DNA from: Thermoplasmata archaeon
GTDB lineage: Archaea > Thermoplasmatota > Thermoplasmata > Lutacidiplasmatales > UBA184
Direction of reading: 5' to 3'
DNA length: 53,916 nt
NCBI GenBank assembly: GCA_021819135.1
Contig: JAKASE010000015.1
Coordinates: 1 to 53,916, forward strand
Part shown: positions 1 to 53,916 of the stretch, piece by piece
Layout: every line of letters begins with the position of its first letter
Position numbering within the stretch: the stretch's first letter is position 1
Program-made: the position numbers and the translations under genes
The notes under the pieces: model-generated
What the model saw: the letters and a program-made list of their open reading frames with translations, nothing else
Told to the model about the DNA's origin: nothing
Databases searched by the model: none

Positions 1-184
1 CGGAGCGCAACAGGTCGACCAGTCGCTCTTCTTCTTGGTAGAGCAAGGCGACGGCCGTCTGGGCACCTTGGTCACGCGCTTCCTGGAACAGGTTGGTAAG
101 GTCTATCCGTCCGAACTCCTCTGCTTCAGTGGGTCCCGCCTCCGTGGGTTCCTGGTAGTCCCCACTCCGGCGAGACCCTCCCCA
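1..184 (-). CDS. Possible N-terminal part of a gene leaving the left edge, no in-frame start
   Basis: On the minus strand a stop-free frame runs from position 184 off the left edge. It reads like real protein: acidic at first, then the segments EEFGRIDLTNLFQEARDQG and VALLYQEEERLVDLLRS, probably helical. No ATG or GTG occurs in this frame after the stop codon at 185-187. An ATG at 185-183 lies one base out of frame, followed at once by a GGGG run. Losing one G there would give a start M-G-G-S-R-R joined to the frame above. This could be a frameshifted gene, an assembly error, or a chance open frame. The product is not recognised and too little is present to name a family. Confidence 0.3.
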
Positions 185-394
185 TCAACAAACGTTGGCA
201 CAGTACCCTGCGGGCTCCCCGCTCGCCGCGGCGTGATTCCTTCGCCGTTTCCAGCACCTTTCCCTCGCCCAGTAGGACTCCGGAAGTACCGGGCGACACC
301 CGACTCGGGTATCGCCCCGGTCGGGCAGAGACCGGGATACGTCCGCCCCGACGCGGACCTTAAGACGGACCGACCGTGAATCCCGGGTCGCTCC
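185..394. other. Left intergenic stretch, no gene seen
   Basis: About 210 bases between the possible left-edge gene and the MFS gene. Open frames here are short and lack coding character. The only element I can support is the TATA-like CTTAAG at 359-364, which serves the MFS gene. Confidence 0.4.
359..364 (+). promoter_or_regulatory. TATA-like box of MFS gene
   Basis: CTTAAG about 31-36 bases before the ATG at 395, the expected distance for an archaeal promoter giving a very short leader. The same hexamer precedes the genes starting at 29133 and 53744. Confidence 0.45.
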
Positions 395-1627
395 ATGGAG
401 CCCTCGGGACCGCTGCCGGAGGCCCGGCGTGTGCTCGGACTGAGCTCGCTCGGCCACTTCATCAATGACGGCACGACGTTCTTCGTGCCGGTCATCGCCG
501 CGCTGCTGGGTCCGGTCCGAGGGTTCTCTCCGCTCGACGTCACCATCCTCTTCGTCGTCTACTACGTGACCTCGGCGGTCCTCGGCCTCTTCGTGGGCTG
601 GTGGGCGGACCGCCATGGCCGCCCGGCCTACCTGATGGCCGTCGGGATCGGGCTCTTAGGTCTCGGCCTGTTCCTATTCTACGTCGTCCTGGCCGGGCTC
701 GGAGGACCGATCGGATACCCGGTAGCCCTGATCGCGGGGTCGGTCACCGGGTTCGCGACCTCGTTCTACCACCCGCTCGGCGCCTCGTTGCTTCAGCGTG
801 CCTTCCGGCCCGAACGGCGCGGCGTGGCGATGGGGATCAACGGGGCGGCGGGGAGCATCGGCCGGGCGAGCTATCCGGTCCTCTTCTTCCTCGTCACCCT
901 TGCGGTCGTCACCAGCGACGCGATCCTTCTGTTCGCCGCCTTCGGGGTCCTGGCCGCGTTCGCGATCGCGTCGGGGCTCCGATCGGTCGTGGCGGCCGAG
1001 CGGAAAGCGGTCCCCTCTACGGGCTCGAACGCTCGGGAGTCGGTGACCGGAGGGATCATTCGCCTCACCGGAGTCTCCTTCGTACGCTCCGTCGCAAGCC
1101 AGGGCGTCGCGGTCTGGATCCCGACGTACCTGACGGCCGTTCGGGGCGTTCCGGCCTCGGGAGCGCTCGGTCTCGCCGTGGCGGTGATGTATGTGGGCGG
1201 GATCCTCGGTCAGCCGGTCTTCGGCCTGCTCGTGAGCGTGGTCGACCGTCGCCTCCTGATCGGGCTCGCGTCGGCGGGCTCCGCGCTGACGACCCTCGGC
1301 TATCTGTTCACTGGCGGGGTGACCGCCGGGGTCCTGCTATTCCTGATCGGGTTCTTCACGTTCAGCGCGTTCCCGCTCCTCATGACCCTCTCGGCCGAGT
1401 ACGTCCCGAGCGGCCCGTCCTCCCTCGCGAACGCGCTCGTCTTCGGTCTCGGATCGGGCGGGGGGAGCACGGTCGGTCCCCTGATCGTCGGCGCGATCGC
1501 CGCGGGCGGCTACGCGCTTCTCACCACCGGTCTCGAAGCGATGGTCGCGCTCGGGATCGTGTCCGCGTTCCTGGTCCTGCTGCTTCCACCCGTGGGGCGG
1601 GCGGCCCGAGTCTCCCTCTTCGGCTGA
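395..1627 (+). CDS. MFS transporter
   Basis: A 410-residue polytopic membrane protein with about 12 hydrophobic helices, the usual size of a major facilitator superfamily permease. The loop between the second and third helices holds GWWADRHGRPAYL, matching the family motif G-x-x-x-D-R-x-G-R. The equivalent loop in the second half reads VSVVDRRLLIG. The fold implies secondary transport across the cytoplasmic membrane; the substrate cannot be told from sequence. The ATG at 395 is chosen because a TATA-like CTTAAG lies about 33 bases upstream and the protein starts shortly before the first helix. It stands alone; the next gene starts 78 bases downstream with its own TATA-like sequence. It could export a metabolite or drug, and nothing ties it directly to the glycan genes further on. 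Confidence 0.85.
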   Translation: MEPSGPLPEARRVLGLSSLGHFINDGTTFFVPVIAALLGPVRGFSPLDVTILFVVYYVTSAVLGLFVGWWADRHGRPAYLMAVGIGLLGLGLFLFYVVLAGLGGPIGYPVALIAGSVTGFATSFYHPLGASLLQRAFRPERRGVAMGINGAAGSIGRASYPVLFFLVTLAVVTSDAILLFAAFGVLAAFAIASGLRSVVAAERKAVPSTGSNARESVTGGIIRLTGVSFVRSVASQGVAVWIPTYLTAVRGVPASGALGLAVAVMYVGGILGQPVFGLLVSVVDRRLLIGLASAGSALTTLGYLFTGGVTAGVLLFLIGFFTFSAFPLLMTLSAEYVPSGPSSLANALVFGLGSGGGSTVGPLIVGAIAAGGYALLTTGLEAMVALGIVSAFLVLLLPPVGRAARVSLFG

Positions 1628-1705
1628 GTCGGACGAGTTCCGCGCGCGCCCGGACCCGGGGGAAGGCTATTTGGCCGATCGGGACAAGTTGCCCCCGGGT
1701 ACCGG

Positions 1706-2920
1706 ATGGCCGGCGCTGGTGTGAACCCGTGGACGGGACCTGTCTCCGGGCCGAGCGCCCCCACTCGTCGCCAGGGAGGTTCCCTGAATCGCCGGCGCCT
1801 CGCGGGCTACGCAGGAACGGTGGCCATCCTGGTCGTTGCGCTCCTCCTCCTCGCCTGGGTCTTGTCCGCCGGCGGGGCCCCGAGCTCGACGGGACCCGGC
1901 CCCGGTCTCCTCACGTATCGTGGGGCCGAGCCGGTCGCGAATTCTTCCGTCTCGGGGTACCCGGGCTCCCCGTGGGTTGCCCGGTTGGCGGTCGGGATCG
2001 ACAGTCCGGTGGGAGCCACGGTCCCGGTGAACCTGAGCCTCGCGACCGGCCTCAGTTGCACTTTGACCCCGAGCTCCGGAACCTCCACCAACGTCACGGT
2101 CCCGGCGTTCTTCGGGAACCTGAGCGAAGGGACCTCGCCCCTCTGGGAGTTCGCCTTCGTCGATGCCTCCGGCACGGTCGCGCTCGTCAGCGTGACGAAT
2201 GGGGTTTCGACGGTCCTCGGGACCCTTACCGGGGCATGCGCAACGCTTTTCGGGCTCCTGTCGCCGATCCCGGCGAACGTCATCGACAGCTCGGTGGCCG
2301 CTGCCGCAGTGGCGGCGGACGCCCGGCCTCTCCTGACCAATCCGACGAACACGTCGGGTCTCTTCGTGCTGACCGGGGGGTACAACCTCCCCGGCTTCTC
2401 GGCCGGACCTCAGTGGCACGTCGTCTACACCACATGCTCCCTCGCGGTCCCCACCTCCGCCTCGGGACTGACGTTCAACGCCACCGTGGACGCGTTCTCC
2501 GGAGCGGTCGTTTCGAACCTCACCCAGACGGTCTCCTGCACGGTGCCGGCCGGGCCCACCAGCGTGCCGCTCGGAACGGCCCTGTCGGTCGGCCTCACCT
2601 CGTCGTTCTCTCGCACGACCTCGTGGGGATACAATCTCACGGTGCTCTCGGCCGCGGACAGCATCGCCTGGGGGAACCTCACGGTGTCGGTCACCAACGT
2701 CACGGGATCGGCCGTTTCTGGCTGGACCCTTACGGCCGTCCACGGGAGCGTGACGGTTGCGGTCTGGGATCCCACGACTTCGAGCTGGTCAGGGAGTCCT
2801 TCGCAGTCGATCGCCGTATCGGACCAGCTTCTCCTGCGTTCCACGAGTTCCCTCGCGGGAGACTCGATCGTCATCGCGGGCGCCGGCAGTTTCACTGGAA
2901 CGGAATCGATCGCTCTGTAG
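1706..2920 (+). CDS. Secreted, membrane-anchored protein of unknown function
   Basis: A 404-residue protein with a short basic N-terminus and one strong hydrophobic helix at about residues 36-53 (GTVAILVVALLLLAWVLSAG). This would act as an uncleaved anchor or signal peptide, leaving about 350 residues outside the cell. The exterior part is rich in Thr, Ser, Gly and Val, has several N-x-S/T sequons, and looks all-beta. Scattered cysteines may form disulfides. It lacks the GLPSGT repeat and C-terminal membrane helix of other surface proteins here. The ATG at 1706 is supported by a GGCTATTTGG sequence about 35 bases upstream. Not recognised as a family; calling it an envelope protein is an inference from topology. 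Confidence 0.7.
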   Translation: MAGAGVNPWTGPVSGPSAPTRRQGGSLNRRRLAGYAGTVAILVVALLLLAWVLSAGGAPSSTGPGPGLLTYRGAEPVANSSVSGYPGSPWVARLAVGIDSPVGATVPVNLSLATGLSCTLTPSSGTSTNVTVPAFFGNLSEGTSPLWEFAFVDASGTVALVSVTNGVSTVLGTLTGACATLFGLLSPIPANVIDSSVAAAAVAADARPLLTNPTNTSGLFVLTGGYNLPGFSAGPQWHVVYTTCSLAVPTSASGLTFNATVDAFSGAVVSNLTQTVSCTVPAGPTSVPLGTALSVGLTSSFSRTTSWGYNLTVLSAADSIAWGNLTVSVTNVTGSAVSGWTLTAVHGSVTVAVWDPTTSSWSGSPSQSIAVSDQLLLRSTSSLAGDSIVIAGAGSFTGTESIAL

Positions 2921-2998
2921 ACCGTCCCCGTCGGGAGTGGACCGACCGGCGGGCTATCCGAACCGGATCCGTCTCCTCCCGGGGATTACGTCACGAGT

Positions 2999-3958
2999 TC
3001 AGCGGGAGGTAAGCCCCGCATCCGGGTGGGCGCGCCAGTGGTCGAGCGCTTCCTGGATCGTGCGCTCGAGCGGGATCTTCGGCTGGAACCCGAGCGCCCG
3101 TAGGCGCGTGGTGTCGGCGGTGTTCTCCGGCTCGTCGGTCGGACGGAGGCGGGCGGGGTCCTGCTCGATCCGCACGGGGACCCGGGCGAGCCCGACCAGC
3201 GTCTCCGCGATCCAGCGGATCGAGTAGCTCTGGCCGGCGCCGATATTGACCGGCTCGAGAGGTCGCCCCCGCTCGAAGACGAGCCACATCGCCTCGATCA
3301 CGTCGCGGATGTCGGAGACGTCCCGGCGGGGATCGAGATTTCCGACCTTGAGGACGCGGTCGGTCGGGCTCCGCTCGAGCGCGGCGACCTGGCGGGCGAA
3401 GTCGTTGAGCGCGTCTCCGGTCTTGCCCGGACCCGTGGTGCCGAAGAGGCGGGACCGCACGATCCGTAGATCGAAGTTCATCGCGTACTGGGCCGAGAGC
3501 ATGTCCTGGCAGGCCTTCGAGACCCCGTAGGGGTTGGTGGCGTTCAGCGGGGCGTCTTCCGCGATCGGGAGCGTCCTCGGGATCCCGTACGCCGCCCCCG
3601 AGGCCGCGAGCAGCGTAGACGAGTGCGGGACCTCCTGGCGCAAGGCCTCGTAGAGGTAGATCGTCCCCAGCACGTTCGTGCGGAAGGTGTCCGCCGGATC
3701 GGCCCACGCCTTCTTCGCGTAGGCCTGCGCGGCGAGATGAAACACTCCCTCGGGCCGGACGGTCCGGACCAGGTGCTCCACTCCCTCGCGGTCCTGCATG
3801 CTGAGGCGTTCCCACTGGATCCCGTCCTTCGGGACCCCGGGGACGCTGAGCTCGCTTGGCCCGAGATACGTCGCCACGACCTCATGGCCCCGGGCGACGG
3901 CCGAGGCGGCGAGGTACCGCCCGATGAACCCGGAGGCGCCGGTGATCAGGAGCTTCAC
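2999..3958 (-). CDS. NAD-dependent sugar-nucleotide epimerase/dehydratase (SDR)
   Basis: A 319-residue extended short-chain dehydrogenase of the type acting on nucleotide sugars, such as GDP-mannose 4,6-dehydratase, GDP-4-keto-6-deoxymannose reductase or UDP-glucose 4-epimerase. The Rossmann motif GASGFIGRYL is at residues 7-16. The catalytic YGVSK (Y-x-x-x-K) is near residue 143, preceded by the Ser/Thr-rich strand AASGAAYG. The substrate-binding half includes PVNIGAGQSYSIRWIAE and PTDEPENTADTTRLRALGF, typical of this family. It would make an activated sugar for the glycosyltransferases in this window. The product cannot be assigned by eye; an RmlD/GDP-6-deoxy-talose-type reductase is possible. 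A TATA-like GATATAGG at 4045-4052 would give a leader of roughly 60-70 bases. Confidence 0.88.
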   Translation of the reverse strand: MKLLITGASGFIGRYLAASAVARGHEVVATYLGPSELSVPGVPKDGIQWERLSMQDREGVEHLVRTVRPEGVFHLAAQAYAKKAWADPADTFRTNVLGTIYLYEALRQEVPHSSTLLAASGAAYGIPRTLPIAEDAPLNATNPYGVSKACQDMLSAQYAMNFDLRIVRSRLFGTTGPGKTGDALNDFARQVAALERSPTDRVLKVGNLDPRRDVSDIRDVIEAMWLVFERGRPLEPVNIGAGQSYSIRWIAETLVGLARVPVRIEQDPARLRPTDEPENTADTTRLRALGFQPKIPLERTIQEALDHWRAHPDAGLTSR

Positions 3959-4205
3959 GCTGTCCTCTCGAACGGGACCCGCCCGGCCACGGACGACCGG
4001 CGCCGGGGGGAGGCCCGATCGCTACCGCGGTGGTCGGCAGAGGAGATATAGGAATCGGCTTGCCGCAGCTCACGAACCACCCGCCGGGACGGTCGTAGGG
4101 CCGCAAGCCGTACCGCCTCGGATCGGCATTACGGACCGGAGCCCGGATGCGGGCCCGACGGGCGTTTCCAGGACCGGGGACCCCGAACGGCAGTTCGGGG
4201 AGGGC

Positions 4206-7016
4206 TCACGGCGAAGGCACGGAGGGGCTGGGCGGGCTCGTATCCCCCGGTTCGGGAGTCGGGGCAGGGGTCGGGGTGGCATCGGGCGCGACCACCGGGT
4301 TCACCGCACCGGAGGGGGGCGTCGGTGGCACGGGGCTAGCCTGGCTGCGGGGGGGGCGCCGAGAGAGGATGTACGCCACGACGACGAGCATCCCCGCGAC
4401 GAAGAGGGCAACGACCAGGAATGTTTCGGGCTGGGAAAGTCCCGAGCTCTGGCTAACGGACCCGAACGAGATCGTGACGGTCTGGTTCGCGTTGGAGACG
4501 TGCACGGAGCCCGAGGAGGGGTTCGACGCGAGCCCCGCGGCGGACGGCACGGCGAACGGGAAGGTGCCGATGGTCTCGTTGAACACGATCGTCGACCCGG
4601 TGGTATGCTGGGTGACCCCGTTCAGCGTGACGGACCAGGTGTACCCGCTCGGGATGCCCAGCTCCCGGAACGTGACCGTGAAGAGCGCCCTCACGAAGAC
4701 GACCGGGACCACCGCCGACTGGCCCTGGACCGTGACGTTCCCCGAGGTCGGCCGGGGGGCGTAGACGCCGTAGAGAGGGATGACGTAGGCATAGGTCCCG
4801 TTGTTGACGAAGAAGGTGAGGTTGGCGGTCGTCGAGGTGCCGATGGCTCCGTTGAGCTGCACCGACCACTGGGCGCCGCTTGGAAGCCCGGTGGCGCTGA
4901 ACGTGACCGAATAGGCCTTCAGTATGAACACCACCGAGACGTTGAACGGCGCGCCCGCCACCGTCACCTGTCCCGTGGGGACCTCGGGCGTCCAGCTCAG
5001 GTTGGACGACGCGGCGGAGTAGAGATACGTCCCGTTCGCGAGCGGCACCCCGCCGCTCGCACTGGTGAAGGAGAACGTCCCGACGTGGGTGAGGTTCGAG
5101 GCGAACGAGACGTTCACCGACCAGCCGGTCCCGCGGGGGAGCCCGGTTTCGTTGAAGCGGATCCCGTATGCGAACGGCTTGAAGTTGATCGTGAAGTACG
5201 CTGTGGTTCCGTGGACCCGCACGCTGCCGTTCGGGTTCTTCGTCACGAAGCCGGGAACCGGAGGTACGACGTACGGGTACGTCCCGTTGGGCTCCATGAA
5301 CGTGATCGCCGGCCCGGTAGTGTACTGGGCCGCGCCGAAGACCACGATTGACCAGTTGGTCCCGGCGAACAGCCCCGACTCGTTGAACGTGAGCGCGTAG
5401 AGGAAGTGCGTGAAGTTCACGCTGAGGTAGAGGGGAACGCCGTAGACCACCGTGAACGACCCGCCCTGCGCTCCGTAGGTCCGGTTCGCCGCCTGTGCCG
5501 AGAAGTTGTACGTGCCGTTCGGAAGCTGGTAGACGATCGATGCGGTGGTGGAATTGGCCGAGAGCCTCCCCGTCAGGTTGACCCACCACGGCATTCCGGC
5601 CGGGAGTCCAGAGGCGGTGAACGTGACCGAGGTGTTCAGTTCAACGAACTGTATGCTGACGGTGATGGGTAGGCCATTTACCGTAAAGGTCCCCGAAGCC
5701 TGGACCGGCTCCCAGCGCTTGTCCTGGCACGCGATCGTGAAGCTGTAGGTATTGTTCGGCAGATTGAGGACGATCGGGCTGCCGATCCCCGGATGGGGGG
5801 AAGCGATGGGACTGGTCAGGTTGATCCACCATTTGGCCGGAGAGGAGCCGAGGCCGGTCTCGTTCACCGTGACGTTGTAGAGGACCGAGGACCACACGAT
5901 CACGACCGGGTTCGGCGTGCTCCCCGTGACGTTGTCCCATCCCGAGTTGGGGGTGGCGGTGTAGCCGGCGATAGGAAGGACAGTGAAGGTGTAGGTGCCG
6001 TTGGGGATCCCCTTGAAGTTGATGATCTGGGTCGTCGAAGACTGGATCCCCCCATCAAAGGAGACGCTCCACGAGGTCCCGGCCGGGAGCCCGGCGGCCT
6101 GCCGGAAGAACTCGACGGTGAAGGTCACCTCCGAGAATGCTACGGCCACGGTGACGGGCTGGTTCCCGACGGTGAAGGAGCCCCCCGCGGCGCTCCAACT
6201 GCTGTTCGACGCGCTCACCGAGAAGGAGTAGGTCCCAATGGGCACGGACTTGAACGTCATCGAAGTGGCGCTCGAGGTCTGGGAACCGATGCCGGGGATT
6301 GTCACGGTCCAAGTCATCCCTCCGGGAAGGCCCGTCTCGCTGAAGGTGACGTCGGAGGCGACGAGGGAGAAAGTGATCGTGTAGCCGAAGTTGCTGGTCA
6401 GTGTTCCGCCGCCGGACGCCGGAGAGGGGCTATAGGAGCTGTTCAGGGAGGTCACGGTGAAAGAGTAGACCGTCCCGTTCGGGAGGGTCGTCGAGAGGCT
6501 CGGTCCAGTGGTGGTGCCTATGCTCAGCCCGTTGACGCTTACGCTCCACATGTTGCCCGCGGGGAGGGTCGATTGAGAGAACGTCAAGGTGTAGAGGACC
6601 TGGCTCCACACGATGGGGACGGTGGTGTTGCCCGTGAGATCGACCGTGCCGGACGAGGGATTCGGGGAGTAAGAGCCCCCGCCCGTGATCGAGTAGGTGT
6701 AGATGGCCGGGTATAGGGAGAACGATACCACCGAGTTCCCATTATTGCTCGACACCAGAGAACCGTTCAGCGTCACGGTCCACGACGGGTTCCCCGAGAA
6801 CCCCGTGGAACTGAAGTTCAGATAGTACTGGCCGGCCGCCAGGGACGCGGAGATGACCGCGGTCGGGGTTCCCCGATCCGCTACGGTGGCGCCGGAGTCG
6901 AATCCTCCCGTCAGGATCCCCAGCGAGCTCGCCAGCAGGAGGCCGACCGCCAGGAGCGCGGTCCAACGACCTCGCGAGGGGACCCTACGCGACGATACGA
7001 CCGGCACTGGCACCAT
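4206..7016 (-). CDS. Large surface protein with ten ~80-residue beta repeats
   Basis: A 936-residue secreted protein. The N-terminal hydrophobic helix (about residues 17-37, TALLAVGLLLASSLGILTGG) is a signal peptide or anchor. Ten tandem repeats of about 80 residues follow, each built around a core like TFxETGLPxGTxWSVxLNG, then NGTYxFxV and a closing PxSGxVxV strand. This repeat is frequent in surface proteins of Thermoplasmata and looks like an Ig-like sandwich. A membrane helix (LVVALFVAGMLVVVAYIL) and a Pro/Thr-rich tail end the protein, so it is likely anchored with the repeats outside. Sequons (N-x-S/T) are dense, consistent with N-glycosylation. Repeats 5-7 match repeats 4-6 of the protein at 24154-27771 in order. 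It probably serves in the envelope or in adhesion; no enzyme domain is visible. Confidence 0.85.
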   Translation of the reverse strand: MVPVPVVSSRRVPSRGRWTALLAVGLLLASSLGILTGGFDSGATVADRGTPTAVISASLAAGQYYLNFSSTGFSGNPSWTVTLNGSLVSSNNGNSVVSFSLYPAIYTYSITGGGSYSPNPSSGTVDLTGNTTVPIVWSQVLYTLTFSQSTLPAGNMWSVSVNGLSIGTTTGPSLSTTLPNGTVYSFTVTSLNSSYSPSPASGGGTLTSNFGYTITFSLVASDVTFSETGLPGGMTWTVTIPGIGSQTSSATSMTFKSVPIGTYSFSVSASNSSWSAAGGSFTVGNQPVTVAVAFSEVTFTVEFFRQAAGLPAGTSWSVSFDGGIQSSTTQIINFKGIPNGTYTFTVLPIAGYTATPNSGWDNVTGSTPNPVVIVWSSVLYNVTVNETGLGSSPAKWWINLTSPIASPHPGIGSPIVLNLPNNTYSFTIACQDKRWEPVQASGTFTVNGLPITVSIQFVELNTSVTFTASGLPAGMPWWVNLTGRLSANSTTASIVYQLPNGTYNFSAQAANRTYGAQGGSFTVVYGVPLYLSVNFTHFLYALTFNESGLFAGTNWSIVVFGAAQYTTGPAITFMEPNGTYPYVVPPVPGFVTKNPNGSVRVHGTTAYFTINFKPFAYGIRFNETGLPRGTGWSVNVSFASNLTHVGTFSFTSASGGVPLANGTYLYSAASSNLSWTPEVPTGQVTVAGAPFNVSVVFILKAYSVTFSATGLPSGAQWSVQLNGAIGTSTTANLTFFVNNGTYAYVIPLYGVYAPRPTSGNVTVQGQSAVVPVVFVRALFTVTFRELGIPSGYTWSVTLNGVTQHTTGSTIVFNETIGTFPFAVPSAAGLASNPSSGSVHVSNANQTVTISFGSVSQSSGLSQPETFLVVALFVAGMLVVVAYILSRRPPRSQASPVPPTPPSGAVNPVVAPDATPTPAPTPEPGDTSPPSPSVPSP

Positions 7017-7048
7017 GGGCCCGGTGGCCCATCCAACGGGCGGCTCCG

Positions 7049-7058
7049 AAGATAAAGG
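7049..7058 (-). promoter_or_regulatory. TATA-like box of the ten-repeat protein gene
   Basis: Minus-strand CCTTTATCTT about 35 bases before the ATG at 7016. It touches the stop codon of the Kelch/PKD gene upstream, so this gene probably has its own promoter despite the short gap. Confidence 0.5.
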
Positions 7059-10000
7059 TCACCGGCCCCCCTCGGACGGGCCCTTCCCTTCGGAGCCCCC
7101 ACTCGATCCCTTGTCGGAGGGGACCTTCGCGCGCTTACGGCGTCCACGGACGACCCACGCGACCGCGCCGATCACCACGAGCGCGAGAAGGGCGAGGACG
7201 AGATACCCGTACGGCGTGGGAAGGCCCAGGAACGTCGAGACCGACGGGCTCGTCACGGTCACGGAGAGCGAACCGGTCGCGACCCGACCGAACACGTCGG
7301 TGACGTTGACCTGCACGTGGAACGTGCCGGTCGAGGACGGCTGGCAGGTGAACGACGACTGGTCCGCCGGGTTGCATCCAGAGGGTAGACCCGAGTAGGC
7401 GTAGCTGAACGGACCGGTACCGCCCGAGACCGTCACGGTAAACGTGAGGGTGCTTCCGGTCGACACGGAGGTCGGGCTCACGGTGAACGCCGACACGGTC
7501 GGCGCGGGGGCCACGGTGATGTTCGTGCGAGCGACGGAGGAGACCCCCGCCGAGTCGTTGGCCCAGAAGACGACCTCGTAAGTGCCTGCCGAGGAGAACG
7601 AGTGGGTGGGCGTCTCGGTCGTGGCCGTCGATCCGTCGCCGAACTCCCAGGCGTACGAGATCGGCGTAACGCCACCAGTGGTGGCCCCGGTGAAGGAGAT
7701 CGGCACCCCGACGTCCGCCGAGGTGACCGAAGACGTGACGGTCGCCGAGAGCCGCGCCGCGATGTGAACGGTGACCGTCGCCTGGGCGCTCACTCCCACC
7801 GAGTCGTTCGCGTAGGCACTGACGATGTACGACCCGGCAGAGGCGTAGGTGTGCGTCACCGACGTGCCGGACCCGGTACCACCATCCCCGAACAGCCAGG
7901 AGTAGGAGATGGGGACCACGCCGCCGGTCAGCGACGCGCTCAGCACGATCGGCGCCCCGGCTTCGCCGACCGCGGGGGTCGCCGAGATCGTGAGCACCGG
8001 CGCGGCGACCACCGTGATCGTTTGGGTGGCGTTCGCGGTCTGGTGGAGCGCGTCGGTCACGACGAGCACCACGGGGTACGAGCCCGGGGTCGCGTAGGCG
8101 TGGGTCGCGTTCTGCGTGGTGCTGGTGGATCCATCCCGGAAGTTCCAGAGATACTGGAAGGGCGCGGTCCCGCTCGATGCGGTGCCGTTGAACGTGACCG
8201 CAACGCCGGCGTCGACGGTTGTCGGGGCGGCGAGGATCGCGGCCGAGGGCAGGGCATGGACGGTGACGGTGAGGGTCGCGTTGTACGTGTCGCCCACACT
8301 ATCGTTCACGTAGACGCGGGCCGTGTAGACTCCCGCAACGGTGTAGACATGTGACGTCGAGTTGTTCGACTGCGCGCCGACCCCGGTGCCGTCCCCGAAC
8401 TGCCAGGCGTACGAGATCGGGGCCACTCCCCCGATGGCGGTCGTGTTGAACTGCGCCGGAACGCCGACATCGGTCGTGGAGGGATGGACCGAGATGGAGG
8501 CCGCGACCTTCGGTTCGATGAGGACCGTCACGTTGGCCGTGACGGACGCCCCGACCGAGTCGGAGACCACGATGGTGACATTGTAGATCCCGGCTACGGA
8601 GTAGGCATGCGTCGCGTTCTCCGTGGCCGCGGTGGACCCGTCTCCGAACGACCACAGGTACGAGTAGGGTCCGGTCCCGCCAGTCCGCGTCGAGTTGAAG
8701 GCGATCGAGTAGGCCGGCACGGCAGCCACGACCCCGTTCAACGCGGCGGGCACCGTCGTCAAGGCCACGGTCATCGACGGATTCACCACGACCGTCACGT
8801 TCGCGCTGGTCACGTCGTGCGTGGGTAGCTTCGAGTCCGTGACTGTGACGGTGGCGAGGTACGTTCCCGGAGCGGCGTAGGTGTGGGAAGGGCTCGCGGT
8901 CGATCCCGTTCCCCCGTCCCCGAAGGTCCAGGCGTAACTGTAGGGAAGGACCCCGGCCGCCGCGGAGACGCCAAAGCCGACCGGAACTCCGACATCCGTC
9001 GGGTTCGGGCTCGCGCTTGCCTCGGCCGTGAAGGCGACCCAGATCCAGGTGTCCGATAGGGTGGAGGTCGCGCCCGTGCCCCCGAACTCAGCGATGTACT
9101 GGGCGTTCCGGACGTACGCCAGCCCCGCGTCGACCCGACCGGGAGGGCTCGTGGCCGGCTTGAAGTCGGTCCAGTTCCCGGAGATGAACCCCCAGGTGTC
9201 GTTGAACAGGTGGGTGAAATTGTATCCGCCCGTCAGCACGACGTACCCGTTGTACGGCTGGAACGCCGCTTCGGCACCGTAGCGGGGCGGTGGAGAGGGT
9301 CCCGTCATCGAGGGCGTGAGGTTGGTCCACTGATGGGTGACACTGTGGAACGCCCACGTGTCGTTGAGCAGCACCGAGCCGTTCAGACCGCCGAAGAGGA
9401 TCGCCGCGGCGTCTGGCCCGTCATAGGTGAAGGCCATGCCGTACCGGCCCGACGGGTGCGTCGAGAGGGCGAGCCGAGTCCACGCGGTGCCGTTGAACTC
9501 CCAGGTGTCGGAGAAGGTCCCGGTCGCGTTCTTCCCGCCGAACAGGACCGACTCGTTGAGCGGAGTGGCGGCGAAGGTGAACCCCGCCATGGAACGGGGG
9601 GCGGGGGCGGGGCCGCCGGTCACGTTGCTCCAGGCGCCGTGAACGAACTCCCAGGTGTCGTTGAGATACTTCGTGCCCCCGGCGAACCCGCCGAACAGGA
9701 CCACGCCGCCCAGCGCGCTGCTGTACGTCGCGGCCGAGTCGGAGCGGGGGGACGGGGCGACGCTCAGCGAGAGATCGGTCCACGCGCCGTTCGAGAAGCC
9801 CCAGGTCGCGTTGGAGTAGAGGGAGCCGGTGAAACCTCCGAAGAGGATCGCATAGTCGCTCGACGCAACGTAGACGAGGCTGGCGCCGGAGAGCGCGGGG
9901 GGATGGCCGCCCGGGGTCGCCTCGCTCCACCGCGTGGCGTTGAAGGTCCAGGTGTCGCTGGCATAGACCCCGCCGCCGCTGTACCCGCCCCACTGGACGA

Positions 10001-11090
10001 CATAGAAGTCCTTGTGCAGACCGTCAAAGACCATCGACGCTCCGTCCCGAGCGCTCGGTCCGGAGGTCGCGAGCGGCCCCGACCAGGTCTCGTTGGTCAT
10101 CACCCAGGTCTGGCCCGAGTAGCTCGCGCCATTGTATCCTCCGAAGAGGACGAGTTCCGTCGCCGCACGATCGTAGGCCAGGCCGGGGTATGCGACGGCC
10201 GAGGGACCGGTGGTCGTGAGGACGGACCAGGTGAGGTTCTTGTATTGGTAGGTGACCGAGTCGTACCCGCCGGCTCCGATGCCTCCGAACAGTACCACCT
10301 GCCCGATGTGGTTGTCATAGTCCATGCCGCTGCCGCCCATGGCGGGCGGTGGGGTCCCGAGCACGAGGGCCGTCAGGTTGGTCCAGGCGCCATGATGGAA
10401 CTCCCAGGTACCCCCGAAGTACGTGGAGCCGGCAAGGCCCCCGAAGAGCACCGTGTAGTTGTCGACGACATTGGCATCGTAGGACATGGAGGCGAAGGCT
10501 CGGGGGCTGGGCGCATGCGTCAGCCCGAGGTTCGTCCAGACGCCGCCCGAGTACGACCAGGTGTCGTTGAAGTAGGTCACGCCGTTCGTTCCGCCGAACA
10601 GGATGACCGTCCCGGAAGCCGCGTCGTAGTCCATGGCGGCCCCCCAGCGGGGCGACGGCTCGGTCGCCGTCAGGATGAGGGACCACGAACCGAATCCGTA
10701 CTTCCAGGTGTCTCCCAGCGGCTGACCGTTGGTGCTCTGACCTCCAAAGGCGAGGACGTACCCGTCCCGGGCGTCGTAGGCGAGGGACGTGTACGCGCGG
10801 GAATAGTTCAGGCCCACCCATTCTCCACCAGAGGTGTTGCCGAGCACCGGTCCGGCGGAGGCAGACGAGCAGGTCGCGCTCGTGGAGGACGACGGGGAAC
10901 AGGTTGTCGGGACTCCGCCCGACGGTCCTTGGCCCTCGGCGAGCGATCGCTCGGCCATGGCCAACGGGTTCGAGGGGCTCGCGCCGGCCGAGACCGGGCC
11001 GGAGCCGCCTACACCCGTGATCACCGAACTCAACAGAAGGAGACCGACGATGGCGATGACAACACCCAAACCGTACTGGAACCGATGCAT
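7059..11090 (-). CDS. Kelch-propeller plus PKD-repeat surface protein
   Basis: A 1343-residue secreted protein. A signal or anchor helix lies at residues 8-27. Residues about 85-700 contain twelve Kelch-like motifs ending in V-x-L-F-G-G or similar (for example VILFGGTNGVTYFNDTW), enough for two six-bladed propellers. Six PKD domains follow, recognisable by YAWTFGDGGTGS and HTYAAPGTY, then one Ig-like module with two cysteines (SGLPSGC and FTCQPSSTGTF). A near relative of that module is in the protein at 35772-38114. The C-terminus has STFLGLPTPYGY, a membrane helix and RGRRKR. Many N-x-S/T sequons are present. Likely an S-layer-associated or adhesive protein; no catalytic residues are evident. 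A TATA-like GGATTAAGAA at 11136-11145 supports the ATG at 11090. Confidence 0.88.
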   Translation of the reverse strand: MHRFQYGLGVVIAIVGLLLLSSVITGVGGSGPVSAGASPSNPLAMAERSLAEGQGPSGGVPTTCSPSSSTSATCSSASAGPVLGNTSGGEWVGLNYSRAYTSLAYDARDGYVLAFGGQSTNGQPLGDTWKYGFGSWSLILTATEPSPRWGAAMDYDAASGTVILFGGTNGVTYFNDTWSYSGGVWTNLGLTHAPSPRAFASMSYDANVVDNYTVLFGGLAGSTYFGGTWEFHHGAWTNLTALVLGTPPPAMGGSGMDYDNHIGQVVLFGGIGAGGYDSVTYQYKNLTWSVLTTTGPSAVAYPGLAYDRAATELVLFGGYNGASYSGQTWVMTNETWSGPLATSGPSARDGASMVFDGLHKDFYVVQWGGYSGGGVYASDTWTFNATRWSEATPGGHPPALSGASLVYVASSDYAILFGGFTGSLYSNATWGFSNGAWTDLSLSVAPSPRSDSAATYSSALGGVVLFGGFAGGTKYLNDTWEFVHGAWSNVTGGPAPAPRSMAGFTFAATPLNESVLFGGKNATGTFSDTWEFNGTAWTRLALSTHPSGRYGMAFTYDGPDAAAILFGGLNGSVLLNDTWAFHSVTHQWTNLTPSMTGPSPPPRYGAEAAFQPYNGYVVLTGGYNFTHLFNDTWGFISGNWTDFKPATSPPGRVDAGLAYVRNAQYIAEFGGTGATSTLSDTWIWVAFTAEASASPNPTDVGVPVGFGVSAAAGVLPYSYAWTFGDGGTGSTASPSHTYAAPGTYLATVTVTDSKLPTHDVTSANVTVVVNPSMTVALTTVPAALNGVVAAVPAYSIAFNSTRTGGTGPYSYLWSFGDGSTAATENATHAYSVAGIYNVTIVVSDSVGASVTANVTVLIEPKVAASISVHPSTTDVGVPAQFNTTAIGGVAPISYAWQFGDGTGVGAQSNNSTSHVYTVAGVYTARVYVNDSVGDTYNATLTVTVHALPSAAILAAPTTVDAGVAVTFNGTASSGTAPFQYLWNFRDGSTSTTQNATHAYATPGSYPVVLVVTDALHQTANATQTITVVAAPVLTISATPAVGEAGAPIVLSASLTGGVVPISYSWLFGDGGTGSGTSVTHTYASAGSYIVSAYANDSVGVSAQATVTVHIAARLSATVTSSVTSADVGVPISFTGATTGGVTPISYAWEFGDGSTATTETPTHSFSSAGTYEVVFWANDSAGVSSVARTNITVAPAPTVSAFTVSPTSVSTGSTLTFTVTVSGGTGPFSYAYSGLPSGCNPADQSSFTCQPSSTGTFHVQVNVTDVFGRVATGSLSVTVTSPSVSTFLGLPTPYGYLVLALLALVVIGAVAWVVRGRRKRAKVPSDKGSSGGSEGKGPSEGGR

Positions 11091-11135
11091 GGAGCCGAAC
11101 CCCCGACGTTCGACACCCTGCGGGAACCGATTCCG

Positions 11136-11145
11136 TTCTTAATCC
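11136..11145 (-). promoter_or_regulatory. TATA-like box of Kelch/PKD gene
   Basis: Minus-strand GGATTAAGAA about 50 bases before the ATG at 11090, giving a predicted leader of about 20-25 bases. Confidence 0.45.
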
Positions 11146-11277
11146 TTGGCCAGCCGGAACGCTTGCCGAGACTGTATCACGGCCTTTGGCCAGGTAAGAC
11201 AGCCTCGTAAGTCGATGCTGGATCGGTCTTGCGATCTGCGCGGCGGGAGACGCTTGCCGCCGGTGCAGTACGACGGC

Positions 11278-12426
11278 TCACTTACGCCGTGGTTCGAACC
11301 GAGAGGGCGATCCGTACCGTAGGGAAGCTCGCGCGACCGGGCTCCCCACCCCGCTCGCCGGGGGCTCCCGGGGGATCGGCTTCGGGAAGGCGCCGGCGTG
11401 CGCCCCGGTCGCACGGGGCTCCGAACCGTGATCTCGGAGCAGGCTCCGCGGGGAGATCGGGAGCATCGCGTCTCCCCACAGGCCCTCGAACCGAAGCGTC
11501 TGCGATCGAACGAAGTCGAGGTCGTTCGACACGATCGCGCACCCCGGATCCGAGGTGGCGGACTGCAGTGGCGAGAAGCGGATCGCCTCGTGCCCGTCGA
11601 GCACGTAGAAGTGGCCTCCGAGCGGGGTGTAGTGCCGGACCTCGAGGTTGGTGTTCTGCCGAAGGCGTCGCAGGGTGCTCGCGAGACGGCGGTCTGCCGC
11701 CCGGTAGTCGAGCAGGACCCGCACCGGGACGCCCCGCGCGGCGGCCCGGGAAAGGCCGACCGCCACTTGGGGCCTCAGCGAGGATGGGATGTCGAGCGGG
11801 CGGATGACGGCGTCAACGGATTGCCGGGCATCGCGCAACTCTCGGAGGAGACGGGGTTCGGACGATCCGCTGAGGACGGTCAACGACGTCCCGGTCGCTG
11901 CCGGATCCCGCCGTTCCGGCATCCCGCCGTTGCGGAACGGAACGGGGAACCCGTTCCCGCCCGTCGGCACGGCCCCCTCCGGCGCCGCCGGGAGGGCGGG
12001 GACCAGCCAGTGGCTGAGCTCGATCTCGTCCCGAAGGAAGGAGATGTTGCGCTCGATGAGCGTCCGCAGGGGCATGGCGGAGAACCGCTGCGGCCAGCCG
12101 CTCTCGGCCGACACCAGCCCGCGTGCGATCAGGCGTCCGAGGACCCGATAGGCGGTCGCACGCTGCAGCCCCGAAGCCCCTGTCGCCTCTCGCGCGCTCG
12201 AGGGCCCGGCCTCGATGAGCGCGAGGTACATCCGCGCCTCCCGGGCGGACAGGCCGAACCCCCGCAGGGCACGGGAACCGACCGAGTAGGGCCGGGATGG
12301 TCGTTCCGTCCCGTTCGCGGGACCGCCGTTCGCCGGGGTCACGTTCGGAACGTGCCTCGACAGCGGGAACGAGAGCATGGGAGAAGGGATCGATGACCGG
12401 CCGGCCGCCCGCGGAGGGCTCACCAT
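11278..12426 (-). CDS. TrmB-family transcriptional regulator
   Basis: A 382-residue protein with an N-terminal winged helix-turn-helix (about residues 54-125: GFGLSAREARMYLALIEAG, then ATAYRVLGRLIARGLV), the standard TrmB DNA-binding domain. A PLD-like effector-binding half follows, with VDAVIRPLDIPSSL, VRVLLDYRAADRR and LDGHEAIRFSP. TrmB-type proteins in archaea usually sense sugars and control transport or glycan genes. Neighbouring envelope genes fit that role, but the target set is inference. The start is uncertain: an ATG at 12378 would remove 16 low-complexity residues, and the HTH itself begins only near residue 52. Its leader contains a GTGT-N4-ACAC dyad beside a TATA-like sequence (12503-12520), a possible autoregulatory site. 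Confidence 0.85.
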   Translation of the reverse strand: MVSPPRAAGRSSIPSPMLSFPLSRHVPNVTPANGGPANGTERPSRPYSVGSRALRGFGLSAREARMYLALIEAGPSSAREATGASGLQRATAYRVLGRLIARGLVSAESGWPQRFSAMPLRTLIERNISFLRDEIELSHWLVPALPAAPEGAVPTGGNGFPVPFRNGGMPERRDPAATGTSLTVLSGSSEPRLLRELRDARQSVDAVIRPLDIPSSLRPQVAVGLSRAAARGVPVRVLLDYRAADRRLASTLRRLRQNTNLEVRHYTPLGGHFYVLDGHEAIRFSPLQSATSDPGCAIVSNDLDFVRSQTLRFEGLWGDAMLPISPRSLLRDHGSEPRATGAHAGAFPKPIPREPPASGVGSPVARASLRYGSPSRFEPRRK

Positions 12427-12502
12427 GGCGTGGGCCTCCGATCGTGGGGAGCGGACCCGGTTGTCTCAGCGCCGGAACGGTTTCGACTCACTGAGGATGA
12501 AT

Positions 12503-12523
12503 GTGTATGAACACGTATATGTC
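12503..12523 (-). promoter_or_regulatory. Promoter and dyad upstream of the TrmB-like gene
   Basis: An AT-rich island in GC-rich surroundings. It holds GTGT (12503-12506), a four-base spacer and ACAC (12511-12514), beside CATATACG read on the minus strand. The dyad lies just downstream of the TATA-like sequence, where a repressor would block initiation. Autoregulation is inferred. Confidence 0.35.
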
Positions 12524-12649
12524 TGTATCGAACCCGGTCGGGGACAAGGCGGATGGCGGTCCCGGGCGGTTCCGTGGGACGGGCCGTTGAGCCCCCCGCC
12601 GATCCCGGGGGGCCGCTCGGACTCCGAGGGGAGCGGCGGCCGCTCCCCT

Positions 12650-13282
12650 CTACTCGAGGGGGGCTTCCCCTTCCTCTTCGGCGGGCGGCCGGCTGGGGGT
12701 GGGGCCCGGACCCGGGGAGGGACGGGACGGAGCCGAGGGGGCCGCGGACGGCGAAGGCTCCGGAGCGACGCCCGAGGTACCGCTGGGGATCGACGCCGGC
12801 TTCTTCCGTCCTCGAAGGAACAGTCCGACGAGTACGATCAGGGCTCCGATGATCCACAGACCGAGCGCGCCGGTCGGGACGGCGGTCTTGATCGAGACCG
12901 TCACCGCGGGGTTGGAGAGGGCGCCGGAACCGGCGATGACCCCGAACCACAGGTACTGACCGCCGGTCGGCACGCTCAGGGACCACGACCCGCTCGTGCC
13001 GGTCTCCGACTGGTTCGAGCCGCCCGTGCACTGGGCCCACACGGACGATGCGTTGAGATAGATCGACGAACAGGTGAGCAGGATCACGGTGGTCGACACG
13101 TTGGAGCTCCAGCTCAGGGAAACGGGCTCGCTGGGGAGCACCGGGACCCGCTCGCTGATGTGGTAATGGGAAGGCGACGAGGCGGTGATGTCCTTCGAGG
13201 TCACCGGGTCGACCGGGACCACGGCGAGGACGACTCCTCCGATGACGATCACGATCCCGATGAGCACGATCAGCGGCCGCAT
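12650..13282 (-). CDS. Small anchored envelope protein, two membrane helices
   Basis: About 210 residues from the ATG at 13282, preferred over an ATG at 13321 because the protein then begins directly with the helix RPLIVLIGIVIVIGGVVLAV. A TATA-like CCCATAAGC at 13330-13338 sits about 50 bases upstream. An exported segment of about 110 residues follows, with several N-x-S/T sequons and two cysteines (LTCSS, AQCTG), probably a beta sandwich. A second helix (LGLWIIGALIVLVGLFL) ends in RGRKK, and a Pro/Ser/Glu-rich tail faces the cytoplasm. No family is recognised. It stands between the TrmB-like regulator and the flippase gene on the same strand. Confidence 0.72.
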   Translation of the reverse strand: MRPLIVLIGIVIVIGGVVLAVVPVDPVTSKDITASSPSHYHISERVPVLPSEPVSLSWSSNVSTTVILLTCSSIYLNASSVWAQCTGGSNQSETGTSGSWSLSVPTGGQYLWFGVIAGSGALSNPAVTVSIKTAVPTGALGLWIIGALIVLVGLFLRGRKKPASIPSGTSGVAPEPSPSAAPSAPSRPSPGPGPTPSRPPAEEEGEAPLE

Positions 13283-13329
13283 GAGTCCGTTTCCCCCGGT
13301 CCAGGACCGAAGGAGCGACACGGCCCAGG

Positions 13330-13338
13330 GCTTATGGG
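13330..13338 (-). promoter_or_regulatory. TATA-like box of the small anchored protein gene
   Basis: Minus-strand CCCATAAGC about 50 bases before the preferred ATG at 13282. It supports that start over the ATG at 13321. Confidence 0.4.
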
Positions 13339-13545
13339 TTTCGGCCCTCGGAATTGGCGCACCTCGGTCACCGGAGTGCGACAGGAACCGTCAACCCACG
13401 GGCCCCCGCTTGAACGACTCTTGGTCCACCGCGCACGCGGCGGGCGAGCGCCGGTGCGGGACCGGCCGTGGCCCCCGACGGGTCCCGGCGTGGGCCGACT
13501 GCGGTCCGTACTCTTGATCCTGCGAACGGTCCCGCGAAGTCCACG

Positions 13546-15246
13546 TTACGAACCGGTCGAGGGAAGCGCCCTCGGCGACGGCTCGCGCACGAACCGCAGG
13601 AGGAAGCTCCGCAGCTCGGGCAGCGGTCGTCCGAGGACACGCTCCACACCGGCCAGGATGACGAGGTCGGCGCGGGAGAGGGACCGGGTGAGAAGCACGA
13701 CCAGGATGTAGAGACCGGCACCGAAGAAGAAGAGCGGAACGACGACCCACGGAGTGCGGACCATCATGGTCGCGAAGACGACCACCGGACCGCCGATCGC
13801 GAGGGTGATCCCGAGCGGTACCAGAAGCGAACGACGGAACGAGGTGATGCGATGCGAGGTCCACAGGGCCCGCAGGCCAAGGAGCGGGAGCAGCGCCCGC
13901 GCCACTCCCCAGGCGATCGCCGCGCCGAGGAGCCCGAGGCTGGGGATCAGGAGGAGGCTCAGGGAGATGTTGGCGGCGGCCGAGGCCCCGGCGTTCCAGG
14001 CCATGACCTTGGCCTTGCCGAGCCCTCCCAGGCACGACTGGACCGGTCCGACCACCGTGGAGAAGAACGAGGTGATCACCAGGATCTGGAGGGCGGGGGC
14101 CCCCGCGATATAGCGATGCCCCCACACGAACTCCATCGAGGTCTTGGGGGCGAACGCGAACAGGAGGAAGAACGGGACCGTGACCACGAGCACCCACCGG
14201 GTCGACGTGAGGTAGGTCGTCCGGATCGTGTCCGGATCCCCGTCCCGCATCAATCCCGCCGCCACCGGGAGGAAGATGAACGCAAGCGCGAGGGTCCCGA
14301 ACAGGAGGATCCGGGCGAGGGTCATCGCGGCAGAATAGTACCCCACCTCCGAGGACGGCCAGAAGACCCCGAGGATGAGCGTGTCCGCGTACGCGGTGAT
14401 GTATAGGAGGTTGTTCGAGCCCCAGAACGCGAGGGTGAAGTGCCAGAGGCTCCGCTTCGGGCGGCGACGGGGCACGCCGTCATGGTTCACCTGGCGCGGG
14501 AGTTTCCGCAGAGCGTACCCGACCAGGGCGAGCAGCGAGACGGCTCCCGCGGCCACGTAGGCCACCATGACGGCGAGGAGCCCGATGTCGAACCCGACCA
14601 GGGCGATCAGGAAGATCAGGAACAGTCCGGCGTTCAGGCCGTTGCGGAGGATCGCGTTCGGAAGGACATCCTTGAACCCCTGGAAGATCCCGCTGATCGC
14701 GATCGAGAGGATGCTGAAGCCGACCGTGATCGACATCAGCTGGAAGACCGGGACGAGGGCGGTGTTGTGGAAGCCCCGAGCCATCCAGGGGGACAGCGCC
14801 CACACCGCGAACGAGAGCGCGAACGCGGCGACGATGGCGACCCCCAGGCCCCAACGGATGATCGCGCGGCGCTCGGCGGGATCCTGCTCGTAGGCGAGCG
14901 ACCGGGCCATCGCCTGGCCCATGCCGAGCAGGCCCATCGTCGACAGGAGGCCGGTGACCGAGACTCCGAGGGTGAACTCCCCCCAGCTCGGGACCGAGAG
15001 GATGCGGACCGCGATGATGTAGGCGAACGCCGTGAGCAGGATCTGGGCGACCGAACCGACGAGGGAGATTACCGAGCCCCGGCCGACGGCGCGGAGCGAG
15101 TTCTCCACCCGGTCGGTGACTTCCGCGCCGGGGTCTCCGGTGTCCGCGAGTCCCGGCCCCGGAAGGCTGGGAGGGGGGTCCTGACCCTCCACGGTCAGTC
15201 CCGTCCGGTCGGCCCGGAACTCATCCCAAGCCTGACGTCGGACCAC
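13546..15246 (-). CDS. Polysaccharide/lipid-linked oligosaccharide flippase (MOP superfamily)
   Basis: A polytopic membrane protein with about 12-14 helices, of the Wzx/RfbX-like branch of the MOP (MATE-like) exporters. The N-terminal part reads SLRAVGRGSVISLVGSVAQI, typical of flippase starts. Later segments such as GMGQAMARSLAYEQDP and FWGSNNLLYITAYADTLILG match the family. It would move lipid-linked glycans across the cytoplasmic membrane, and so is the export step of this island. The start is uncertain. GTG codons lie at 15246, 15192 and 15108, giving 566, 548 or 520 residues; the last has a GGAAG about 10 bases upstream. The open frame extends much further, but that part overlaps the divergent gene at 15736 and is not coding-like. 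A TATA-like sequence is at 15308-15316. Confidence 0.87.
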   Translation of the reverse strand: MVRRQAWDEFRADRTGLTVEGQDPPPSLPGPGLADTGDPGAEVTDRVENSLRAVGRGSVISLVGSVAQILLTAFAYIIAVRILSVPSWGEFTLGVSVTGLLSTMGLLGMGQAMARSLAYEQDPAERRAIIRWGLGVAIVAAFALSFAVWALSPWMARGFHNTALVPVFQLMSITVGFSILSIAISGIFQGFKDVLPNAILRNGLNAGLFLIFLIALVGFDIGLLAVMVAYVAAGAVSLLALVGYALRKLPRQVNHDGVPRRRPKRSLWHFTLAFWGSNNLLYITAYADTLILGVFWPSSEVGYYSAAMTLARILLFGTLALAFIFLPVAAGLMRDGDPDTIRTTYLTSTRWVLVVTVPFFLLFAFAPKTSMEFVWGHRYIAGAPALQILVITSFFSTVVGPVQSCLGGLGKAKVMAWNAGASAAANISLSLLLIPSLGLLGAAIAWGVARALLPLLGLRALWTSHRITSFRRSLLVPLGITLAIGGPVVVFATMMVRTPWVVVPLFFFGAGLYILVVLLTRSLSRADLVILAGVERVLGRPLPELRSFLLRFVREPSPRALPSTGS

Positions 15247-15307
15247 GGTCTCGCGTTCACATTCGCTCCCCGGCCAGCGAACTGGAGCCGCATAGGTGCG
15301 GGTACGA

Positions 15308-15316
15308 CATATAACC
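15308..15316 (-). promoter_or_regulatory. TATA-like box of flippase gene
   Basis: Minus-strand GGTTATATG. It predicts initiation near 15285, about 40 bases before the GTG at 15246. Confidence 0.5.
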
Positions 15317-15706
15317 TGTAGCCTCGACAGAGTTGTCCCGCGCCGGAGCGACCGAAACGACGGGTCCGCGTCGGAGACTTGAGGGTCTCTCTCGGCGCGT
15401 TGGCCCATCCTGCCCACGGCAATCCGAGGACCCCCCTTCGCTTGTCTCACAATCCAGGCGTCGCTGCGCCAGTACGGGCTTGTGGACGCCCGGTCCGGGC
15501 GTGCCGGGGCTCCCGGCGCGTGACCCGCGAGGGAGACACTAGCCCGATCCCCCGCAGCGGAGGAGCTGCGGCCGCCCCGGAAGAGGATCTCGACGGGACT
15601 CATCCGGGCCGATCGCACCTGCCAAGGTCCACGGATCGGGCCGGCGGCGAGCGCATGGCCCCTGCCCCTTCCTCGGTAGCGAGCGGCGCTCTCGCGCTGG
15701 GCAAAG

Positions 15707-15718
15707 GTTAATGATAGG
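15707..15718 (+). promoter_or_regulatory. TATA-like box of DUF1616 gene
   Basis: GGTTAATGATAG, with its centre about 23 bases before the GTG at 15736. The transcript would begin at or beside the start codon, making it leaderless. Confidence 0.45.
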
Positions 15719-15735
15719 ACTCTGGTCAGCGGCGC

Positions 15736-16647
15736 GTGAGTACGCCGGCGACGGTCGCGTCCCCCACCATCTTTCGCGAGTCCGGCCTGGTCGTGGTCTT
15801 TGGCCTCACCGTGCTCTACGTCGCGGTCGTCCTGCTCGCGCCGGGATCCGTCCTTCAGATCCCGCTCGGGGTACTCGAGCTGCTCTTCGCCCCCGGCTAC
15901 GCGATCGCGGCGATGGTGTTCGTTCGACGCCCGCTCCTTCCGCCCGCGGCCGAGTTCTCGGTGTCCGTTGGGCTGAGCGTGGTGTTCAACGTGCTCATCG
16001 GCCTCCTCCTCGTGCTCTTCGGGGCGGGAGTGGAGATCAACTATCTCGCGCTGGCCGATGTGGCCGCCACTCTCGCCGGGCTCGCCGTCTACGCGGCGCG
16101 AGGGACGTCCCCCGGGACGCATTCCCTTTCCTCGGCGATACGCCGTGAGCTCGCCCTGCCTTCGGTTCGCCCGTCGCTCCGTCCAGCGGTGTACGCGCTC
16201 CTCATCGCCACGCTTGTCGCCTTCTCGGCGGTCGTGTACGTCGGAGTCTCTCAGACCTCCTCTCCTCCCCCGACCTCGCTCGCGTTGCTCGGACCGACCG
16301 GCACGACCTCATCCGTTCCCACGGCGCTCGTGGTCGGGCAGGTCGGCCTGGTGATGGTGCAGGTCCAGGACGGCTACTCGCCCGGCGCGCTCGGGCTCAC
16401 GGCCGCGGCGGCCTTGGTGGGCGTGGTCCCCCACAACACGTCCACGCCCTGGAGCCTGCCCCTCACGCTCTACCCGGGAACGACGAGCACGCTCGCGCTC
16501 ACGGTCACGTACGGGGGCGAGACGACGGTCAACGTCACGTTCGAGTTCCCGCAGCCCGGAAACTACACCCTGACCTTCTCCCTCGGGCCCATGGCCGGGG
16601 GACCCCCCCTCCTGGGCACCGGCATGGGCCTCACGGTCCAGCCCTAG
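15736..16647 (+). CDS. DUF1616-family membrane protein
   Basis: A 303-residue protein with four hydrophobic helices in the first ~130 residues, including VVVFGLTVLYVAVVLLAPG and LLFAPGYAIAAMVF, and another at about residues 155-175. A ~110-residue exported domain with sequons (PHNTSTPW, TVNVTFEF, GNYTLTF) follows. The G-x-x-E-L-L-F-A-P-G-Y region matches archaeal DUF1616 proteins, which often sit beside glycosylation genes; their biochemical role is unknown. The GTG start at 15736 lies just where initiation from the upstream TATA-like box is expected, so the message is probably leaderless. A small membrane-protein gene begins 5 bases after the stop, making a likely two-gene operon divergent from the flippase. 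Confidence 0.8.
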   Translation: MSTPATVASPTIFRESGLVVVFGLTVLYVAVVLLAPGSVLQIPLGVLELLFAPGYAIAAMVFVRRPLLPPAAEFSVSVGLSVVFNVLIGLLLVLFGAGVEINYLALADVAATLAGLAVYAARGTSPGTHSLSSAIRRELALPSVRPSLRPAVYALLIATLVAFSAVVYVGVSQTSSPPPTSLALLGPTGTTSSVPTALVVGQVGLVMVQVQDGYSPGALGLTAAAALVGVVPHNTSTPWSLPLTLYPGTTSTLALTVTYGGETTVNVTFEFPQPGNYTLTFSLGPMAGGPPLLGTGMGLTVQP

Positions 16648-16652
16648 CCCTT

Positions 16653-16862
16653 ATGGCGACCATCGTTACTCTCGTCGCGTCGGTGGTTCGTGTGGTCATC
16701 CAACCGATCGTGATCGGCACCTCGGCGACGATCCTCGCGGTCGCGCGAGAGATCAGCCCGAAGTGGCTGACCGGTTTCAAGGCCCAGCTCCTCGATGTGG
16801 TGCTGGCCGGCCTCGTCTTTCTCCTGTTCGTGTACGTGCTCCTGCAGATCCAGACCGTCTAA
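16653..16862 (+). CDS. Small membrane protein with two helices
   Basis: A 69-residue protein with two hydrophobic segments (about residues 5-29 and 47-65) joined by a short hydrophilic loop (REISPKWLTGFKAQ). It starts 5 bases after the DUF1616 stop codon, so the two are very probably co-transcribed and perhaps co-translated. No family is recognised. The size, topology and coupling suggest a small accessory subunit of the DUF1616 protein or of an envelope complex; this is inference from context. Confidence 0.65.
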   Translation: MATIVTLVASVVRVVIQPIVIGTSATILAVAREISPKWLTGFKAQLLDVVLAGLVFLLFVYVLLQIQTV

Positions 16863-16914
16863 TGCTCGACCGCGAGGACGGGGAGTAGACTGCCCGCCCC
16901 GGCGCGGGAGGGGC

Positions 16915-19035
16915 CTACAGATAGGTGATCGTCACCCGGGGAGAGTTCCCGCTCATGACGAACGTCCCGTTCGTGGGCGTCGCGGTGTAGCCCGCGACCA
17001 CGCCGACGGTGAAGGCGTGGGTCCCGTTGAGCACGTTGATCGGCAGGGTGCTGTTCGAAGTGCTCTGCGTCTGACCATCGACCGTCACCGACCAGACCGT
17101 CCCCGCCGGTAGCCCGACCTCGGCGAACGTCACGAAGTAGAACGGGGTCGTCATCTGGTAGATCGTGAACACCGAGTCGGCGTAGACGGTCGCGAAGTAG
17201 CTCGCGTTGTCGAACTTGTCGACCTGGCCCGGCAGGAGCGCACCGTGCGTCTGCACGGAGGAGGAGCCCAGGAAGTCCGCCCGGAGCTGCGTATCGTAGA
17301 TGTCGGTCACGACGTACTCGCCGAGGTGGAGCCGGGCGGTGTTGTTCGGGGTGAACACGGTCCCGTTGAACACGTCGTACGTGGAGAACGGAACGTGAAA
17401 GCCGCCGATCGCCCCGTACACGTCATAGGCGAGCATGTCCCCCCAGAGATGGTCGCTCTGGTTGAGATGCGTCCGCGCCCAGACCCCGTCCTCGAACAGC
17501 GCCGGGGTGACGTACATCGGTGAGTTGATCGCGAGCGACTTCGTCGGCTGGTACTGGTCGCGGCTCAGGCCCGGCACCAAGTTCCCTCCAGCGAAGACCA
17601 TGAAGACCACCACGATCGCCACGGTGGGGGCGGCCCACGCGGCCCGCCGGGCGCTCCGGCCGGTCCGGCGCGGCCGGGCCGGGTCGTCCTCCTCCGGACG
17701 GAAGGTCTTGTCCAGCTTCGGGAGGAAGTGGCGGAGGAAGTACCAGGCCGCCGCCGGCGCGGCGACCACGAGGGCGTACTCGGTGGTTCGGATCGCGACG
17801 AACGAGTACGGGGTCGCAAAGAGGATGAGCGAGACGGTGAGGATGAGCATCGAGACCAGGAGCGACGTGGCGAGGAACGGACGGGGCTTGCCCCGGACGG
17901 ACTCCCGGAGCGTGAGCAGACCCATGAGCACGAGGAAGGCGAGGCTCGCGACGATCCAGATGAGCTGGTACGTCGGATAGGAGCTCCCCGCCGCCGCGGT
18001 CTTCGTGGCCAGGGGGGCGTTGCTGAGCAGCAGGAGGAGGTTCTTCTCGAGGACCGTCAGCTGCCGGAGCAGCGTCGACGCGGTGAAGAAGAAGACGTAG
18101 AGGAAGAACAGGACGAGGTACCGGACGGCGACCGACGCCGAGCGGAGCTTTTCGAACATCGGCTTTCCCCACAGGAGCATCGGGATCACCGCGAGACCGC
18201 CGAGCCAGACGCCGAGCACGTACGACGTGAGATGGTGGCTCAGGACCACGAAGGAGGAGAACACGAGCACGAGGAGCCGCAACGAGGTCGCGTGCTCCTT
18301 GGGCGTGTTCAGGAGGAAGGTGATGACGAGGACGGTCAGGATGAAGAACTGGATGGCGAACTCCTGCTGGACGATGTCGTTGAACGTGATCGAGGGGGCT
18401 GCGAGGTAGAACAGGACGCCGAGCACGGCCGCTCGCGGTCCCAGGAGGCGGTTACCGATCGCCCAGACCGCGGCCGGAACGATGAGCAACCGGGAGATGG
18501 GGAGCATCCACGCGAAGGAGCTCGTGAGCGGGATCCCCAGGAAGACCGACCCTTCGGCGTTGTAGAGACCGCTCCCGGGATAGAACGAGTACGTGACCGC
18601 CTGTCCGGTAGTGTTCCCGCCCGGTATCCACGTCGCGTGCGCGAGCATCGTCGCGGCGAACTGGTAGTTGAAGACCGCATCCTGCCCGTACAGTACGCCG
18701 TGCGGGGCGAGCAGCGGGTACAGCAGGAAGCAGGTGGCGGTAGGGACCAGGACGAGCAGGTACGGGATCCGGTCGTGTAGGATGATCAGGAGGAACGGAG
18801 CGACGACCAGCGCGAGGGAGAAGACGAAGAACACCCGGGACGGAAGGAGCAGGATCTCCTGGGCCCCGAGGTACTTGAAGGCATAGATCGAGTACGCGAG
18901 CCCGATCAGGCCGAGCAGGCTCGCGAACATGGCGAGCACCGCACCGATGCCGATCTCCGGGCCCCCCGGCCCCGAGGAGGCCGCTCCGGACGCCGGCATG
19001 TCCGGAACGGATCCCGAAGGCGAGGAGTCTGCCAT
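16915..19035 (-). CDS. GT-C-like polytopic membrane glycosyltransferase with C-terminal surface repeat
   Basis: A 706-residue protein with about 11-12 membrane helices in the first ~470 residues, then a ~235-residue exported region. The first large loop has LYGQDAVFNYQFAATML, whose Asp after the first helices resembles the catalytic acidic residue of GT-C enzymes using lipid-linked donors (PMT/OST/ArnT type). The WWDYG of AglB/STT3 was not seen, so this is not a standard oligosaccharyltransferase. The last ~65 residues are one copy of the repeat found in surface proteins here (VTFAEVGLPAGTVWSVTVDG), presumably outside the cell. A TATA-like GTTAAGTAAG at 19071-19080 gives a short leader to the ATG at 19035. 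Sugar transfer outside the membrane is likely; donor and acceptor are unknown. Confidence 0.75.
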   Translation of the reverse strand: MADSSPSGSVPDMPASGAASSGPGGPEIGIGAVLAMFASLLGLIGLAYSIYAFKYLGAQEILLLPSRVFFVFSLALVVAPFLLIILHDRIPYLLVLVPTATCFLLYPLLAPHGVLYGQDAVFNYQFAATMLAHATWIPGGNTTGQAVTYSFYPGSGLYNAEGSVFLGIPLTSSFAWMLPISRLLIVPAAVWAIGNRLLGPRAAVLGVLFYLAAPSITFNDIVQQEFAIQFFILTVLVITFLLNTPKEHATSLRLLVLVFSSFVVLSHHLTSYVLGVWLGGLAVIPMLLWGKPMFEKLRSASVAVRYLVLFFLYVFFFTASTLLRQLTVLEKNLLLLLSNAPLATKTAAAGSSYPTYQLIWIVASLAFLVLMGLLTLRESVRGKPRPFLATSLLVSMLILTVSLILFATPYSFVAIRTTEYALVVAAPAAAWYFLRHFLPKLDKTFRPEEDDPARPRRTGRSARRAAWAAPTVAIVVVFMVFAGGNLVPGLSRDQYQPTKSLAINSPMYVTPALFEDGVWARTHLNQSDHLWGDMLAYDVYGAIGGFHVPFSTYDVFNGTVFTPNNTARLHLGEYVVTDIYDTQLRADFLGSSSVQTHGALLPGQVDKFDNASYFATVYADSVFTIYQMTTPFYFVTFAEVGLPAGTVWSVTVDGQTQSTSNSTLPINVLNGTHAFTVGVVAGYTATPTNGTFVMSGNSPRVTITYL

Positions 19036-19070
19036 GGTGGAGCGGTAGAGTGGACCGCCGACAGAGAACC

Positions 19071-19080
19071 CTTACTTAAC
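19071..19080 (-). promoter_or_regulatory. TATA-like box of GT-C-like gene
   Basis: Minus-strand GTTAAGTAAG about 40 bases before the ATG at 19035, giving a predicted leader of about 15 bases. Confidence 0.5.
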
Positions 19081-19166
19081 CCCCTCCGTGGAGCTCGGCC
19101 CCGGCCCCGAGACCGATCGAGTCTCGCCTTTGTGGTGTTACATCGCCGGCGAGCCGCGTGACTGTC

Positions 19167-20369
19167 TCATCCGCCCATCGAACCGGAGACACCGCGAGCG
19201 GCTCCGGCGAGCTCCTCGCGATATCCTTCAAGCGTGGCCCGTGCCGTCGCCGGCCATGTGAACACCGTGGCCGCCTTTCTCCGGGCTGCGGTCCCTAGCC
19301 GCTTCCGTCGGTCCGGGTCCTTGAGGAGACCCACGACCGCCTCGGCGAGCGCATCCGGGGATCCCGCCTCGACGAGCACGCCCTCCTGCCCCGACGTGAT
19401 CGCCTCCGGGATCCCGCCCACGCGAGAGGCCACGATCGGGGCACCGGCGGCCATCGCCTCGAGGACCGAGAACGGGAACGAGTCGTAGAGGGACGGCGCG
19501 ACGATCACGGTCGCTCCGCTGAACACGGCGGGAAGCTGTTCGTCGGGAACGTAGCCGTGGAAGTGCAGGTGCGCGCGCAGCTCCGGCGGGAGGGCGAAGG
19601 TGCGGGTCAGTTGCGCCGGCATCTTCCCGGTGAACTCGAAGGTCACGTCGGGGACCTCACGGACGATGCGCGGCATCGCCTGGACGAGGGTCCCGATCCC
19701 CTTCACCAGCGTGAAGCGACCGACGAACAGCACGGTCGGCCCCCGACGCCCGTCCGCCGGGATTCCCTCGGGAGCGATCCCGGGACGGAACCGGTCGGTG
19801 TCGACCCCGTTGTGGATGACCCGGATCCGATTGGGCGAGATACCGAGCCCGATCAGATGGTCGGCGGTGTACTGGCAGACCGGGAACAGTCGGCCCGGAT
19901 GACTCAGGGCCGACCACTCCGCGAGCCGCAGGACCGGTTCGATGGCCACCTGCCAACGCTCGGTGATGTCGGGGGTCTGCCCCAGCGACTCGAGGATACG
20001 GATCGACTCCCGCTGGCCGGCGATCGTGCTGTGGACCGTCCGCACGAACGGCGTCCCGCGCATCATCGGCCCGGCCAAGAGGTCCGGCATGTGGGCGTGC
20101 TGCGTGTGGATCAGGTCGAACCGCTCGCGTCGCGCGAACCCGGGGAGCTGCCGAAGGAGCGCGATCTGGAACCGGGCATTGTAGAGGAAGGTGTCACGGG
20201 CCTCGGTGATCGGGATCACCCGGGCCCGGTGGTCGACGGCGGCCTCCATCTCTGCGCGGCCGTATCGGACCGAGCCCTGTTGACGGGTCAGGGTGATCAC
20301 CGAGATATCGGCCTGCCGGGCCAGTTCGCGCACCAGCGCGACCGAGTAGGTGCCTACCCCGCCCCGCAC
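19167..20369 (-). CDS. GT4-family glycosyltransferase, N-terminus disrupted
   Basis: A GT-B-fold glycosyltransferase of family GT4, cytoplasmic, transferring sugar from a nucleotide-sugar. It shows VRTVHSTIAGQRESI, VCQYTADHLIGLGISPNRI, VIHNGVDTDRFRPG, VLFVGRFTLVKGIGTLVQAM and DSFPFSVLEAMAAGAPIVAS. The last is the donor-site E-x7-E motif with Asp in the first place. The first in-frame ATG/GTG is the GTG at 20369, but the frame continues upstream as TLRVCLLAPEFLPVRGGVGTY, the expected first beta strand and glycine loop. That frame has no ATG, GTG or TTG after its stop. An ATG at 20422, directly behind a GGAGGGG ribosome-binding site, is one base out of frame. A missing G, or a non-standard ACG start at 20414, would restore it. 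The true gene probably spans 19167-20422. Confidence 0.85.
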   Translation of the reverse strand: MRGGVGTYSVALVRELARQADISVITLTRQQGSVRYGRAEMEAAVDHRARVIPITEARDTFLYNARFQIALLRQLPGFARRERFDLIHTQHAHMPDLLAGPMMRGTPFVRTVHSTIAGQRESIRILESLGQTPDITERWQVAIEPVLRLAEWSALSHPGRLFPVCQYTADHLIGLGISPNRIRVIHNGVDTDRFRPGIAPEGIPADGRRGPTVLFVGRFTLVKGIGTLVQAMPRIVREVPDVTFEFTGKMPAQLTRTFALPPELRAHLHFHGYVPDEQLPAVFSGATVIVAPSLYDSFPFSVLEAMAAGAPIVASRVGGIPEAITSGQEGVLVEAGSPDALAEAVVGLLKDPDRRKRLGTAARRKAATVFTWPATARATLEGYREELAGAARGVSGSMGG

Positions 20370-20422
20370 GGGGAGGAATTCAGGGGCCAGCAGACAGACC
20401 CGGAGCGTCTCCGTACGATCAT

Positions 20423-20480
20423 CCCCTCCGAAGAGGCCGTCAACGGCACTGTCCGGGTTCTGAGCGCCTCCCAGTTAAAC
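20423..20480 (-). promoter_or_regulatory. Promoter and ribosome-binding site of GT4 gene
   Basis: Minus-strand GTTTAACTGG (20471-20480) is TATA-like and flanked by a CCAG/CTGG dyad. CGGAGGGG (20423-20430) is a strong Shine-Dalgarno sequence directly before the out-of-frame ATG at 20422. It shows where translation was meant to start. Confidence 0.5.
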
Positions 20481-20631
20481 TCTGGGGTTCGGCCGACCGC
20501 GTGGGTTCGAGTCTGGAACGGCGCCGGTCCGAACCCTATTCCGCGCGGGGAACTGTCAGGCCCCAAGACCCAGGCGTTCGCCATGCCCCCGGAAGCTTTC
20601 GACCGGTCTGCCCGCTTCCCGGTGAGCCGGA

Positions 20632-20665
20632 GGGTTAATTACCGAGCTCAGGTGAAACTCTCACC
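20632..20665 (+). promoter_or_regulatory. TATA-like box and dyad upstream of first sulfotransferase gene
   Basis: GGGTTAATTACC (20632-20643) is followed by GGTGA (651-655), AACTC and TCACC (661-665), an inverted repeat over the expected initiation site. It could be an operator; no regulator is known. The leader before the ATG at 20711 would be about 45 bases. Confidence 0.4.
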
Positions 20666-20710
20666 GGAGCCCGCACGCGGGGCGGGCGGCCAACAAGGTC
20701 GATAGCCGGC

Positions 20711-21778
20711 ATGACCACCACCCTCGGCACCCTTCAGGGCATCGCGGATCCGGGTCGCGAGACGCGACCGGCGGTCGGGGAGGCCCGGGAAGGGGGATCG
20801 TCCTCCGTGCCGGCTCCCCGTCGCAAGTTCATCTACATCCTCGGCAGCGGCCGATGCGGTTCCACGCTGCTCGAGATCATCCTCGGGTCACATCCCCAGA
20901 TCCGGGCGACCGGGGAGTATCACGGGATCCCGTTCCCCAAGTGGCTGCCCGCCGCCGTCTGCTCCTGTCAGGCGTCCTTCGACCGGTGCACGTTCTGGGC
21001 CCCCATCTACGAGCAGTACACCCGGTCGATCGATGTGGAGCACCATCGCCGGGAGCAGGGTCGGTTCGAGAACTACTCGAGCCTACCCCGCACGCTCGCC
21101 TACGCCTTGTTCGGGTCCCGGTCGCTCCGACAGCATGCGGAACGGATGCAGCGGGTGATCCCCCTCATCGCCTCGGCGAGCGGTAAGCCGTTCGTCGTCG
21201 AGTCGAGCAAGAGCGCGGTGCGAGGGTTCGTCTACCGGCTCGCCCCCGGGTCTGACCTCGACATCTACTACATCCACCTGGTTCGGGACGGACGAGCCTA
21301 TATCCGCTCGAAACTGGGCACGCCCGACGGCGGGGGGCTCGGCCGACGCGCGATGCGCCAGCATCCCCTCGCGCCCCCCCTCGAGTGGATGATGACGAAC
21401 CTGTTGGCGGTCCTGCTCTGCGGTCGCCCCAGGGACCGGTACCTCCGGTTGCGCTACGAGGAGTTCATCGGCGACCCGGCGGGATCCCTGCGGGCGATCG
21501 GCACGTTCCTGGGCGTGGACCTCTCGGAGGTCGCCGACGCCGTCCGTCAGGGCCGGGGGATGCCCATCGTCCACCTGCTCGGCGGGAACCGCCTGCGATT
21601 CTCCGACTCGATCCGGGTCGTTCCGCATCACGTCGACGAAACAGGGGTGGGGCGCCGCGAGGACTGGCTCTACCGGATCCTGGCCGGTTGGCTCGCGATC
21701 CTGTTCGGGTACCGCATCTCCGATCCTCAACGGGCTCCCCGATCCCGGGCCCCGACCTCTCCGGGAGAGTCCGGCTAA
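20711..21778 (+). CDS. PAPS-dependent sulfotransferase 1
   Basis: A 355-residue sulfotransferase-fold protein, expected to move a sulfuryl group from PAPS to a hydroxyl or amine, most likely on a glycan. The 5'-phosphosulfate loop is YILGSGRCGSTLLE (about residues 39-52). The 3'-phosphate strand and serine are in VVESSKSAVRGFVYR, followed by IYYIHLVRDGRAYIRSKL. The cysteine motif VCSCQASFDRCTFW occurs after the first helix and is conserved in all three sulfotransferases here. A late motif is HLLGGNRLRFSD. No membrane helix is seen, so the enzyme is cytoplasmic and would act before export. Its stop overlaps the next start (TAATG at 21776-21780), indicating translational coupling. The acceptor is unknown. 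Confidence 0.88.
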   Translation: MTTTLGTLQGIADPGRETRPAVGEAREGGSSSVPAPRRKFIYILGSGRCGSTLLEIILGSHPQIRATGEYHGIPFPKWLPAAVCSCQASFDRCTFWAPIYEQYTRSIDVEHHRREQGRFENYSSLPRTLAYALFGSRSLRQHAERMQRVIPLIASASGKPFVVESSKSAVRGFVYRLAPGSDLDIYYIHLVRDGRAYIRSKLGTPDGGGLGRRAMRQHPLAPPLEWMMTNLLAVLLCGRPRDRYLRLRYEEFIGDPAGSLRAIGTFLGVDLSEVADAVRQGRGMPIVHLLGGNRLRFSDSIRVVPHHVDETGVGRREDWLYRILAGWLAILFGYRISDPQRAPRSRAPTSPGESG

Positions 21779-22722
21779 TGCCCTCGGAAGCGCCCGGGTC
21801 GCCCCGACCCTCAGCTCCGCTCAAGCTGGTCTATGTGCTCGGGTCGTACCGTTCGGGCACCACCGTGCTCGGCGCGCTCCTGGGTGCCGCCCCCGGGATA
21901 CGGACGGCGGGCGAGATGCAAGCGCTGCCGGCGGCCTTCTGGGAGAACCGACAACGTTGCTCGTGCGGCGAACCGATCGCGCAGTGTCCATTCTGGACCG
22001 ACGTTCGCCAGTACGCCGAGACCCGCGTCGATCTCCATGCCCTTCGGGCCGGGCAACGCCGGTTCGAGACGTACCACGGTACCCTCCGGGACTTCGGCCG
22101 GGGGCTATTCGCTCGCCGGGAGTTCCGACGGCACGTCGAGCGGGTGGCCGCCTTCACGGAGGCCGTGGCGGGGAGGACCGGCCACCGGATTCTGGTCGAC
22201 CTGAGCAAGAATCCGATCCGCGGGTACGTTCGCCGCTTCCTTCCCCGATCCCGGATCGATGTGTACTACCTGCACGTCGTTCGCGACGGGCGGGCGGTGA
22301 TGTACTCCCGCACGTGGCGGCCGGGCGGCGGGCGGATCCGGCCGCTGATGCAGGGCCCCGCCGCCATGACCGCCCGCTGGATCATCGTCAACCTGGCCTC
22401 CTCCTATCTCTGCGGAGGGAGGCCGGATCGCTACCTGCGCCTCCAGTACGAAGAGCTCGTCGCTCACCCGCGCGCGACGCTCGAGAGGATCGGCCGGTTC
22501 CTCGGCACCGACCTGAGCCCGGTCATCGATCTGCTCGAACGGGGCGAAGCGGTCCCGCTGGACCACCTCGTCGCCGCGAACCTCCGCCTGCGGAAGGCGC
22601 CGGAGCTCGTGCTGCGATCGGACGATGCGTGGCGTACCGAGCTGCCGAGGAGTTCGGCCCGGACGTTCCGGTGGATCGGGGGATGGTTGGCGCGGCACTA
22701 CGGGTACCGGGATCCGTCGTGA
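21778..22722 (+). CDS. PAPS-dependent sulfotransferase 2
   Basis: A 314-residue relative of the preceding gene. The ATG at 21778 overlaps the previous stop, and the P-loop then falls at residues 18-31 (YVLGSYRSGTTVLG), the right distance from the N-terminus. The 3'-phosphate region is VDLSKNPIRGYVRRFL and the next strand VYYLHVVRDGRAVMYSR. The cysteine motif is QRCSCGEPIAQCPFW. The late motif diverges from the others (HLVAANLRLRKAP instead of HLLGGNRLRF), suggesting a different acceptor. The longer open frame upstream overlaps sulfotransferase 1 and is rejected. It is probably co-transcribed with sulfotransferase 1, and adds sulfate at a second position or to a second sugar; that split is inference. 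Confidence 0.87.
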   Translation: MPSEAPGSPRPSAPLKLVYVLGSYRSGTTVLGALLGAAPGIRTAGEMQALPAAFWENRQRCSCGEPIAQCPFWTDVRQYAETRVDLHALRAGQRRFETYHGTLRDFGRGLFARREFRRHVERVAAFTEAVAGRTGHRILVDLSKNPIRGYVRRFLPRSRIDVYYLHVVRDGRAVMYSRTWRPGGGRIRPLMQGPAAMTARWIIVNLASSYLCGGRPDRYLRLQYEELVAHPRATLERIGRFLGTDLSPVIDLLERGEAVPLDHLVAANLRLRKAPELVLRSDDAWRTELPRSSARTFRWIGGWLARHYGYRDPS

Positions 22723-22828
22723 ATGGGTCCGGGAAGCGGACTCGTGGATCGTCTTCGCCGCTCCCATAGCCTCCGCGGACTTCGCATCGCAGGCGACCGC
22801 GGTCCGTCACCGGGGTTAGAAGATGGTA

Positions 22829-23896
22829 CTAGCCGTTCGTGCGCTCGGTGGCGGCGCCTGCGCCCCGCAGGTACCCGAACCAGTAGGCCATCCATCCCCC
22901 CAGGGTCCAGAACGCCCAGCGGCTCTCTCGCGATCCCAACGAGACCGACGCGAACCGGGACTCGAGCGTCAGCGACGGCTTGAAGCGCAACCGGTTCCCC
23001 CCGATCAGGTGCACGATCGGGATCGGCTTCCGGTCCTTGACCCGGTCCACGACGGGGCTCATGTCGAGCTCGAGGTACTCCCCGATCCGACGGAGCACCT
23101 CCACGGGCCGGGAGACGAAATCCTCGTACCGCACCCGTACGTAGCGCGCCCCCGGTCGGGAGCAGAGAAGGTTCGCGAGGAGGTTCGGGACGACCCAACG
23201 GGCCGTGATCTCCCAGGGGGAGACTACCAGCCGGCGCGTCTCCGATCCCAGCTCGTCTGGTAGCGTGGTCTTGGAGTACATGTAACCGCGGCCGTCGCGC
23301 ACCAGGTGGATGTAGTAGACGTCGAAGTCCGCCGACCGCGCGAAGGAGTAAAGGTACCCGCGCACGGCGTTCTTGCTCGACTCCGAGACGAACTCGGTGC
23401 CGGCGATCCCCGAGACCATTCGGACGAGCTCCGCCATGCCGCGGGTGTGCTCCCGGAACGCCGCGGTGCGGAAGAGCCGATGAAGGACGGTGCGCGCGAG
23501 GCTGGGATACGCCTCGAACCGGGCCTGTCCCGCCGCCTGCCGGTCGAAATCCACGACCGTGCCGTACCGCGCGAGCACCTCCGACCAGAAGGGACACCGG
23601 TCGTAGGGCTCCCCGCAGGAGCAGACGCTCCCCGGGCGCCAGCGCGGGAACGCGACTCCGTAGAACTCCCCCATCGCCCGGATCGCGGGATGGTTACCCA
23701 GCACGATCTCAAAGGCGGTCGAGCCGCACCGGCCCGTGCCGAGGATGTAGATCAGTTTCCGCTTCCTACCCCGCGAGGCCCCAGGTCGACCGCTCTCGTC
23801 CGTGCGGGTGGCCTCCGGCGCGGCCGACCCGTCTGGGAGGGACCCGGGCGAGGGTGAGGCTTGCCCTGCGGGTGCCCCCGAATTCCATTTCGTCAT
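22829..23896 (-). CDS. PAPS-dependent sulfotransferase 3
   Basis: A 355-residue sulfotransferase from the ATG at 23896, chosen because a TATA-like CGTTATCTATCA at 23934-23945 predicts initiation just upstream. An ATG at 23959 would lie upstream of that promoter. Motifs: YILGTGRCGSTAFE (P-loop), VSESSKNAVRGYLYS (3'-phosphate site), VYYIHLVRDGRGYMYSK, the cysteine motif VCSCGEPYDRCPFW, and the late motif HLIGGNRLRFKPSL. It is closer to sulfotransferase 1 than to 2 in the P-loop and late motif, and would have the same length with this start. It converges on sulfotransferase 2, pointing to duplication followed by inversion. The ~40-residue N-terminal part is low-complexity. Confidence 0.88.
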   Translation of the reverse strand: MTKWNSGAPAGQASPSPGSLPDGSAAPEATRTDESGRPGASRGRKRKLIYILGTGRCGSTAFEIVLGNHPAIRAMGEFYGVAFPRWRPGSVCSCGEPYDRCPFWSEVLARYGTVVDFDRQAAGQARFEAYPSLARTVLHRLFRTAAFREHTRGMAELVRMVSGIAGTEFVSESSKNAVRGYLYSFARSADFDVYYIHLVRDGRGYMYSKTTLPDELGSETRRLVVSPWEITARWVVPNLLANLLCSRPGARYVRVRYEDFVSRPVEVLRRIGEYLELDMSPVVDRVKDRKPIPIVHLIGGNRLRFKPSLTLESRFASVSLGSRESRWAFWTLGGWMAYWFGYLRGAGAATERTNG

Positions 23897-23933
23897 CTCG
23901 GGCAGGAAGGGACGCGTCGAGCATGCGGACCCC

Positions 23934-23945
23934 TGATAGATAACG
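23934..23945 (-). promoter_or_regulatory. TATA-like box of sulfotransferase 3
   Basis: Minus-strand CGTTATCTATCA, centred about 44 bases before the ATG at 23896. This gives a leader of under 20 bases and rules against the upstream ATG at 23959. Confidence 0.5.
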
Positions 23946-24153
23946 TTCGCCCGATGCATTGCGTCAACCCGCCTGCACCGGAAGGATGTGATGTGCGCGA
24001 GGGACCGTCGTGCGATCGTGATCGGTTCATGGGTCCCGGAGGGACGGTTGCCTCGGGGACGATCACAGGAGAGGGGGACCGAGCCGGACCTCAGTCATCT
24101 CGGTCTCGGATGAACGGCACTGCCCCAGTCCGACAAGAGATAGCTGAGTTCGC

Positions 24154-27100
24154 TCAGCTCGGAGGGGAGGGGGGCGCGGGGGGAGGAGTCCTCCGCTTGC
24201 GACGACCTACAAGGGCGAGCGCGATTGCCGCGAGTACCACCACCGCCAACGCTCCACCGACCAGCCAGTACCCCTCGTTCCCGGGGAGACCCAGGAACGT
24301 GCTCGAGCCGTTCCCGTTCGAGGGAGGGGGCGAGTGGGACGCGAACGAGATGGAGATGACCGTGCCCGCGTCCTGAATGTTCACCGACCCACTGGGCGGC
24401 GCCGCGACGTACCCGCTCGGTGCCCCGACCGTGTAGGTGTAATTCCCGTTCTGCGCCTCGAAAGTGATGGTGTTCAGGGACGAGCTCTCCAGCATACCAC
24501 CAAAGGTCACCGACCACGCGGTCCCGGCCGGAAGCCCTGACGCATCGAACGACACCGCGTACCGGGTGGGGGGGACCGCGGAGAACGAGATCGGAACGGT
24601 GACCGGCGCACCGCTCACGTTCACCGTCCCGGCCGCAGGAGTCGCGGTGAACCCGGCGGCGCTCGCCGTGAACGAGTAGCTCCCGTTCGTCTCCGAGAAC
24701 ACAATACTGGTCGACGTCGTCGACTTGGCGACGCCTGCCAGGGTGACCTGCCAGGCGCTGCCGTTCAGCGCCCCGCTCTCGGTGAACGTCACCGTGTAGT
24801 TCGCGGCGAACACGATCGACTCACTGACCGGCGCGCCGCTCACCGTCACGGATCCCGGCCCGGACGATACCGTGACGTACCCCGCCACGCCCGCCACCTG
24901 GTAGTTGTAGGTGCCATTCGGCACCATGAAGGAGACCGACGGTCCGGTGGACCCCCCCGTGACCCCGGCGAGCGTCACCGACCAGACGGTACCGGAGGCT
25001 AGGCCGGTCTCGTTGAAGCTAACCAGATACAGCACGTTAGAGAAGTTGACCGAAATCGTGAGGGGGGCGCCGTCCACCGTGAAGTTGCCCTCAGGCGCCC
25101 ACCAGGTCCGGTTCGCGGACGTCGCGGTGTAGGTATACGTGCCGTTCGGCAGCTGATAGCCGACCGACCCGACGCTGGAGGAGTTGCTGAACCCGCCCGA
25201 GACGTTCACCCACCACTCGGTACCGGAAGGAAGATTGCTCTCCACGAAGGTCACCGACTGGTTCTGTTCGACGAACGTCACGTTGACGATCATGGGCGCG
25301 CCGTTCACGGTGAACGTGCCCCCATACGGTACCGGTGCCCATCGCGCGTCGGTGCTCGTCAGGACGTACGTGTAGGTTCCGTTGGGGAGACTAAGGCTCA
25401 GCGACGTTCCGGTCGATGAGTGGGACGAACCGCCCGGGCTCGTGACGTTGAACCACCACTCCGGCGGCGTGGCTCCGAACCCGGTCTCCTGGACCGTCAC
25501 GAGGTAGGTCAGCGCGGTCCATGCGATCGACTCGTTCACGGCCGCTCCCTGGACCTGGATCGTGCCCGAGCTCGGGCTCGCGGTGAAGCCGGGAACCGCC
25601 CCGACCTGGAACGGATAGCTACCGTTCGGTATCCCGGCGAACGTGATGCGCGTCGTGCTCGAAGAATGCGTGGTGCCGTTCAGCGTGACATCCCAGGTCG
25701 TCCCGGTCGGCAACGCATGGCCGGTGGGCTGGGAGAACGTGACGTTGTACGTCACTTCCGACCACTGGATCGGCTGATTGACGTCCGCGCCCGACACACT
25801 GATCGTTCCCGAGCTCGGGCTTGCCGTGAACCCGGGAATCGCTCCCACCGCGAAAGGATAGTTGCCGTTCGGCAGCGCGGAGAATTTGATCGAGGTCGAA
25901 CTCGAAGAGTGGGTGGTGCCGTTCAAGGTCACGCTCCAGGTCGTACCCGACGGCAGCGTGTGCCCGGTCGGCTGGGAGAACGTGACGTTGTAGGTTGGCG
26001 GGGAAGACTGCGTGAACGTGAGGTCGATGGTCGCCGGGGCGCCGCTGATCGTGACCGATCCCGAGCTGGGGACAACGGTGTAGCCGGCCGGGGGAGAAAC
26101 CGTGTAGCTGTAGGTACCATTCAGCAGCTGGAAGGTCAGTGAGGTCGATGTGGTCGTCTTCGCGCTCCCTGCGACGGTGACACCCCACTGAGCGCCGCCC
26201 ACAATGCCGGTCTCCTGGAAGGTCAACGGATACTTGCTCGCGGATCCGGGAAGACCGAACGCGAGGACGGAACCGCCCATATTCTCGACATAGATCCTCC
26301 CGTAGGCGATGGACGGCGCGGCGAGGAACGGAGCCTGGGCTTGGTAGCTGTAGAGTACCTTGCCTGTACTCGCGTTCAGGACGTCGAGTAGGTTTCCTAC
26401 GGCCGAGACGTTTCCCGTGGAGGAAATATTCCCCGTGACCAACACGAGGATGCCGTTCGCGTAGTTGGGGGCTCCGTAGACCTCCCCGGGGAGTCCCAGC
26501 TGCCAGACCGTCTGGTTCACGTCGGGATCGAAGGCGCGGATCGAGCCGAAGTAGGTCTTCCCACCAATGTTGGTACTGTGCCCGCCCACGTAGATCAGGC
26601 CCCCGCCGTACGCGTCGGGGGTGACCGTGTTCCGGGAGTACGAGACCCGGTACTGCCACACCGGACCATTCGAGATATTGTTCCGGTTGAAGGCGAACGA
26701 CCAGCCGTCCTTGTTCGTCGCGAACACCATCGTAGGGCCCCCGGACGGGTTCACCAGGGTCGGAGTGGTCCCGAAGTCCCCGTCCGACTCCTCCTGGGCA
26801 GTAGGGAGTGTCCAGTGATTGAGCAGCTGCAGGGTGCTCGCGTTCCACTCCATCAGCGAGTCCCCGTACTCGGGCACCGAAAGGTTGTAGCCGTTCCCGG
26901 TCGCCGCCCAGACCGTGTTGGTCGCCGCGTCGTATGCCGGGGTCCCCCAGATGCTTCCTCCGCACTCGCCAGACGTCTGGTTTGCCGCGCACGATGCTTG
27001 TTGGGACGGGCTGAGGTCGTTGAAGAAATGAACGAGCAAATGGGAGCTGAGCGAGATCTGGTCGAGCCCCCCGTCCACGAGGGGATTGTCGCAGTTGCTC

Positions 27101-27771
27101 GAGACCCCTATGTAGGCGTAACCGAGGCTCGGGAGGACGAGGGGGCTTCCCCAGATGTAGTAACCGTTGGCGACGCTCCCGACTTGGTAACTCCAGTCGA
27201 CCGTCCCGTCTGACTGGTGGAGGGCGTAAAAGGTGCCCGCGCCGCCCCCGACGTAGACATCACCGTTCACGACGGTCGCGGAGGAGGTGATCCCGTCCGG
27301 ATAGTTGCACGTTCCCTTTCCGGGCTTGGCATCCGTGCCTAGGTTGGGCGATTTCCAGACCAGCGACCCGGTCGTCGCGTTGAGGGCGTAGAAGAATCCG
27401 TTCCCGCCACCGACATACACGGTGTTGTCCACTTCGACGGGCTCCGCCTGTAGATAACCGGGATTCCCGGCTCCGATGGGGTAGGTCCACACCTGTGTCA
27501 GTTGGGCAACATTGGACGAGGAGAGCGTGCTCTCCTCCGGGTTCGCCGAGTTTCGCGTCACCTCCCCCAGATACGTCGGCCAGTCCGAGCTGTCGGTCGC
27601 CGCGCTCGGAGCGCTCCCGCGGTCGGGCACCGAGGTCTGCCCGCCGAGAGCGCCGGCGACCGAGAACGGGATCGCGATGTTGACACCGATGAGCAGGAGC
27701 ACTAGGGCAAGCACGAGCGCGACGAGCAGGCCCGACGCGCGGACTCGATGTTTCCCTCGGAGAAGGGGCAC
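24154..27771 (-). CDS. PQQ-type beta-propeller surface protein with eight repeats
   Basis: A 1205-residue secreted protein. After a hydrophobic N-terminal helix (about residues 12-35), residues 55-520 form a PQQ/pyrrolo-quinoline-type propeller with blades such as VYVGGGNGFFYALNATTGSLVW and YVGGGAGTFYALHQSDGTVDW. Eight repeats of the GLPSGTTWSVTLNGT type follow (about 525-1140). Repeats 2 and 3 are nearly identical, a recent duplication. Repeats 4-6 match three consecutive repeats of the protein at 4206-7016. The end has STFLGLPGNEGYW, a membrane helix and GRRKRR plus a Pro-rich tail. The propeller may bind a ligand or act as a scaffold; quinone-dependent dehydrogenase activity is not supported by visible catalytic residues. 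TATA-like GGTTTATTAG at 27823-27832 precedes the ATG. Confidence 0.87.
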   Translation of the reverse strand: MPLLRGKHRVRASGLLVALVLALVLLLIGVNIAIPFSVAGALGGQTSVPDRGSAPSAATDSSDWPTYLGEVTRNSANPEESTLSSSNVAQLTQVWTYPIGAGNPGYLQAEPVEVDNTVYVGGGNGFFYALNATTGSLVWKSPNLGTDAKPGKGTCNYPDGITSSATVVNGDVYVGGGAGTFYALHQSDGTVDWSYQVGSVANGYYIWGSPLVLPSLGYAYIGVSSNCDNPLVDGGLDQISLSSHLLVHFFNDLSPSQQASCAANQTSGECGGSIWGTPAYDAATNTVWAATGNGYNLSVPEYGDSLMEWNASTLQLLNHWTLPTAQEESDGDFGTTPTLVNPSGGPTMVFATNKDGWSFAFNRNNISNGPVWQYRVSYSRNTVTPDAYGGGLIYVGGHSTNIGGKTYFGSIRAFDPDVNQTVWQLGLPGEVYGAPNYANGILVLVTGNISSTGNVSAVGNLLDVLNASTGKVLYSYQAQAPFLAAPSIAYGRIYVENMGGSVLAFGLPGSASKYPLTFQETGIVGGAQWGVTVAGSAKTTTSTSLTFQLLNGTYSYTVSPPAGYTVVPSSGSVTISGAPATIDLTFTQSSPPTYNVTFSQPTGHTLPSGTTWSVTLNGTTHSSSSTSIKFSALPNGNYPFAVGAIPGFTASPSSGTISVSGADVNQPIQWSEVTYNVTFSQPTGHALPTGTTWDVTLNGTTHSSSTTRITFAGIPNGSYPFQVGAVPGFTASPSSGTIQVQGAAVNESIAWTALTYLVTVQETGFGATPPEWWFNVTSPGGSSHSSTGTSLSLSLPNGTYTYVLTSTDARWAPVPYGGTFTVNGAPMIVNVTFVEQNQSVTFVESNLPSGTEWWVNVSGGFSNSSSVGSVGYQLPNGTYTYTATSANRTWWAPEGNFTVDGAPLTISVNFSNVLYLVSFNETGLASGTVWSVTLAGVTGGSTGPSVSFMVPNGTYNYQVAGVAGYVTVSSGPGSVTVSGAPVSESIVFAANYTVTFTESGALNGSAWQVTLAGVAKSTTSTSIVFSETNGSYSFTASAAGFTATPAAGTVNVSGAPVTVPISFSAVPPTRYAVSFDASGLPAGTAWSVTFGGMLESSSLNTITFEAQNGNYTYTVGAPSGYVAAPPSGSVNIQDAGTVISISFASHSPPPSNGNGSSTFLGLPGNEGYWLVGGALAVVVLAAIALALVGRRKRRTPPPAPPSPPS

Positions 27772-27822
27772 CCGGAGCCTCCTTCGGCCTCTCTGTAAGG
27801 CAAGGGCCTTCTCTCGGGATGC

Positions 27823-27832
27823 CTAATAAACC
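27823..27832 (-). promoter_or_regulatory. TATA-like box of PQQ-propeller gene
   Basis: Minus-strand GGTTTATTAG about 55 bases before the ATG at 27771, giving a predicted leader of about 25-30 bases. Confidence 0.55.
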
Positions 27833-27921
27833 TTTCACGAGTCTCTCGAACGGAACCGGGTCGCGACAGCTTCCATCGACACGTGCCTCGTAGGATGCAC
27901 CCACGGGTTCGCGGGGCTGCA

Positions 27922-29133
27922 CTACTTGCCGGATGACCAGGACGCCATCTCCGCCCAGAGATGCGTATAGGCATCCACCGAGGAAGAGAGCGAGAACCCC
28001 CTCTCCACCTGGGCGCGCGCCTCACGCCGTACCCCGGCGAGGCGGGCGGGATCCCGGAGCAGCGCCGACGCCCGCTCCGCGAGGAGCTCGGGGGTAGCGG
28101 CCAGGATCCCACCGACCCCGTCTTGGACGAGCTCTTCGGCCCCCGGAAGGGGGGTCGTGAGCACCGGGATCCCGGAGCTCATGCACTCGATCCAAGTGAG
28201 CGGCGGTGCGGCCGTGGACCGGAGGTCGCCGATCGGAGAGAGCATCGCATCGGCGGCCGTCCGCGCGTGCCTGAAGCCCTCCACGGTCCCGCCGATCTCG
28301 ATGCCGGGCCGCTCGTACTGGGCGAAGGATCGGCGGTAGTGCTCGGGCTTCATGCAGAAGAAGAAACGCCACTCGTTCGGACCGTCCCGAAGCATCCGCT
28401 CCGCCGTACGGATCGCGAAGAGCAGGTCCCGCGGCAGCATCTGCTGGAGGAACCCCGACCAGAAGATGACCTTCTGACCCTCCGCGACCCCGAGACTTCG
28501 GCGGGCCTCCGCGCGCTCGCCCTCGGTCGCAGGATGGAACTCCCCGGGGTCGACCGCCCAGGGGATCGTGCGGATCCGCCTCGGACGCATACCGAGCGCC
28601 ACGAGCCGGCGGGCGAACGCGCCTGAGAATGGGACGACGCGGTCGAACCCGGCGAAGCTCGCCCGAAGGGCCCAGTCGTACACGAACCGCCAGCCGTTGT
28701 AGGTGGGCGCCGAGATGGAGATGGGCACTCCCATCGTGAACGACCGCGTCACGGCCATCACCGGCCCGTAGTTCGTGAGGAAGTGCACGACGTGGGGCCG
28801 GCGGACTCGGACGTGACGACGTATGGCGCTCAGCACTCGGCCGTAGCTCATCGTCTTCGCGACGTAGTTGCCGGAGGCCCGCAGCCAGCGGTACTCCTGG
28901 TTGAACCGCTCGCTTCGATCGACGTCGAACCGTACCGGGGGGACGAACTCGCACGGGTACGGCGAGCGTTCGGGGATCGGCTCGTCGGTGAGGGAGATGA
29001 CGTCGATCTCGTGGCCCCGGCGCGTGAGTTCGCGGAACGCCTCGAGCCAGTAGGTCTTGTCCCCCGCATGTCGGTAAGGGAGGATCCGATTCCCGACGAA
29101 CAGGATCCGTAAGGTCGGGGTCCCGACGATCAC
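27922..29133 (-). CDS. GT4-family glycosyltransferase
   Basis: A 403-residue GT-B glycosyltransferase. The first strand is TLRILFVGNRILPYRHAGDK, then LTRRGHEIDVISLTDEPIP, the acceptor-side VVHFLTNYGPVMAV, and the donor-side VIFWSGFLQQMLPRDLLFAI. The end of the catalytic domain has WIECMSSGIPVLTTPLPGAEEL, a variant of the E-x7-E element. The GTG at 29133 is chosen over a distant ATG at 29520: the strand begins just after it, and a CTTAAG TATA-like box at 29162-29167 would give a leader of only a few bases. Divergent from the PIG-L gene. Likely adds one sugar to a lipid-linked glycan; specificity unknown. Confidence 0.86.
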   Translation of the reverse strand: MIVGTPTLRILFVGNRILPYRHAGDKTYWLEAFRELTRRGHEIDVISLTDEPIPERSPYPCEFVPPVRFDVDRSERFNQEYRWLRASGNYVAKTMSYGRVLSAIRRHVRVRRPHVVHFLTNYGPVMAVTRSFTMGVPISISAPTYNGWRFVYDWALRASFAGFDRVVPFSGAFARRLVALGMRPRRIRTIPWAVDPGEFHPATEGERAEARRSLGVAEGQKVIFWSGFLQQMLPRDLLFAIRTAERMLRDGPNEWRFFFCMKPEHYRRSFAQYERPGIEIGGTVEGFRHARTAADAMLSPIGDLRSTAAPPLTWIECMSSGIPVLTTPLPGAEELVQDGVGGILAATPELLAERASALLRDPARLAGVRREARAQVERGFSLSSSVDAYTHLWAEMASWSSGK

Positions 29134-29161
29134 AACGAAGGTCGGACATCGGCGATGGCCA

Positions 29162-29167
29162 CTTAAG
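29162..29167 (-). promoter_or_regulatory. TATA-like box of GT4 gene (near-leaderless)
   Basis: CTTAAG centred about 31 bases before the GTG start at 29133. Confidence 0.45.
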
Positions 29168-29347
29168 AACGCCGCGTGGCCGCCGGAACCTCCGGGACGG
29201 GCGGCAGCTCGGCTCGAGGGAATCGAGATCGAGGCGCTCCCGGGCAATCGGAGGAGTGATAACACCGTGTCCGGTGGATGGAGTCGGATCGCCCCGGGGT
29301 CCGCAAGACCGCCCGGAGGGATCCGGCGGGTCGGAGAGAGAAGAACG

Positions 29348-29944
29348 ATGGTCGTGCTGGCGGTCGGCCCGCACCCGGACGATGTCGAGATCGGATGCTT
29401 CGGGACCCTCGCCCGCCTCTCCGCGCACGAGCGGATCGTGATCGCCGTCATGACCTCGGGCGAGGTCCGGGGAGACACCGAGGAACGGGAACGAGAGGCC
29501 CGGGAGTGCGCCGAGAGCATCGGCGCGACGATCGAGTTCCTGAAGTTCCGCGACGGGAGCCTGACCCAGGATGCGGAGTCGGTCGGTCGACTGCGCGCGC
29601 TCCTGAAACAGCATCAGGCCTCGACCGTCTTCTGTCCCTACCCCTCCGATAGCCACCAGGACCACGTGGCGACGCACGGGATCGTCATCGCCTCCGCCGC
29701 CCACACCCAGGAGATCCTTCTCTACGAGACCCCCTCGACCTTCGGGTTCCGCCCGGATGTCTTCTACGACATCTCGGCGACGCTTCCCGCCAAGCTTCGC
29801 GCCCTCGCGACGTTCCGCTCTCAGAGCGATCGGCCGTACCTCGATCCGGCATTGGTCGAGGCCCAGGCCCGGTACTTCGCGCTGCGGCTGCACCAACCGG
29901 GGAAGGCGTTCGAGGCGTACGCGTTGTTCCGCGCCGTCCGGTAG
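29348..29944 (+). CDS. PIG-L/LmbE-family deacetylase
   Basis: A 198-residue protein of the zinc-dependent PIG-L family, which remove N-acetyl groups from GlcNAc-containing substrates. Metal-site motifs are VGPHPDDVEIGCFG near the N-terminus and SDSHQDHVATH near residue 101. The ATG at 29348 places the first motif at residue 6, as usual, and is preceded by GGAGAGAG as a ribosome-binding site; a longer frame from 29267 adds only a low-complexity extension. In this setting it probably deacetylates a nucleotide- or lipid-linked HexNAc, and the resulting free amine could be sulfated by a neighbouring sulfotransferase. That link is inference. It converges on the ATP-grasp gene. Confidence 0.88.
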   Translation: MVVLAVGPHPDDVEIGCFGTLARLSAHERIVIAVMTSGEVRGDTEEREREARECAESIGATIEFLKFRDGSLTQDAESVGRLRALLKQHQASTVFCPYPSDSHQDHVATHGIVIASAAHTQEILLYETPSTFGFRPDVFYDISATLPAKLRALATFRSQSDRPYLDPALVEAQARYFALRLHQPGKAFEAYALFRAVR

Positions 29945-29949
29945 CCAGC

Positions 29950-30015
29950 CCGGTCCGGGACCGGACCATCGACGGCTCGTGTAAGAATCGGACCGGTGGG
30001 CCCGGCAGGGCCCAC
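29950..30015. terminator. Two dyads between convergent genes, possible bidirectional terminator
   Basis: A 15-base palindrome CCGGTCCGGGACCGG at 29950-29964 and a perfect 8-bp stem GTGGGCCC/GGGCCCAC with a GGCA loop at 29996-30015 fill the gap between PIG-L and the ATP-grasp gene. Archaeal terminators mainly rely on T runs, which are absent, so the role is uncertain. Confidence 0.3.
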
Positions 30016-30019
30016 GGAC

Positions 30020-30973
30020 TTACGCGTGCCGTCGGATGACTCTTCCCGGTTCGCGGAAGATCTCCTCGTTGTACCGGGTCATGAACAGCCCATCCCGGTA
30101 CTGGAGGCTCTTCGGCGCCGGCTCACGACCGAGAAAGAGCTGGATCGCCAGGTGGGGGAGGTCGATCCCGGAGGCGATCACGAGGGAGGTCGTTCCCGCG
30201 AACCGGGGGTTGACCTCGATGAGGGTCACCCGGGAACCCGACTTCATCACCTGGACGTTCCAGGGGCCTCGAAGGCGAAGCTCTGAGACGATCTCGCGGA
30301 CCACCCGCTCGATGGCTACGTCGTGGACCACCTGGGCCTTCTTCGACTCGGCGGCCGCCTGGATCCGCTGGAGCGGGACGATCACTCTCGGTCGGCCGTC
30401 GGGCCCGGAGAGACCGTACACCGAGTACTCGGTACCGGGGAGGTACTCCATGATCACGGAGCGTCCGAAGAGACGCCGGTTCTCGGAGAGCGCTCCCTTG
30501 AGCTCGATCCGGTTCCGGCACAGGGCGAACCCTCGACCCCCTCGCGACCGGGTCGGCTTCACCACGGCGGGGAACGTGACCCGTCTCGCCGAGAACGTCC
30601 GCGGTCCGTACGGCCGGTCTCGGAATCGGCGATAGGTCCGCAGCTTGTCGGAGGCGATCACGATCGATCGCTCGTCCGAGACGATGGGGATGATGCCCGC
30701 GCGCTCGAACCGTTCCCGGTTCCGGGCGATCAATCCGAGCTCCTCCTGCACCGTGGGCAGGAGCACTCGCGCCCGGGTGCGCTTCGCCAAGCGTAACAGT
30801 TCGGAGACGTACTTTGGATCCTCCGCGGAACGAGTGAGATAGGCGTCGTCCGCAAGGTAGAGACCCGAGGCCAGCGGATCGACGTCGGTCGCGACGACCC
30901 GGTAGCGGGTGCGAAGGCTCTTGATGACGCATACCCCCGCCGGACCGCCCGCTCCCGTGACGAGGACTTTCAT
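30020..30973 (-). CDS. ATP-grasp ligase (CarB-like)
   Basis: A 317-residue protein beginning with a Rossmann-like pre-ATP-grasp domain (VLVTGAGGPAGVCVIKSL), followed by an ATP-grasp fold. Visible elements are PAVVKPTRSRGGRGFALC (phosphate-binding loop), VIMEYLPGTEYSVYGLSG, and VTLIEVNPRFAGTTSL (metal-binding E-x-N-P-R). Such stand-alone proteins join an acid to an amine or thiol through an acyl-phosphate; several sit in surface-glycan loci, where they may attach an amino acid to a sugar. Substrate is not predictable here. The ATG at 30973 is supported by GAGGAGAT about 8 bases upstream and by the conserved start of the Rossmann strand; an in-frame extension to 31264 is rejected as non-coding. 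Confidence 0.85.
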   Translation of the reverse strand: MKVLVTGAGGPAGVCVIKSLRTRYRVVATDVDPLASGLYLADDAYLTRSAEDPKYVSELLRLAKRTRARVLLPTVQEELGLIARNRERFERAGIIPIVSDERSIVIASDKLRTYRRFRDRPYGPRTFSARRVTFPAVVKPTRSRGGRGFALCRNRIELKGALSENRRLFGRSVIMEYLPGTEYSVYGLSGPDGRPRVIVPLQRIQAAAESKKAQVVHDVAIERVVREIVSELRLRGPWNVQVMKSGSRVTLIEVNPRFAGTTSLVIASGIDLPHLAIQLFLGREPAPKSLQYRDGLFMTRYNEEIFREPGRVIRRHA

Positions 30974-31376
30974 GGAGATCTCCTCAGAGTATGTGAGCCG
31001 GCCGCGAGTCCTTCCGGGGATGGGGCGGAGTCGGCCACGGAGCCCCGTCGCGGCGCTTGCGATACGTGAGGAGAGCTTCCCTTTACGGGCCGGCACGTCT
31101 TCCCGCCGGCGCGTCGACCGACCCGTACCGACGCTCGCGTCCTCCCGGCCTCCCGGCGTGACCCTCGGGCAAGAGATTCGTCCGAGGAGATAGGGGTTGC
31201 GAGGCGCACGCGGACCCAACCCGACGGCCGTCTCTCTCTCGGCTTCCACGCGAGACGTCGACACTCGGATGGCCCGACTGGGCTCATGGTCCGTGCGCCC
31301 CGAGGGACCCGCCGGCTTGGGCGCAAGCCAGTTATCATCACGGGCATCGTTCCCGAACTCAGAGGGTCGTTAGCGC
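30974..31376. other. 403-base divergent intergenic region
   Basis: Between the ATP-grasp gene (minus) and the phosphatase-like gene (plus). A plus TATA-like AGTTATCATC lies at 31330-31339. On the minus strand a weak candidate is CGTAAAGGG near 31076-31084. No product-like open frame, tRNA or repeat was seen. Confidence 0.4.
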
Positions 31377-31841
31377 GTGGCGAGGAGGACCGTGAGAGCG
31401 AGCCGCCGGGCCGGCACGACGCCGAAGACGGTCCTGTTCGTCTGCAAGAGCAATGCGGCACGAAGCCAGATGGCCGAGGCGTTCCTGGCCCATTATTCCC
31501 CCGCGCACGTGGGGATGAGCGCCGGTCTCCGCACGGCCCGACGGGGAAAGGTCGGGTTCCCGGTACCGTGGCAGGTCGCAGAAAAGATGGAGCGGGTCGG
31601 CATCCGAATGGACCGCATGCGGCGTAAGCAGCTCCGACGCGCGATGGTCGAGAAGGCCGACCGGGTCATCGTCATCATGACCCCCGGCCAGATCCGCGCG
31701 CTTCTCCCCAAGTATCTAGCCCGCTCTGAGAAGGTCACCTTCTGGACGGACATCAAGGACCCCCAGAACGACCGGGACCGGATCCTGGCGCGCGATCGAC
31801 TTCGTCAACGGGTCCGTAGGCTGGCTCTCGAACTGGACTAG
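31377..31841 (+). CDS. Low-molecular-weight protein-tyrosine-phosphatase-like protein
   Basis: A 154-residue protein of the LMW-PTP/arsenate-reductase fold. The P-loop CKSNAARSQ (C-x5-R-S) near residue 23 carries the nucleophilic Cys and the phosphate-binding Arg. DRVIVIM and FWTDIKDPQNDRD provide the following strand and the general-acid Asp-Pro. The GTG at 31377 gives a basic N-terminal tail of about 17 residues. In bacteria such phosphatases often regulate polysaccharide synthesis by acting on tyrosine kinases; no such kinase is visible here. An ArsC-like reductase cannot be excluded, but no arsenic genes accompany it. Confidence 0.8.
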   Translation: MARRTVRASRRAGTTPKTVLFVCKSNAARSQMAEAFLAHYSPAHVGMSAGLRTARRGKVGFPVPWQVAEKMERVGIRMDRMRRKQLRRAMVEKADRVIVIMTPGQIRALLPKYLARSEKVTFWTDIKDPQNDRDRILARDRLRQRVRRLALELD

Positions 31842-31874
31842 GGAAGCCCCCGTTCCCCGGCCCTGGTGCGTCGT

Positions 31875-32741
31875 TCAGGAGAGCGGGGTCGCCCGGATCC
31901 ATTCGGCGAGCGTCATCTGGGGCTCGTAGCCGATGCTCCGGGCCTTCGAGATGTCGGCGATCCCGTGCCGAATGTCCCCCGCGCGGGGGGGGCCGTACGT
32001 CAGCGCGATGTGGGGACCGAACCGACCGCGTACGAGCTCGGCGAGCGCGAGGATCGAGGTCACGGTGCCGGTCCCGCAATTGTACACTTCGCCGGTCCCC
32101 TTGCGCGACCCGACCCGCTCAAGGAAGCGGACCACGTCCGAGACGTGGACGAAGTCCCGGGTCTGTCCGCCGTCCCCATGGACCTCCAGCGCGCGACCCT
32201 GGCGCGCGTTGCGCAGGAAGATGGCGATCACACCCGCATACGGGTTGTCCGGCTTGAGGTCCTCGGAATAGATGTTGAACGGCCGCACGATGGACACGTC
32301 CAGGCCGTAAAGCTGGTGGTACAGGCGGGCGAAGTCCTCGCCCGTCGCCTTCGTTTGACCGTACGGGCTCGTCGGGGCCCTCGGGTGCGTCTCGGGGATC
32401 GGCGACGTCTTGGGCTCGCCGTACACCGCGGCCGAAGAGACGAAGACGACCCTCGCGTCGCCCTTCCGGGCGGCCTCGAGGACGTTGACCGTCCCCACGA
32501 TGTTCGACCGGACATACAAGGATGGCTGCTCGACGCTCTCGGGGACCGAGATCGCCGCGGCCAAGTGGTAGATCACGCCGAACCCACGTAGCATGTCGAT
32601 CGTCTCGGGCGCCCCTACATCGAGGATCGTGGTGGCCTGCGCGAGGCGGAGGTCGAATCCCCGCACCTCATGGGATGGCGACAGATGAGAAACGAGTCGG
32701 GCGCCGACCTGACCGGCGGATCCCGTGACCGCGACGCGCAT
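31875..32741 (-). CDS. NAD-dependent epimerase (UDP-glucose 4-epimerase-like SDR)
   Basis: A 288-residue extended SDR. The NAD motif VAVTGSAGQVGARL is at the N-terminus. VFVSSAAVYGEPK supplies the catalytic Ser/Thr, and SPYGQTKATGEDF the Y-x-x-x-K pair. Further family signs are VRPFNIYSED and TRDFVHVSDVVRFL. It likely interconverts hexose epimers on a UDP (or dTDP) carrier, providing a donor for the glycosyltransferases. It is distinct from the other SDR at 2999-3958. A TATA-like GCTTTAACC at 32768-32776 predicts a very short leader before the ATG at 32741. It is divergent from the mutase gene; both are sugar-nucleotide supply genes. Confidence 0.9.
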   Translation of the reverse strand: MRVAVTGSAGQVGARLVSHLSPSHEVRGFDLRLAQATTILDVGAPETIDMLRGFGVIYHLAAAISVPESVEQPSLYVRSNIVGTVNVLEAARKGDARVVFVSSAAVYGEPKTSPIPETHPRAPTSPYGQTKATGEDFARLYHQLYGLDVSIVRPFNIYSEDLKPDNPYAGVIAIFLRNARQGRALEVHGDGGQTRDFVHVSDVVRFLERVGSRKGTGEVYNCGTGTVTSILALAELVRGRFGPHIALTYGPPRAGDIRHGIADISKARSIGYEPQMTLAEWIRATPLS

Positions 32742-32767
32742 AGCGGCGGAGAGCAGAGGCGATAGCG

Positions 32768-32776
32768 GTTAAAGCT
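32768..32776 (-). promoter_or_regulatory. TATA-like box of epimerase gene
   Basis: Minus-strand GCTTTAACC centred about 31 bases before the ATG at 32741. Confidence 0.5.
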
Positions 32777-32913
32777 GGCGAGCGACGACCCTCTCTTGGG
32801 CCGCATCGAGCGGGGAAGGCGGGTCGTCTCGACGGCCCGAGCGTCGACCGGCCCGACCCCGGGAGCGCGGGGAGACAAGTCGCCGTCCCGGCCGAGTTGG
32901 CCGGGTCGGCGAA

Positions 32914-32925
32914 GGGCTTTATCGC
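32914..32925 (+). promoter_or_regulatory. TATA-like box of mutase gene (leaderless)
   Basis: GGGCTTTATCGC centred about 28 bases before the GTG at 32948. It lies inside the longer open frame beginning at 32897, which argues that translation starts at the GTG. Confidence 0.5.
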
Positions 32926-32947
32926 GCCCCCGAGTAATCGTCCGACC

Positions 32948-34315
32948 GTGAAGGAGACTTCGGCACACGGTCCCCGCTGGGAGGATATTTTCCACGGGTA
33001 CGACGTCCGGGCCCGTTTTCCAAAGCCGGTGGGGCCGGCCGCCGCCCACCGAATAGGCGTTGCGGTGGCTCGAGCCTTCCCCGGACCCTTCCTCGTAGGC
33101 CGGGACACTCGAGAGGAATCGAGGAGGTTCGAGCGTGCGCTCGTCCGAGGACTCCGGAAGGGAGGCGCGCCCGTGGTCCGGCTGGGGATCGTCCCGACGC
33201 CCGAGATGGCGTTCCACGCCCAACGTCAAAGGCGGCCAGCCCTGGTCGTCACTCCCTCGCACAATCCCCTCGGATATGTCGGTCTGAAGGGGTTCTCCGC
33301 GGCCGGCCGGCTCTGGGATCGCGAATGGTCGGCGATCGGCGAGGCCTACCGGGTGGAGACCCGAGGAGCACCTCGGCCTCGCTCCGGGCGGAGGGGGTCA
33401 CGGGCCTCCCCGGGATCGGTGGGCGGCCACGGTGCCCCGTATCGGGAGGAGTATCTCGACCATCTTGCGGCAGGATTGAACGCGCGGCGGACGATCGTGA
33501 TCGACACCCGGGGCGGCGCTACCGCCGCGCGGGCCCCTGAGGGACTCGCACGGATCGGCGCACGGGTCGTCTCCCTGAGCGACGGGTTCTCCCCCACCTT
33601 CTTCGGTCGATCGCCGGAACCGACGCCCGAGAGCCTGGGCCCCTTGCGCGACCGGATACGCGAGGAGCGCGCGGCGCTCGGCTTCGCGTTCGACGGTGAC
33701 GGCGACCGGTGCGTGTGCCTCGACGAACGAGGCTCGGTCCTCGAGCCCGAGGTGATCGCGCTCCTCCTGTACCAGGTCTTCGGGGACCGCCGACACCCGA
33801 TCGTCGCGTCCGCCGACTGTTCGCGCATTCTCGAGCGGCACGTACGCACCGTCCGGTCCCGGGTCGGCGGACGGTTCGTCACGCGCGCGATGCGACGCGC
33901 GGGGGCGGAGATCGGCGTCGAGCGTTCCGGTCACTTCTTCTTCCGGCGGTACGGGTCCGACTCGGACGGAGTGCTCACGGCATGTCTCGTAGCCCATGCC
34001 GTCGACCGCCGGGGGATGCGGATGAGCGAGATCGCCCGAGAGGTCGGACCGATCTATCGGGGGTCCCGGACCACCGACTACGAAGAGGCCGCGGAGGCCC
34101 GGCGAGCGTACCGAGCCCTCGTCGAGGCGCTGGGTGCCCGTGCGAAGGCCGATCGAGACGGGATCTCCGTCGAGTTCGACGACGGTTGGTGCCTCATCCG
34201 GCGCTCCCGCACGCAACCGTCGATCCGACTCTCCTATGAAGCGTCGAGCCGGGCGGAGCTACGGCATATCGATCGAACCGTTCGCCAATGGATCCGCGCT
34301 GCCCACCGACCTTGA
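32948..34315 (+). CDS. Phosphohexomutase (phosphomannomutase/phosphoglucosamine mutase family)
   Basis: A 455-residue alpha-D-phosphohexomutase. The active-site serine is in VVTPSHNPLGYVGLKGF, the Mg loop is FAFDGDGDRCVCLD, the sugar-binding loop is GVERSGHFFF, and the C-terminal phosphate-binding loop is RRSRTQPSIRLS. It converts hexose-6-phosphate to hexose-1-phosphate, feeding the nucleotidyltransferase at 40586-41416. Mannose, glucose, glucosamine or N-acetylglucosamine are all possible, and archaeal members are often promiscuous. The usual Gly of the C-terminal loop is Arg here (S-R-T instead of S-G/N-T). The GTG at 32948 matches a TATA-like box at the leaderless distance; an upstream ATG at 32897 is rejected. 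Confidence 0.88.
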   Translation: MKETSAHGPRWEDIFHGYDVRARFPKPVGPAAAHRIGVAVARAFPGPFLVGRDTREESRRFERALVRGLRKGGAPVVRLGIVPTPEMAFHAQRQRRPALVVTPSHNPLGYVGLKGFSAAGRLWDREWSAIGEAYRVETRGAPRPRSGRRGSRASPGSVGGHGAPYREEYLDHLAAGLNARRTIVIDTRGGATAARAPEGLARIGARVVSLSDGFSPTFFGRSPEPTPESLGPLRDRIREERAALGFAFDGDGDRCVCLDERGSVLEPEVIALLLYQVFGDRRHPIVASADCSRILERHVRTVRSRVGGRFVTRAMRRAGAEIGVERSGHFFFRRYGSDSDGVLTACLVAHAVDRRGMRMSEIAREVGPIYRGSRTTDYEEAAEARRAYRALVEALGARAKADRDGISVEFDDGWCLIRRSRTQPSIRLSYEASSRAELRHIDRTVRQWIRAAHRP

Positions 34316-34354
34316 CGTGCCTCAAGGATCCCCTCGAGGCGGAGCCGCTCGCCC

Positions 34355-35449
34355 TCACTCGACCATCTTTCGGTAGAGCTCGAGGTGTCGGAGACCCACG
34401 CGTGCGAAGGTGAACTCAGAGCGCACGTACTCCCGGGCCCGGCCGCCGATCCGTTCGTGCAGGCTCGGATCGGCTAGGAGACTCGCGATCCGGTCGGCGA
34501 ACTCCTCCGGCGTTCGGGTGAGGAAGCCGGTCTCTCCGTCGTGGACGAACGCGCGATGGGCCGGGATGTCCGACGCGACTACGGGAAGACCCGAGGCCAT
34601 CGCCTCGAGGACCGCGTTCGGCATTCCCTCGAACCGGGAAGGGAACGCAAAGACGTCGGCGGCCGCCAGGTACGTCGTGATGCGGTCGTACGGGACCTCA
34701 CCCGTGAACGTTGTTCTTGCGTCGACGTCCGAGTACTGCGCCTTCAACTCCCGGAGATATCGATCCCCGAAGTGCTCCTCGTTGTACCCCCCCACGGCGA
34801 CCAGCCGGGCGCGGGGGATCTTTCGGAGCGCCTCGAGCAGCCAATCCACCCGCTTCGAGTACACGACCTTCCCGATCCAGAGGATGAGGGGAACGTCGTT
34901 CGGAAGGCCCAGGGTGGACCGCGCCTCCTCCCGGGACGGCCGCCGCTCAAAGCGACCGAAATCGAGGCCGTTCGGAATGTAGGTCGGGGAGAACCTCTGG
35001 TACTCCTCCGCAAGAGCCGGGGAGTTCACGACAAGCCCGGTGTCCTTCATCAGTAGCTCGAGCCCGACCCGGGTCACGGTGCTCGCGGTATGGCCGTACC
35101 GCCATCCGATCTCGGTGATCGGGTCCATCCCGTAGAGCACGGTCCTCGGATAGGCGGCGGCAAGGTAGGCCGCCGGCAGCCCGAAGTACACGTCGAAGAG
35201 CTGCACGACGTCCCAGTCGCCCCGGGTCGCTCGGATCGCGGACCGCAGGTCGGAGATCCCGCCGGGCATGCGAAGGGTCCCCACCACCCGTACCCCCGGC
35301 TCCTGGAGGAGCTCCGAGTGGGGCCCACCGGCACGCAATACGAGGTACTCCCCGTCCACCGACCGTCGAAGCTCTCGGAAAAGCTGGAGGGTTTGCAGGG
35401 CCTGCCCGCCCCCCTTGTCGAGGTGCGAACCGACGAAGAGCACCTTCAC
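34355..35449 (-). CDS. GT4-family glycosyltransferase
   Basis: A 364-residue GT-B glycosyltransferase starting with the strand VKVLFVGSHLDKGGGQALQ. The donor half shows YIPNGLDFGRFERRP, LILWIGKVVYSKRVDWLLEAL and SRFEGMPNAVLEAMASGLPVV, with a complete E-x7-E motif. All elements of GT4 are intact. GTG at 35449 is chosen because it begins the first strand and a TATA-like sequence (35482-35492) lies about 35 bases upstream; the open frame to 35614 is low-complexity. Cytoplasmic; likely adds a hexose to a lipid-linked intermediate. It converges on the mutase gene. Confidence 0.87.
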   Translation of the reverse strand: MKVLFVGSHLDKGGGQALQTLQLFRELRRSVDGEYLVLRAGGPHSELLQEPGVRVVGTLRMPGGISDLRSAIRATRGDWDVVQLFDVYFGLPAAYLAAAYPRTVLYGMDPITEIGWRYGHTASTVTRVGLELLMKDTGLVVNSPALAEEYQRFSPTYIPNGLDFGRFERRPSREEARSTLGLPNDVPLILWIGKVVYSKRVDWLLEALRKIPRARLVAVGGYNEEHFGDRYLRELKAQYSDVDARTTFTGEVPYDRITTYLAAADVFAFPSRFEGMPNAVLEAMASGLPVVASDIPAHRAFVHDGETGFLTRTPEEFADRIASLLADPSLHERIGGRAREYVRSEFTFARVGLRHLELYRKMVE

Positions 35450-35771
35450 GGTCCACTCTTCAGGTCGTACGAGCGCGCTCAGATAGCCTATGCGGAGGGC
35501 CGAGTCGACGCCGCGATCTGGAACCGTCTCGTGGTCAGACGACCCGGAGCGGTCGGAGGGCGCTCGGTCCTGCGTGCCCGACTGATGGGTTCGTTCCGGC
35601 CGAGGCACAACCACCGGCCGGCCAAGGGCACCTCGCGGCGGACACTTCGGAGGCCCGCGCGCAGACCCGAGTCACCGCCGTGAAGCGTCCGAGAGACAAT
35701 ATGCGCATCGATGCGCACCTATCCGCGTCTTTAGTAACGCGTATATATGCGCATAATCCTGTATTCGGACG
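35450..35771. other. 322-base divergent regulatory region
   Basis: Between a GT4 gene (minus) and a surface-protein gene (plus). The left 230 bases hold only the weak minus promoter at 35482-35492. The last 75 bases are unusually AT-rich and carry the palindrome and TATA described separately. No gene is seen. Confidence 0.5.
35702..35754 (+). promoter_or_regulatory. Palindromic operator and TATA box of surface-protein gene
   Basis: A perfect 16-base palindrome TGCGCATCGATGCGCA spans 35702-35717. The hexamer TGCGCA recurs at 35748-35753 inside ATGCGCAT, overlapping the TATA box GTATATATG (35741-35749). The TATA centre is about 27 bases before the ATG at 35772, so the message would be leaderless. 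Three copies of one half-site around a promoter suggest a regulator that binds cooperatively and occludes TBP. No regulator gene is adjacent. Confidence 0.6.
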
Positions 35772-38114
35772 ATGGCTTCGTGGACTTCCGGCGAGCAGAG
35801 ATGCCCGCGCCCGCCGGTCGTCACGGCCGCGTGGGTCGTTATCCTGCTCGTCATCGGAGGGCTGCTAGTCTATGCGACCCCCCTGGCCAAGAGCGTAGCG
35901 CCCCCGTCCCCGCACTCGTTGGGTTCGGTCACCTCGAGCGCGGGGTCGAACTATTCGCTCGTGGTCGACGTGAACAGTGGGGACTCCACCGCGATCAGCT
36001 ACATTACGCAGAACGTCGCTCCCCGCCTCGTCTCCGGCGATACGCTCGACATCACGGTGGACCCCAGCATCACGATCACCTCCGCCAAGATCTCCCAGGT
36101 GAACACGCTGGCGAAGCAGCTCGCCGCGGCGGCCCCGGGGGGCGTGCGCATCGCGGACCACACCGGCTACATCCCCCAGATCGGCGCGCTCGCGAACGGT
36201 TCGGCCTCCCCGATCTACGGGGTCGCGGCCACGTACGAGCCGGTCGGGGCCACCTCGGGGCTCCCCGGCACGCAGGCGTTCGGGGACTCCTACTTCTCGG
36301 AGACCCACAACCTCACCCAGGCGAAGGGCCTCGCGTCGATCGCCTATCCGACCGGTAGTCACATCCTGAGGACCACCCCGCTCTGGAACTACGGCGAGTA
36401 CGCCTCCCATGTCGGTCAGGAATGGGTCGAGACCCAGGAGTACTGCTACGCGAGCACCAGCAGCTTCGCGTCGGCCGTGCAGACCATGATCGGCCAGTTC
36501 CAGCAGGCCGGCCAGCCGCTCTCCAAGCTCGCCGTCCAGGTGAGCATCGGCGGCAACAAGACGAACTTCGTCACCCCCACCGCCGCCGTCGCGTGCGTCA
36601 ACGCGGCGCTCGCCGAGGGGATTACCTCGATCTATCTCTGGACCGAGGGCGGGTACGAGTCCTGGCTCGGAACAACCATCGCCGATCTCCAGCGGGGCTC
36701 CGCCCCGGCGAACGTGACGGCAGCCCTCGGGGCCAACCCGTCGACCATCACGCTCGGGGCGCAGGTCACCTTCACCACCAGCGCCGCGGGCGGATACCCT
36801 CCCTATTCGTATGCCTACACATCGCTGCCTAAAGGGTGCGCTTCCGCCAACATCTCGACCCTCCAGTGCACGCCGACCGCGAGCGGAGTGTTCTCCAAGA
36901 TCGGGGTCACGGTCACGGATAGTCACGGTCAACAGGCCTCCGCCTCGACCACGCTCACGGTCGATTCCCCTCCCCCGAACTCCTACGCCATCAAGTTCGT
37001 CGAGACCGGGCTGCCCTCGGGGCATCGCTGGAACGTCACCCTCGCCGGTCAGACGGTCGCCTCGACCAACACGACCGTTACCTTCCACCAGACGAACGGC
37101 GCGTACCGCTACTCGGTCGCGACGCCGCTCTGGGGGGCGACCGGCGTGCGGTTCGTCGCCTCTCCGCCGAACGGCACCGTGACGGTGTCGAACGCGTCGG
37201 CGTCGGTGCCGATCGCATACGCCACGCAGTACAACCTCTCCGTCACGGTATCACCGGTCGGCACCGGCACCGCGAGCCCGTCGGGCGGGTGGACCGCCGC
37301 GGGCTCCGTGGTCCCGCTGTCCGCCACGCCCGCTTCGGGGTACCTCTTCTCCCAGTGGGTCGGTAGCGGGGTCGGGAGCTACTCCGGGACCGCCCCCTCC
37401 GCCGAGTTCACGATCGCGGGGCCGGTGAGCGAGGTGGCGGACTTCACGCCCGTCAACAGCACGAACTCCACCAGTCCGACCTATCCGCTCACGCTCGCGG
37501 TCACGGGACTCCCCGCCGGGGAGAACTGGAGCGTCGTGCTCAACGGCGCGCGCTGGACCACCGATCAGACCGAGATCACGGTCCCAGGGTGGAACGGCAC
37601 GGTCTCCTACGCGTTCGAGACCCCGATCCCGGTCTCCTCGACCGTCGAGTACGTCGCCGACCCGAACTCCGGGTCGGCCAATCTCTCCTCGGCGCCCGCG
37701 ACGGTCACCATGGCCTACGGGACCGATGCCTGGCTCGCCGGGGTCGCGAGCGGGTCCGGCCAGGTCAACGTGACGCCCGCCGCGAGCGGGTGGTACCGGG
37801 TCGGCACGCAGGTGGAGTTCCGGGCGACGGCGCCGGCGGGCGTGGTCTTTGCCTACTGGAACGGCACGGGCAACGGGAGCTACACGGGCCAGGCGAACCC
37901 GGTCCGCATCGTGATCGGGGGACCGATCGTGGAGGTCGCGGTCTTCGAGCCCGCGACCGCCGCCTCCGGGGGCGGGAGCGGCACGAGCTCGCTCAGCGCC
38001 CTGCTCTCCGAGCTCGAGGTGCCGATCCTGGTCCTGTCGGTGATCGGGGTACTGGTCGCGATGAACCTCGGGGTCCGGCTGGTCTCCTCCGCGCGAAGGA
38101 TGCGCCGCAAGTAG
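35772..38114 (+). CDS. Surface protein with unrecognised ~250-residue domain, Ig-like and repeat modules
   Basis: A 780-residue exported protein. An N-terminal helix lies at residues 16-36. Residues about 59-308 form a domain also present at residues 360-612 of the protein at 46652-49879: shared blocks are ATYEPxGAT, IAYPTG, WVETQ and AGxPLSKLAVQV. It looks alpha/beta, perhaps a TIM barrel, with candidate acidic residues; I cannot name it. An Ig-like module with two cysteines (about 318-405), GLPSGHRWNVTLAG-type repeats, and two modules with GYLFSQWVGSGVGSYSG or similar (like divergent InlB B-repeats) follow. It ends with a membrane helix and ARRMRRK, so most of it is outside. The leaderless ATG is well supported. 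Confidence 0.85.
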   Translation: MASWTSGEQRCPRPPVVTAAWVVILLVIGGLLVYATPLAKSVAPPSPHSLGSVTSSAGSNYSLVVDVNSGDSTAISYITQNVAPRLVSGDTLDITVDPSITITSAKISQVNTLAKQLAAAAPGGVRIADHTGYIPQIGALANGSASPIYGVAATYEPVGATSGLPGTQAFGDSYFSETHNLTQAKGLASIAYPTGSHILRTTPLWNYGEYASHVGQEWVETQEYCYASTSSFASAVQTMIGQFQQAGQPLSKLAVQVSIGGNKTNFVTPTAAVACVNAALAEGITSIYLWTEGGYESWLGTTIADLQRGSAPANVTAALGANPSTITLGAQVTFTTSAAGGYPPYSYAYTSLPKGCASANISTLQCTPTASGVFSKIGVTVTDSHGQQASASTTLTVDSPPPNSYAIKFVETGLPSGHRWNVTLAGQTVASTNTTVTFHQTNGAYRYSVATPLWGATGVRFVASPPNGTVTVSNASASVPIAYATQYNLSVTVSPVGTGTASPSGGWTAAGSVVPLSATPASGYLFSQWVGSGVGSYSGTAPSAEFTIAGPVSEVADFTPVNSTNSTSPTYPLTLAVTGLPAGENWSVVLNGARWTTDQTEITVPGWNGTVSYAFETPIPVSSTVEYVADPNSGSANLSSAPATVTMAYGTDAWLAGVASGSGQVNVTPAASGWYRVGTQVEFRATAPAGVVFAYWNGTGNGSYTGQANPVRIVIGGPIVEVAVFEPATAASGGGSGTSSLSALLSELEVPILVLSVIGVLVAMNLGVRLVSSARRMRRK

Positions 38115-38192
38115 CCCGTTCGGCGGAGCCCGCACGATCGGACCGCCCGCCGTCTCACTCCGGGCGCCAATTCGCGTCAGCGCCGGTGGGAG

Positions 38193-38204
38193 GGTTTATT
38201 ATCG
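38193..38204 (+). promoter_or_regulatory. TATA-like box of the glmS operon
   Basis: GGTTTATTATCG centred about 60 bases before the glmS ATG, giving a leader of about 35 bases. No glmS ribozyme-like structure is apparent in this short leader. Confidence 0.55.
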
Positions 38205-38259
38205 CCTCTCCTGATTTGGGCGCAGCCCGGCCAGCGCCGGGTACCGGGGGTTCGCGTCG

Positions 38260-40041
38260 ATGTGCGGCATTGCGGGCTACGTGGGTCTCCGGCCCGCCGC
38301 TCCGATCATCCTCGAGTGCCTGAAGCGTCTCGAATACCGGGGGTACGACTCTTGCGGCCTTGCGGTCGAGTCCGGCGGTCCCCTCGTCGTACGAAAGACC
38401 GTCGGGTCGATTGACCACTTCCAGGAGGAGATCGCCGCTCTGGCCCCCCAGGGGACGACGGGGATCGGCCACACGCGATGGGCGACCCACGGCAAGGTCG
38501 ACGAGCGGAACGCCCACCCGCATGTCTCGTGCGACGGGTCGATCGCGATCGTCCACAACGGGGTGATCGAGAACGCGGACCGACTGCGGGTGGAGCTCAC
38601 CCAGCGAGGCCACCGGTTCACCTCGGACACCGACTCCGAGGTGGTCGCGCACCTGTTGGAGGAGGACGTGCGCCAGGGCCGCTCGTTCGATCGCGCGTTC
38701 CTCGCGTTGCAGGAGTCCCTGCTCGGGACCTATGCGATCCTCGCGGTCCGCGCGGGGTCGGGAGAGATCCTCGTCACCCGTAAGGGCTCCCCGCTCGTGA
38801 TCGGGGTCGGCCCGACGGAGTACTTCCCGGCGTCCGACATCCCGAGCTTCCTCCCGATCACTCCGCGTGTCGTCTACCTCGGCGAGGACGAGTGCTTCGC
38901 CCTCGCCCCATCCGGCATGCGGCGGCTCGTGCTCGACGGGGACCGAGCGGTCCGTCGGGGGGATGTCCCGAAGCCGGACTCGGTTTCCCTCGCGCCCGAC
39001 AGCATCTCGAAGGGCAACTTCGAGCATTTCATGATCAAGGAGATCCTGGAACAGACCGGCACCCTCGAGCGCCTCATCGGCGGCGCACCCGGGGTCGTCC
39101 GGGAGATCGTCCCGCTGCTTCGCCGCGCCCACGAGCTCGTCTTTGTCGGCGCCGGCACGAGCTATCACGCCTGCCTCTTCGGCCAGTACCTCCTCGCGGC
39201 GGTGGCGCGACGGCACTCCGATGCGTACGTCTCGAGCGATTTCGAGCACCACGCCGAGCTCCTCGGTCCCGACTCGCTCGTGATCGCGCTCTCGCAATCC
39301 GGAGAGACCCGGGACACCCTCGAGGCGCTCCGCCTTGCGAAGGACCGGGGTGCCCGGACGATCGCGCTCACGAACGTGGAGCTCTCGTCGATCGCCCGTC
39401 TTACCGATCACGTCATTCCCCTGTTCTCGGGGCCGGAGCTCGCGGTCGCGGCGACGAAGTCGTACACCGCGCAGCTCGCGATCCTGGCGCTGCTCGGCCA
39501 GAGCCTCGTGTCCGACGAGGACGGGGTCCGTCCGCTCTGGCAGGCGCGGGATGCCCTGTTCAACCTTACGTCGGAGGCGGCCCGGCACCACACGCGCGAG
39601 CTCGGGCGTGAGCTCCTCGGGCCCCAGCCGGTGTTCCTCACCGGCCGCGGGCGGCACTACGTGACCGCGCTCGAGGCCGCGCTGAAGCTCAAGGAGGTCG
39701 CCGGCCTCAAGGCCGAGGCCCTCCACGGGGGAGAGATGAAGCACGGTACGCTCGCGCTCATCGAGAACGGGACCCCCGCGATCCACTTCTACGACGACCA
39801 GGACTTCACCCGGACGGAGATCGCGGCCTCCGAGCTACGGTCCCGGGGGGCCCGCATCTTCTCGGTCGGGCCGAGGCCGCTCGCGAGCTCGGACCACCAC
39901 ATCCGGGTCGATGATGCGGGGATCGCGACCCCGATCGTGCAGGTGATCCCGATGCAGATCCTCGCCTACGAGCTCGCGAAGCTCAAATCGATGGACCCGG
40001 ACCGGCCTCGCAACCTTGCGAAGTCGGTGACGGTGCCATGA
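38260..40041 (+). CDS. glmS: Glutamine-fructose-6-phosphate aminotransferase (isomerizing)
   Basis: A 593-residue GlmS with all expected parts. It makes glucosamine-6-phosphate from fructose-6-phosphate and glutamine, the entry step to amino sugars. The class II glutaminase domain begins with Met-Cys-Gly (MCGIAGYVGL), so Cys2 is the nucleophile once Met is removed, and includes RLEYRGYDSCGLAV and GIGHTRWATHG. Two SIS domains follow, with SQSGETRDTLEAL and GRGRHYVTALEAALKLKE. The C-terminus has GGEMKHGTLALIE and RPRNLAKSVTV, both typical. It is first in a three-gene operon; the next start overlaps its stop. Length is normal. Confidence 0.96.
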   Translation: MCGIAGYVGLRPAAPIILECLKRLEYRGYDSCGLAVESGGPLVVRKTVGSIDHFQEEIAALAPQGTTGIGHTRWATHGKVDERNAHPHVSCDGSIAIVHNGVIENADRLRVELTQRGHRFTSDTDSEVVAHLLEEDVRQGRSFDRAFLALQESLLGTYAILAVRAGSGEILVTRKGSPLVIGVGPTEYFPASDIPSFLPITPRVVYLGEDECFALAPSGMRRLVLDGDRAVRRGDVPKPDSVSLAPDSISKGNFEHFMIKEILEQTGTLERLIGGAPGVVREIVPLLRRAHELVFVGAGTSYHACLFGQYLLAAVARRHSDAYVSSDFEHHAELLGPDSLVIALSQSGETRDTLEALRLAKDRGARTIALTNVELSSIARLTDHVIPLFSGPELAVAATKSYTAQLAILALLGQSLVSDEDGVRPLWQARDALFNLTSEAARHHTRELGRELLGPQPVFLTGRGRHYVTALEAALKLKEVAGLKAEALHGGEMKHGTLALIENGTPAIHFYDDQDFTRTEIAASELRSRGARIFSVGPRPLASSDHHIRVDDAGIATPIVQVIPMQILAYELAKLKSMDPDRPRNLAKSVTVP

Positions 40042-40589
40042 GCGGGTTCTCCGAAGGGAACCCGGGAACTACGCCCATCGGCGCCTCCGAGCGGCGCGCG
40101 GTCGAGGTCCGCGCCGCCATCCAGGAGGATCTGCCCGGGATCGCCGCCGTCGGCAGCGAGGCGTTCTCCGGACTGCGCCCGCTCCCGGAAGGGCGCCGAT
40201 GGGTGGAGGCCTGCTGGCGGGCCGCGCCCCGGATGCGGTACTGGGTCGCCGAGCTCGATGGGGCGATCGTGGGGTACATCCTGTGGCTCGAGAAGGGGGG
40301 GTTCCGCCAGGAGGCGGTCCTCGAGCTCGAACAGGTCGCCGTCCGGTCCACCCTCCGCGGACAGGGCGTCGGAGAGCGGCTGATCCGCGTGTCGCTCGAG
40401 GCGCTCCGCGAGACTTTGCGAGCCCGTGGCGCCCGTCTCAAGCTGATCGAGGTGACGACCGGCTCCGAGCAGGGGGCGATCGGGTTCTATGCCCGGGTCC
40501 TGGGAACGGAAGTGGCCGCCCGCATCCCCGACTTCTTCCGGGGGGACGAATTCATCCTGATCGCGCGACCCCCACCTCCCTCGTCATGA
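40038..40589 (+). CDS. GNAT-family N-acetyltransferase, possible glucosamine-phosphate acetylase
   Basis: A 183-residue GNAT protein. The acetyl-CoA pyrophosphate loop is STLRGQGVGERLI (R-x-x-G-x-G); later strands are LKLIEVTTGSEQGAIGFY and the C-terminal FILIARPP. Its ATG overlaps the glmS stop (ATGA), and its own stop overlaps the next start, so it is translationally coupled between an amino-sugar-forming and a nucleotide-sugar-forming enzyme. That strongly suggests it acetylates glucosamine-6-phosphate (as eukaryotic GNA1) or glucosamine-1-phosphate, but a RimI-like protein acetylase cannot be excluded from sequence alone. The first ~25 residues are low-complexity. Confidence 0.85.
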   Translation: MSGFSEGNPGTTPIGASERRAVEVRAAIQEDLPGIAAVGSEAFSGLRPLPEGRRWVEACWRAAPRMRYWVAELDGAIVGYILWLEKGGFRQEAVLELEQVAVRSTLRGQGVGERLIRVSLEALRETLRARGARLKLIEVTTGSEQGAIGFYARVLGTEVAARIPDFFRGDEFILIARPPPPSS

Positions 40590-41416
40590 ACCCCGCGGAC
40601 CGCGGGAAGCTCCCGGAGGGCGGTGCGACCGGCCCGATCTCGGACGTGGAGGGAGTGCTCCTCTGCGCGGGGGTCGGGAAGCGGCTCGGGGCCCTCACCG
40701 CCGATCGGCCGAAGGCGCTCGTGCCGGTCGCCGGACGACCGGTACTCAACTATCACCTGACCGCCTGGCAGGAGGTCGGGATCCGCCGTGCAGTACTGGT
40801 CACCGGCCACCTGCGCGAGCAGGTCGAGGAGTACGTCGGGGACGGCGCGCGGTTCGGGCTCGAGGTCGATTACGCCTTCCAGCCGGAGCGCCGGGGGACC
40901 GGTGATGCCCTCCGGGCTGCCCGGGGGAGCGTCCGGACCCCCTGGCTGCTGGTCGGCTACGCGGACGTCTTCTTCGGGGAGGGCGTCTCGCTGTGGAGAA
41001 GGCTCGTTGCCGACCGGCGGCCGAAGATCGTGGGCGCCCGGGTCCCGAACGCGGGAAGCTACGGCCGGCTCCTCGTCGACCACGAGGGCTCGGGCGGCCA
41101 TCTCCTCGGGATCCAGGAGAAGGACCGGCTCCCGACCCCAGGACTTGTCAATGCGGGTGCCTACCTGCTCCCGCATCGGGTCCTCGAGCTCACGGAGTCC
41201 ATCGCACCATCGCCCCGGGGCGAGTTCGAGCTCACCGACGCAGTAACGGCATGGATCGCCGAGGGCGGGGAGGTCGAGGTCGTGCCGACCCCGAGCTGGG
41301 TCGATATCGGGACGCCGGAGCACCTCGAGACGGCGAGCCGTATGGCCCGGGAGTCCTCGAACCCTCCCTCAGGGGTTCCCGGTTCACCTCGACCGGCCCG
41401 TGATCATGATGAATAA
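40586..41416 (+). CDS. Sugar-1-phosphate nucleotidyltransferase
   Basis: A 276-residue NTP-transferase-fold enzyme. The nucleotide loop is LCAGVGKRLGAL followed by RPKALVPVAGRPVL, and YADVFFGEG gives the metal-binding acidic residue. VNAGAYLLP and PSWVDIGTPEHLE are later family motifs. It couples a hexose-1-phosphate to UTP, GTP or dTTP. Unlike bacterial GlmU and many archaeal homologues, it has no C-terminal left-handed beta-helix, so acetylation must come from another protein, presumably the adjacent GNAT. The ATG at 40586 overlaps the previous stop; the longer open frame from 40199 is rejected. The ~25-residue C-terminal tail is low-complexity. Confidence 0.9.
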   Translation: MNPADRGKLPEGGATGPISDVEGVLLCAGVGKRLGALTADRPKALVPVAGRPVLNYHLTAWQEVGIRRAVLVTGHLREQVEEYVGDGARFGLEVDYAFQPERRGTGDALRAARGSVRTPWLLVGYADVFFGEGVSLWRRLVADRRPKIVGARVPNAGSYGRLLVDHEGSGGHLLGIQEKDRLPTPGLVNAGAYLLPHRVLELTESIAPSPRGEFELTDAVTAWIAEGGEVEVVPTPSWVDIGTPEHLETASRMARESSNPPSGVPGSPRPARDHDE

Positions 41417-41566
41417 CATCTCTTGCCCGCCCGGGCCCGATCGAGGGGGCACGGGATCGGCTCCGCCCCGCCACCGGGACGGCCCGAGAATCGAGGAGCG
41501 GAGCCCCTGGACCCCCGGTATCAATTCCGGTTCCCGCGCGAGAATCTAGATTGCGTGGAGCGCGCC

Positions 41567-41575
41567 CTTTAAGTG
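41567..41575 (+). promoter_or_regulatory. TATA-like box of GT2 gene
   Basis: CTTTAAGTG centred about 37 bases before the GTG at 41608. It lies downstream of the TTG at 41551, arguing for the later start. Confidence 0.45.
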
Positions 41576-41607
41576 TTATCCAACGCCTCCGGCGTCTGCG
41601 CCTCCGG

Positions 41608-42933
41608 GTGGCGTACGTGACCGAGCAGACCGCCCCGTTCGCGGGGGAACTCGCCGCATTCGCGGGCATCGATGCCGTCGTGCTCCTGCCCACTCTCAAC
41701 GAGGAGCGCGGGCTCTCGGTGACCCTCGGCGATGTCCCGTTCGGGGAGGCGAAGTCCCGGCGCTGGTCGGTACGGCCCCTCATCATCGATGGCGGTTCGA
41801 CCGACCGGACCCGCGAGGTCGCAAAGGCGCACGGGGTGACGGTCGTCCCCCAGCGGGGTCGCGGGAAGGGGTCGGCGATCCGGGAGGGTCTCGAGCTACT
41901 GCGCGGGCTCGGGGTCCGGTACGCGGTCGTTCTCGACGCCGACGCGACGTATCCGGGGTCCGCGCTCCTGCCCGCCCTCGAGCTGCTCGATTCGGGCAGC
42001 GACCTTGTCGTCGGGGTCCGCCAGCCCGAGATCGGCGCCCCCCGGAGCTTTCGGGACCTGGTGCACCGGGTCGGCAACATCCTCCTCAACTTCGCGGCCG
42101 GCCAGTACAGCCGCTCGACCTACCTCGACCTCACGAGCGGGTTCTGGGCCCTCCGCGTCGACAAGGCGCCGGAGCTCCATCTGATCACCGACAACTTCGG
42201 GATCGAGGCCGAACTGTTCCTCAAGGCACACCGGTACGGCTGGCACATCAGCCAGATCCCGATCGGGTACCGTCAGCGGGTCGGATCCCCGAAGCTCCAC
42301 GCGGTCCCGGACGGGATGCGCATCCTCCTGACGATCCTGCGCTTCGGGCGCCGTACCCTCCAGGCGGCACCCCTGCCCCTCGGGGAGGCCCCCGGCATCC
42401 TGCGCGAGCTGCTCCTGACCGCCTTCATCCAGGGGTACCACGATGTCGAGCTGCTGTACCCCCCGACCCTGCAGGTCGAGGCGCAGCGGATCGCCCAGCG
42501 TCTTCAACGGACGGGGATCGCGCCGTACCTCGTCCGCCGGGAGACCCCTCCGGCGTCGGGCGCGGCCGCTCCTACCCCGTCCGCGACACCGTCCCGGTCC
42601 TCGACGAGCGCGAGCATCTCGCTGCGCTTTGGCCCCAAGGGGCGACTGCTCCGGGTGGAACTGCTCGATCTGCCCCCGTCGGCCCGCCCCGAGGGGGACG
42701 CCGCCTTCGCCCCCCAGACATTCCGCAGTGGGGCGTACATGAACCGGGAGCCCAAGGGCCGTGCCGACCTTCTCGACCCGTTGCGCCTGGTGGGTCACCG
42801 CCTGAACGTGAGCGATGTGGCCAAGCGGAGGGAGCTTCTCAGCGCGAACGGGATCCGGGTCGTCCCGGTCTCCGAAGGCGAAGCCATACTCCGCTCCCCC
42901 CTGATCGTGGGCGGGGAGAGCAGCGCCGAATAG
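41608..42933 (+). CDS. GT2-family glycosyltransferase with unrecognised C-terminal domain
   Basis: A 441-residue protein from the GTG at 41608; an in-frame TTG at 41551 would add 19 residues but lies upstream of the TATA-like box. Residues about 20-270 form a GT-A fold with LLPTLNEERGLSVTL, LIIDGGSTDRTREVA, VVLDADATYPG (the D-x-D donor and metal site) and YLDLTSGFWALRVDK, close to dolichol-phosphate-mannose-synthase-like archaeal GT2 enzymes. No membrane helix follows. Instead about 170 residues continue with DVELLYPPTLQVEAQRIAQR, a Pro/Ser linker, ISLRFGPKGRLLRVELLDLP and LNVSDVAKRRELLSANGIRV. I do not recognise this part; it may bind nucleotide-sugar or a partner protein. Probably makes a lipid-phosphate sugar or extends a glycan. 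Confidence 0.82.
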   Translation: MAYVTEQTAPFAGELAAFAGIDAVVLLPTLNEERGLSVTLGDVPFGEAKSRRWSVRPLIIDGGSTDRTREVAKAHGVTVVPQRGRGKGSAIREGLELLRGLGVRYAVVLDADATYPGSALLPALELLDSGSDLVVGVRQPEIGAPRSFRDLVHRVGNILLNFAAGQYSRSTYLDLTSGFWALRVDKAPELHLITDNFGIEAELFLKAHRYGWHISQIPIGYRQRVGSPKLHAVPDGMRILLTILRFGRRTLQAAPLPLGEAPGILRELLLTAFIQGYHDVELLYPPTLQVEAQRIAQRLQRTGIAPYLVRRETPPASGAAAPTPSATPSRSSTSASISLRFGPKGRLLRVELLDLPPSARPEGDAAFAPQTFRSGAYMNREPKGRADLLDPLRLVGHRLNVSDVAKRRELLSANGIRVVPVSEGEAILRSPLIVGGESSAE

Positions 42934-43068
42934 GGCGGGCGGCTGTATCCCCCGCTCTTCGGGGCCGGGACCCTCCATCCCCGCCGCCAATCAGGCGTCT
43001 GGGGTCTGAAGGACCGACCCTGGCCGATGATAGCCCCGGGTTCGGGGGGGGTTCCGGGGAACGATCGC

Positions 43069-43662
43069 TTACGGGGACGCGGCGTCCACCGGGACGGTCT
43101 CGGCCGGGTTCGTTCCGCCGTTCTCCTCGCGGATCAGGCCGAGCCGCTCGAGCTCGCGGAGGATGTAGTCGACCGACTGGGCCGGGGTCTGGGCGAGGGT
43201 ATCCAGCACGATCTCGGCGTCCTCGGGGGGCTCGTAGGGGTCGTCGACGCCGGTCATGTCCTTGATCTCACCGGCGAACGCCCGCCGGTAGAGGCCCTTG
43301 ACGTCCCGCTGCTGGCAGACCCCGATCGGGGTGCTGATGTAGACCTCCACGAAGTGCCCGATCTCCGCCCGGGCCCGGGCTCGGGAGGAACGGTAGGGAG
43401 AGATCAGCGCGACGATCGGGATCGCGCCGTTCCGCGCGAGGAGCTTCGCGACGAACGTGACCCGGCGGGCATGGGTCTCCCGGGACGCTCGGTCGAATCC
43501 GAGGTCCGCACTGAGTCCCTGCCGCACCTCGTCCCCGTCCAGGAGCTCGGTCGGCCATCCGCGGGCCCGCAGGCGGGGGGCCAGCTCCTTCGCGATCGTC
43601 GTCTTTCCGGCGCTCGGAAGGCCCGTCAACCACAGGCAGAACCCCAGACGGTGTCGCGGCAT
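43069..43662 (-). CDS. cysC: Adenylylsulfate kinase (APS kinase)
   Basis: A 197-residue APS kinase, of the usual length. It phosphorylates adenosine-5'-phosphosulfate to PAPS, the donor of all known sulfotransferases of this type. The P-loop is WLTGLPSAGKTTIA. LLDGDEVRQGLSADLGF and FDRASRETHARR are the family's APS-binding segments, and DVKGLYRRAFAGEIKDMTGVD forms the lid region. The typical Ser in the P-loop (GLSGAGK) is Pro here. No ATP sulfurylase is in the window, so APS must come from elsewhere. A TATA-like CGATTTATACAC at 43685-43696 places initiation at the ATG (leaderless). With three sulfotransferases 19-23 kb away, its job is probably sulfation rather than sulfate reduction. Confidence 0.94.
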   Translation of the reverse strand: MPRHRLGFCLWLTGLPSAGKTTIAKELAPRLRARGWPTELLDGDEVRQGLSADLGFDRASRETHARRVTFVAKLLARNGAIPIVALISPYRSSRARARAEIGHFVEVYISTPIGVCQQRDVKGLYRRAFAGEIKDMTGVDDPYEPPEDAEIVLDTLAQTPAQSVDYILRELERLGLIREENGGTNPAETVPVDAASP

Positions 43663-43684
43663 GGAACCGAAGGACCCACGGCGG

Positions 43685-43696
43685 GTGTATAAATCG
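43685..43696 (-). promoter_or_regulatory. TATA box of cysC (leaderless)
   Basis: Minus-strand CGATTTATACAC centred about 28 bases before the ATG at 43662; one of the clearest promoters in the window. Confidence 0.6.
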
Positions 43697-43844
43697 GTTC
43701 CTTTCGGCGCAGGAGCCGGAAACGGGACCCTGCTCCGAGAGGCTCACGGAGTGGGCCCCCGACCCCTGTCGCGTTTTCACCGAGAATACGCGAACGGGCC
43801 TTCGGGCCGGATCGGTCCTGTGGGACCGTGCGGAGGGCTCCCGG

Positions 43845-44642
43845 TCAGCTCGCGGAGTCGTGCAGGTCCTTCGATATCGGGCAGGGCGAGCTACCGACCC
43901 CGAGTCGTCGGTCCTGGGGGTACGGCTCCGTCCCTTCGAGCCAGGACCGGAGACGGGTCGTGACCGGATGGAACTCCTCGAACGGGAAGCAGGGGATCCC
44001 CTCCCGCTGGCAGTAGGTGAGCAGCCGGCGACGGGCGAAGACGATGTCCGCGACCTCCGCGGCGAACCGGTCCGTGCTCCCGTCCCCGACGAAGATCGTT
44101 CGCTCGGCGGTCGGGAACGGACCCCGGACCACCTGGGCCTTGCAGATCCCGCACTGCCGGCAGTCGACGTGGCCGTGGGGGTGCTCCACGCGCATCCTCC
44201 CGTCGCCGCCCGGATGGGCGCTGTCGGACAGGAACGGGAGATCGAACCCTTCGCGATCGAGGATCGCCCGGATGTAGAAGTCGAGCCCGCCCGAGACGAC
44301 CACCGTGGGCACGCGGTGCACCTGGAGGAGCTCGATCAGTTCGCGCGCCCCGGCGCGGAGCGGGACGTTCTCGACCGCGTAGTCGGTCATCGCCGGGATG
44401 CTGTCCCACGGGAGGAGGGCCGCCTGGCGCTCCCAGGCCTGGCGGAGGGTCAGCTCGCCCCGGTGCAGCTGCTCGTCGACCTCGTGGGCGACCCGGGCCC
44501 CGTCCTCGGCGAACCGCTCCACGAGGACGATGGCGACGTTCGGCTCGACCAACGTCCCGTCGAAATCGAGGAAGAGACGGACCGGGGCCAGCCTCCGGGG
44601 GAACCCGGAAGCTTCCCCGTCGGGCGGTGCGTGGGTGCTCAT
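43845..44642 (-). CDS. HAD-family phosphatase (SerB/MtnX-like)
   Basis: A 265-residue HAD-superfamily hydrolase from the ATG at 44642; an upstream ATG at 44684 is less likely because a TATA-like GCTTTTTGG lies at 44681-44689. Motif I is FLDFDGTLVE (nucleophile Asp), motif II VVVSGG, motif III a Lys in GICKAQVV, and motif IV FVGDGSTDRFAAE. The helical cap and the arrangement resemble phosphoserine phosphatase and MtnX. A three-cysteine segment VDCRQCGICK, perhaps a metal site, is known in MtnX-like proteins. Substrate is uncertain: a sugar phosphate such as heptose bisphosphate (GmhB-like role), phosphoserine, or a methionine-salvage intermediate. Confidence 0.82.
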   Translation of the reverse strand: MSTHAPPDGEASGFPRRLAPVRLFLDFDGTLVEPNVAIVLVERFAEDGARVAHEVDEQLHRGELTLRQAWERQAALLPWDSIPAMTDYAVENVPLRAGARELIELLQVHRVPTVVVSGGLDFYIRAILDREGFDLPFLSDSAHPGGDGRMRVEHPHGHVDCRQCGICKAQVVRGPFPTAERTIFVGDGSTDRFAAEVADIVFARRRLLTYCQREGIPCFPFEEFHPVTTRLRSWLEGTEPYPQDRRLGVGSSPCPISKDLHDSAS

Positions 44643-44762
44643 CGACGCCGGACCTCGAGACGGTGCCCCAACCCGGCGGGCCAAAAAGCGTTGCGACCGA
44701 CCCGATTCCCGCCTTTCGGGCCGGTCCCGGGCTCCGGCCCGTTCGAAGGGTCTCCCGGAAGC

Positions 44763-46490
44763 TCAGGCTCGGGCGGGCATGGGCTCGGCCCGGGGGTCCA
44801 ACGTCCCCGGCACCCAGTCCCGGCTCTCCGCGGGTCCCACTCGCAGTACCTTCACGGCGGACCCCTGGCGGGTGGAACGGAAGAGGAGGGCTCCGTCGAG
44901 GAAGCTCGTGCTCCGCCTGATCGTCTCCTCCGGAACGGTCTCCCGTTCGATCGAGTACAGCACGATCGCCGTCCGCTCTCGAAGGATGCCGACCATGTTT
45001 CGGACCACGGCCGAGCTGCCGGTCTCCCCACCGACGTCGAACAGGGGGTCGAGCCCGAAGACCGCGAGCGCGAACCCGAGGGGGGAACGGCGTTCCGCAT
45101 CGGAGGCGGCCGCGACGAGCGCGCCCAGCATGCTCACGTACCCCGGAGACCCGGTTCCGCCAGCCCCGGAAGTCCCGCCCCGCGAGGAAGCGAGAGGCAG
45201 GTCGACCCACAGGACCCGGCCGGTATGGACCGAGTACGCGAACCCCGGACGCGCCCGCCCGAGCCGTTCCGCGAGGAGCGGGCGGAGCGTTGACGGAGCC
45301 ACGATCACCACCGACTCTCCCCGACGCAGCGCCTCGGCCAGGGTCCCCGAGATGACCGCATCGCCCTCGGCGTGAGGGCCCGACACGACCGCGATCTGAC
45401 CGCGGCGGGGAAGTCCCCCGAGGAGGAGGACGTCAAGCCACCGGAAGCCCGTGCTCACCACGTTCGGCCATCCTCCGGCCCGACGGACCGGGGCGATCGA
45501 AGGGGGAGGCTCGGCTCGGGGCACCGAAGCCGCTCCCACGGGCGCCATTGCCTGGGCGACGGGGCGGGGGGCCGTCGGCGCCGGGGCCGGTCGCCGCGCC
45601 ACCGGTGGGGGAGGCTCTACCGGTGGAGCCGCTATCGTCTCGGGCTCCGGATGGCCGAGAGGGATCGCCGACGCGTCGGACGTACGGTCCCTCAGGGGTT
45701 GTGCGACCTGGAACATCGAGGCGCTCACTCCCAGCACCAGCGTCGTCAGTACGACCTGTCCGCCGGAGGTCAGGGGCACGAGCCCGACCAGCGCCGCCGC
45801 CCAGGGAGGGACCAGGAGGGCGAAGACCCGGACCATCGGGGGCTGAGACATGAGGGCCCCGCTGGCCCACAGGCTCGCAATGGCCAGGGAGGTCCCGGCG
45901 AGACACAAGGGAAACGCGACGTTCGAGCCGGTGATCCGTCCGAGCCCCGGGAACGGTCCGCCGGACAGGGAGACGAGCGTGATCCCACCGAGAGACCCCA
46001 CGAGGGCGAGGAGGGCGAGAACGGTGACGGCGGATCTATGCTCTCCGAAGCGGCTCGTCGACCGGGTCCCGAGTGCGACGAGCGACATGTACAGACCGGC
46101 GGCGGCCGGGACGAGAAGGTAGAGGGCGGGTCCAGTGCCGGTGACCCCCGTGGTCCCGGGAGGGACCAACAGGACGAGGAGCGCATCCAGCACGAGGACC
46201 GAGGTGAGGGCGATCGAGTGTAGCGGCGTCGCTCCTTCCAGCGGAACCCACACCGAGCGGAAGAGAGCGGACCGTCCTCGAGAGCGGGCGGTCTCGGACG
46301 GGTCGGGCGTTGAGGCCCCGGGCTCCTCGCGCGCATCTCTCGGCGAGGGGGCCGGAACCGCGGGCGCCCCCGGCGAAGACGGCGGGGCCGAGGAGTCCTC
46401 GCGGCCGGAGTTCGGGAGATAACGGGTGGAGTCTCCTCGCCGGTACGCCGAGTGCGAGACGGTTCCGTGGCGGCCCGCTCCGACGTCCAC
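44763..46490 (-). CDS. Membrane protein with degenerate KaiC/RecA-like C-terminal domain
   Basis: About 575 residues from the GTG at 46490, which has GGAGGGAAC directly upstream; an extension to 46826 runs through the divergent promoter and is rejected. After a Pro/Ser-rich start come about seven hydrophobic helices (roughly residues 90-290), a Pro-rich linker (PPVEPPPPVARRPAPAP), then a ~230-residue domain resembling KaiC: TGFRWLDVLLLGGLPRRGQI, ESVVIVAP, LAVFGLDPLFDVGGE, IVLYSIERETVPEETIRR. The P-loop position reads VVSGPHAEGDAVI and lacks the G-K-T/S needed to bind ATP phosphates, so catalysis is unlikely. It may sense nucleotides or act as a signalling scaffold. Divergent from the phosphoesterase gene, sharing its promoter region. 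Confidence 0.72.
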   Translation of the reverse strand: MDVGAGRHGTVSHSAYRRGDSTRYLPNSGREDSSAPPSSPGAPAVPAPSPRDAREEPGASTPDPSETARSRGRSALFRSVWVPLEGATPLHSIALTSVLVLDALLVLLVPPGTTGVTGTGPALYLLVPAAAGLYMSLVALGTRSTSRFGEHRSAVTVLALLALVGSLGGITLVSLSGGPFPGLGRITGSNVAFPLCLAGTSLAIASLWASGALMSQPPMVRVFALLVPPWAAALVGLVPLTSGGQVVLTTLVLGVSASMFQVAQPLRDRTSDASAIPLGHPEPETIAAPPVEPPPPVARRPAPAPTAPRPVAQAMAPVGAASVPRAEPPPSIAPVRRAGGWPNVVSTGFRWLDVLLLGGLPRRGQIAVVSGPHAEGDAVISGTLAEALRRGESVVIVAPSTLRPLLAERLGRARPGFAYSVHTGRVLWVDLPLASSRGGTSGAGGTGSPGYVSMLGALVAAASDAERRSPLGFALAVFGLDPLFDVGGETGSSAVVRNMVGILRERTAIVLYSIERETVPEETIRRSTSFLDGALLFRSTRQGSAVKVLRVGPAESRDWVPGTLDPRAEPMPARA

Positions 46491-46651
46491 CGTTCCCTCC
46501 GGGATCTCCCCGGGCGGCCACCCCGTCCGCTGTCTCACGGAAAGGTGTCTCAATTGGAGGCCGATTATTATACACCTCGCACGTCGGCCTGGTTGTCCTT
46601 GGTCCGTTTCCGTCCGTTCGCGGACGGCCTTTGCGGGGCGAGGGAGGTAGT
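46491..46651. promoter_or_regulatory. Shared divergent promoter region
   Basis: An AT-rich core GATTATTATACACC (46564-46576 area) can act as TATA on both strands, giving leaders of about 50-55 bases each way. Each leader has a Shine-Dalgarno: GGGAGGT at 46642-46648 before the ATG at 46652, and GGAGG on the minus strand before the GTG at 46490. Two direct TGTCTCA copies lie at 46531-46537 and 46546-46552. The shared core suggests joint control of the two genes. Confidence 0.5.
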
Positions 46652-49600
46652 ATGCATACTCGACCCCGTCGGGGAAAGCAGACGCGTTCGGGAGACCCGA
46701 GCGCGGGCTCACGCCGCGAGGCGTGGGGCTTCCGCGCCGGGGTCCTCGCCGTGATCGTCCTGCTCCTTCTCGGTTCTGTGCTCGCCGTTTCGTCCCTGGT
46801 ACGTTCCGCGAGCTCTCCGGCGACACCTTCCTCGAGCTCGCCCGCCACCCCGATACACCACGTCTTCGTCATCCAGATGGAGAATCAGGACCTCTCCACC
46901 GTGCTCGCGCAGGGCCCGTACCAGGCGAGCCTCTACCACACCTACGGCGGAGCGAGCGCGTACTACGGGGTCTGTCACCCGTCCGCCTCCAACTACCTCG
47001 CCGCCACGTCCGGCCAATCGCTCCAGTGCGGCTCGGATGCGGTGGTCAGCTATCCGGTCTCCAACGTGGCCGACCTGTTGAACGCGAAGGGAGAGAGCTG
47101 GGTCGGGTACATGGAGGCGATGCCGTCCCCGTGCGATCGGTCGAACTCCGGAGGGTACGTCGCCCACCATGACCCGTTCATCTACTACAAGGACATCACG
47201 AGCAACTCCTCGTACTGCGCCTCCCACGTCCTTCCGCTCTCCGACTTCAATCCCTCTCAAACGCCTCCGAACTTCGTCTGGGTCAGCCCGGACGGGACGG
47301 ACAACGGACACCTCTCGGTCGCTTCGGGGGACACGTGGCTGAAGTCGTTCCTGTCACCCCTCCTCAACGAGAGCTGGGCCGCGAGCACGGTCTTCTTCGT
47401 CCAATACGACGAGGGCGTCTTCCCGAACGGCGCCCAGGACCCCTCCGGCTACGCCGGCCTCGACGGGGGCCACGTCTACTTCTCGGCCGTGAGCCCGTTC
47501 ACGCACGGCGACGCGCTGTACGCGTCGAACGCCTCGGCGTACAACCTGCTCGCCACGACCGAGTGGCTCCTCGGTCTCGGCAATCTCGGAAAGAACGACT
47601 CCTCTCCGACATTCCCGGCCATGACGTCCCTGTTCCATTTCCCCTCCTCCTCCCCCGGGAACGCCACGGTCACGTTCCAGGAGAGCGGGCTCCCCGTCTC
47701 CACGCCGACCCCGAACGGGTCGGGCGGCGGCCTACACCTCGTGGTGGAGGCGCTCGCGAGCAACACCTCCGAGGTCCAGAACGTGATCTCGCTCGCTTCC
47801 TACCTTCGTCCGGGCGACACGGTCGATCTCTACGACTATGCCTTGGGCCTGACCCCGAATCCCTCGCTGGTGAACGAGGTGGCGAGCGAGGTGCGGGCCG
47901 TCGTTCCCGCCGGGGTGAACGTCACCGCGCATACGGGCCTCGTCGGTAATGTACGGACCCTCGCGTCGGGGAGCGCCTCCTCCGTCCAGGGGCTCGCGGC
48001 GACGTACGAGCCGCAAGGGGCCACGGCTCCTGGAACGTACAATTTCTCGGCCTGTCTCAAGAACTTCTCCGAGGACGCGAAGATCGCGCACACCGCCGGG
48101 CTCCTCGCGATCGCGTACCCGACCGGGGCCCCGCTGCTCGGCACCTCGCTCCAGAGCTACGGCTGGAACTACGGCCGCATCGCTCAGGTCACCGATCGGG
48201 TCTGGGTGGAGACCCAACAGTACGCGATGGAGGCCGTGAACGACTCTACGGTGTGGACGACCGCGCTCTCCACCCTCGAGAGCCAGTTCCGCGGCGCCGG
48301 GGAGCCGCTCTCCAAGCTCGCGGTCCAGGTCACGCTGGGGAACGATAATCATGGCACCGGAACGGACCCCGCGATAGCCGCGGTCGCGATCCGGGATGCG
48401 GTCGCTGCCGGGCTCGACAACGTGTACATCTGGACGGCCCTCGGCGCCAACGGAGAGCTCGCCACCCTCCTCGCCGACCTCAACCGGACCTCCTCCGCTC
48501 CCCAAGGGACCGGGAGCGCCGGCACGGCGGTTCCGTGGGCGGTCACGATGGGCGGGGTCGAGCATCAGAGCAACGGGAGCACGATCTCCTTCTCGGTACC
48601 GAACGGAACATACGCGTACTCGGTCTCGAGTCCGACGGACGCCGCGAACGGGACGTGGTACGTCGCGAGCCCGCAGTCGGGGTCCGTGACCGTGGCGAGC
48701 GCGAACGTTTCGGTCGGGATCACATTCCTGCCCCAGTCCTACTATGCCGTGACCGGAGCGATAACGGACACCGGGGGGACCGTCCCCGGGGGCGTCTCGC
48801 TCACCTGGGCGAACGGCGCGACGTCGGGGTCCGTCCCGGTGAGCGCCGGGGGCTCCTTCTCGGTCGACCTCGCCAACGGTACGTACGCCTTCACCGCCAC
48901 GGCGCCGGGATACCTCCCGGCGTCGACGTCGGTGGTGGTGAGCGGCGGGCCGGTCGCCGCGGTCGATCTGGTGCTGAATTCCAACAGCTCGTCGGCCGCC
49001 GTGTACCCGATCTCGGGTACGGTAGTCAACGGATCGTCCGAACTTCCGATCGGGGGCGCCACGCTCCTCGTCGAGGGTCCCACGGCCACGGAGAACGTCA
49101 CGGCCAACGCGACCGGCGCGTTCTCGGTCGATCTCTCCAACGCCTCCTACGGGGTGCGGATCGCCGCGGCCGGGTACGTACCGATCTTCGGCTCCTGGTC
49201 GGTCCAGGGCGGCGGCCTCGCGGTCCGGTACGAGCTCAACGCCTCGGGGACCTCCGTCCAGTGGAACGAGACGTCCGGCGTCAACGCGACCGCCGCCCCG
49301 CCCGTCCCCGTCGTCGTCCAGGTCGTGGACTCCTCGACCGGCGCGCCCCTTCCGAACGCGACCTGCGAGATCACGAACCTCGCGAACCATACCGTCACGG
49401 TAGCGAAGACCGACTCGAGCGGAGTGCTCCGGTTGGCGATGGCCAACGGGTCCTACCCGATCGAGATCCAGGCCGCGGGATACCAGGGGACCGAGGTCGA
49501 CCTGCTCGTGCACGGACCCGAGCTCTCGCCGCTGCCGGTGCCGCTCGACGCGGGCCGGGCCGCGGTCACGAGCGCGGGCCGATCGCCCTCCCCGTTCGAT

Positions 49601-49879
49601 GTCCTCTTCGTCCTGCTGCTCGGAGCCGGCGTGGCGCTCCTCTCGGCCGCGGGCGCCTACGTTCGCCGATCACCTCGCCGGGATGCTCCTCCGGGGCGGC
49701 CGACGACGAACCTGCGACGAGGGTCCGTCCGCCTCGTTCGCCGATTGCGCATGAGCACCCACGGGCTCGGTGGCCCGATCTTCCGGGCGGCGACCCGCCT
49801 TACTCAATGGTCGCGATCCCACGTTCGGGTCCGCGCGTGGGCCTCGCGGGTCCGGTACGCCTTCCGCCGTCGGCGTTAA
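46652..49879 (+). CDS. Secreted phosphoesterase fused to unrecognised domain and beta modules
   Basis: A 1075-residue protein starting at 46652 behind GGGAGGT. A signal or anchor helix is at about residues 27-47. Residues 66-335 form a phosphoesterase of the acid-phosphatase/phospholipase C type (alkaline-phosphatase superfamily, AcpA-like): HVFVIQMENQD, HPSASNYLAATSG, VAHHDPFIYY, WVSPDGTDNGHL and FVQYDEG carry the metal ligands and nucleophile region. Residues 360-612 are the domain shared with the protein at 35772-38114. Then come a GLPSGT-like repeat and three modules resembling carboxypeptidase-regulatory domains (GYLPASTSVVV, GYVPIFGSWSV, GYQGTEVDLLV). A membrane helix (VLFVLLLGAGVALLSAAGAYV) and a basic ~70-residue tail end it. 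Acts outside the cell; substrate unknown. Confidence 0.85.
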   Translation: MHTRPRRGKQTRSGDPSAGSRREAWGFRAGVLAVIVLLLLGSVLAVSSLVRSASSPATPSSSSPATPIHHVFVIQMENQDLSTVLAQGPYQASLYHTYGGASAYYGVCHPSASNYLAATSGQSLQCGSDAVVSYPVSNVADLLNAKGESWVGYMEAMPSPCDRSNSGGYVAHHDPFIYYKDITSNSSYCASHVLPLSDFNPSQTPPNFVWVSPDGTDNGHLSVASGDTWLKSFLSPLLNESWAASTVFFVQYDEGVFPNGAQDPSGYAGLDGGHVYFSAVSPFTHGDALYASNASAYNLLATTEWLLGLGNLGKNDSSPTFPAMTSLFHFPSSSPGNATVTFQESGLPVSTPTPNGSGGGLHLVVEALASNTSEVQNVISLASYLRPGDTVDLYDYALGLTPNPSLVNEVASEVRAVVPAGVNVTAHTGLVGNVRTLASGSASSVQGLAATYEPQGATAPGTYNFSACLKNFSEDAKIAHTAGLLAIAYPTGAPLLGTSLQSYGWNYGRIAQVTDRVWVETQQYAMEAVNDSTVWTTALSTLESQFRGAGEPLSKLAVQVTLGNDNHGTGTDPAIAAVAIRDAVAAGLDNVYIWTALGANGELATLLADLNRTSSAPQGTGSAGTAVPWAVTMGGVEHQSNGSTISFSVPNGTYAYSVSSPTDAANGTWYVASPQSGSVTVASANVSVGITFLPQSYYAVTGAITDTGGTVPGGVSLTWANGATSGSVPVSAGGSFSVDLANGTYAFTATAPGYLPASTSVVVSGGPVAAVDLVLNSNSSSAAVYPISGTVVNGSSELPIGGATLLVEGPTATENVTANATGAFSVDLSNASYGVRIAAAGYVPIFGSWSVQGGGLAVRYELNASGTSVQWNETSGVNATAAPPVPVVVQVVDSSTGAPLPNATCEITNLANHTVTVAKTDSSGVLRLAMANGSYPIEIQAAGYQGTEVDLLVHGPELSPLPVPLDAGRAAVTSAGRSPSPFDVLFVLLLGAGVALLSAAGAYVRRSPRRDAPPGRPTTNLRRGSVRLVRRLRMSTHGLGGPIFRAATRLTQWSRSHVRVRAWASRVRYAFRRRR

Positions 49880-49905
49880 CACCGAGGGCGGCGGCCATCC
49901 CTTCC

Positions 49906-49960
49906 GACCCGAGTTTGGACATCAGGGCCGATTTTCTGACGTGAGATCGTGTAGTATCAC
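49906..49960 (+). repeat. Left terminal inverted repeat of the IS
   Basis: Three blocks matching the right end in reverse complement: 16 of 16, 6 of 6 and 12 of 12 bases. The inner block reads GTGTAGTATCAC. Confidence 0.8.
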
Positions 49961-50003
49961 CCGGCCATAATTCGGGGGTGTGGCGGGCCCGCGCCCGCCG
50001 GGT

Positions 50004-51683
50004 TCACTGGGGGACGAGGCTGGCCAACCCGAGAGCCTTCACGAGGCTCTGCTCCGTCGGACCCATCCGCTCCAGCTTCGCCCGTACCGCCTTCCCCTCG
50101 TCCAGAGCTACTACGCCCAGGCGGACCCGCTTCAACTGCGCCACCAGGGCCCCGATCGGCGTCCGGGCCTTCTGCGCCTTCTCCAGCTTCAGCTGCACAT
50201 ACCGATACAGCAGCAGCCCCATCACGCAGAGAAACGTGTGGACCCGGATCCGCTGGTCCAGCCGATGGTAGATCGGCATCACCGGGAATAGCAGCACGTC
50301 CTTCAGGACGTGGTAGTCCTCCTCCATCCCCGACCTCGCGAAGTAGGTCCGCGCGATCTTCTCGTCACTCCAGTCCCTCCGGTCCGTGAAGATCGCCGTC
50401 CGACCGAACCCGGACTCCTTCTCCTTCTCAGCCTTCTCGTCGACCCACGCCCGGACCGTCAGCCGTGAGGAATCCTCGTCCAGTGTCGGGCCGACATGGA
50501 ATCGGAACACCGTCACCCACTTGTCCGGGACCAGCGCGTTCAACCGACGGTTCGTCCCGGCCACCGTGGGCGGCCGTCCTCGGTGGTGTTCCGCCGCCGA
50601 CCGGGAGATTGCCCCGGCCTCCTCATGGAACCGCGCCTTCGCCCGAGCGTAGTCGAGCGCCTGCCGCCTCTCGGCGGCGGCGTTGTAGGCGACCACCACG
50701 ACCCCGGGGACCCCCATCACCTTCCGCTCGACACGATGCGTGAGGATCCGCTCCCCGTTCTCCGTCGTGTACGTCGACCGGAACTTCGCGAGCGGCACGC
50801 GCATCAGATCCGCCGCCTGGCTGCGCTTGAGCGAACCCACGAAGTGGACCTTCTCCTCCTGCAGGGTCGTCCACCCCGCCTCCGAGTTCATCCCCTTGTC
50901 GATGATGAAGCACAGCTCCTCGACCTTCTCTCCCAGCTTCGCCAGGGTTCCCACCATGTCCCGGACCACCTCCCGAAACAGCCGCGCGTCGTTCTCGTTG
51001 CCCGGGTAGACCTTGTGGTAGGTCGGCAGGTGCTCCTCGGTGGTGGCGGTGGCGAGTCCCACCAGCTTCGCCTGCCGGTTGTGGTCCTTGGCGTGACCCG
51101 CGCGAGCGAGCTGCCGGTCGGGGTCGTGCGACGGAGGCAACTGTTCGGTCGAGAAGTTCGTCGTGTCGAAGAACACGAGGGAGGAGGAGAACCCCATCCC
51201 CTTCAGGTTCTGCGCCACCCGGAAGGTGACGCGGTCCACGGTCGCCTCGTCCAGGCGATCCATGTGGCGCAGGTAGCTGCGGGTGTCGAGGGCCGGGGGT
51301 CGGCCGAGGAGGAAGGAGAGGCCGCTGCGGGCGTAGAGCGCCCGCATACCGTTCTTGGAGACCGGCTCCTCGGCGCGGCCACAGACGAAGGCGAGGAACG
51401 CCTGGGCGGCGGCGGGGCTACCGGTCTCCTCCTCGAGGATGCGGGAGAGGCCGAGCTCACGGTCGGCGGTGACGATCGCCGCCGGAAGACCGAAGGGGAA
51501 GGAGGCGAGCTCGCAGCGGTCGAGGAACTCCTGCTCGGCCTTCCGCAGGCGATCGAGGAGTTGATCGGCGGTACCGAGGTAGAGGTTGAGGGTCACCCGG
51601 ATCTTGGCGCCCTCGCGGGCGGTCTGTCGAAGGTAGTAGTCAGTCCGCCCGGAGGGATGCTTCCTCGCCCAGACGAAGGTCAC
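50004..51683 (-). CDS. IS1634/IS4-family transposase
   Basis: A 559-residue DDE transposase, of normal length and apparently intact. The catalytic acids are likely in LVFFDTTNFS (first Asp), CFIIDKGMNSEAG (second Asp) and YFARSGMEEDYHVLKD, the Y-x2-R-x3-E-x6-K signature of the IS4 superfamily. The N-terminal ~150 residues include TDYYLRQTAREGAKIRVTL and the leucine-rich segment TADQLLDRLRKAEQEFL. The GTG at 51683 is preceded by a TATA-like CGTTTATTAG (51704-51713) at a leaderless distance. The flanking ~100 bases at the right are clearly richer in A and T than the rest of the window. Confidence 0.92.
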   Translation of the reverse strand: MTFVWARKHPSGRTDYYLRQTAREGAKIRVTLNLYLGTADQLLDRLRKAEQEFLDRCELASFPFGLPAAIVTADRELGLSRILEEETGSPAAAQAFLAFVCGRAEEPVSKNGMRALYARSGLSFLLGRPPALDTRSYLRHMDRLDEATVDRVTFRVAQNLKGMGFSSSLVFFDTTNFSTEQLPPSHDPDRQLARAGHAKDHNRQAKLVGLATATTEEHLPTYHKVYPGNENDARLFREVVRDMVGTLAKLGEKVEELCFIIDKGMNSEAGWTTLQEEKVHFVGSLKRSQAADLMRVPLAKFRSTYTTENGERILTHRVERKVMGVPGVVVVAYNAAAERRQALDYARAKARFHEEAGAISRSAAEHHRGRPPTVAGTNRRLNALVPDKWVTVFRFHVGPTLDEDSSRLTVRAWVDEKAEKEKESGFGRTAIFTDRRDWSDEKIARTYFARSGMEEDYHVLKDVLLFPVMPIYHRLDQRIRVHTFLCVMGLLLYRYVQLKLEKAQKARTPIGALVAQLKRVRLGVVALDEGKAVRAKLERMGPTEQSLVKALGLASLVPQ

Positions 51684-51703
51684 GATAGAGGGAAGGATAC
51701 TAC

Positions 51704-51713
51704 TCTAATAAAC
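51704..51713 (-). promoter_or_regulatory. TATA box of the transposase gene
   Basis: Minus-strand CGTTTATTAG centred about 25 bases before the GTG at 51683, so a leaderless transcript is predicted. Confidence 0.5.
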
Positions 51714-51765
51714 GTATGCGTAGACTTCACTATCGTAGAACATCTCGACTCGAATTAGCAATAAA

Positions 51766-51818
51766 GTGATACTACACTATTCTCGTCAGCGGAGGGGTCC
51801 CGTGTCCAAACTCGGGTC
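51766..51818 (-). repeat. Right terminal inverted repeat of the IS
   Basis: Reverse complement of the left end in three blocks; the segment between outer and middle blocks is one base shorter than on the left. The transposase promoter lies just inside it. Confidence 0.8.
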
Positions 51819-51883
51819 CGAGACCACCGGTTTAACGCGGTAGAGAGCGCCGGGGCGGACCGGTGCCAGAGATCAGGACCCGC

Positions 51884-52684
51884 TCACTTCGGCGGTTCCC
51901 TCGCGGTCGCCGGGGAGGGAGCGGGAGGAAACGAGAGACGGCCCGTACGTCGTTCCGCGGCAAGTCGTCGGGCCCAGCGGACCTCCTTGAGGAACAGTCG
52001 GATGAACGCCCAGCCCTCGGTGACCTTGCTCGCCCCGCCCGCCCGGCTCTCGAACCGGAACCCGACCTCGGAGACCGGACGCCCGGTCGCCATCACCAGC
52101 ACGAAGAGCAGGAGCTTGTAGCCCCGGAAGCGGCTATCGAGCGGGACCCAGATCTCGCGGCGGAAGGCGAAGTAGCCCGAGACGGGGTCGGAAACCCGAC
52201 GGGCCGGCGCGAGTAGCGCCTTCGCGATCCATTCGGCGCCCCGCGACATGAGGAGCCGGCCCAGGGTCCGACGGCCCGGGGAGCCCCCGGGGGCGTACCG
52301 ACTGGCGACGACCAGCGCGGAGCCCTCGGTGAGCGCCCGGACCATCGACGGCAGCGTCTCCGGAGGGTGCTGCTGGTCGGCGTCCATGACCACTACGAGC
52401 GAACCCCGGGCGACGCCGATCGCCTCGCTCTGGGCCCGAAGGGTCGTCTGCTTCCCGTCGTGATAGATCGGTCGGATACGCCCATCGCGCGCGGCCAGGG
52501 CATTGATGTACTCGCGGGTGCCGTCCGTGCTCCCGTCATCGGCGACCAGGACCTCTAAGGGAGGCAGCGGCTGGGTCAGGATCTGCGGAAGGACCACCGG
52601 GAGGTTCTCGCGCTCGTTCAGGGTGGCGAGCACGATCGAGACGGTCGGCGGCTCGGATGCGGGAGAGGAGGTTCCGGGGACCAT
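51884..52684 (-). CDS. GT2 glycosyltransferase, dolichol-phosphate mannose synthase-like
   Basis: A 266-residue GT-A enzyme of the DPM1 type without a membrane anchor. Motifs: SIVLATLNERENLPVVLPQI, VLVADDGSTDGTREYI, VVVMDADQQHPPETLP (D-x-D plus QHPP, very typical of dolichol-phosphate-sugar synthases), SRYAPGGSPG and RRVSDPVSGYFAFRRE. It would move mannose or glucose from a nucleotide sugar to dolichol phosphate, giving a donor usable outside the cell by GT-C enzymes such as the one at 16915-19035. AGGAG stands before the ATG at 52684. It begins 16 bases after the GHMP kinase gene and is probably in its operon. Confidence 0.9.
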   Translation of the reverse strand: MVPGTSSPASEPPTVSIVLATLNERENLPVVLPQILTQPLPPLEVLVADDGSTDGTREYINALAARDGRIRPIYHDGKQTTLRAQSEAIGVARGSLVVVMDADQQHPPETLPSMVRALTEGSALVVASRYAPGGSPGRRTLGRLLMSRGAEWIAKALLAPARRVSDPVSGYFAFRREIWVPLDSRFRGYKLLLFVLVMATGRPVSEVGFRFESRAGGASKVTEGWAFIRLFLKEVRWARRLAAERRTGRLSFPPAPSPATAREPPK

Positions 52685-52700
52685 GGTCTCCTGGCGCGGT

Positions 52701-53744
52701 CTAGGCCCGGGACCGGACCGACCAGGTCTGCAGGCCCTCCGGTTCGAACGAGAAGTCGGTAACCGTCCCTCCCGCCCGGACGACCGCCTTCGCGACGGTC
52801 GCCCGTCGCTCGAAGTCGCAGAAGAGCAGGATGTAGCCCCCTCCGCCCGCGCCCAGGAGCTTGCCGCCGAGCGCGCCGGCCTCGCGGGCCCGGCTATAGA
52901 GCGCGTCGATGCGCTCGTTCGAGATCCCTTCCGTGAACTGTTTCTTGAACTGCCAGCCGGCGTCGAGCAGGCGCCCCATCTCGTCGATGTTGCCGCGGAG
53001 GAGCTCGTTCTTCATGTCGATCGCGAGCTGCTTCGTGGCGTCCAGCGCCTCGACCGTATGCGTCCGACGCTCGCTGAAGTCCCGCTGCTGCCGTTCGATG
53101 ATGTCGTCGGAGAAGTGACTCGTGCCGGTGTAGCAGAGCAGCAGGCGGTAGGCGAGCTCGTTCAGGACATCCGGCTGGATCTTGAGACGGTTCACGATCG
53201 TCCGGCCGCGCTCGAACTCCATGAAGTTGAAGCCGCCGAACGCCGCGGTGTACTGGTCCTGACGTCCCCCCTTGAGCGCGAGCTCCTCCCGCTCGATGCG
53301 GTAGGCGAGCTCCGCGACCTCGTAGGCCGTCCACGGTTCCCGCAGGTACCGCTGGAACGCGCCGACGAGCGCCACCACCATCGCCGACGACCCACCGAGT
53401 CCGGTCCCGGCCGGTGCGTCCGAGTGGAGGAACATGTGGAGGGTCCGGGTGCCGTTCTCGCGGGCGTCCGGGTAGAGGACCTTGAGGGACGCCTTGACGA
53501 GGTCAAGCTCACCGTTGTAGAGCAGGTCCGACGGCTTCTGGTAGAGGAGCTTCTGGTTGTAGTCGAGCGACTCGACCGTCGTCGGCCCGCCCGTCCCCGT
53601 ATCGACCTGGAGGGTCGCGTAGGCGAACTTGTCGATCGTGCAGTTGAGGACCGCGCCCCCCCGTTCCTCCGGGTAGGGGGAAACGTCGGTCCCTCCCCCG
53701 GCGAAGCTCATCCGGAGCGGCGCCTTGCTCCGAAGGATCTGCAT
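52701..53744 (-). CDS. hddA: GHMP-family sugar kinase, D-glycero-D-manno-heptose-7-phosphate kinase-like
   Basis: A 347-residue GHMP kinase close in length and motifs to HddA. It starts ILRSKAPLRMSFAGGGTDVSPY, the family's N-terminal signature. The ATP loop is APAGTGLGGSSAMVVAL. GGRQDQYTAAFGGFNFMEF follows, and GGKLLGAGGGGYILLF is the third GHMP motif. HddA phosphorylates heptose-7-phosphate at C1 in GDP-heptose synthesis. In archaea close relatives may act on other sugars (for example L-fucose or mannose derivatives), so the substrate is not certain. A TATA-like CTTAAG at 53770-53775 gives a near-leaderless message. First gene of an operon with the GT2 downstream. Confidence 0.85.
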   Translation of the reverse strand: MQILRSKAPLRMSFAGGGTDVSPYPEERGGAVLNCTIDKFAYATLQVDTGTGGPTTVESLDYNQKLLYQKPSDLLYNGELDLVKASLKVLYPDARENGTRTLHMFLHSDAPAGTGLGGSSAMVVALVGAFQRYLREPWTAYEVAELAYRIEREELALKGGRQDQYTAAFGGFNFMEFERGRTIVNRLKIQPDVLNELAYRLLLCYTGTSHFSDDIIERQQRDFSERRTHTVEALDATKQLAIDMKNELLRGNIDEMGRLLDAGWQFKKQFTEGISNERIDALYSRAREAGALGGKLLGAGGGGYILLFCDFERRATVAKAVVRAGGTVTDFSFEPEGLQTWSVRSRA

Positions 53745-53769
53745 CGATCGCGGCGACCCCGGTCGCCGA

Positions 53770-53775
53770 CTTAAG
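53770..53775 (-). promoter_or_regulatory. TATA-like box of hddA-GT2 operon
   Basis: CTTAAG centred about 28 bases before the ATG at 53744. Confidence 0.45.
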
Positions 53776-53834
53776 GGTTCCCCGCCCGCCGGCTTTGGGA
53801 ATCGACTGATGCGCCCCCGAGTTTCCGGTCCTAG

Positions 53835-53865
53835 TTTTGTCTCAGTCGCTCGAATTTTGTCTCAG
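53835..53865 (+). repeat. Two direct TTTTGTCTCAG repeats, 20-base period
   Basis: TTTTGTCTCAG occurs at 53835-53845 and again at 53855-53865 in the gene-free right end. The core TGTCTCA also occurs twice upstream of the genes at 46490/46652. It may be a paired protein-binding site or the end of a mobile element beyond the window. Confidence 0.4.
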
Positions 53866-53916
53866 CGTCCTTCTCTCTCGTGAAATCCCTGTTTCTCGCA
53901 AGCGACAACCACCCCG

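Follow-up and report, generated by a model that had tools for sequence, protein, structure and literature searches.

The window, meaning the whole stretch of DNA that was analysed, is the entire contig C36 (about 54 kb) of a member of the Lutacidiplasmatales (Thermoplasmatota), so nothing can be read beyond its ends. The host is a soil archaeon. Its genome comprises 47 contigs and is 91% complete; the only link between C36 and the contig C12, discussed below, is that both were assigned to it. Genes were called with our own codon-model script, not a standard gene finder. The features are listed by position and strand.

at 2999: epimerase (Pfam match)
13546..15246, minus: polysaccharide flippase (PF01943)
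15736..16647, plus: DUF1616 membrane protein
16915..18999, minus: large membrane protein without Pfam or NCBIfam match
19167..20369, minus: GT4-type glycosyltransferase, divergent from ST1 (Pfam match)
20711..21778, plus: ST1, sulfotransferase of the P-loop PAPS fold (PF13469)
21778..22722, plus: ST2, sulfotransferase, TAATG overlap with ST1 (PF13469)
22829..23959, minus: ST3, sulfotransferase, convergent with ST2 (PF13469)
24154-27771: surface-protein gene beside the sulfotransferases
27922..29133, minus: GT4-type glycosyltransferase (Pfam match)
29348..29944, plus: PIG-L deacetylase family (Pfam match)
31875..32741, minus: NAD-dependent epimerase/dehydratase (Pfam match)
33173..34315, plus: phosphohexomutase family
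34355..35449, minus: GT4-type glycosyltransferase (Pfam match)
38260..40041, plus: GlmS-like protein with SIS and amidotransferase domains
40038..40589, plus: GNAT acetyltransferase
40586..41416, plus: sugar nucleotidyltransferase (PF00483)
41608..42933, plus: GT2 glycosyltransferase (Pfam match)
43069..43662, minus: APS kinase (cysC), PAPS-making (PF01583, NCBIfam apsK)
43845..44642, minus: MtnX-like HAD phosphatase, candidate PAP phosphatase
51884..52684, minus: GT2 glycosyltransferase (Pfam match)
52701..53744, minus: GHMP kinase family

This annotation is not due to chance. The initial annotation had placed three sulfotransferases and cysC among glycan genes, and these are real: the three sulfotransferases score 58.3, 54.7 and 47.9 bits on PF13469 (Sulfotransfer_3; curated cut-off 27 bits), and cysC scores 193.3 bits on PF01583 and 199.8 bits on the equivalog-domain profile apsK (cut-off 138.7), with complete active-site motifs. 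The flippase, GT4, GT2, PIG-L and epimerase genes that it had named each have a Pfam match.

The sulfotransferases and their probable sulfate supply

The arrangement of the sulfotransferase genes agrees with the coupling first described. In particular, the stop codon of ST1 (TAA, 21776-21778) overlaps the start codon of ST2 (ATG, 21778-21780), and ST2 and ST3 converge with 106 b between them. A longer GTG frame of ST2 from 21385 is an open frame only, and ST3 has an alternative start at the internal ATG 23896, the one chosen initially. All three proteins carry the 5′-phosphosulfate loop and the 3′-phosphate Arg/Ser pair, so that the PAPS motifs are intact as claimed. Within the ST-A family, the loop residues G50 and T52 are conserved in 18 of the 18 rows covering them, Glu69 in 19 of 19 rows, and R192 and S200 of the 3′-phosphate motif in all 22 rows covering them. 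Further, the AlphaFold model of ST1, the one sulfotransferase modelled (pLDDT 81.9), has the sulfotransferase fold: 22 of its 26 Foldseek matches in the PDB at E ≤ 0.001 are sulfotransferases, several of them PAP-bound, and the other four are three CTP synthetases and one retinol dehydratase. The top matches are CurM and tyrosylprotein sulfotransferases; sugar sulfotransferases rank below them. The tyrosylprotein and CurM/olefin-synthase enzymes (PDB 3ap1, 5wrj, 4gbm, 4gox) share the fold of ST1 and a similar phosphosulfate loop and VRDGR...S motif with the window's proteins, but are only 15–21% identical to them and act on other acceptors. By family, by motifs and, for ST1, by fold, the three proteins are classed as P-loop sulfotransferases that would use PAPS.

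In the sulfotransferase tree, ST1 and ST3 are sisters (100/99), and the sulfotransferases of two relatives, G025 and G041, match one another in three pairs (bootstrap 100, 100 and 92), which makes the initial suggestion of distinct roles plausible. Four class rows from short loci were taken by reading frame; of these, L132 and L135 were left out and L133 and L139 fill less than a quarter of the columns, and the placing of relatives from outside the order was not used.

The initial statement that ATP sulfurylase is absent holds for the window but not for the genome, where one is encoded on contig C12, next to aprAB and dsrAB-type genes. The host genome gave no CysH match over the cut-off (its only PF01507 match has 21.5 bits, cut-off 22.5), nor an assimilatory sulfate reduction locus combining CysH with cysC. 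The APS kinase of the window lies outside a subclade of six CysH-linked ones (99/81) and groups weakly with that of the relative G076 (89/63). The neighbouring HAD protein, whose nearest solved relative is MtnX, follows APS kinase across the order: 43 of the 44 genomes with it have APS kinase, as against 40 of 62 (p = 2e-5; G001, whose match has two stops, was excluded). It may be the phosphatase that acts on PAP.

Gene linkage in related genomes

As cysC lies 19 kb from the sulfotransferases, a link between them required comparison with relatives. Among 106 genomes of the order, with APS kinase counted as present at E < 1e-15, the enzyme occurs in 20 of 22 genomes with a sulfotransferase and 63 of 84 without (p = 0.15), a null result that arises because APS kinase is common there. 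Counted as absent were a 32-residue piece in G024 (4e-10) and weak matches in G001-G003, G039, G040 and G070, and p values carry no correction for relatedness. PF00685 matches, in 10 of 106 genomes, fall only at PF13469 sites. CysH does not track APS kinase within the order, being present in 21 of 83 genomes with APS kinase and 5 of 23 without. The pattern that was to count against the initial proposal, cysC always with reduction genes and never with sulfotransferases, was not found. Its expectation of cysC and sulfotransferases without CysH was borne out in 17 of the 22 sulfotransferase genomes, but not as an order-wide enrichment of APS kinase. Eight of these 22 genomes, many of which are fragmented, have no ATP sulfurylase match. 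APS kinase occurs without CysH in 62 of 83 genomes and with neither CysH nor PF13469 in 45; it therefore has further uses.

The signal that joins sulfotransferases to APS kinase is gene distance within the order and presence outside it. Of the 22 genomes, 7 have a sulfotransferase at most 10 kb from an APS kinase or ATP sulfurylase gene (0.51 expected). At a limit of 23 kb, picked to include the window's own genome, the number rises to 9 (1.14 expected); the relatives alone give 8 of 21. These genes are thus closer together than expected. Outside the order (302 genomes, G106-G407), the association of cysC with sulfotransferases appears strongly: APS kinase is present in 22 of 31 genomes with PF13469 and 19 of 271 without (p = 2e-15), leaving 9 of the 31 with no APS kinase match. 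In at least 13 of these genomes, from three families (f6, f9 and f15), PF13469 and APS kinase matches lie within 300 b, as counted from 27 of the sulfotransferase matches listed and 22 APS kinase matches. For example, G117 has a run of DHH, sulfotransferase, APS kinase and Na-sulfate symporter genes.

Sulfotransferases of the order also sit among sugar genes. Of the 33 sulfotransferase genes (from 21 rather than 22 genomes, the gene caller having missed that of G026), 30 lie no more than 6 kb from a glycosyltransferase, flippase or epimerase gene, in counts shortened by contig ends. The nearest thing to a control is 54 low-scoring APS kinases, 14 of which have a sugar gene within 6 kb; among 59 high-scoring ones examined, 22 have a sugar gene and 4 a sulfotransferase within that distance. 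The order GlmS, GNAT, nucleotidyltransferase, GT2 and APS kinase is the same in G076 (L082), where a sulfotransferase and the large membrane gene stand next to it. The large membrane protein gene occurs within 6 kb of 7 of the 33 sulfotransferase genes, three of them the window's; the flippase and DUF1616 genes are within 6 kb of ST1. The large membrane protein was considered as a possible oligosaccharyltransferase; a profile search of PDB sequences returned nothing, and its AlphaFold model (pLDDT 43.2, pTM 0.34) is unusable.

A probable PAPS-fed module for surface sugars

The three enzymes probably attach sulfate to cell-surface sugars, as a PAPS-fed sulfation module within a surface-glycan island. 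ATP sulfurylase, from contig C12, would make APS, and the island's APS kinase would convert it to PAPS. The three P-loop enzymes would then sulfate the hydroxyls of sugar intermediates in the cytosol that are probably lipid-linked, and the flippase would export these; each paralogue would most likely have its own position or its own glycan. The earlier proposal that the island builds a sulfated surface glycan is partly supported by the glycan neighbourhoods of the sulfotransferases and their linkage with cysC, while we infer the sugar acceptor, as we do PAPS use, the site of action and export of the sulfated product. An STT3/AglB search (PF02516) that gave matches in four archaea found none in the host genome at its 91% completeness, nor an archaeal N-glycosylation cluster of that kind, which argues against a conventional protein N-glycan.

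Haloarchaea make a sulfated membrane glycolipid, and such a product, formed here by the same cytosolic route, is consistent with the nearby glycosyltransferases and phosphohexomutase and with the missing STT3/AglB match. It is nevertheless unlikely, given the polysaccharide-family flippase and DUF1616 gene near ST1 and the conserved large membrane protein beside the sulfotransferases; none of the data favours lipid acceptors in particular. Rather improbable, too, is action on proteins, namely the sulfation of tyrosines in surface proteins whose genes lie nearby. Against the abundance of sugar genes around the sulfotransferases, it can claim that tyrosylprotein sulfotransferases take 13 of the top 15 places in the Foldseek list of ST1, that such enzymes match the window's proteins weakly by sequence, and that surface-protein genes, including 24154-27771, adjoin several sulfotransferases; but fold likeness at 15–19% identity cannot fix an acceptor, and PF13469 also includes the glycolipid enzyme NodH (PMC11625862). 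A role of cysC in assimilatory sulfate reduction, with its position near the sulfotransferases accidental, is very improbable, and was rejected as the main reading on the CysH counts, the tree and the lack of a host CysH over the cut-off, together with the sulfotransferase link outside the order. This holds even though six of the APS kinases examined are located with ATP sulfurylase and CysH, APS kinase is frequent in genomes of the order that have no sulfotransferase, and 19 kb separate the genes in the host.

Pairing of PAPS genes with sulfotransferases is already known from bacterial clusters. In the gene cluster for the sulfated capsule of Vibrio sp. KMM 8419, a local cysC accompanies the sulfotransferase, glycosyltransferase and sugar-nucleotide genes, a pairing the authors call a hallmark of sulfated polysaccharide synthesis (PMC11641403). 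The window has this combination, cysC and three sulfotransferases with glycan genes on one 54 kb contig. However, the Vibrio cluster is bacterial, includes a cysND type ATP sulfurylase, exports by an ABC system rather than a flippase, and has a product of solved structure (PMC11641403), whereas the window has a flippase and the ATP sulfurylase is on another contig. A further comparison is Marine Group IIb, relatives within the Thermoplasmatota. They have APS kinase and ATP sulfurylase, and sulfotransferases are also named as users of PAPS; the type is cysDN, and the discussion, under assimilatory sulfate reduction, describes no glycan cluster (PMC6864105). In Halobacterium salinarum, two sulfotransferases of a glycan gene cluster, Agl30 and Agl31, sulfate different sugars within a single surface glycan (PMC11980604). 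Both are members of the alkaline-phosphatase superfamily, encoded in an aglB-anchored N-glycosylation cluster, unlike the PF13469 enzymes of the window; they have also been expressed in Haloferax volcanii. The host genome has no match to PF00884, the sulfatase-like family of the Agl30/Agl31 type, and the window would thus have a different class of enzyme doing comparable work.

Possible sulfated surfaces in the Lutacidiplasmatales

Among the PF00884 matches listed for relatives (typed to an E-value of about 1e-10, with a single match for each gene) are Thr-type alkaline-phosphatase-like proteins near ATP sulfurylase or APS kinase genes. It is conceivable, though doubtful, that a common cassette of ATP sulfurylase, APS kinase and MtnX-like HAD protein is plugged into surface-glycan islands of the Lutacidiplasmatales with either of two unrelated folds, P-loop or Thr-type alkaline-phosphatase-like (the Agl30/31 superfamily), and that in the host APS comes from the sulfur-energy island of aprAB, ATP sulfurylase and dsrAB-type genes. 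If so, sulfur energy metabolism would feed surface sulfation directly.

The only genetically proven archaeal glycan sulfotransferases that we found in the literature are alkaline-phosphatase-like and come from a salt-loving archaeon. Sulfation in Halobacterium has been proposed as an answer to salinity (PMC11980604). The island offers a directly testable gene set, including a candidate partner phosphatase. If our reading is true, it would account in part for the many Lutacidiplasmatales genomes with an APS kinase but no CysH, and a PAPS-based system in acid-soil archaea would represent a second enzymatic route to sulfated archaeal surfaces, with a different reason for them.

Window sulfotransferases, APS kinase and sugar neighbourhood

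The window spans all of contig C36 (53,916 b). The genome containing this contig (2.2 Mb, 47 contigs, 91.25% complete) has the following genes, predicted to serve PAPS synthesis and use, on it:

20711..21778, plus strand, sulfotransferase ST1
21778..22722, plus strand, sulfotransferase ST2
22829..23959, minus strand, sulfotransferase ST3
43069..43662, minus strand, cysC, an APS kinase making PAPS, the sulfotransferase donor

The three sulfotransferases named by the initial annotation are real, with PF13469 scores of 58.3, 54.7 and 47.9 bits in a Pfam profile search; its layout holds, with a TAATG overlap joining ST1 to ST2 and ST3 convergent with both, and its cysC encodes a full-length APS kinase. 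In the sulfotransferase tree, ST1 and ST3 are sisters (support 100/99) and ST2 stands apart; ST1 is 38% identical to ST2 and 44% identical to ST3. The top structural matches of the ST1 AlphaFold model (pLDDT 81.9) are CurM, tyrosylprotein and olefin-synthase sulfotransferases, heparan 3-O- and N-sulfotransferases match more weakly, and of its 26 matches with E <= 0.001, 22 are sulfotransferases. Conserved across the family are the phosphosulfate loop, Glu69, a CSC...C motif and an Arg192/Ser200 pair. Glu69 falls opposite an acidic segment of tyrosylprotein sulfotransferase in alignments and is the putative catalytic base.

A glycosyltransferase, flippase or epimerase gene lies within 6 kb of 30 of 33 sulfotransferase genes from 21 genomes, and an APS kinase or ATP sulfurylase gene within 6 kb of five of the 33; as a rough control, sugar genes occur within 6 kb of 14 of 54 low-scoring APS kinases. 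For the window sulfotransferases, we infer a sugar acceptor from the neighbouring genes only; STT3, the oligosaccharyltransferase, has no match in the window's own genome. For three of their sulfotransferases, two genomes of different genera (G025 and G041) have each other's counterparts (support 100/100, 100/100 and 92/67), consistent with separate roles for the paralogues.

Other features were observed nearby. A conserved 694-aa membrane protein (window 16915-18999), which adjoins sulfotransferases in several genomes, matches no family and has a VWGDxLxY-like consensus motif toward its C-terminal part. An IS1634-family transposase (50004-51683) is close to the contig end.

Linkage of APS kinase and sulfotransferase genes

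The proposed association of cysC with the sulfotransferases stands within the order Lutacidiplasmatales by gene distance and not by presence. In particular, of the 22 order genomes with a sulfotransferase, 7 have one no more than 10 kb from an APS kinase or ATP sulfurylase gene, versus 0.51 expected, and 9 have one no more than 23 kb away, versus 1.14 expected, where the 23-kb limit was picked so as to include the window's own genome and both expectations ignore short contigs; in contrast, APS kinase is present in 20 of the 22 sulfotransferase genomes and in 63 of the 84 others, a difference that is not significant (p 0.15). Counted outward from APS kinase, the association is weaker: of the 59 high-scoring APS kinases examined, 30 have an ATP sulfurylase gene no more than 6 kb away, 22 a sugar gene, 6 CysH and 4 a sulfotransferase.

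Three genomes (G054, G081 and G089) have codirectional sulfotransferase, GT2, HAD and ATP sulfurylase genes, followed in two of them by an APS kinase gene on the opposite strand. In the window, a GlmS-GNAT-nucleotidyltransferase-GT2 run precedes cysC on the opposite strand, and G076 has the same run with an APS kinase, then a sulfotransferase and the gene for the large membrane protein. An MtnX-like HAD phosphatase (window 43845-44642), with a CR.CGICKAQ stretch conserved in six of six aligned proteins, is found close to APS kinase or ATP sulfurylase genes across several relatives. PF04185 phosphoesterase-family proteins are near or beside APS kinase in three genomes (window 46751-49879; locus L149, 4750-6099; locus L159, 6783-8237).

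Outside the order, among 302 Thermoplasmata genomes, APS kinase is present in 22 of 31 with PF13469 versus 19 of 271 without (p 2e-15, kinship ignored), leaving 9 of the 31 without an APS kinase match. The two matches are at most 300 b apart in at least 13 genomes of three families. Further, G117 has overlapping reading frames in a row for a DHH protein, a sulfotransferase, APS kinase and a Na-sulfate symporter; this operon-like run (G117:C1, locus L238, 696-4084), with a short sulfotransferase, belongs to another Thermoplasmata family.

Sulfate activation and sulfate reduction

A second contig of the genome, C12, has an ATP sulfurylase (sopT, 420.5 bits, cut-off 322.95), aprA (925.6, cut-off 641.75), aprB (146.8, cut-off 135.65), a DsrC-family protein (101, cut-off 53.5) and dsrA- and dsrB-type genes (290.6 and 310.3 bits), for which these models are the best, yet below their cut-offs; DsrK-, DsrE2- and TusC-like proteins also score below cut-off. 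The ATP sulfurylase, aprAB and dsrAB-type genes indicate that sulfate activation exists in this genome, where it is probably part of sulfur energy metabolism, oxidative or reductive. The dsrAB-type, dsrK-like, dsrC, aprAB and ATP sulfurylase genes lie in loci L067 (1-20000) and L068 (1-20000), siroheme- and TusA-like genes were also read by eye on C12, and NIR_SIR matches occur in 5 of 106 order genomes. By contrast, the available part of the paper on Lutacidiplasmatales reports dsrAB only in TMEG-bg1 among its genomes (PMC9287336).

Across the 106 order genomes (APS kinase at E < 1e-15, CysH at E < 1e-18), APS kinase is present in 83, ATP sulfurylase in 80, CysH in 26, PF13469 in 22 and a sulfite-reductase domain in 5. 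CysH, the mark of assimilatory sulfate reduction, occurs in 21 of 83 genomes with APS kinase versus 5 of 23 without (p 1.0). The initial annotation proposed looking in related genomes for cysC together with sulfotransferases and without sulfate-reduction genes: 17 of the 22 sulfotransferase genomes have APS kinase without CysH, and three have CysH. A further 45 order genomes have APS kinase and neither CysH nor PF13469.

In the APS kinase tree (109 rows), the window protein falls inside a 60-row clade (100/97), grouping with that of G076 at weak support (89/63) and outside the one subclade (99/81) that holds the six CysH-linked APS kinases of the loci examined. The order also has a second, 37-row APS kinase-like clade (e.g. 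L158, 5352; L161, 5555); in the loci examined, none of its members has a gene labelled flippase, HAD, CysH or sulfotransferase closer than 6 kb.

Alkaline-phosphatase-like proteins and the archaeal context

Among relatives that have PF00884 (alkaline-phosphatase superfamily), and with kinship ignored, at least 15 of 53 ATP sulfurylase genes have a PF00884 match no more than 15 kb away, against an expectation of 2.0; for APS kinase the count is at least 12 of 79 genes, against 2.8. When 23 loci were scanned for the motif, 21 of them yielded a total of 25 matches, from 24 different genes, one being shared by two loci; all 25 have Thr where sulfatases have Cys. Such Thr-type proteins, with WTxPSH or WTxPAH, include L163 9690-11138, L103 1735-3240 and L242-L261. 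They belong to the same superfamily as Agl30/31, the proven glycan sulfotransferases of Halobacterium, which the available part of the source assigns to the alkaline-phosphatase superfamily (PMC11980604). This shared superfamily, together with clustering with sulfate-activation genes, makes them candidate sulfotransferases; they may be those of genomes without the P-loop kind, possibly of Agl30/31 type, a lead rather than a result. PF00884 has no match in the window's own genome.

Literature searches on archaeal and Thermoplasmata sulfotransferases, PAPS and APS kinase clusters, whose coverage largely excluded subscription papers, returned no description of the system, and the words sulfotransferase, cysC and glycosyltransferase are absent from the main text, as far as available, of the paper on Lutacidiplasmatales (PMC9287336). 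In the accessible parts of two further papers, sulfotransferases are suggested as users of Marine Group IIb PAPS (PMC6864105), and PAPS genes paired with sulfotransferases are already known in bacteria (PMC11641403). Overall, a sulfotransferase and APS kinase module within an archaeal glycan island is well supported, with a sulfated product predicted. Its chemistry is ordinary, and its novelty is that of a variant new for archaea.
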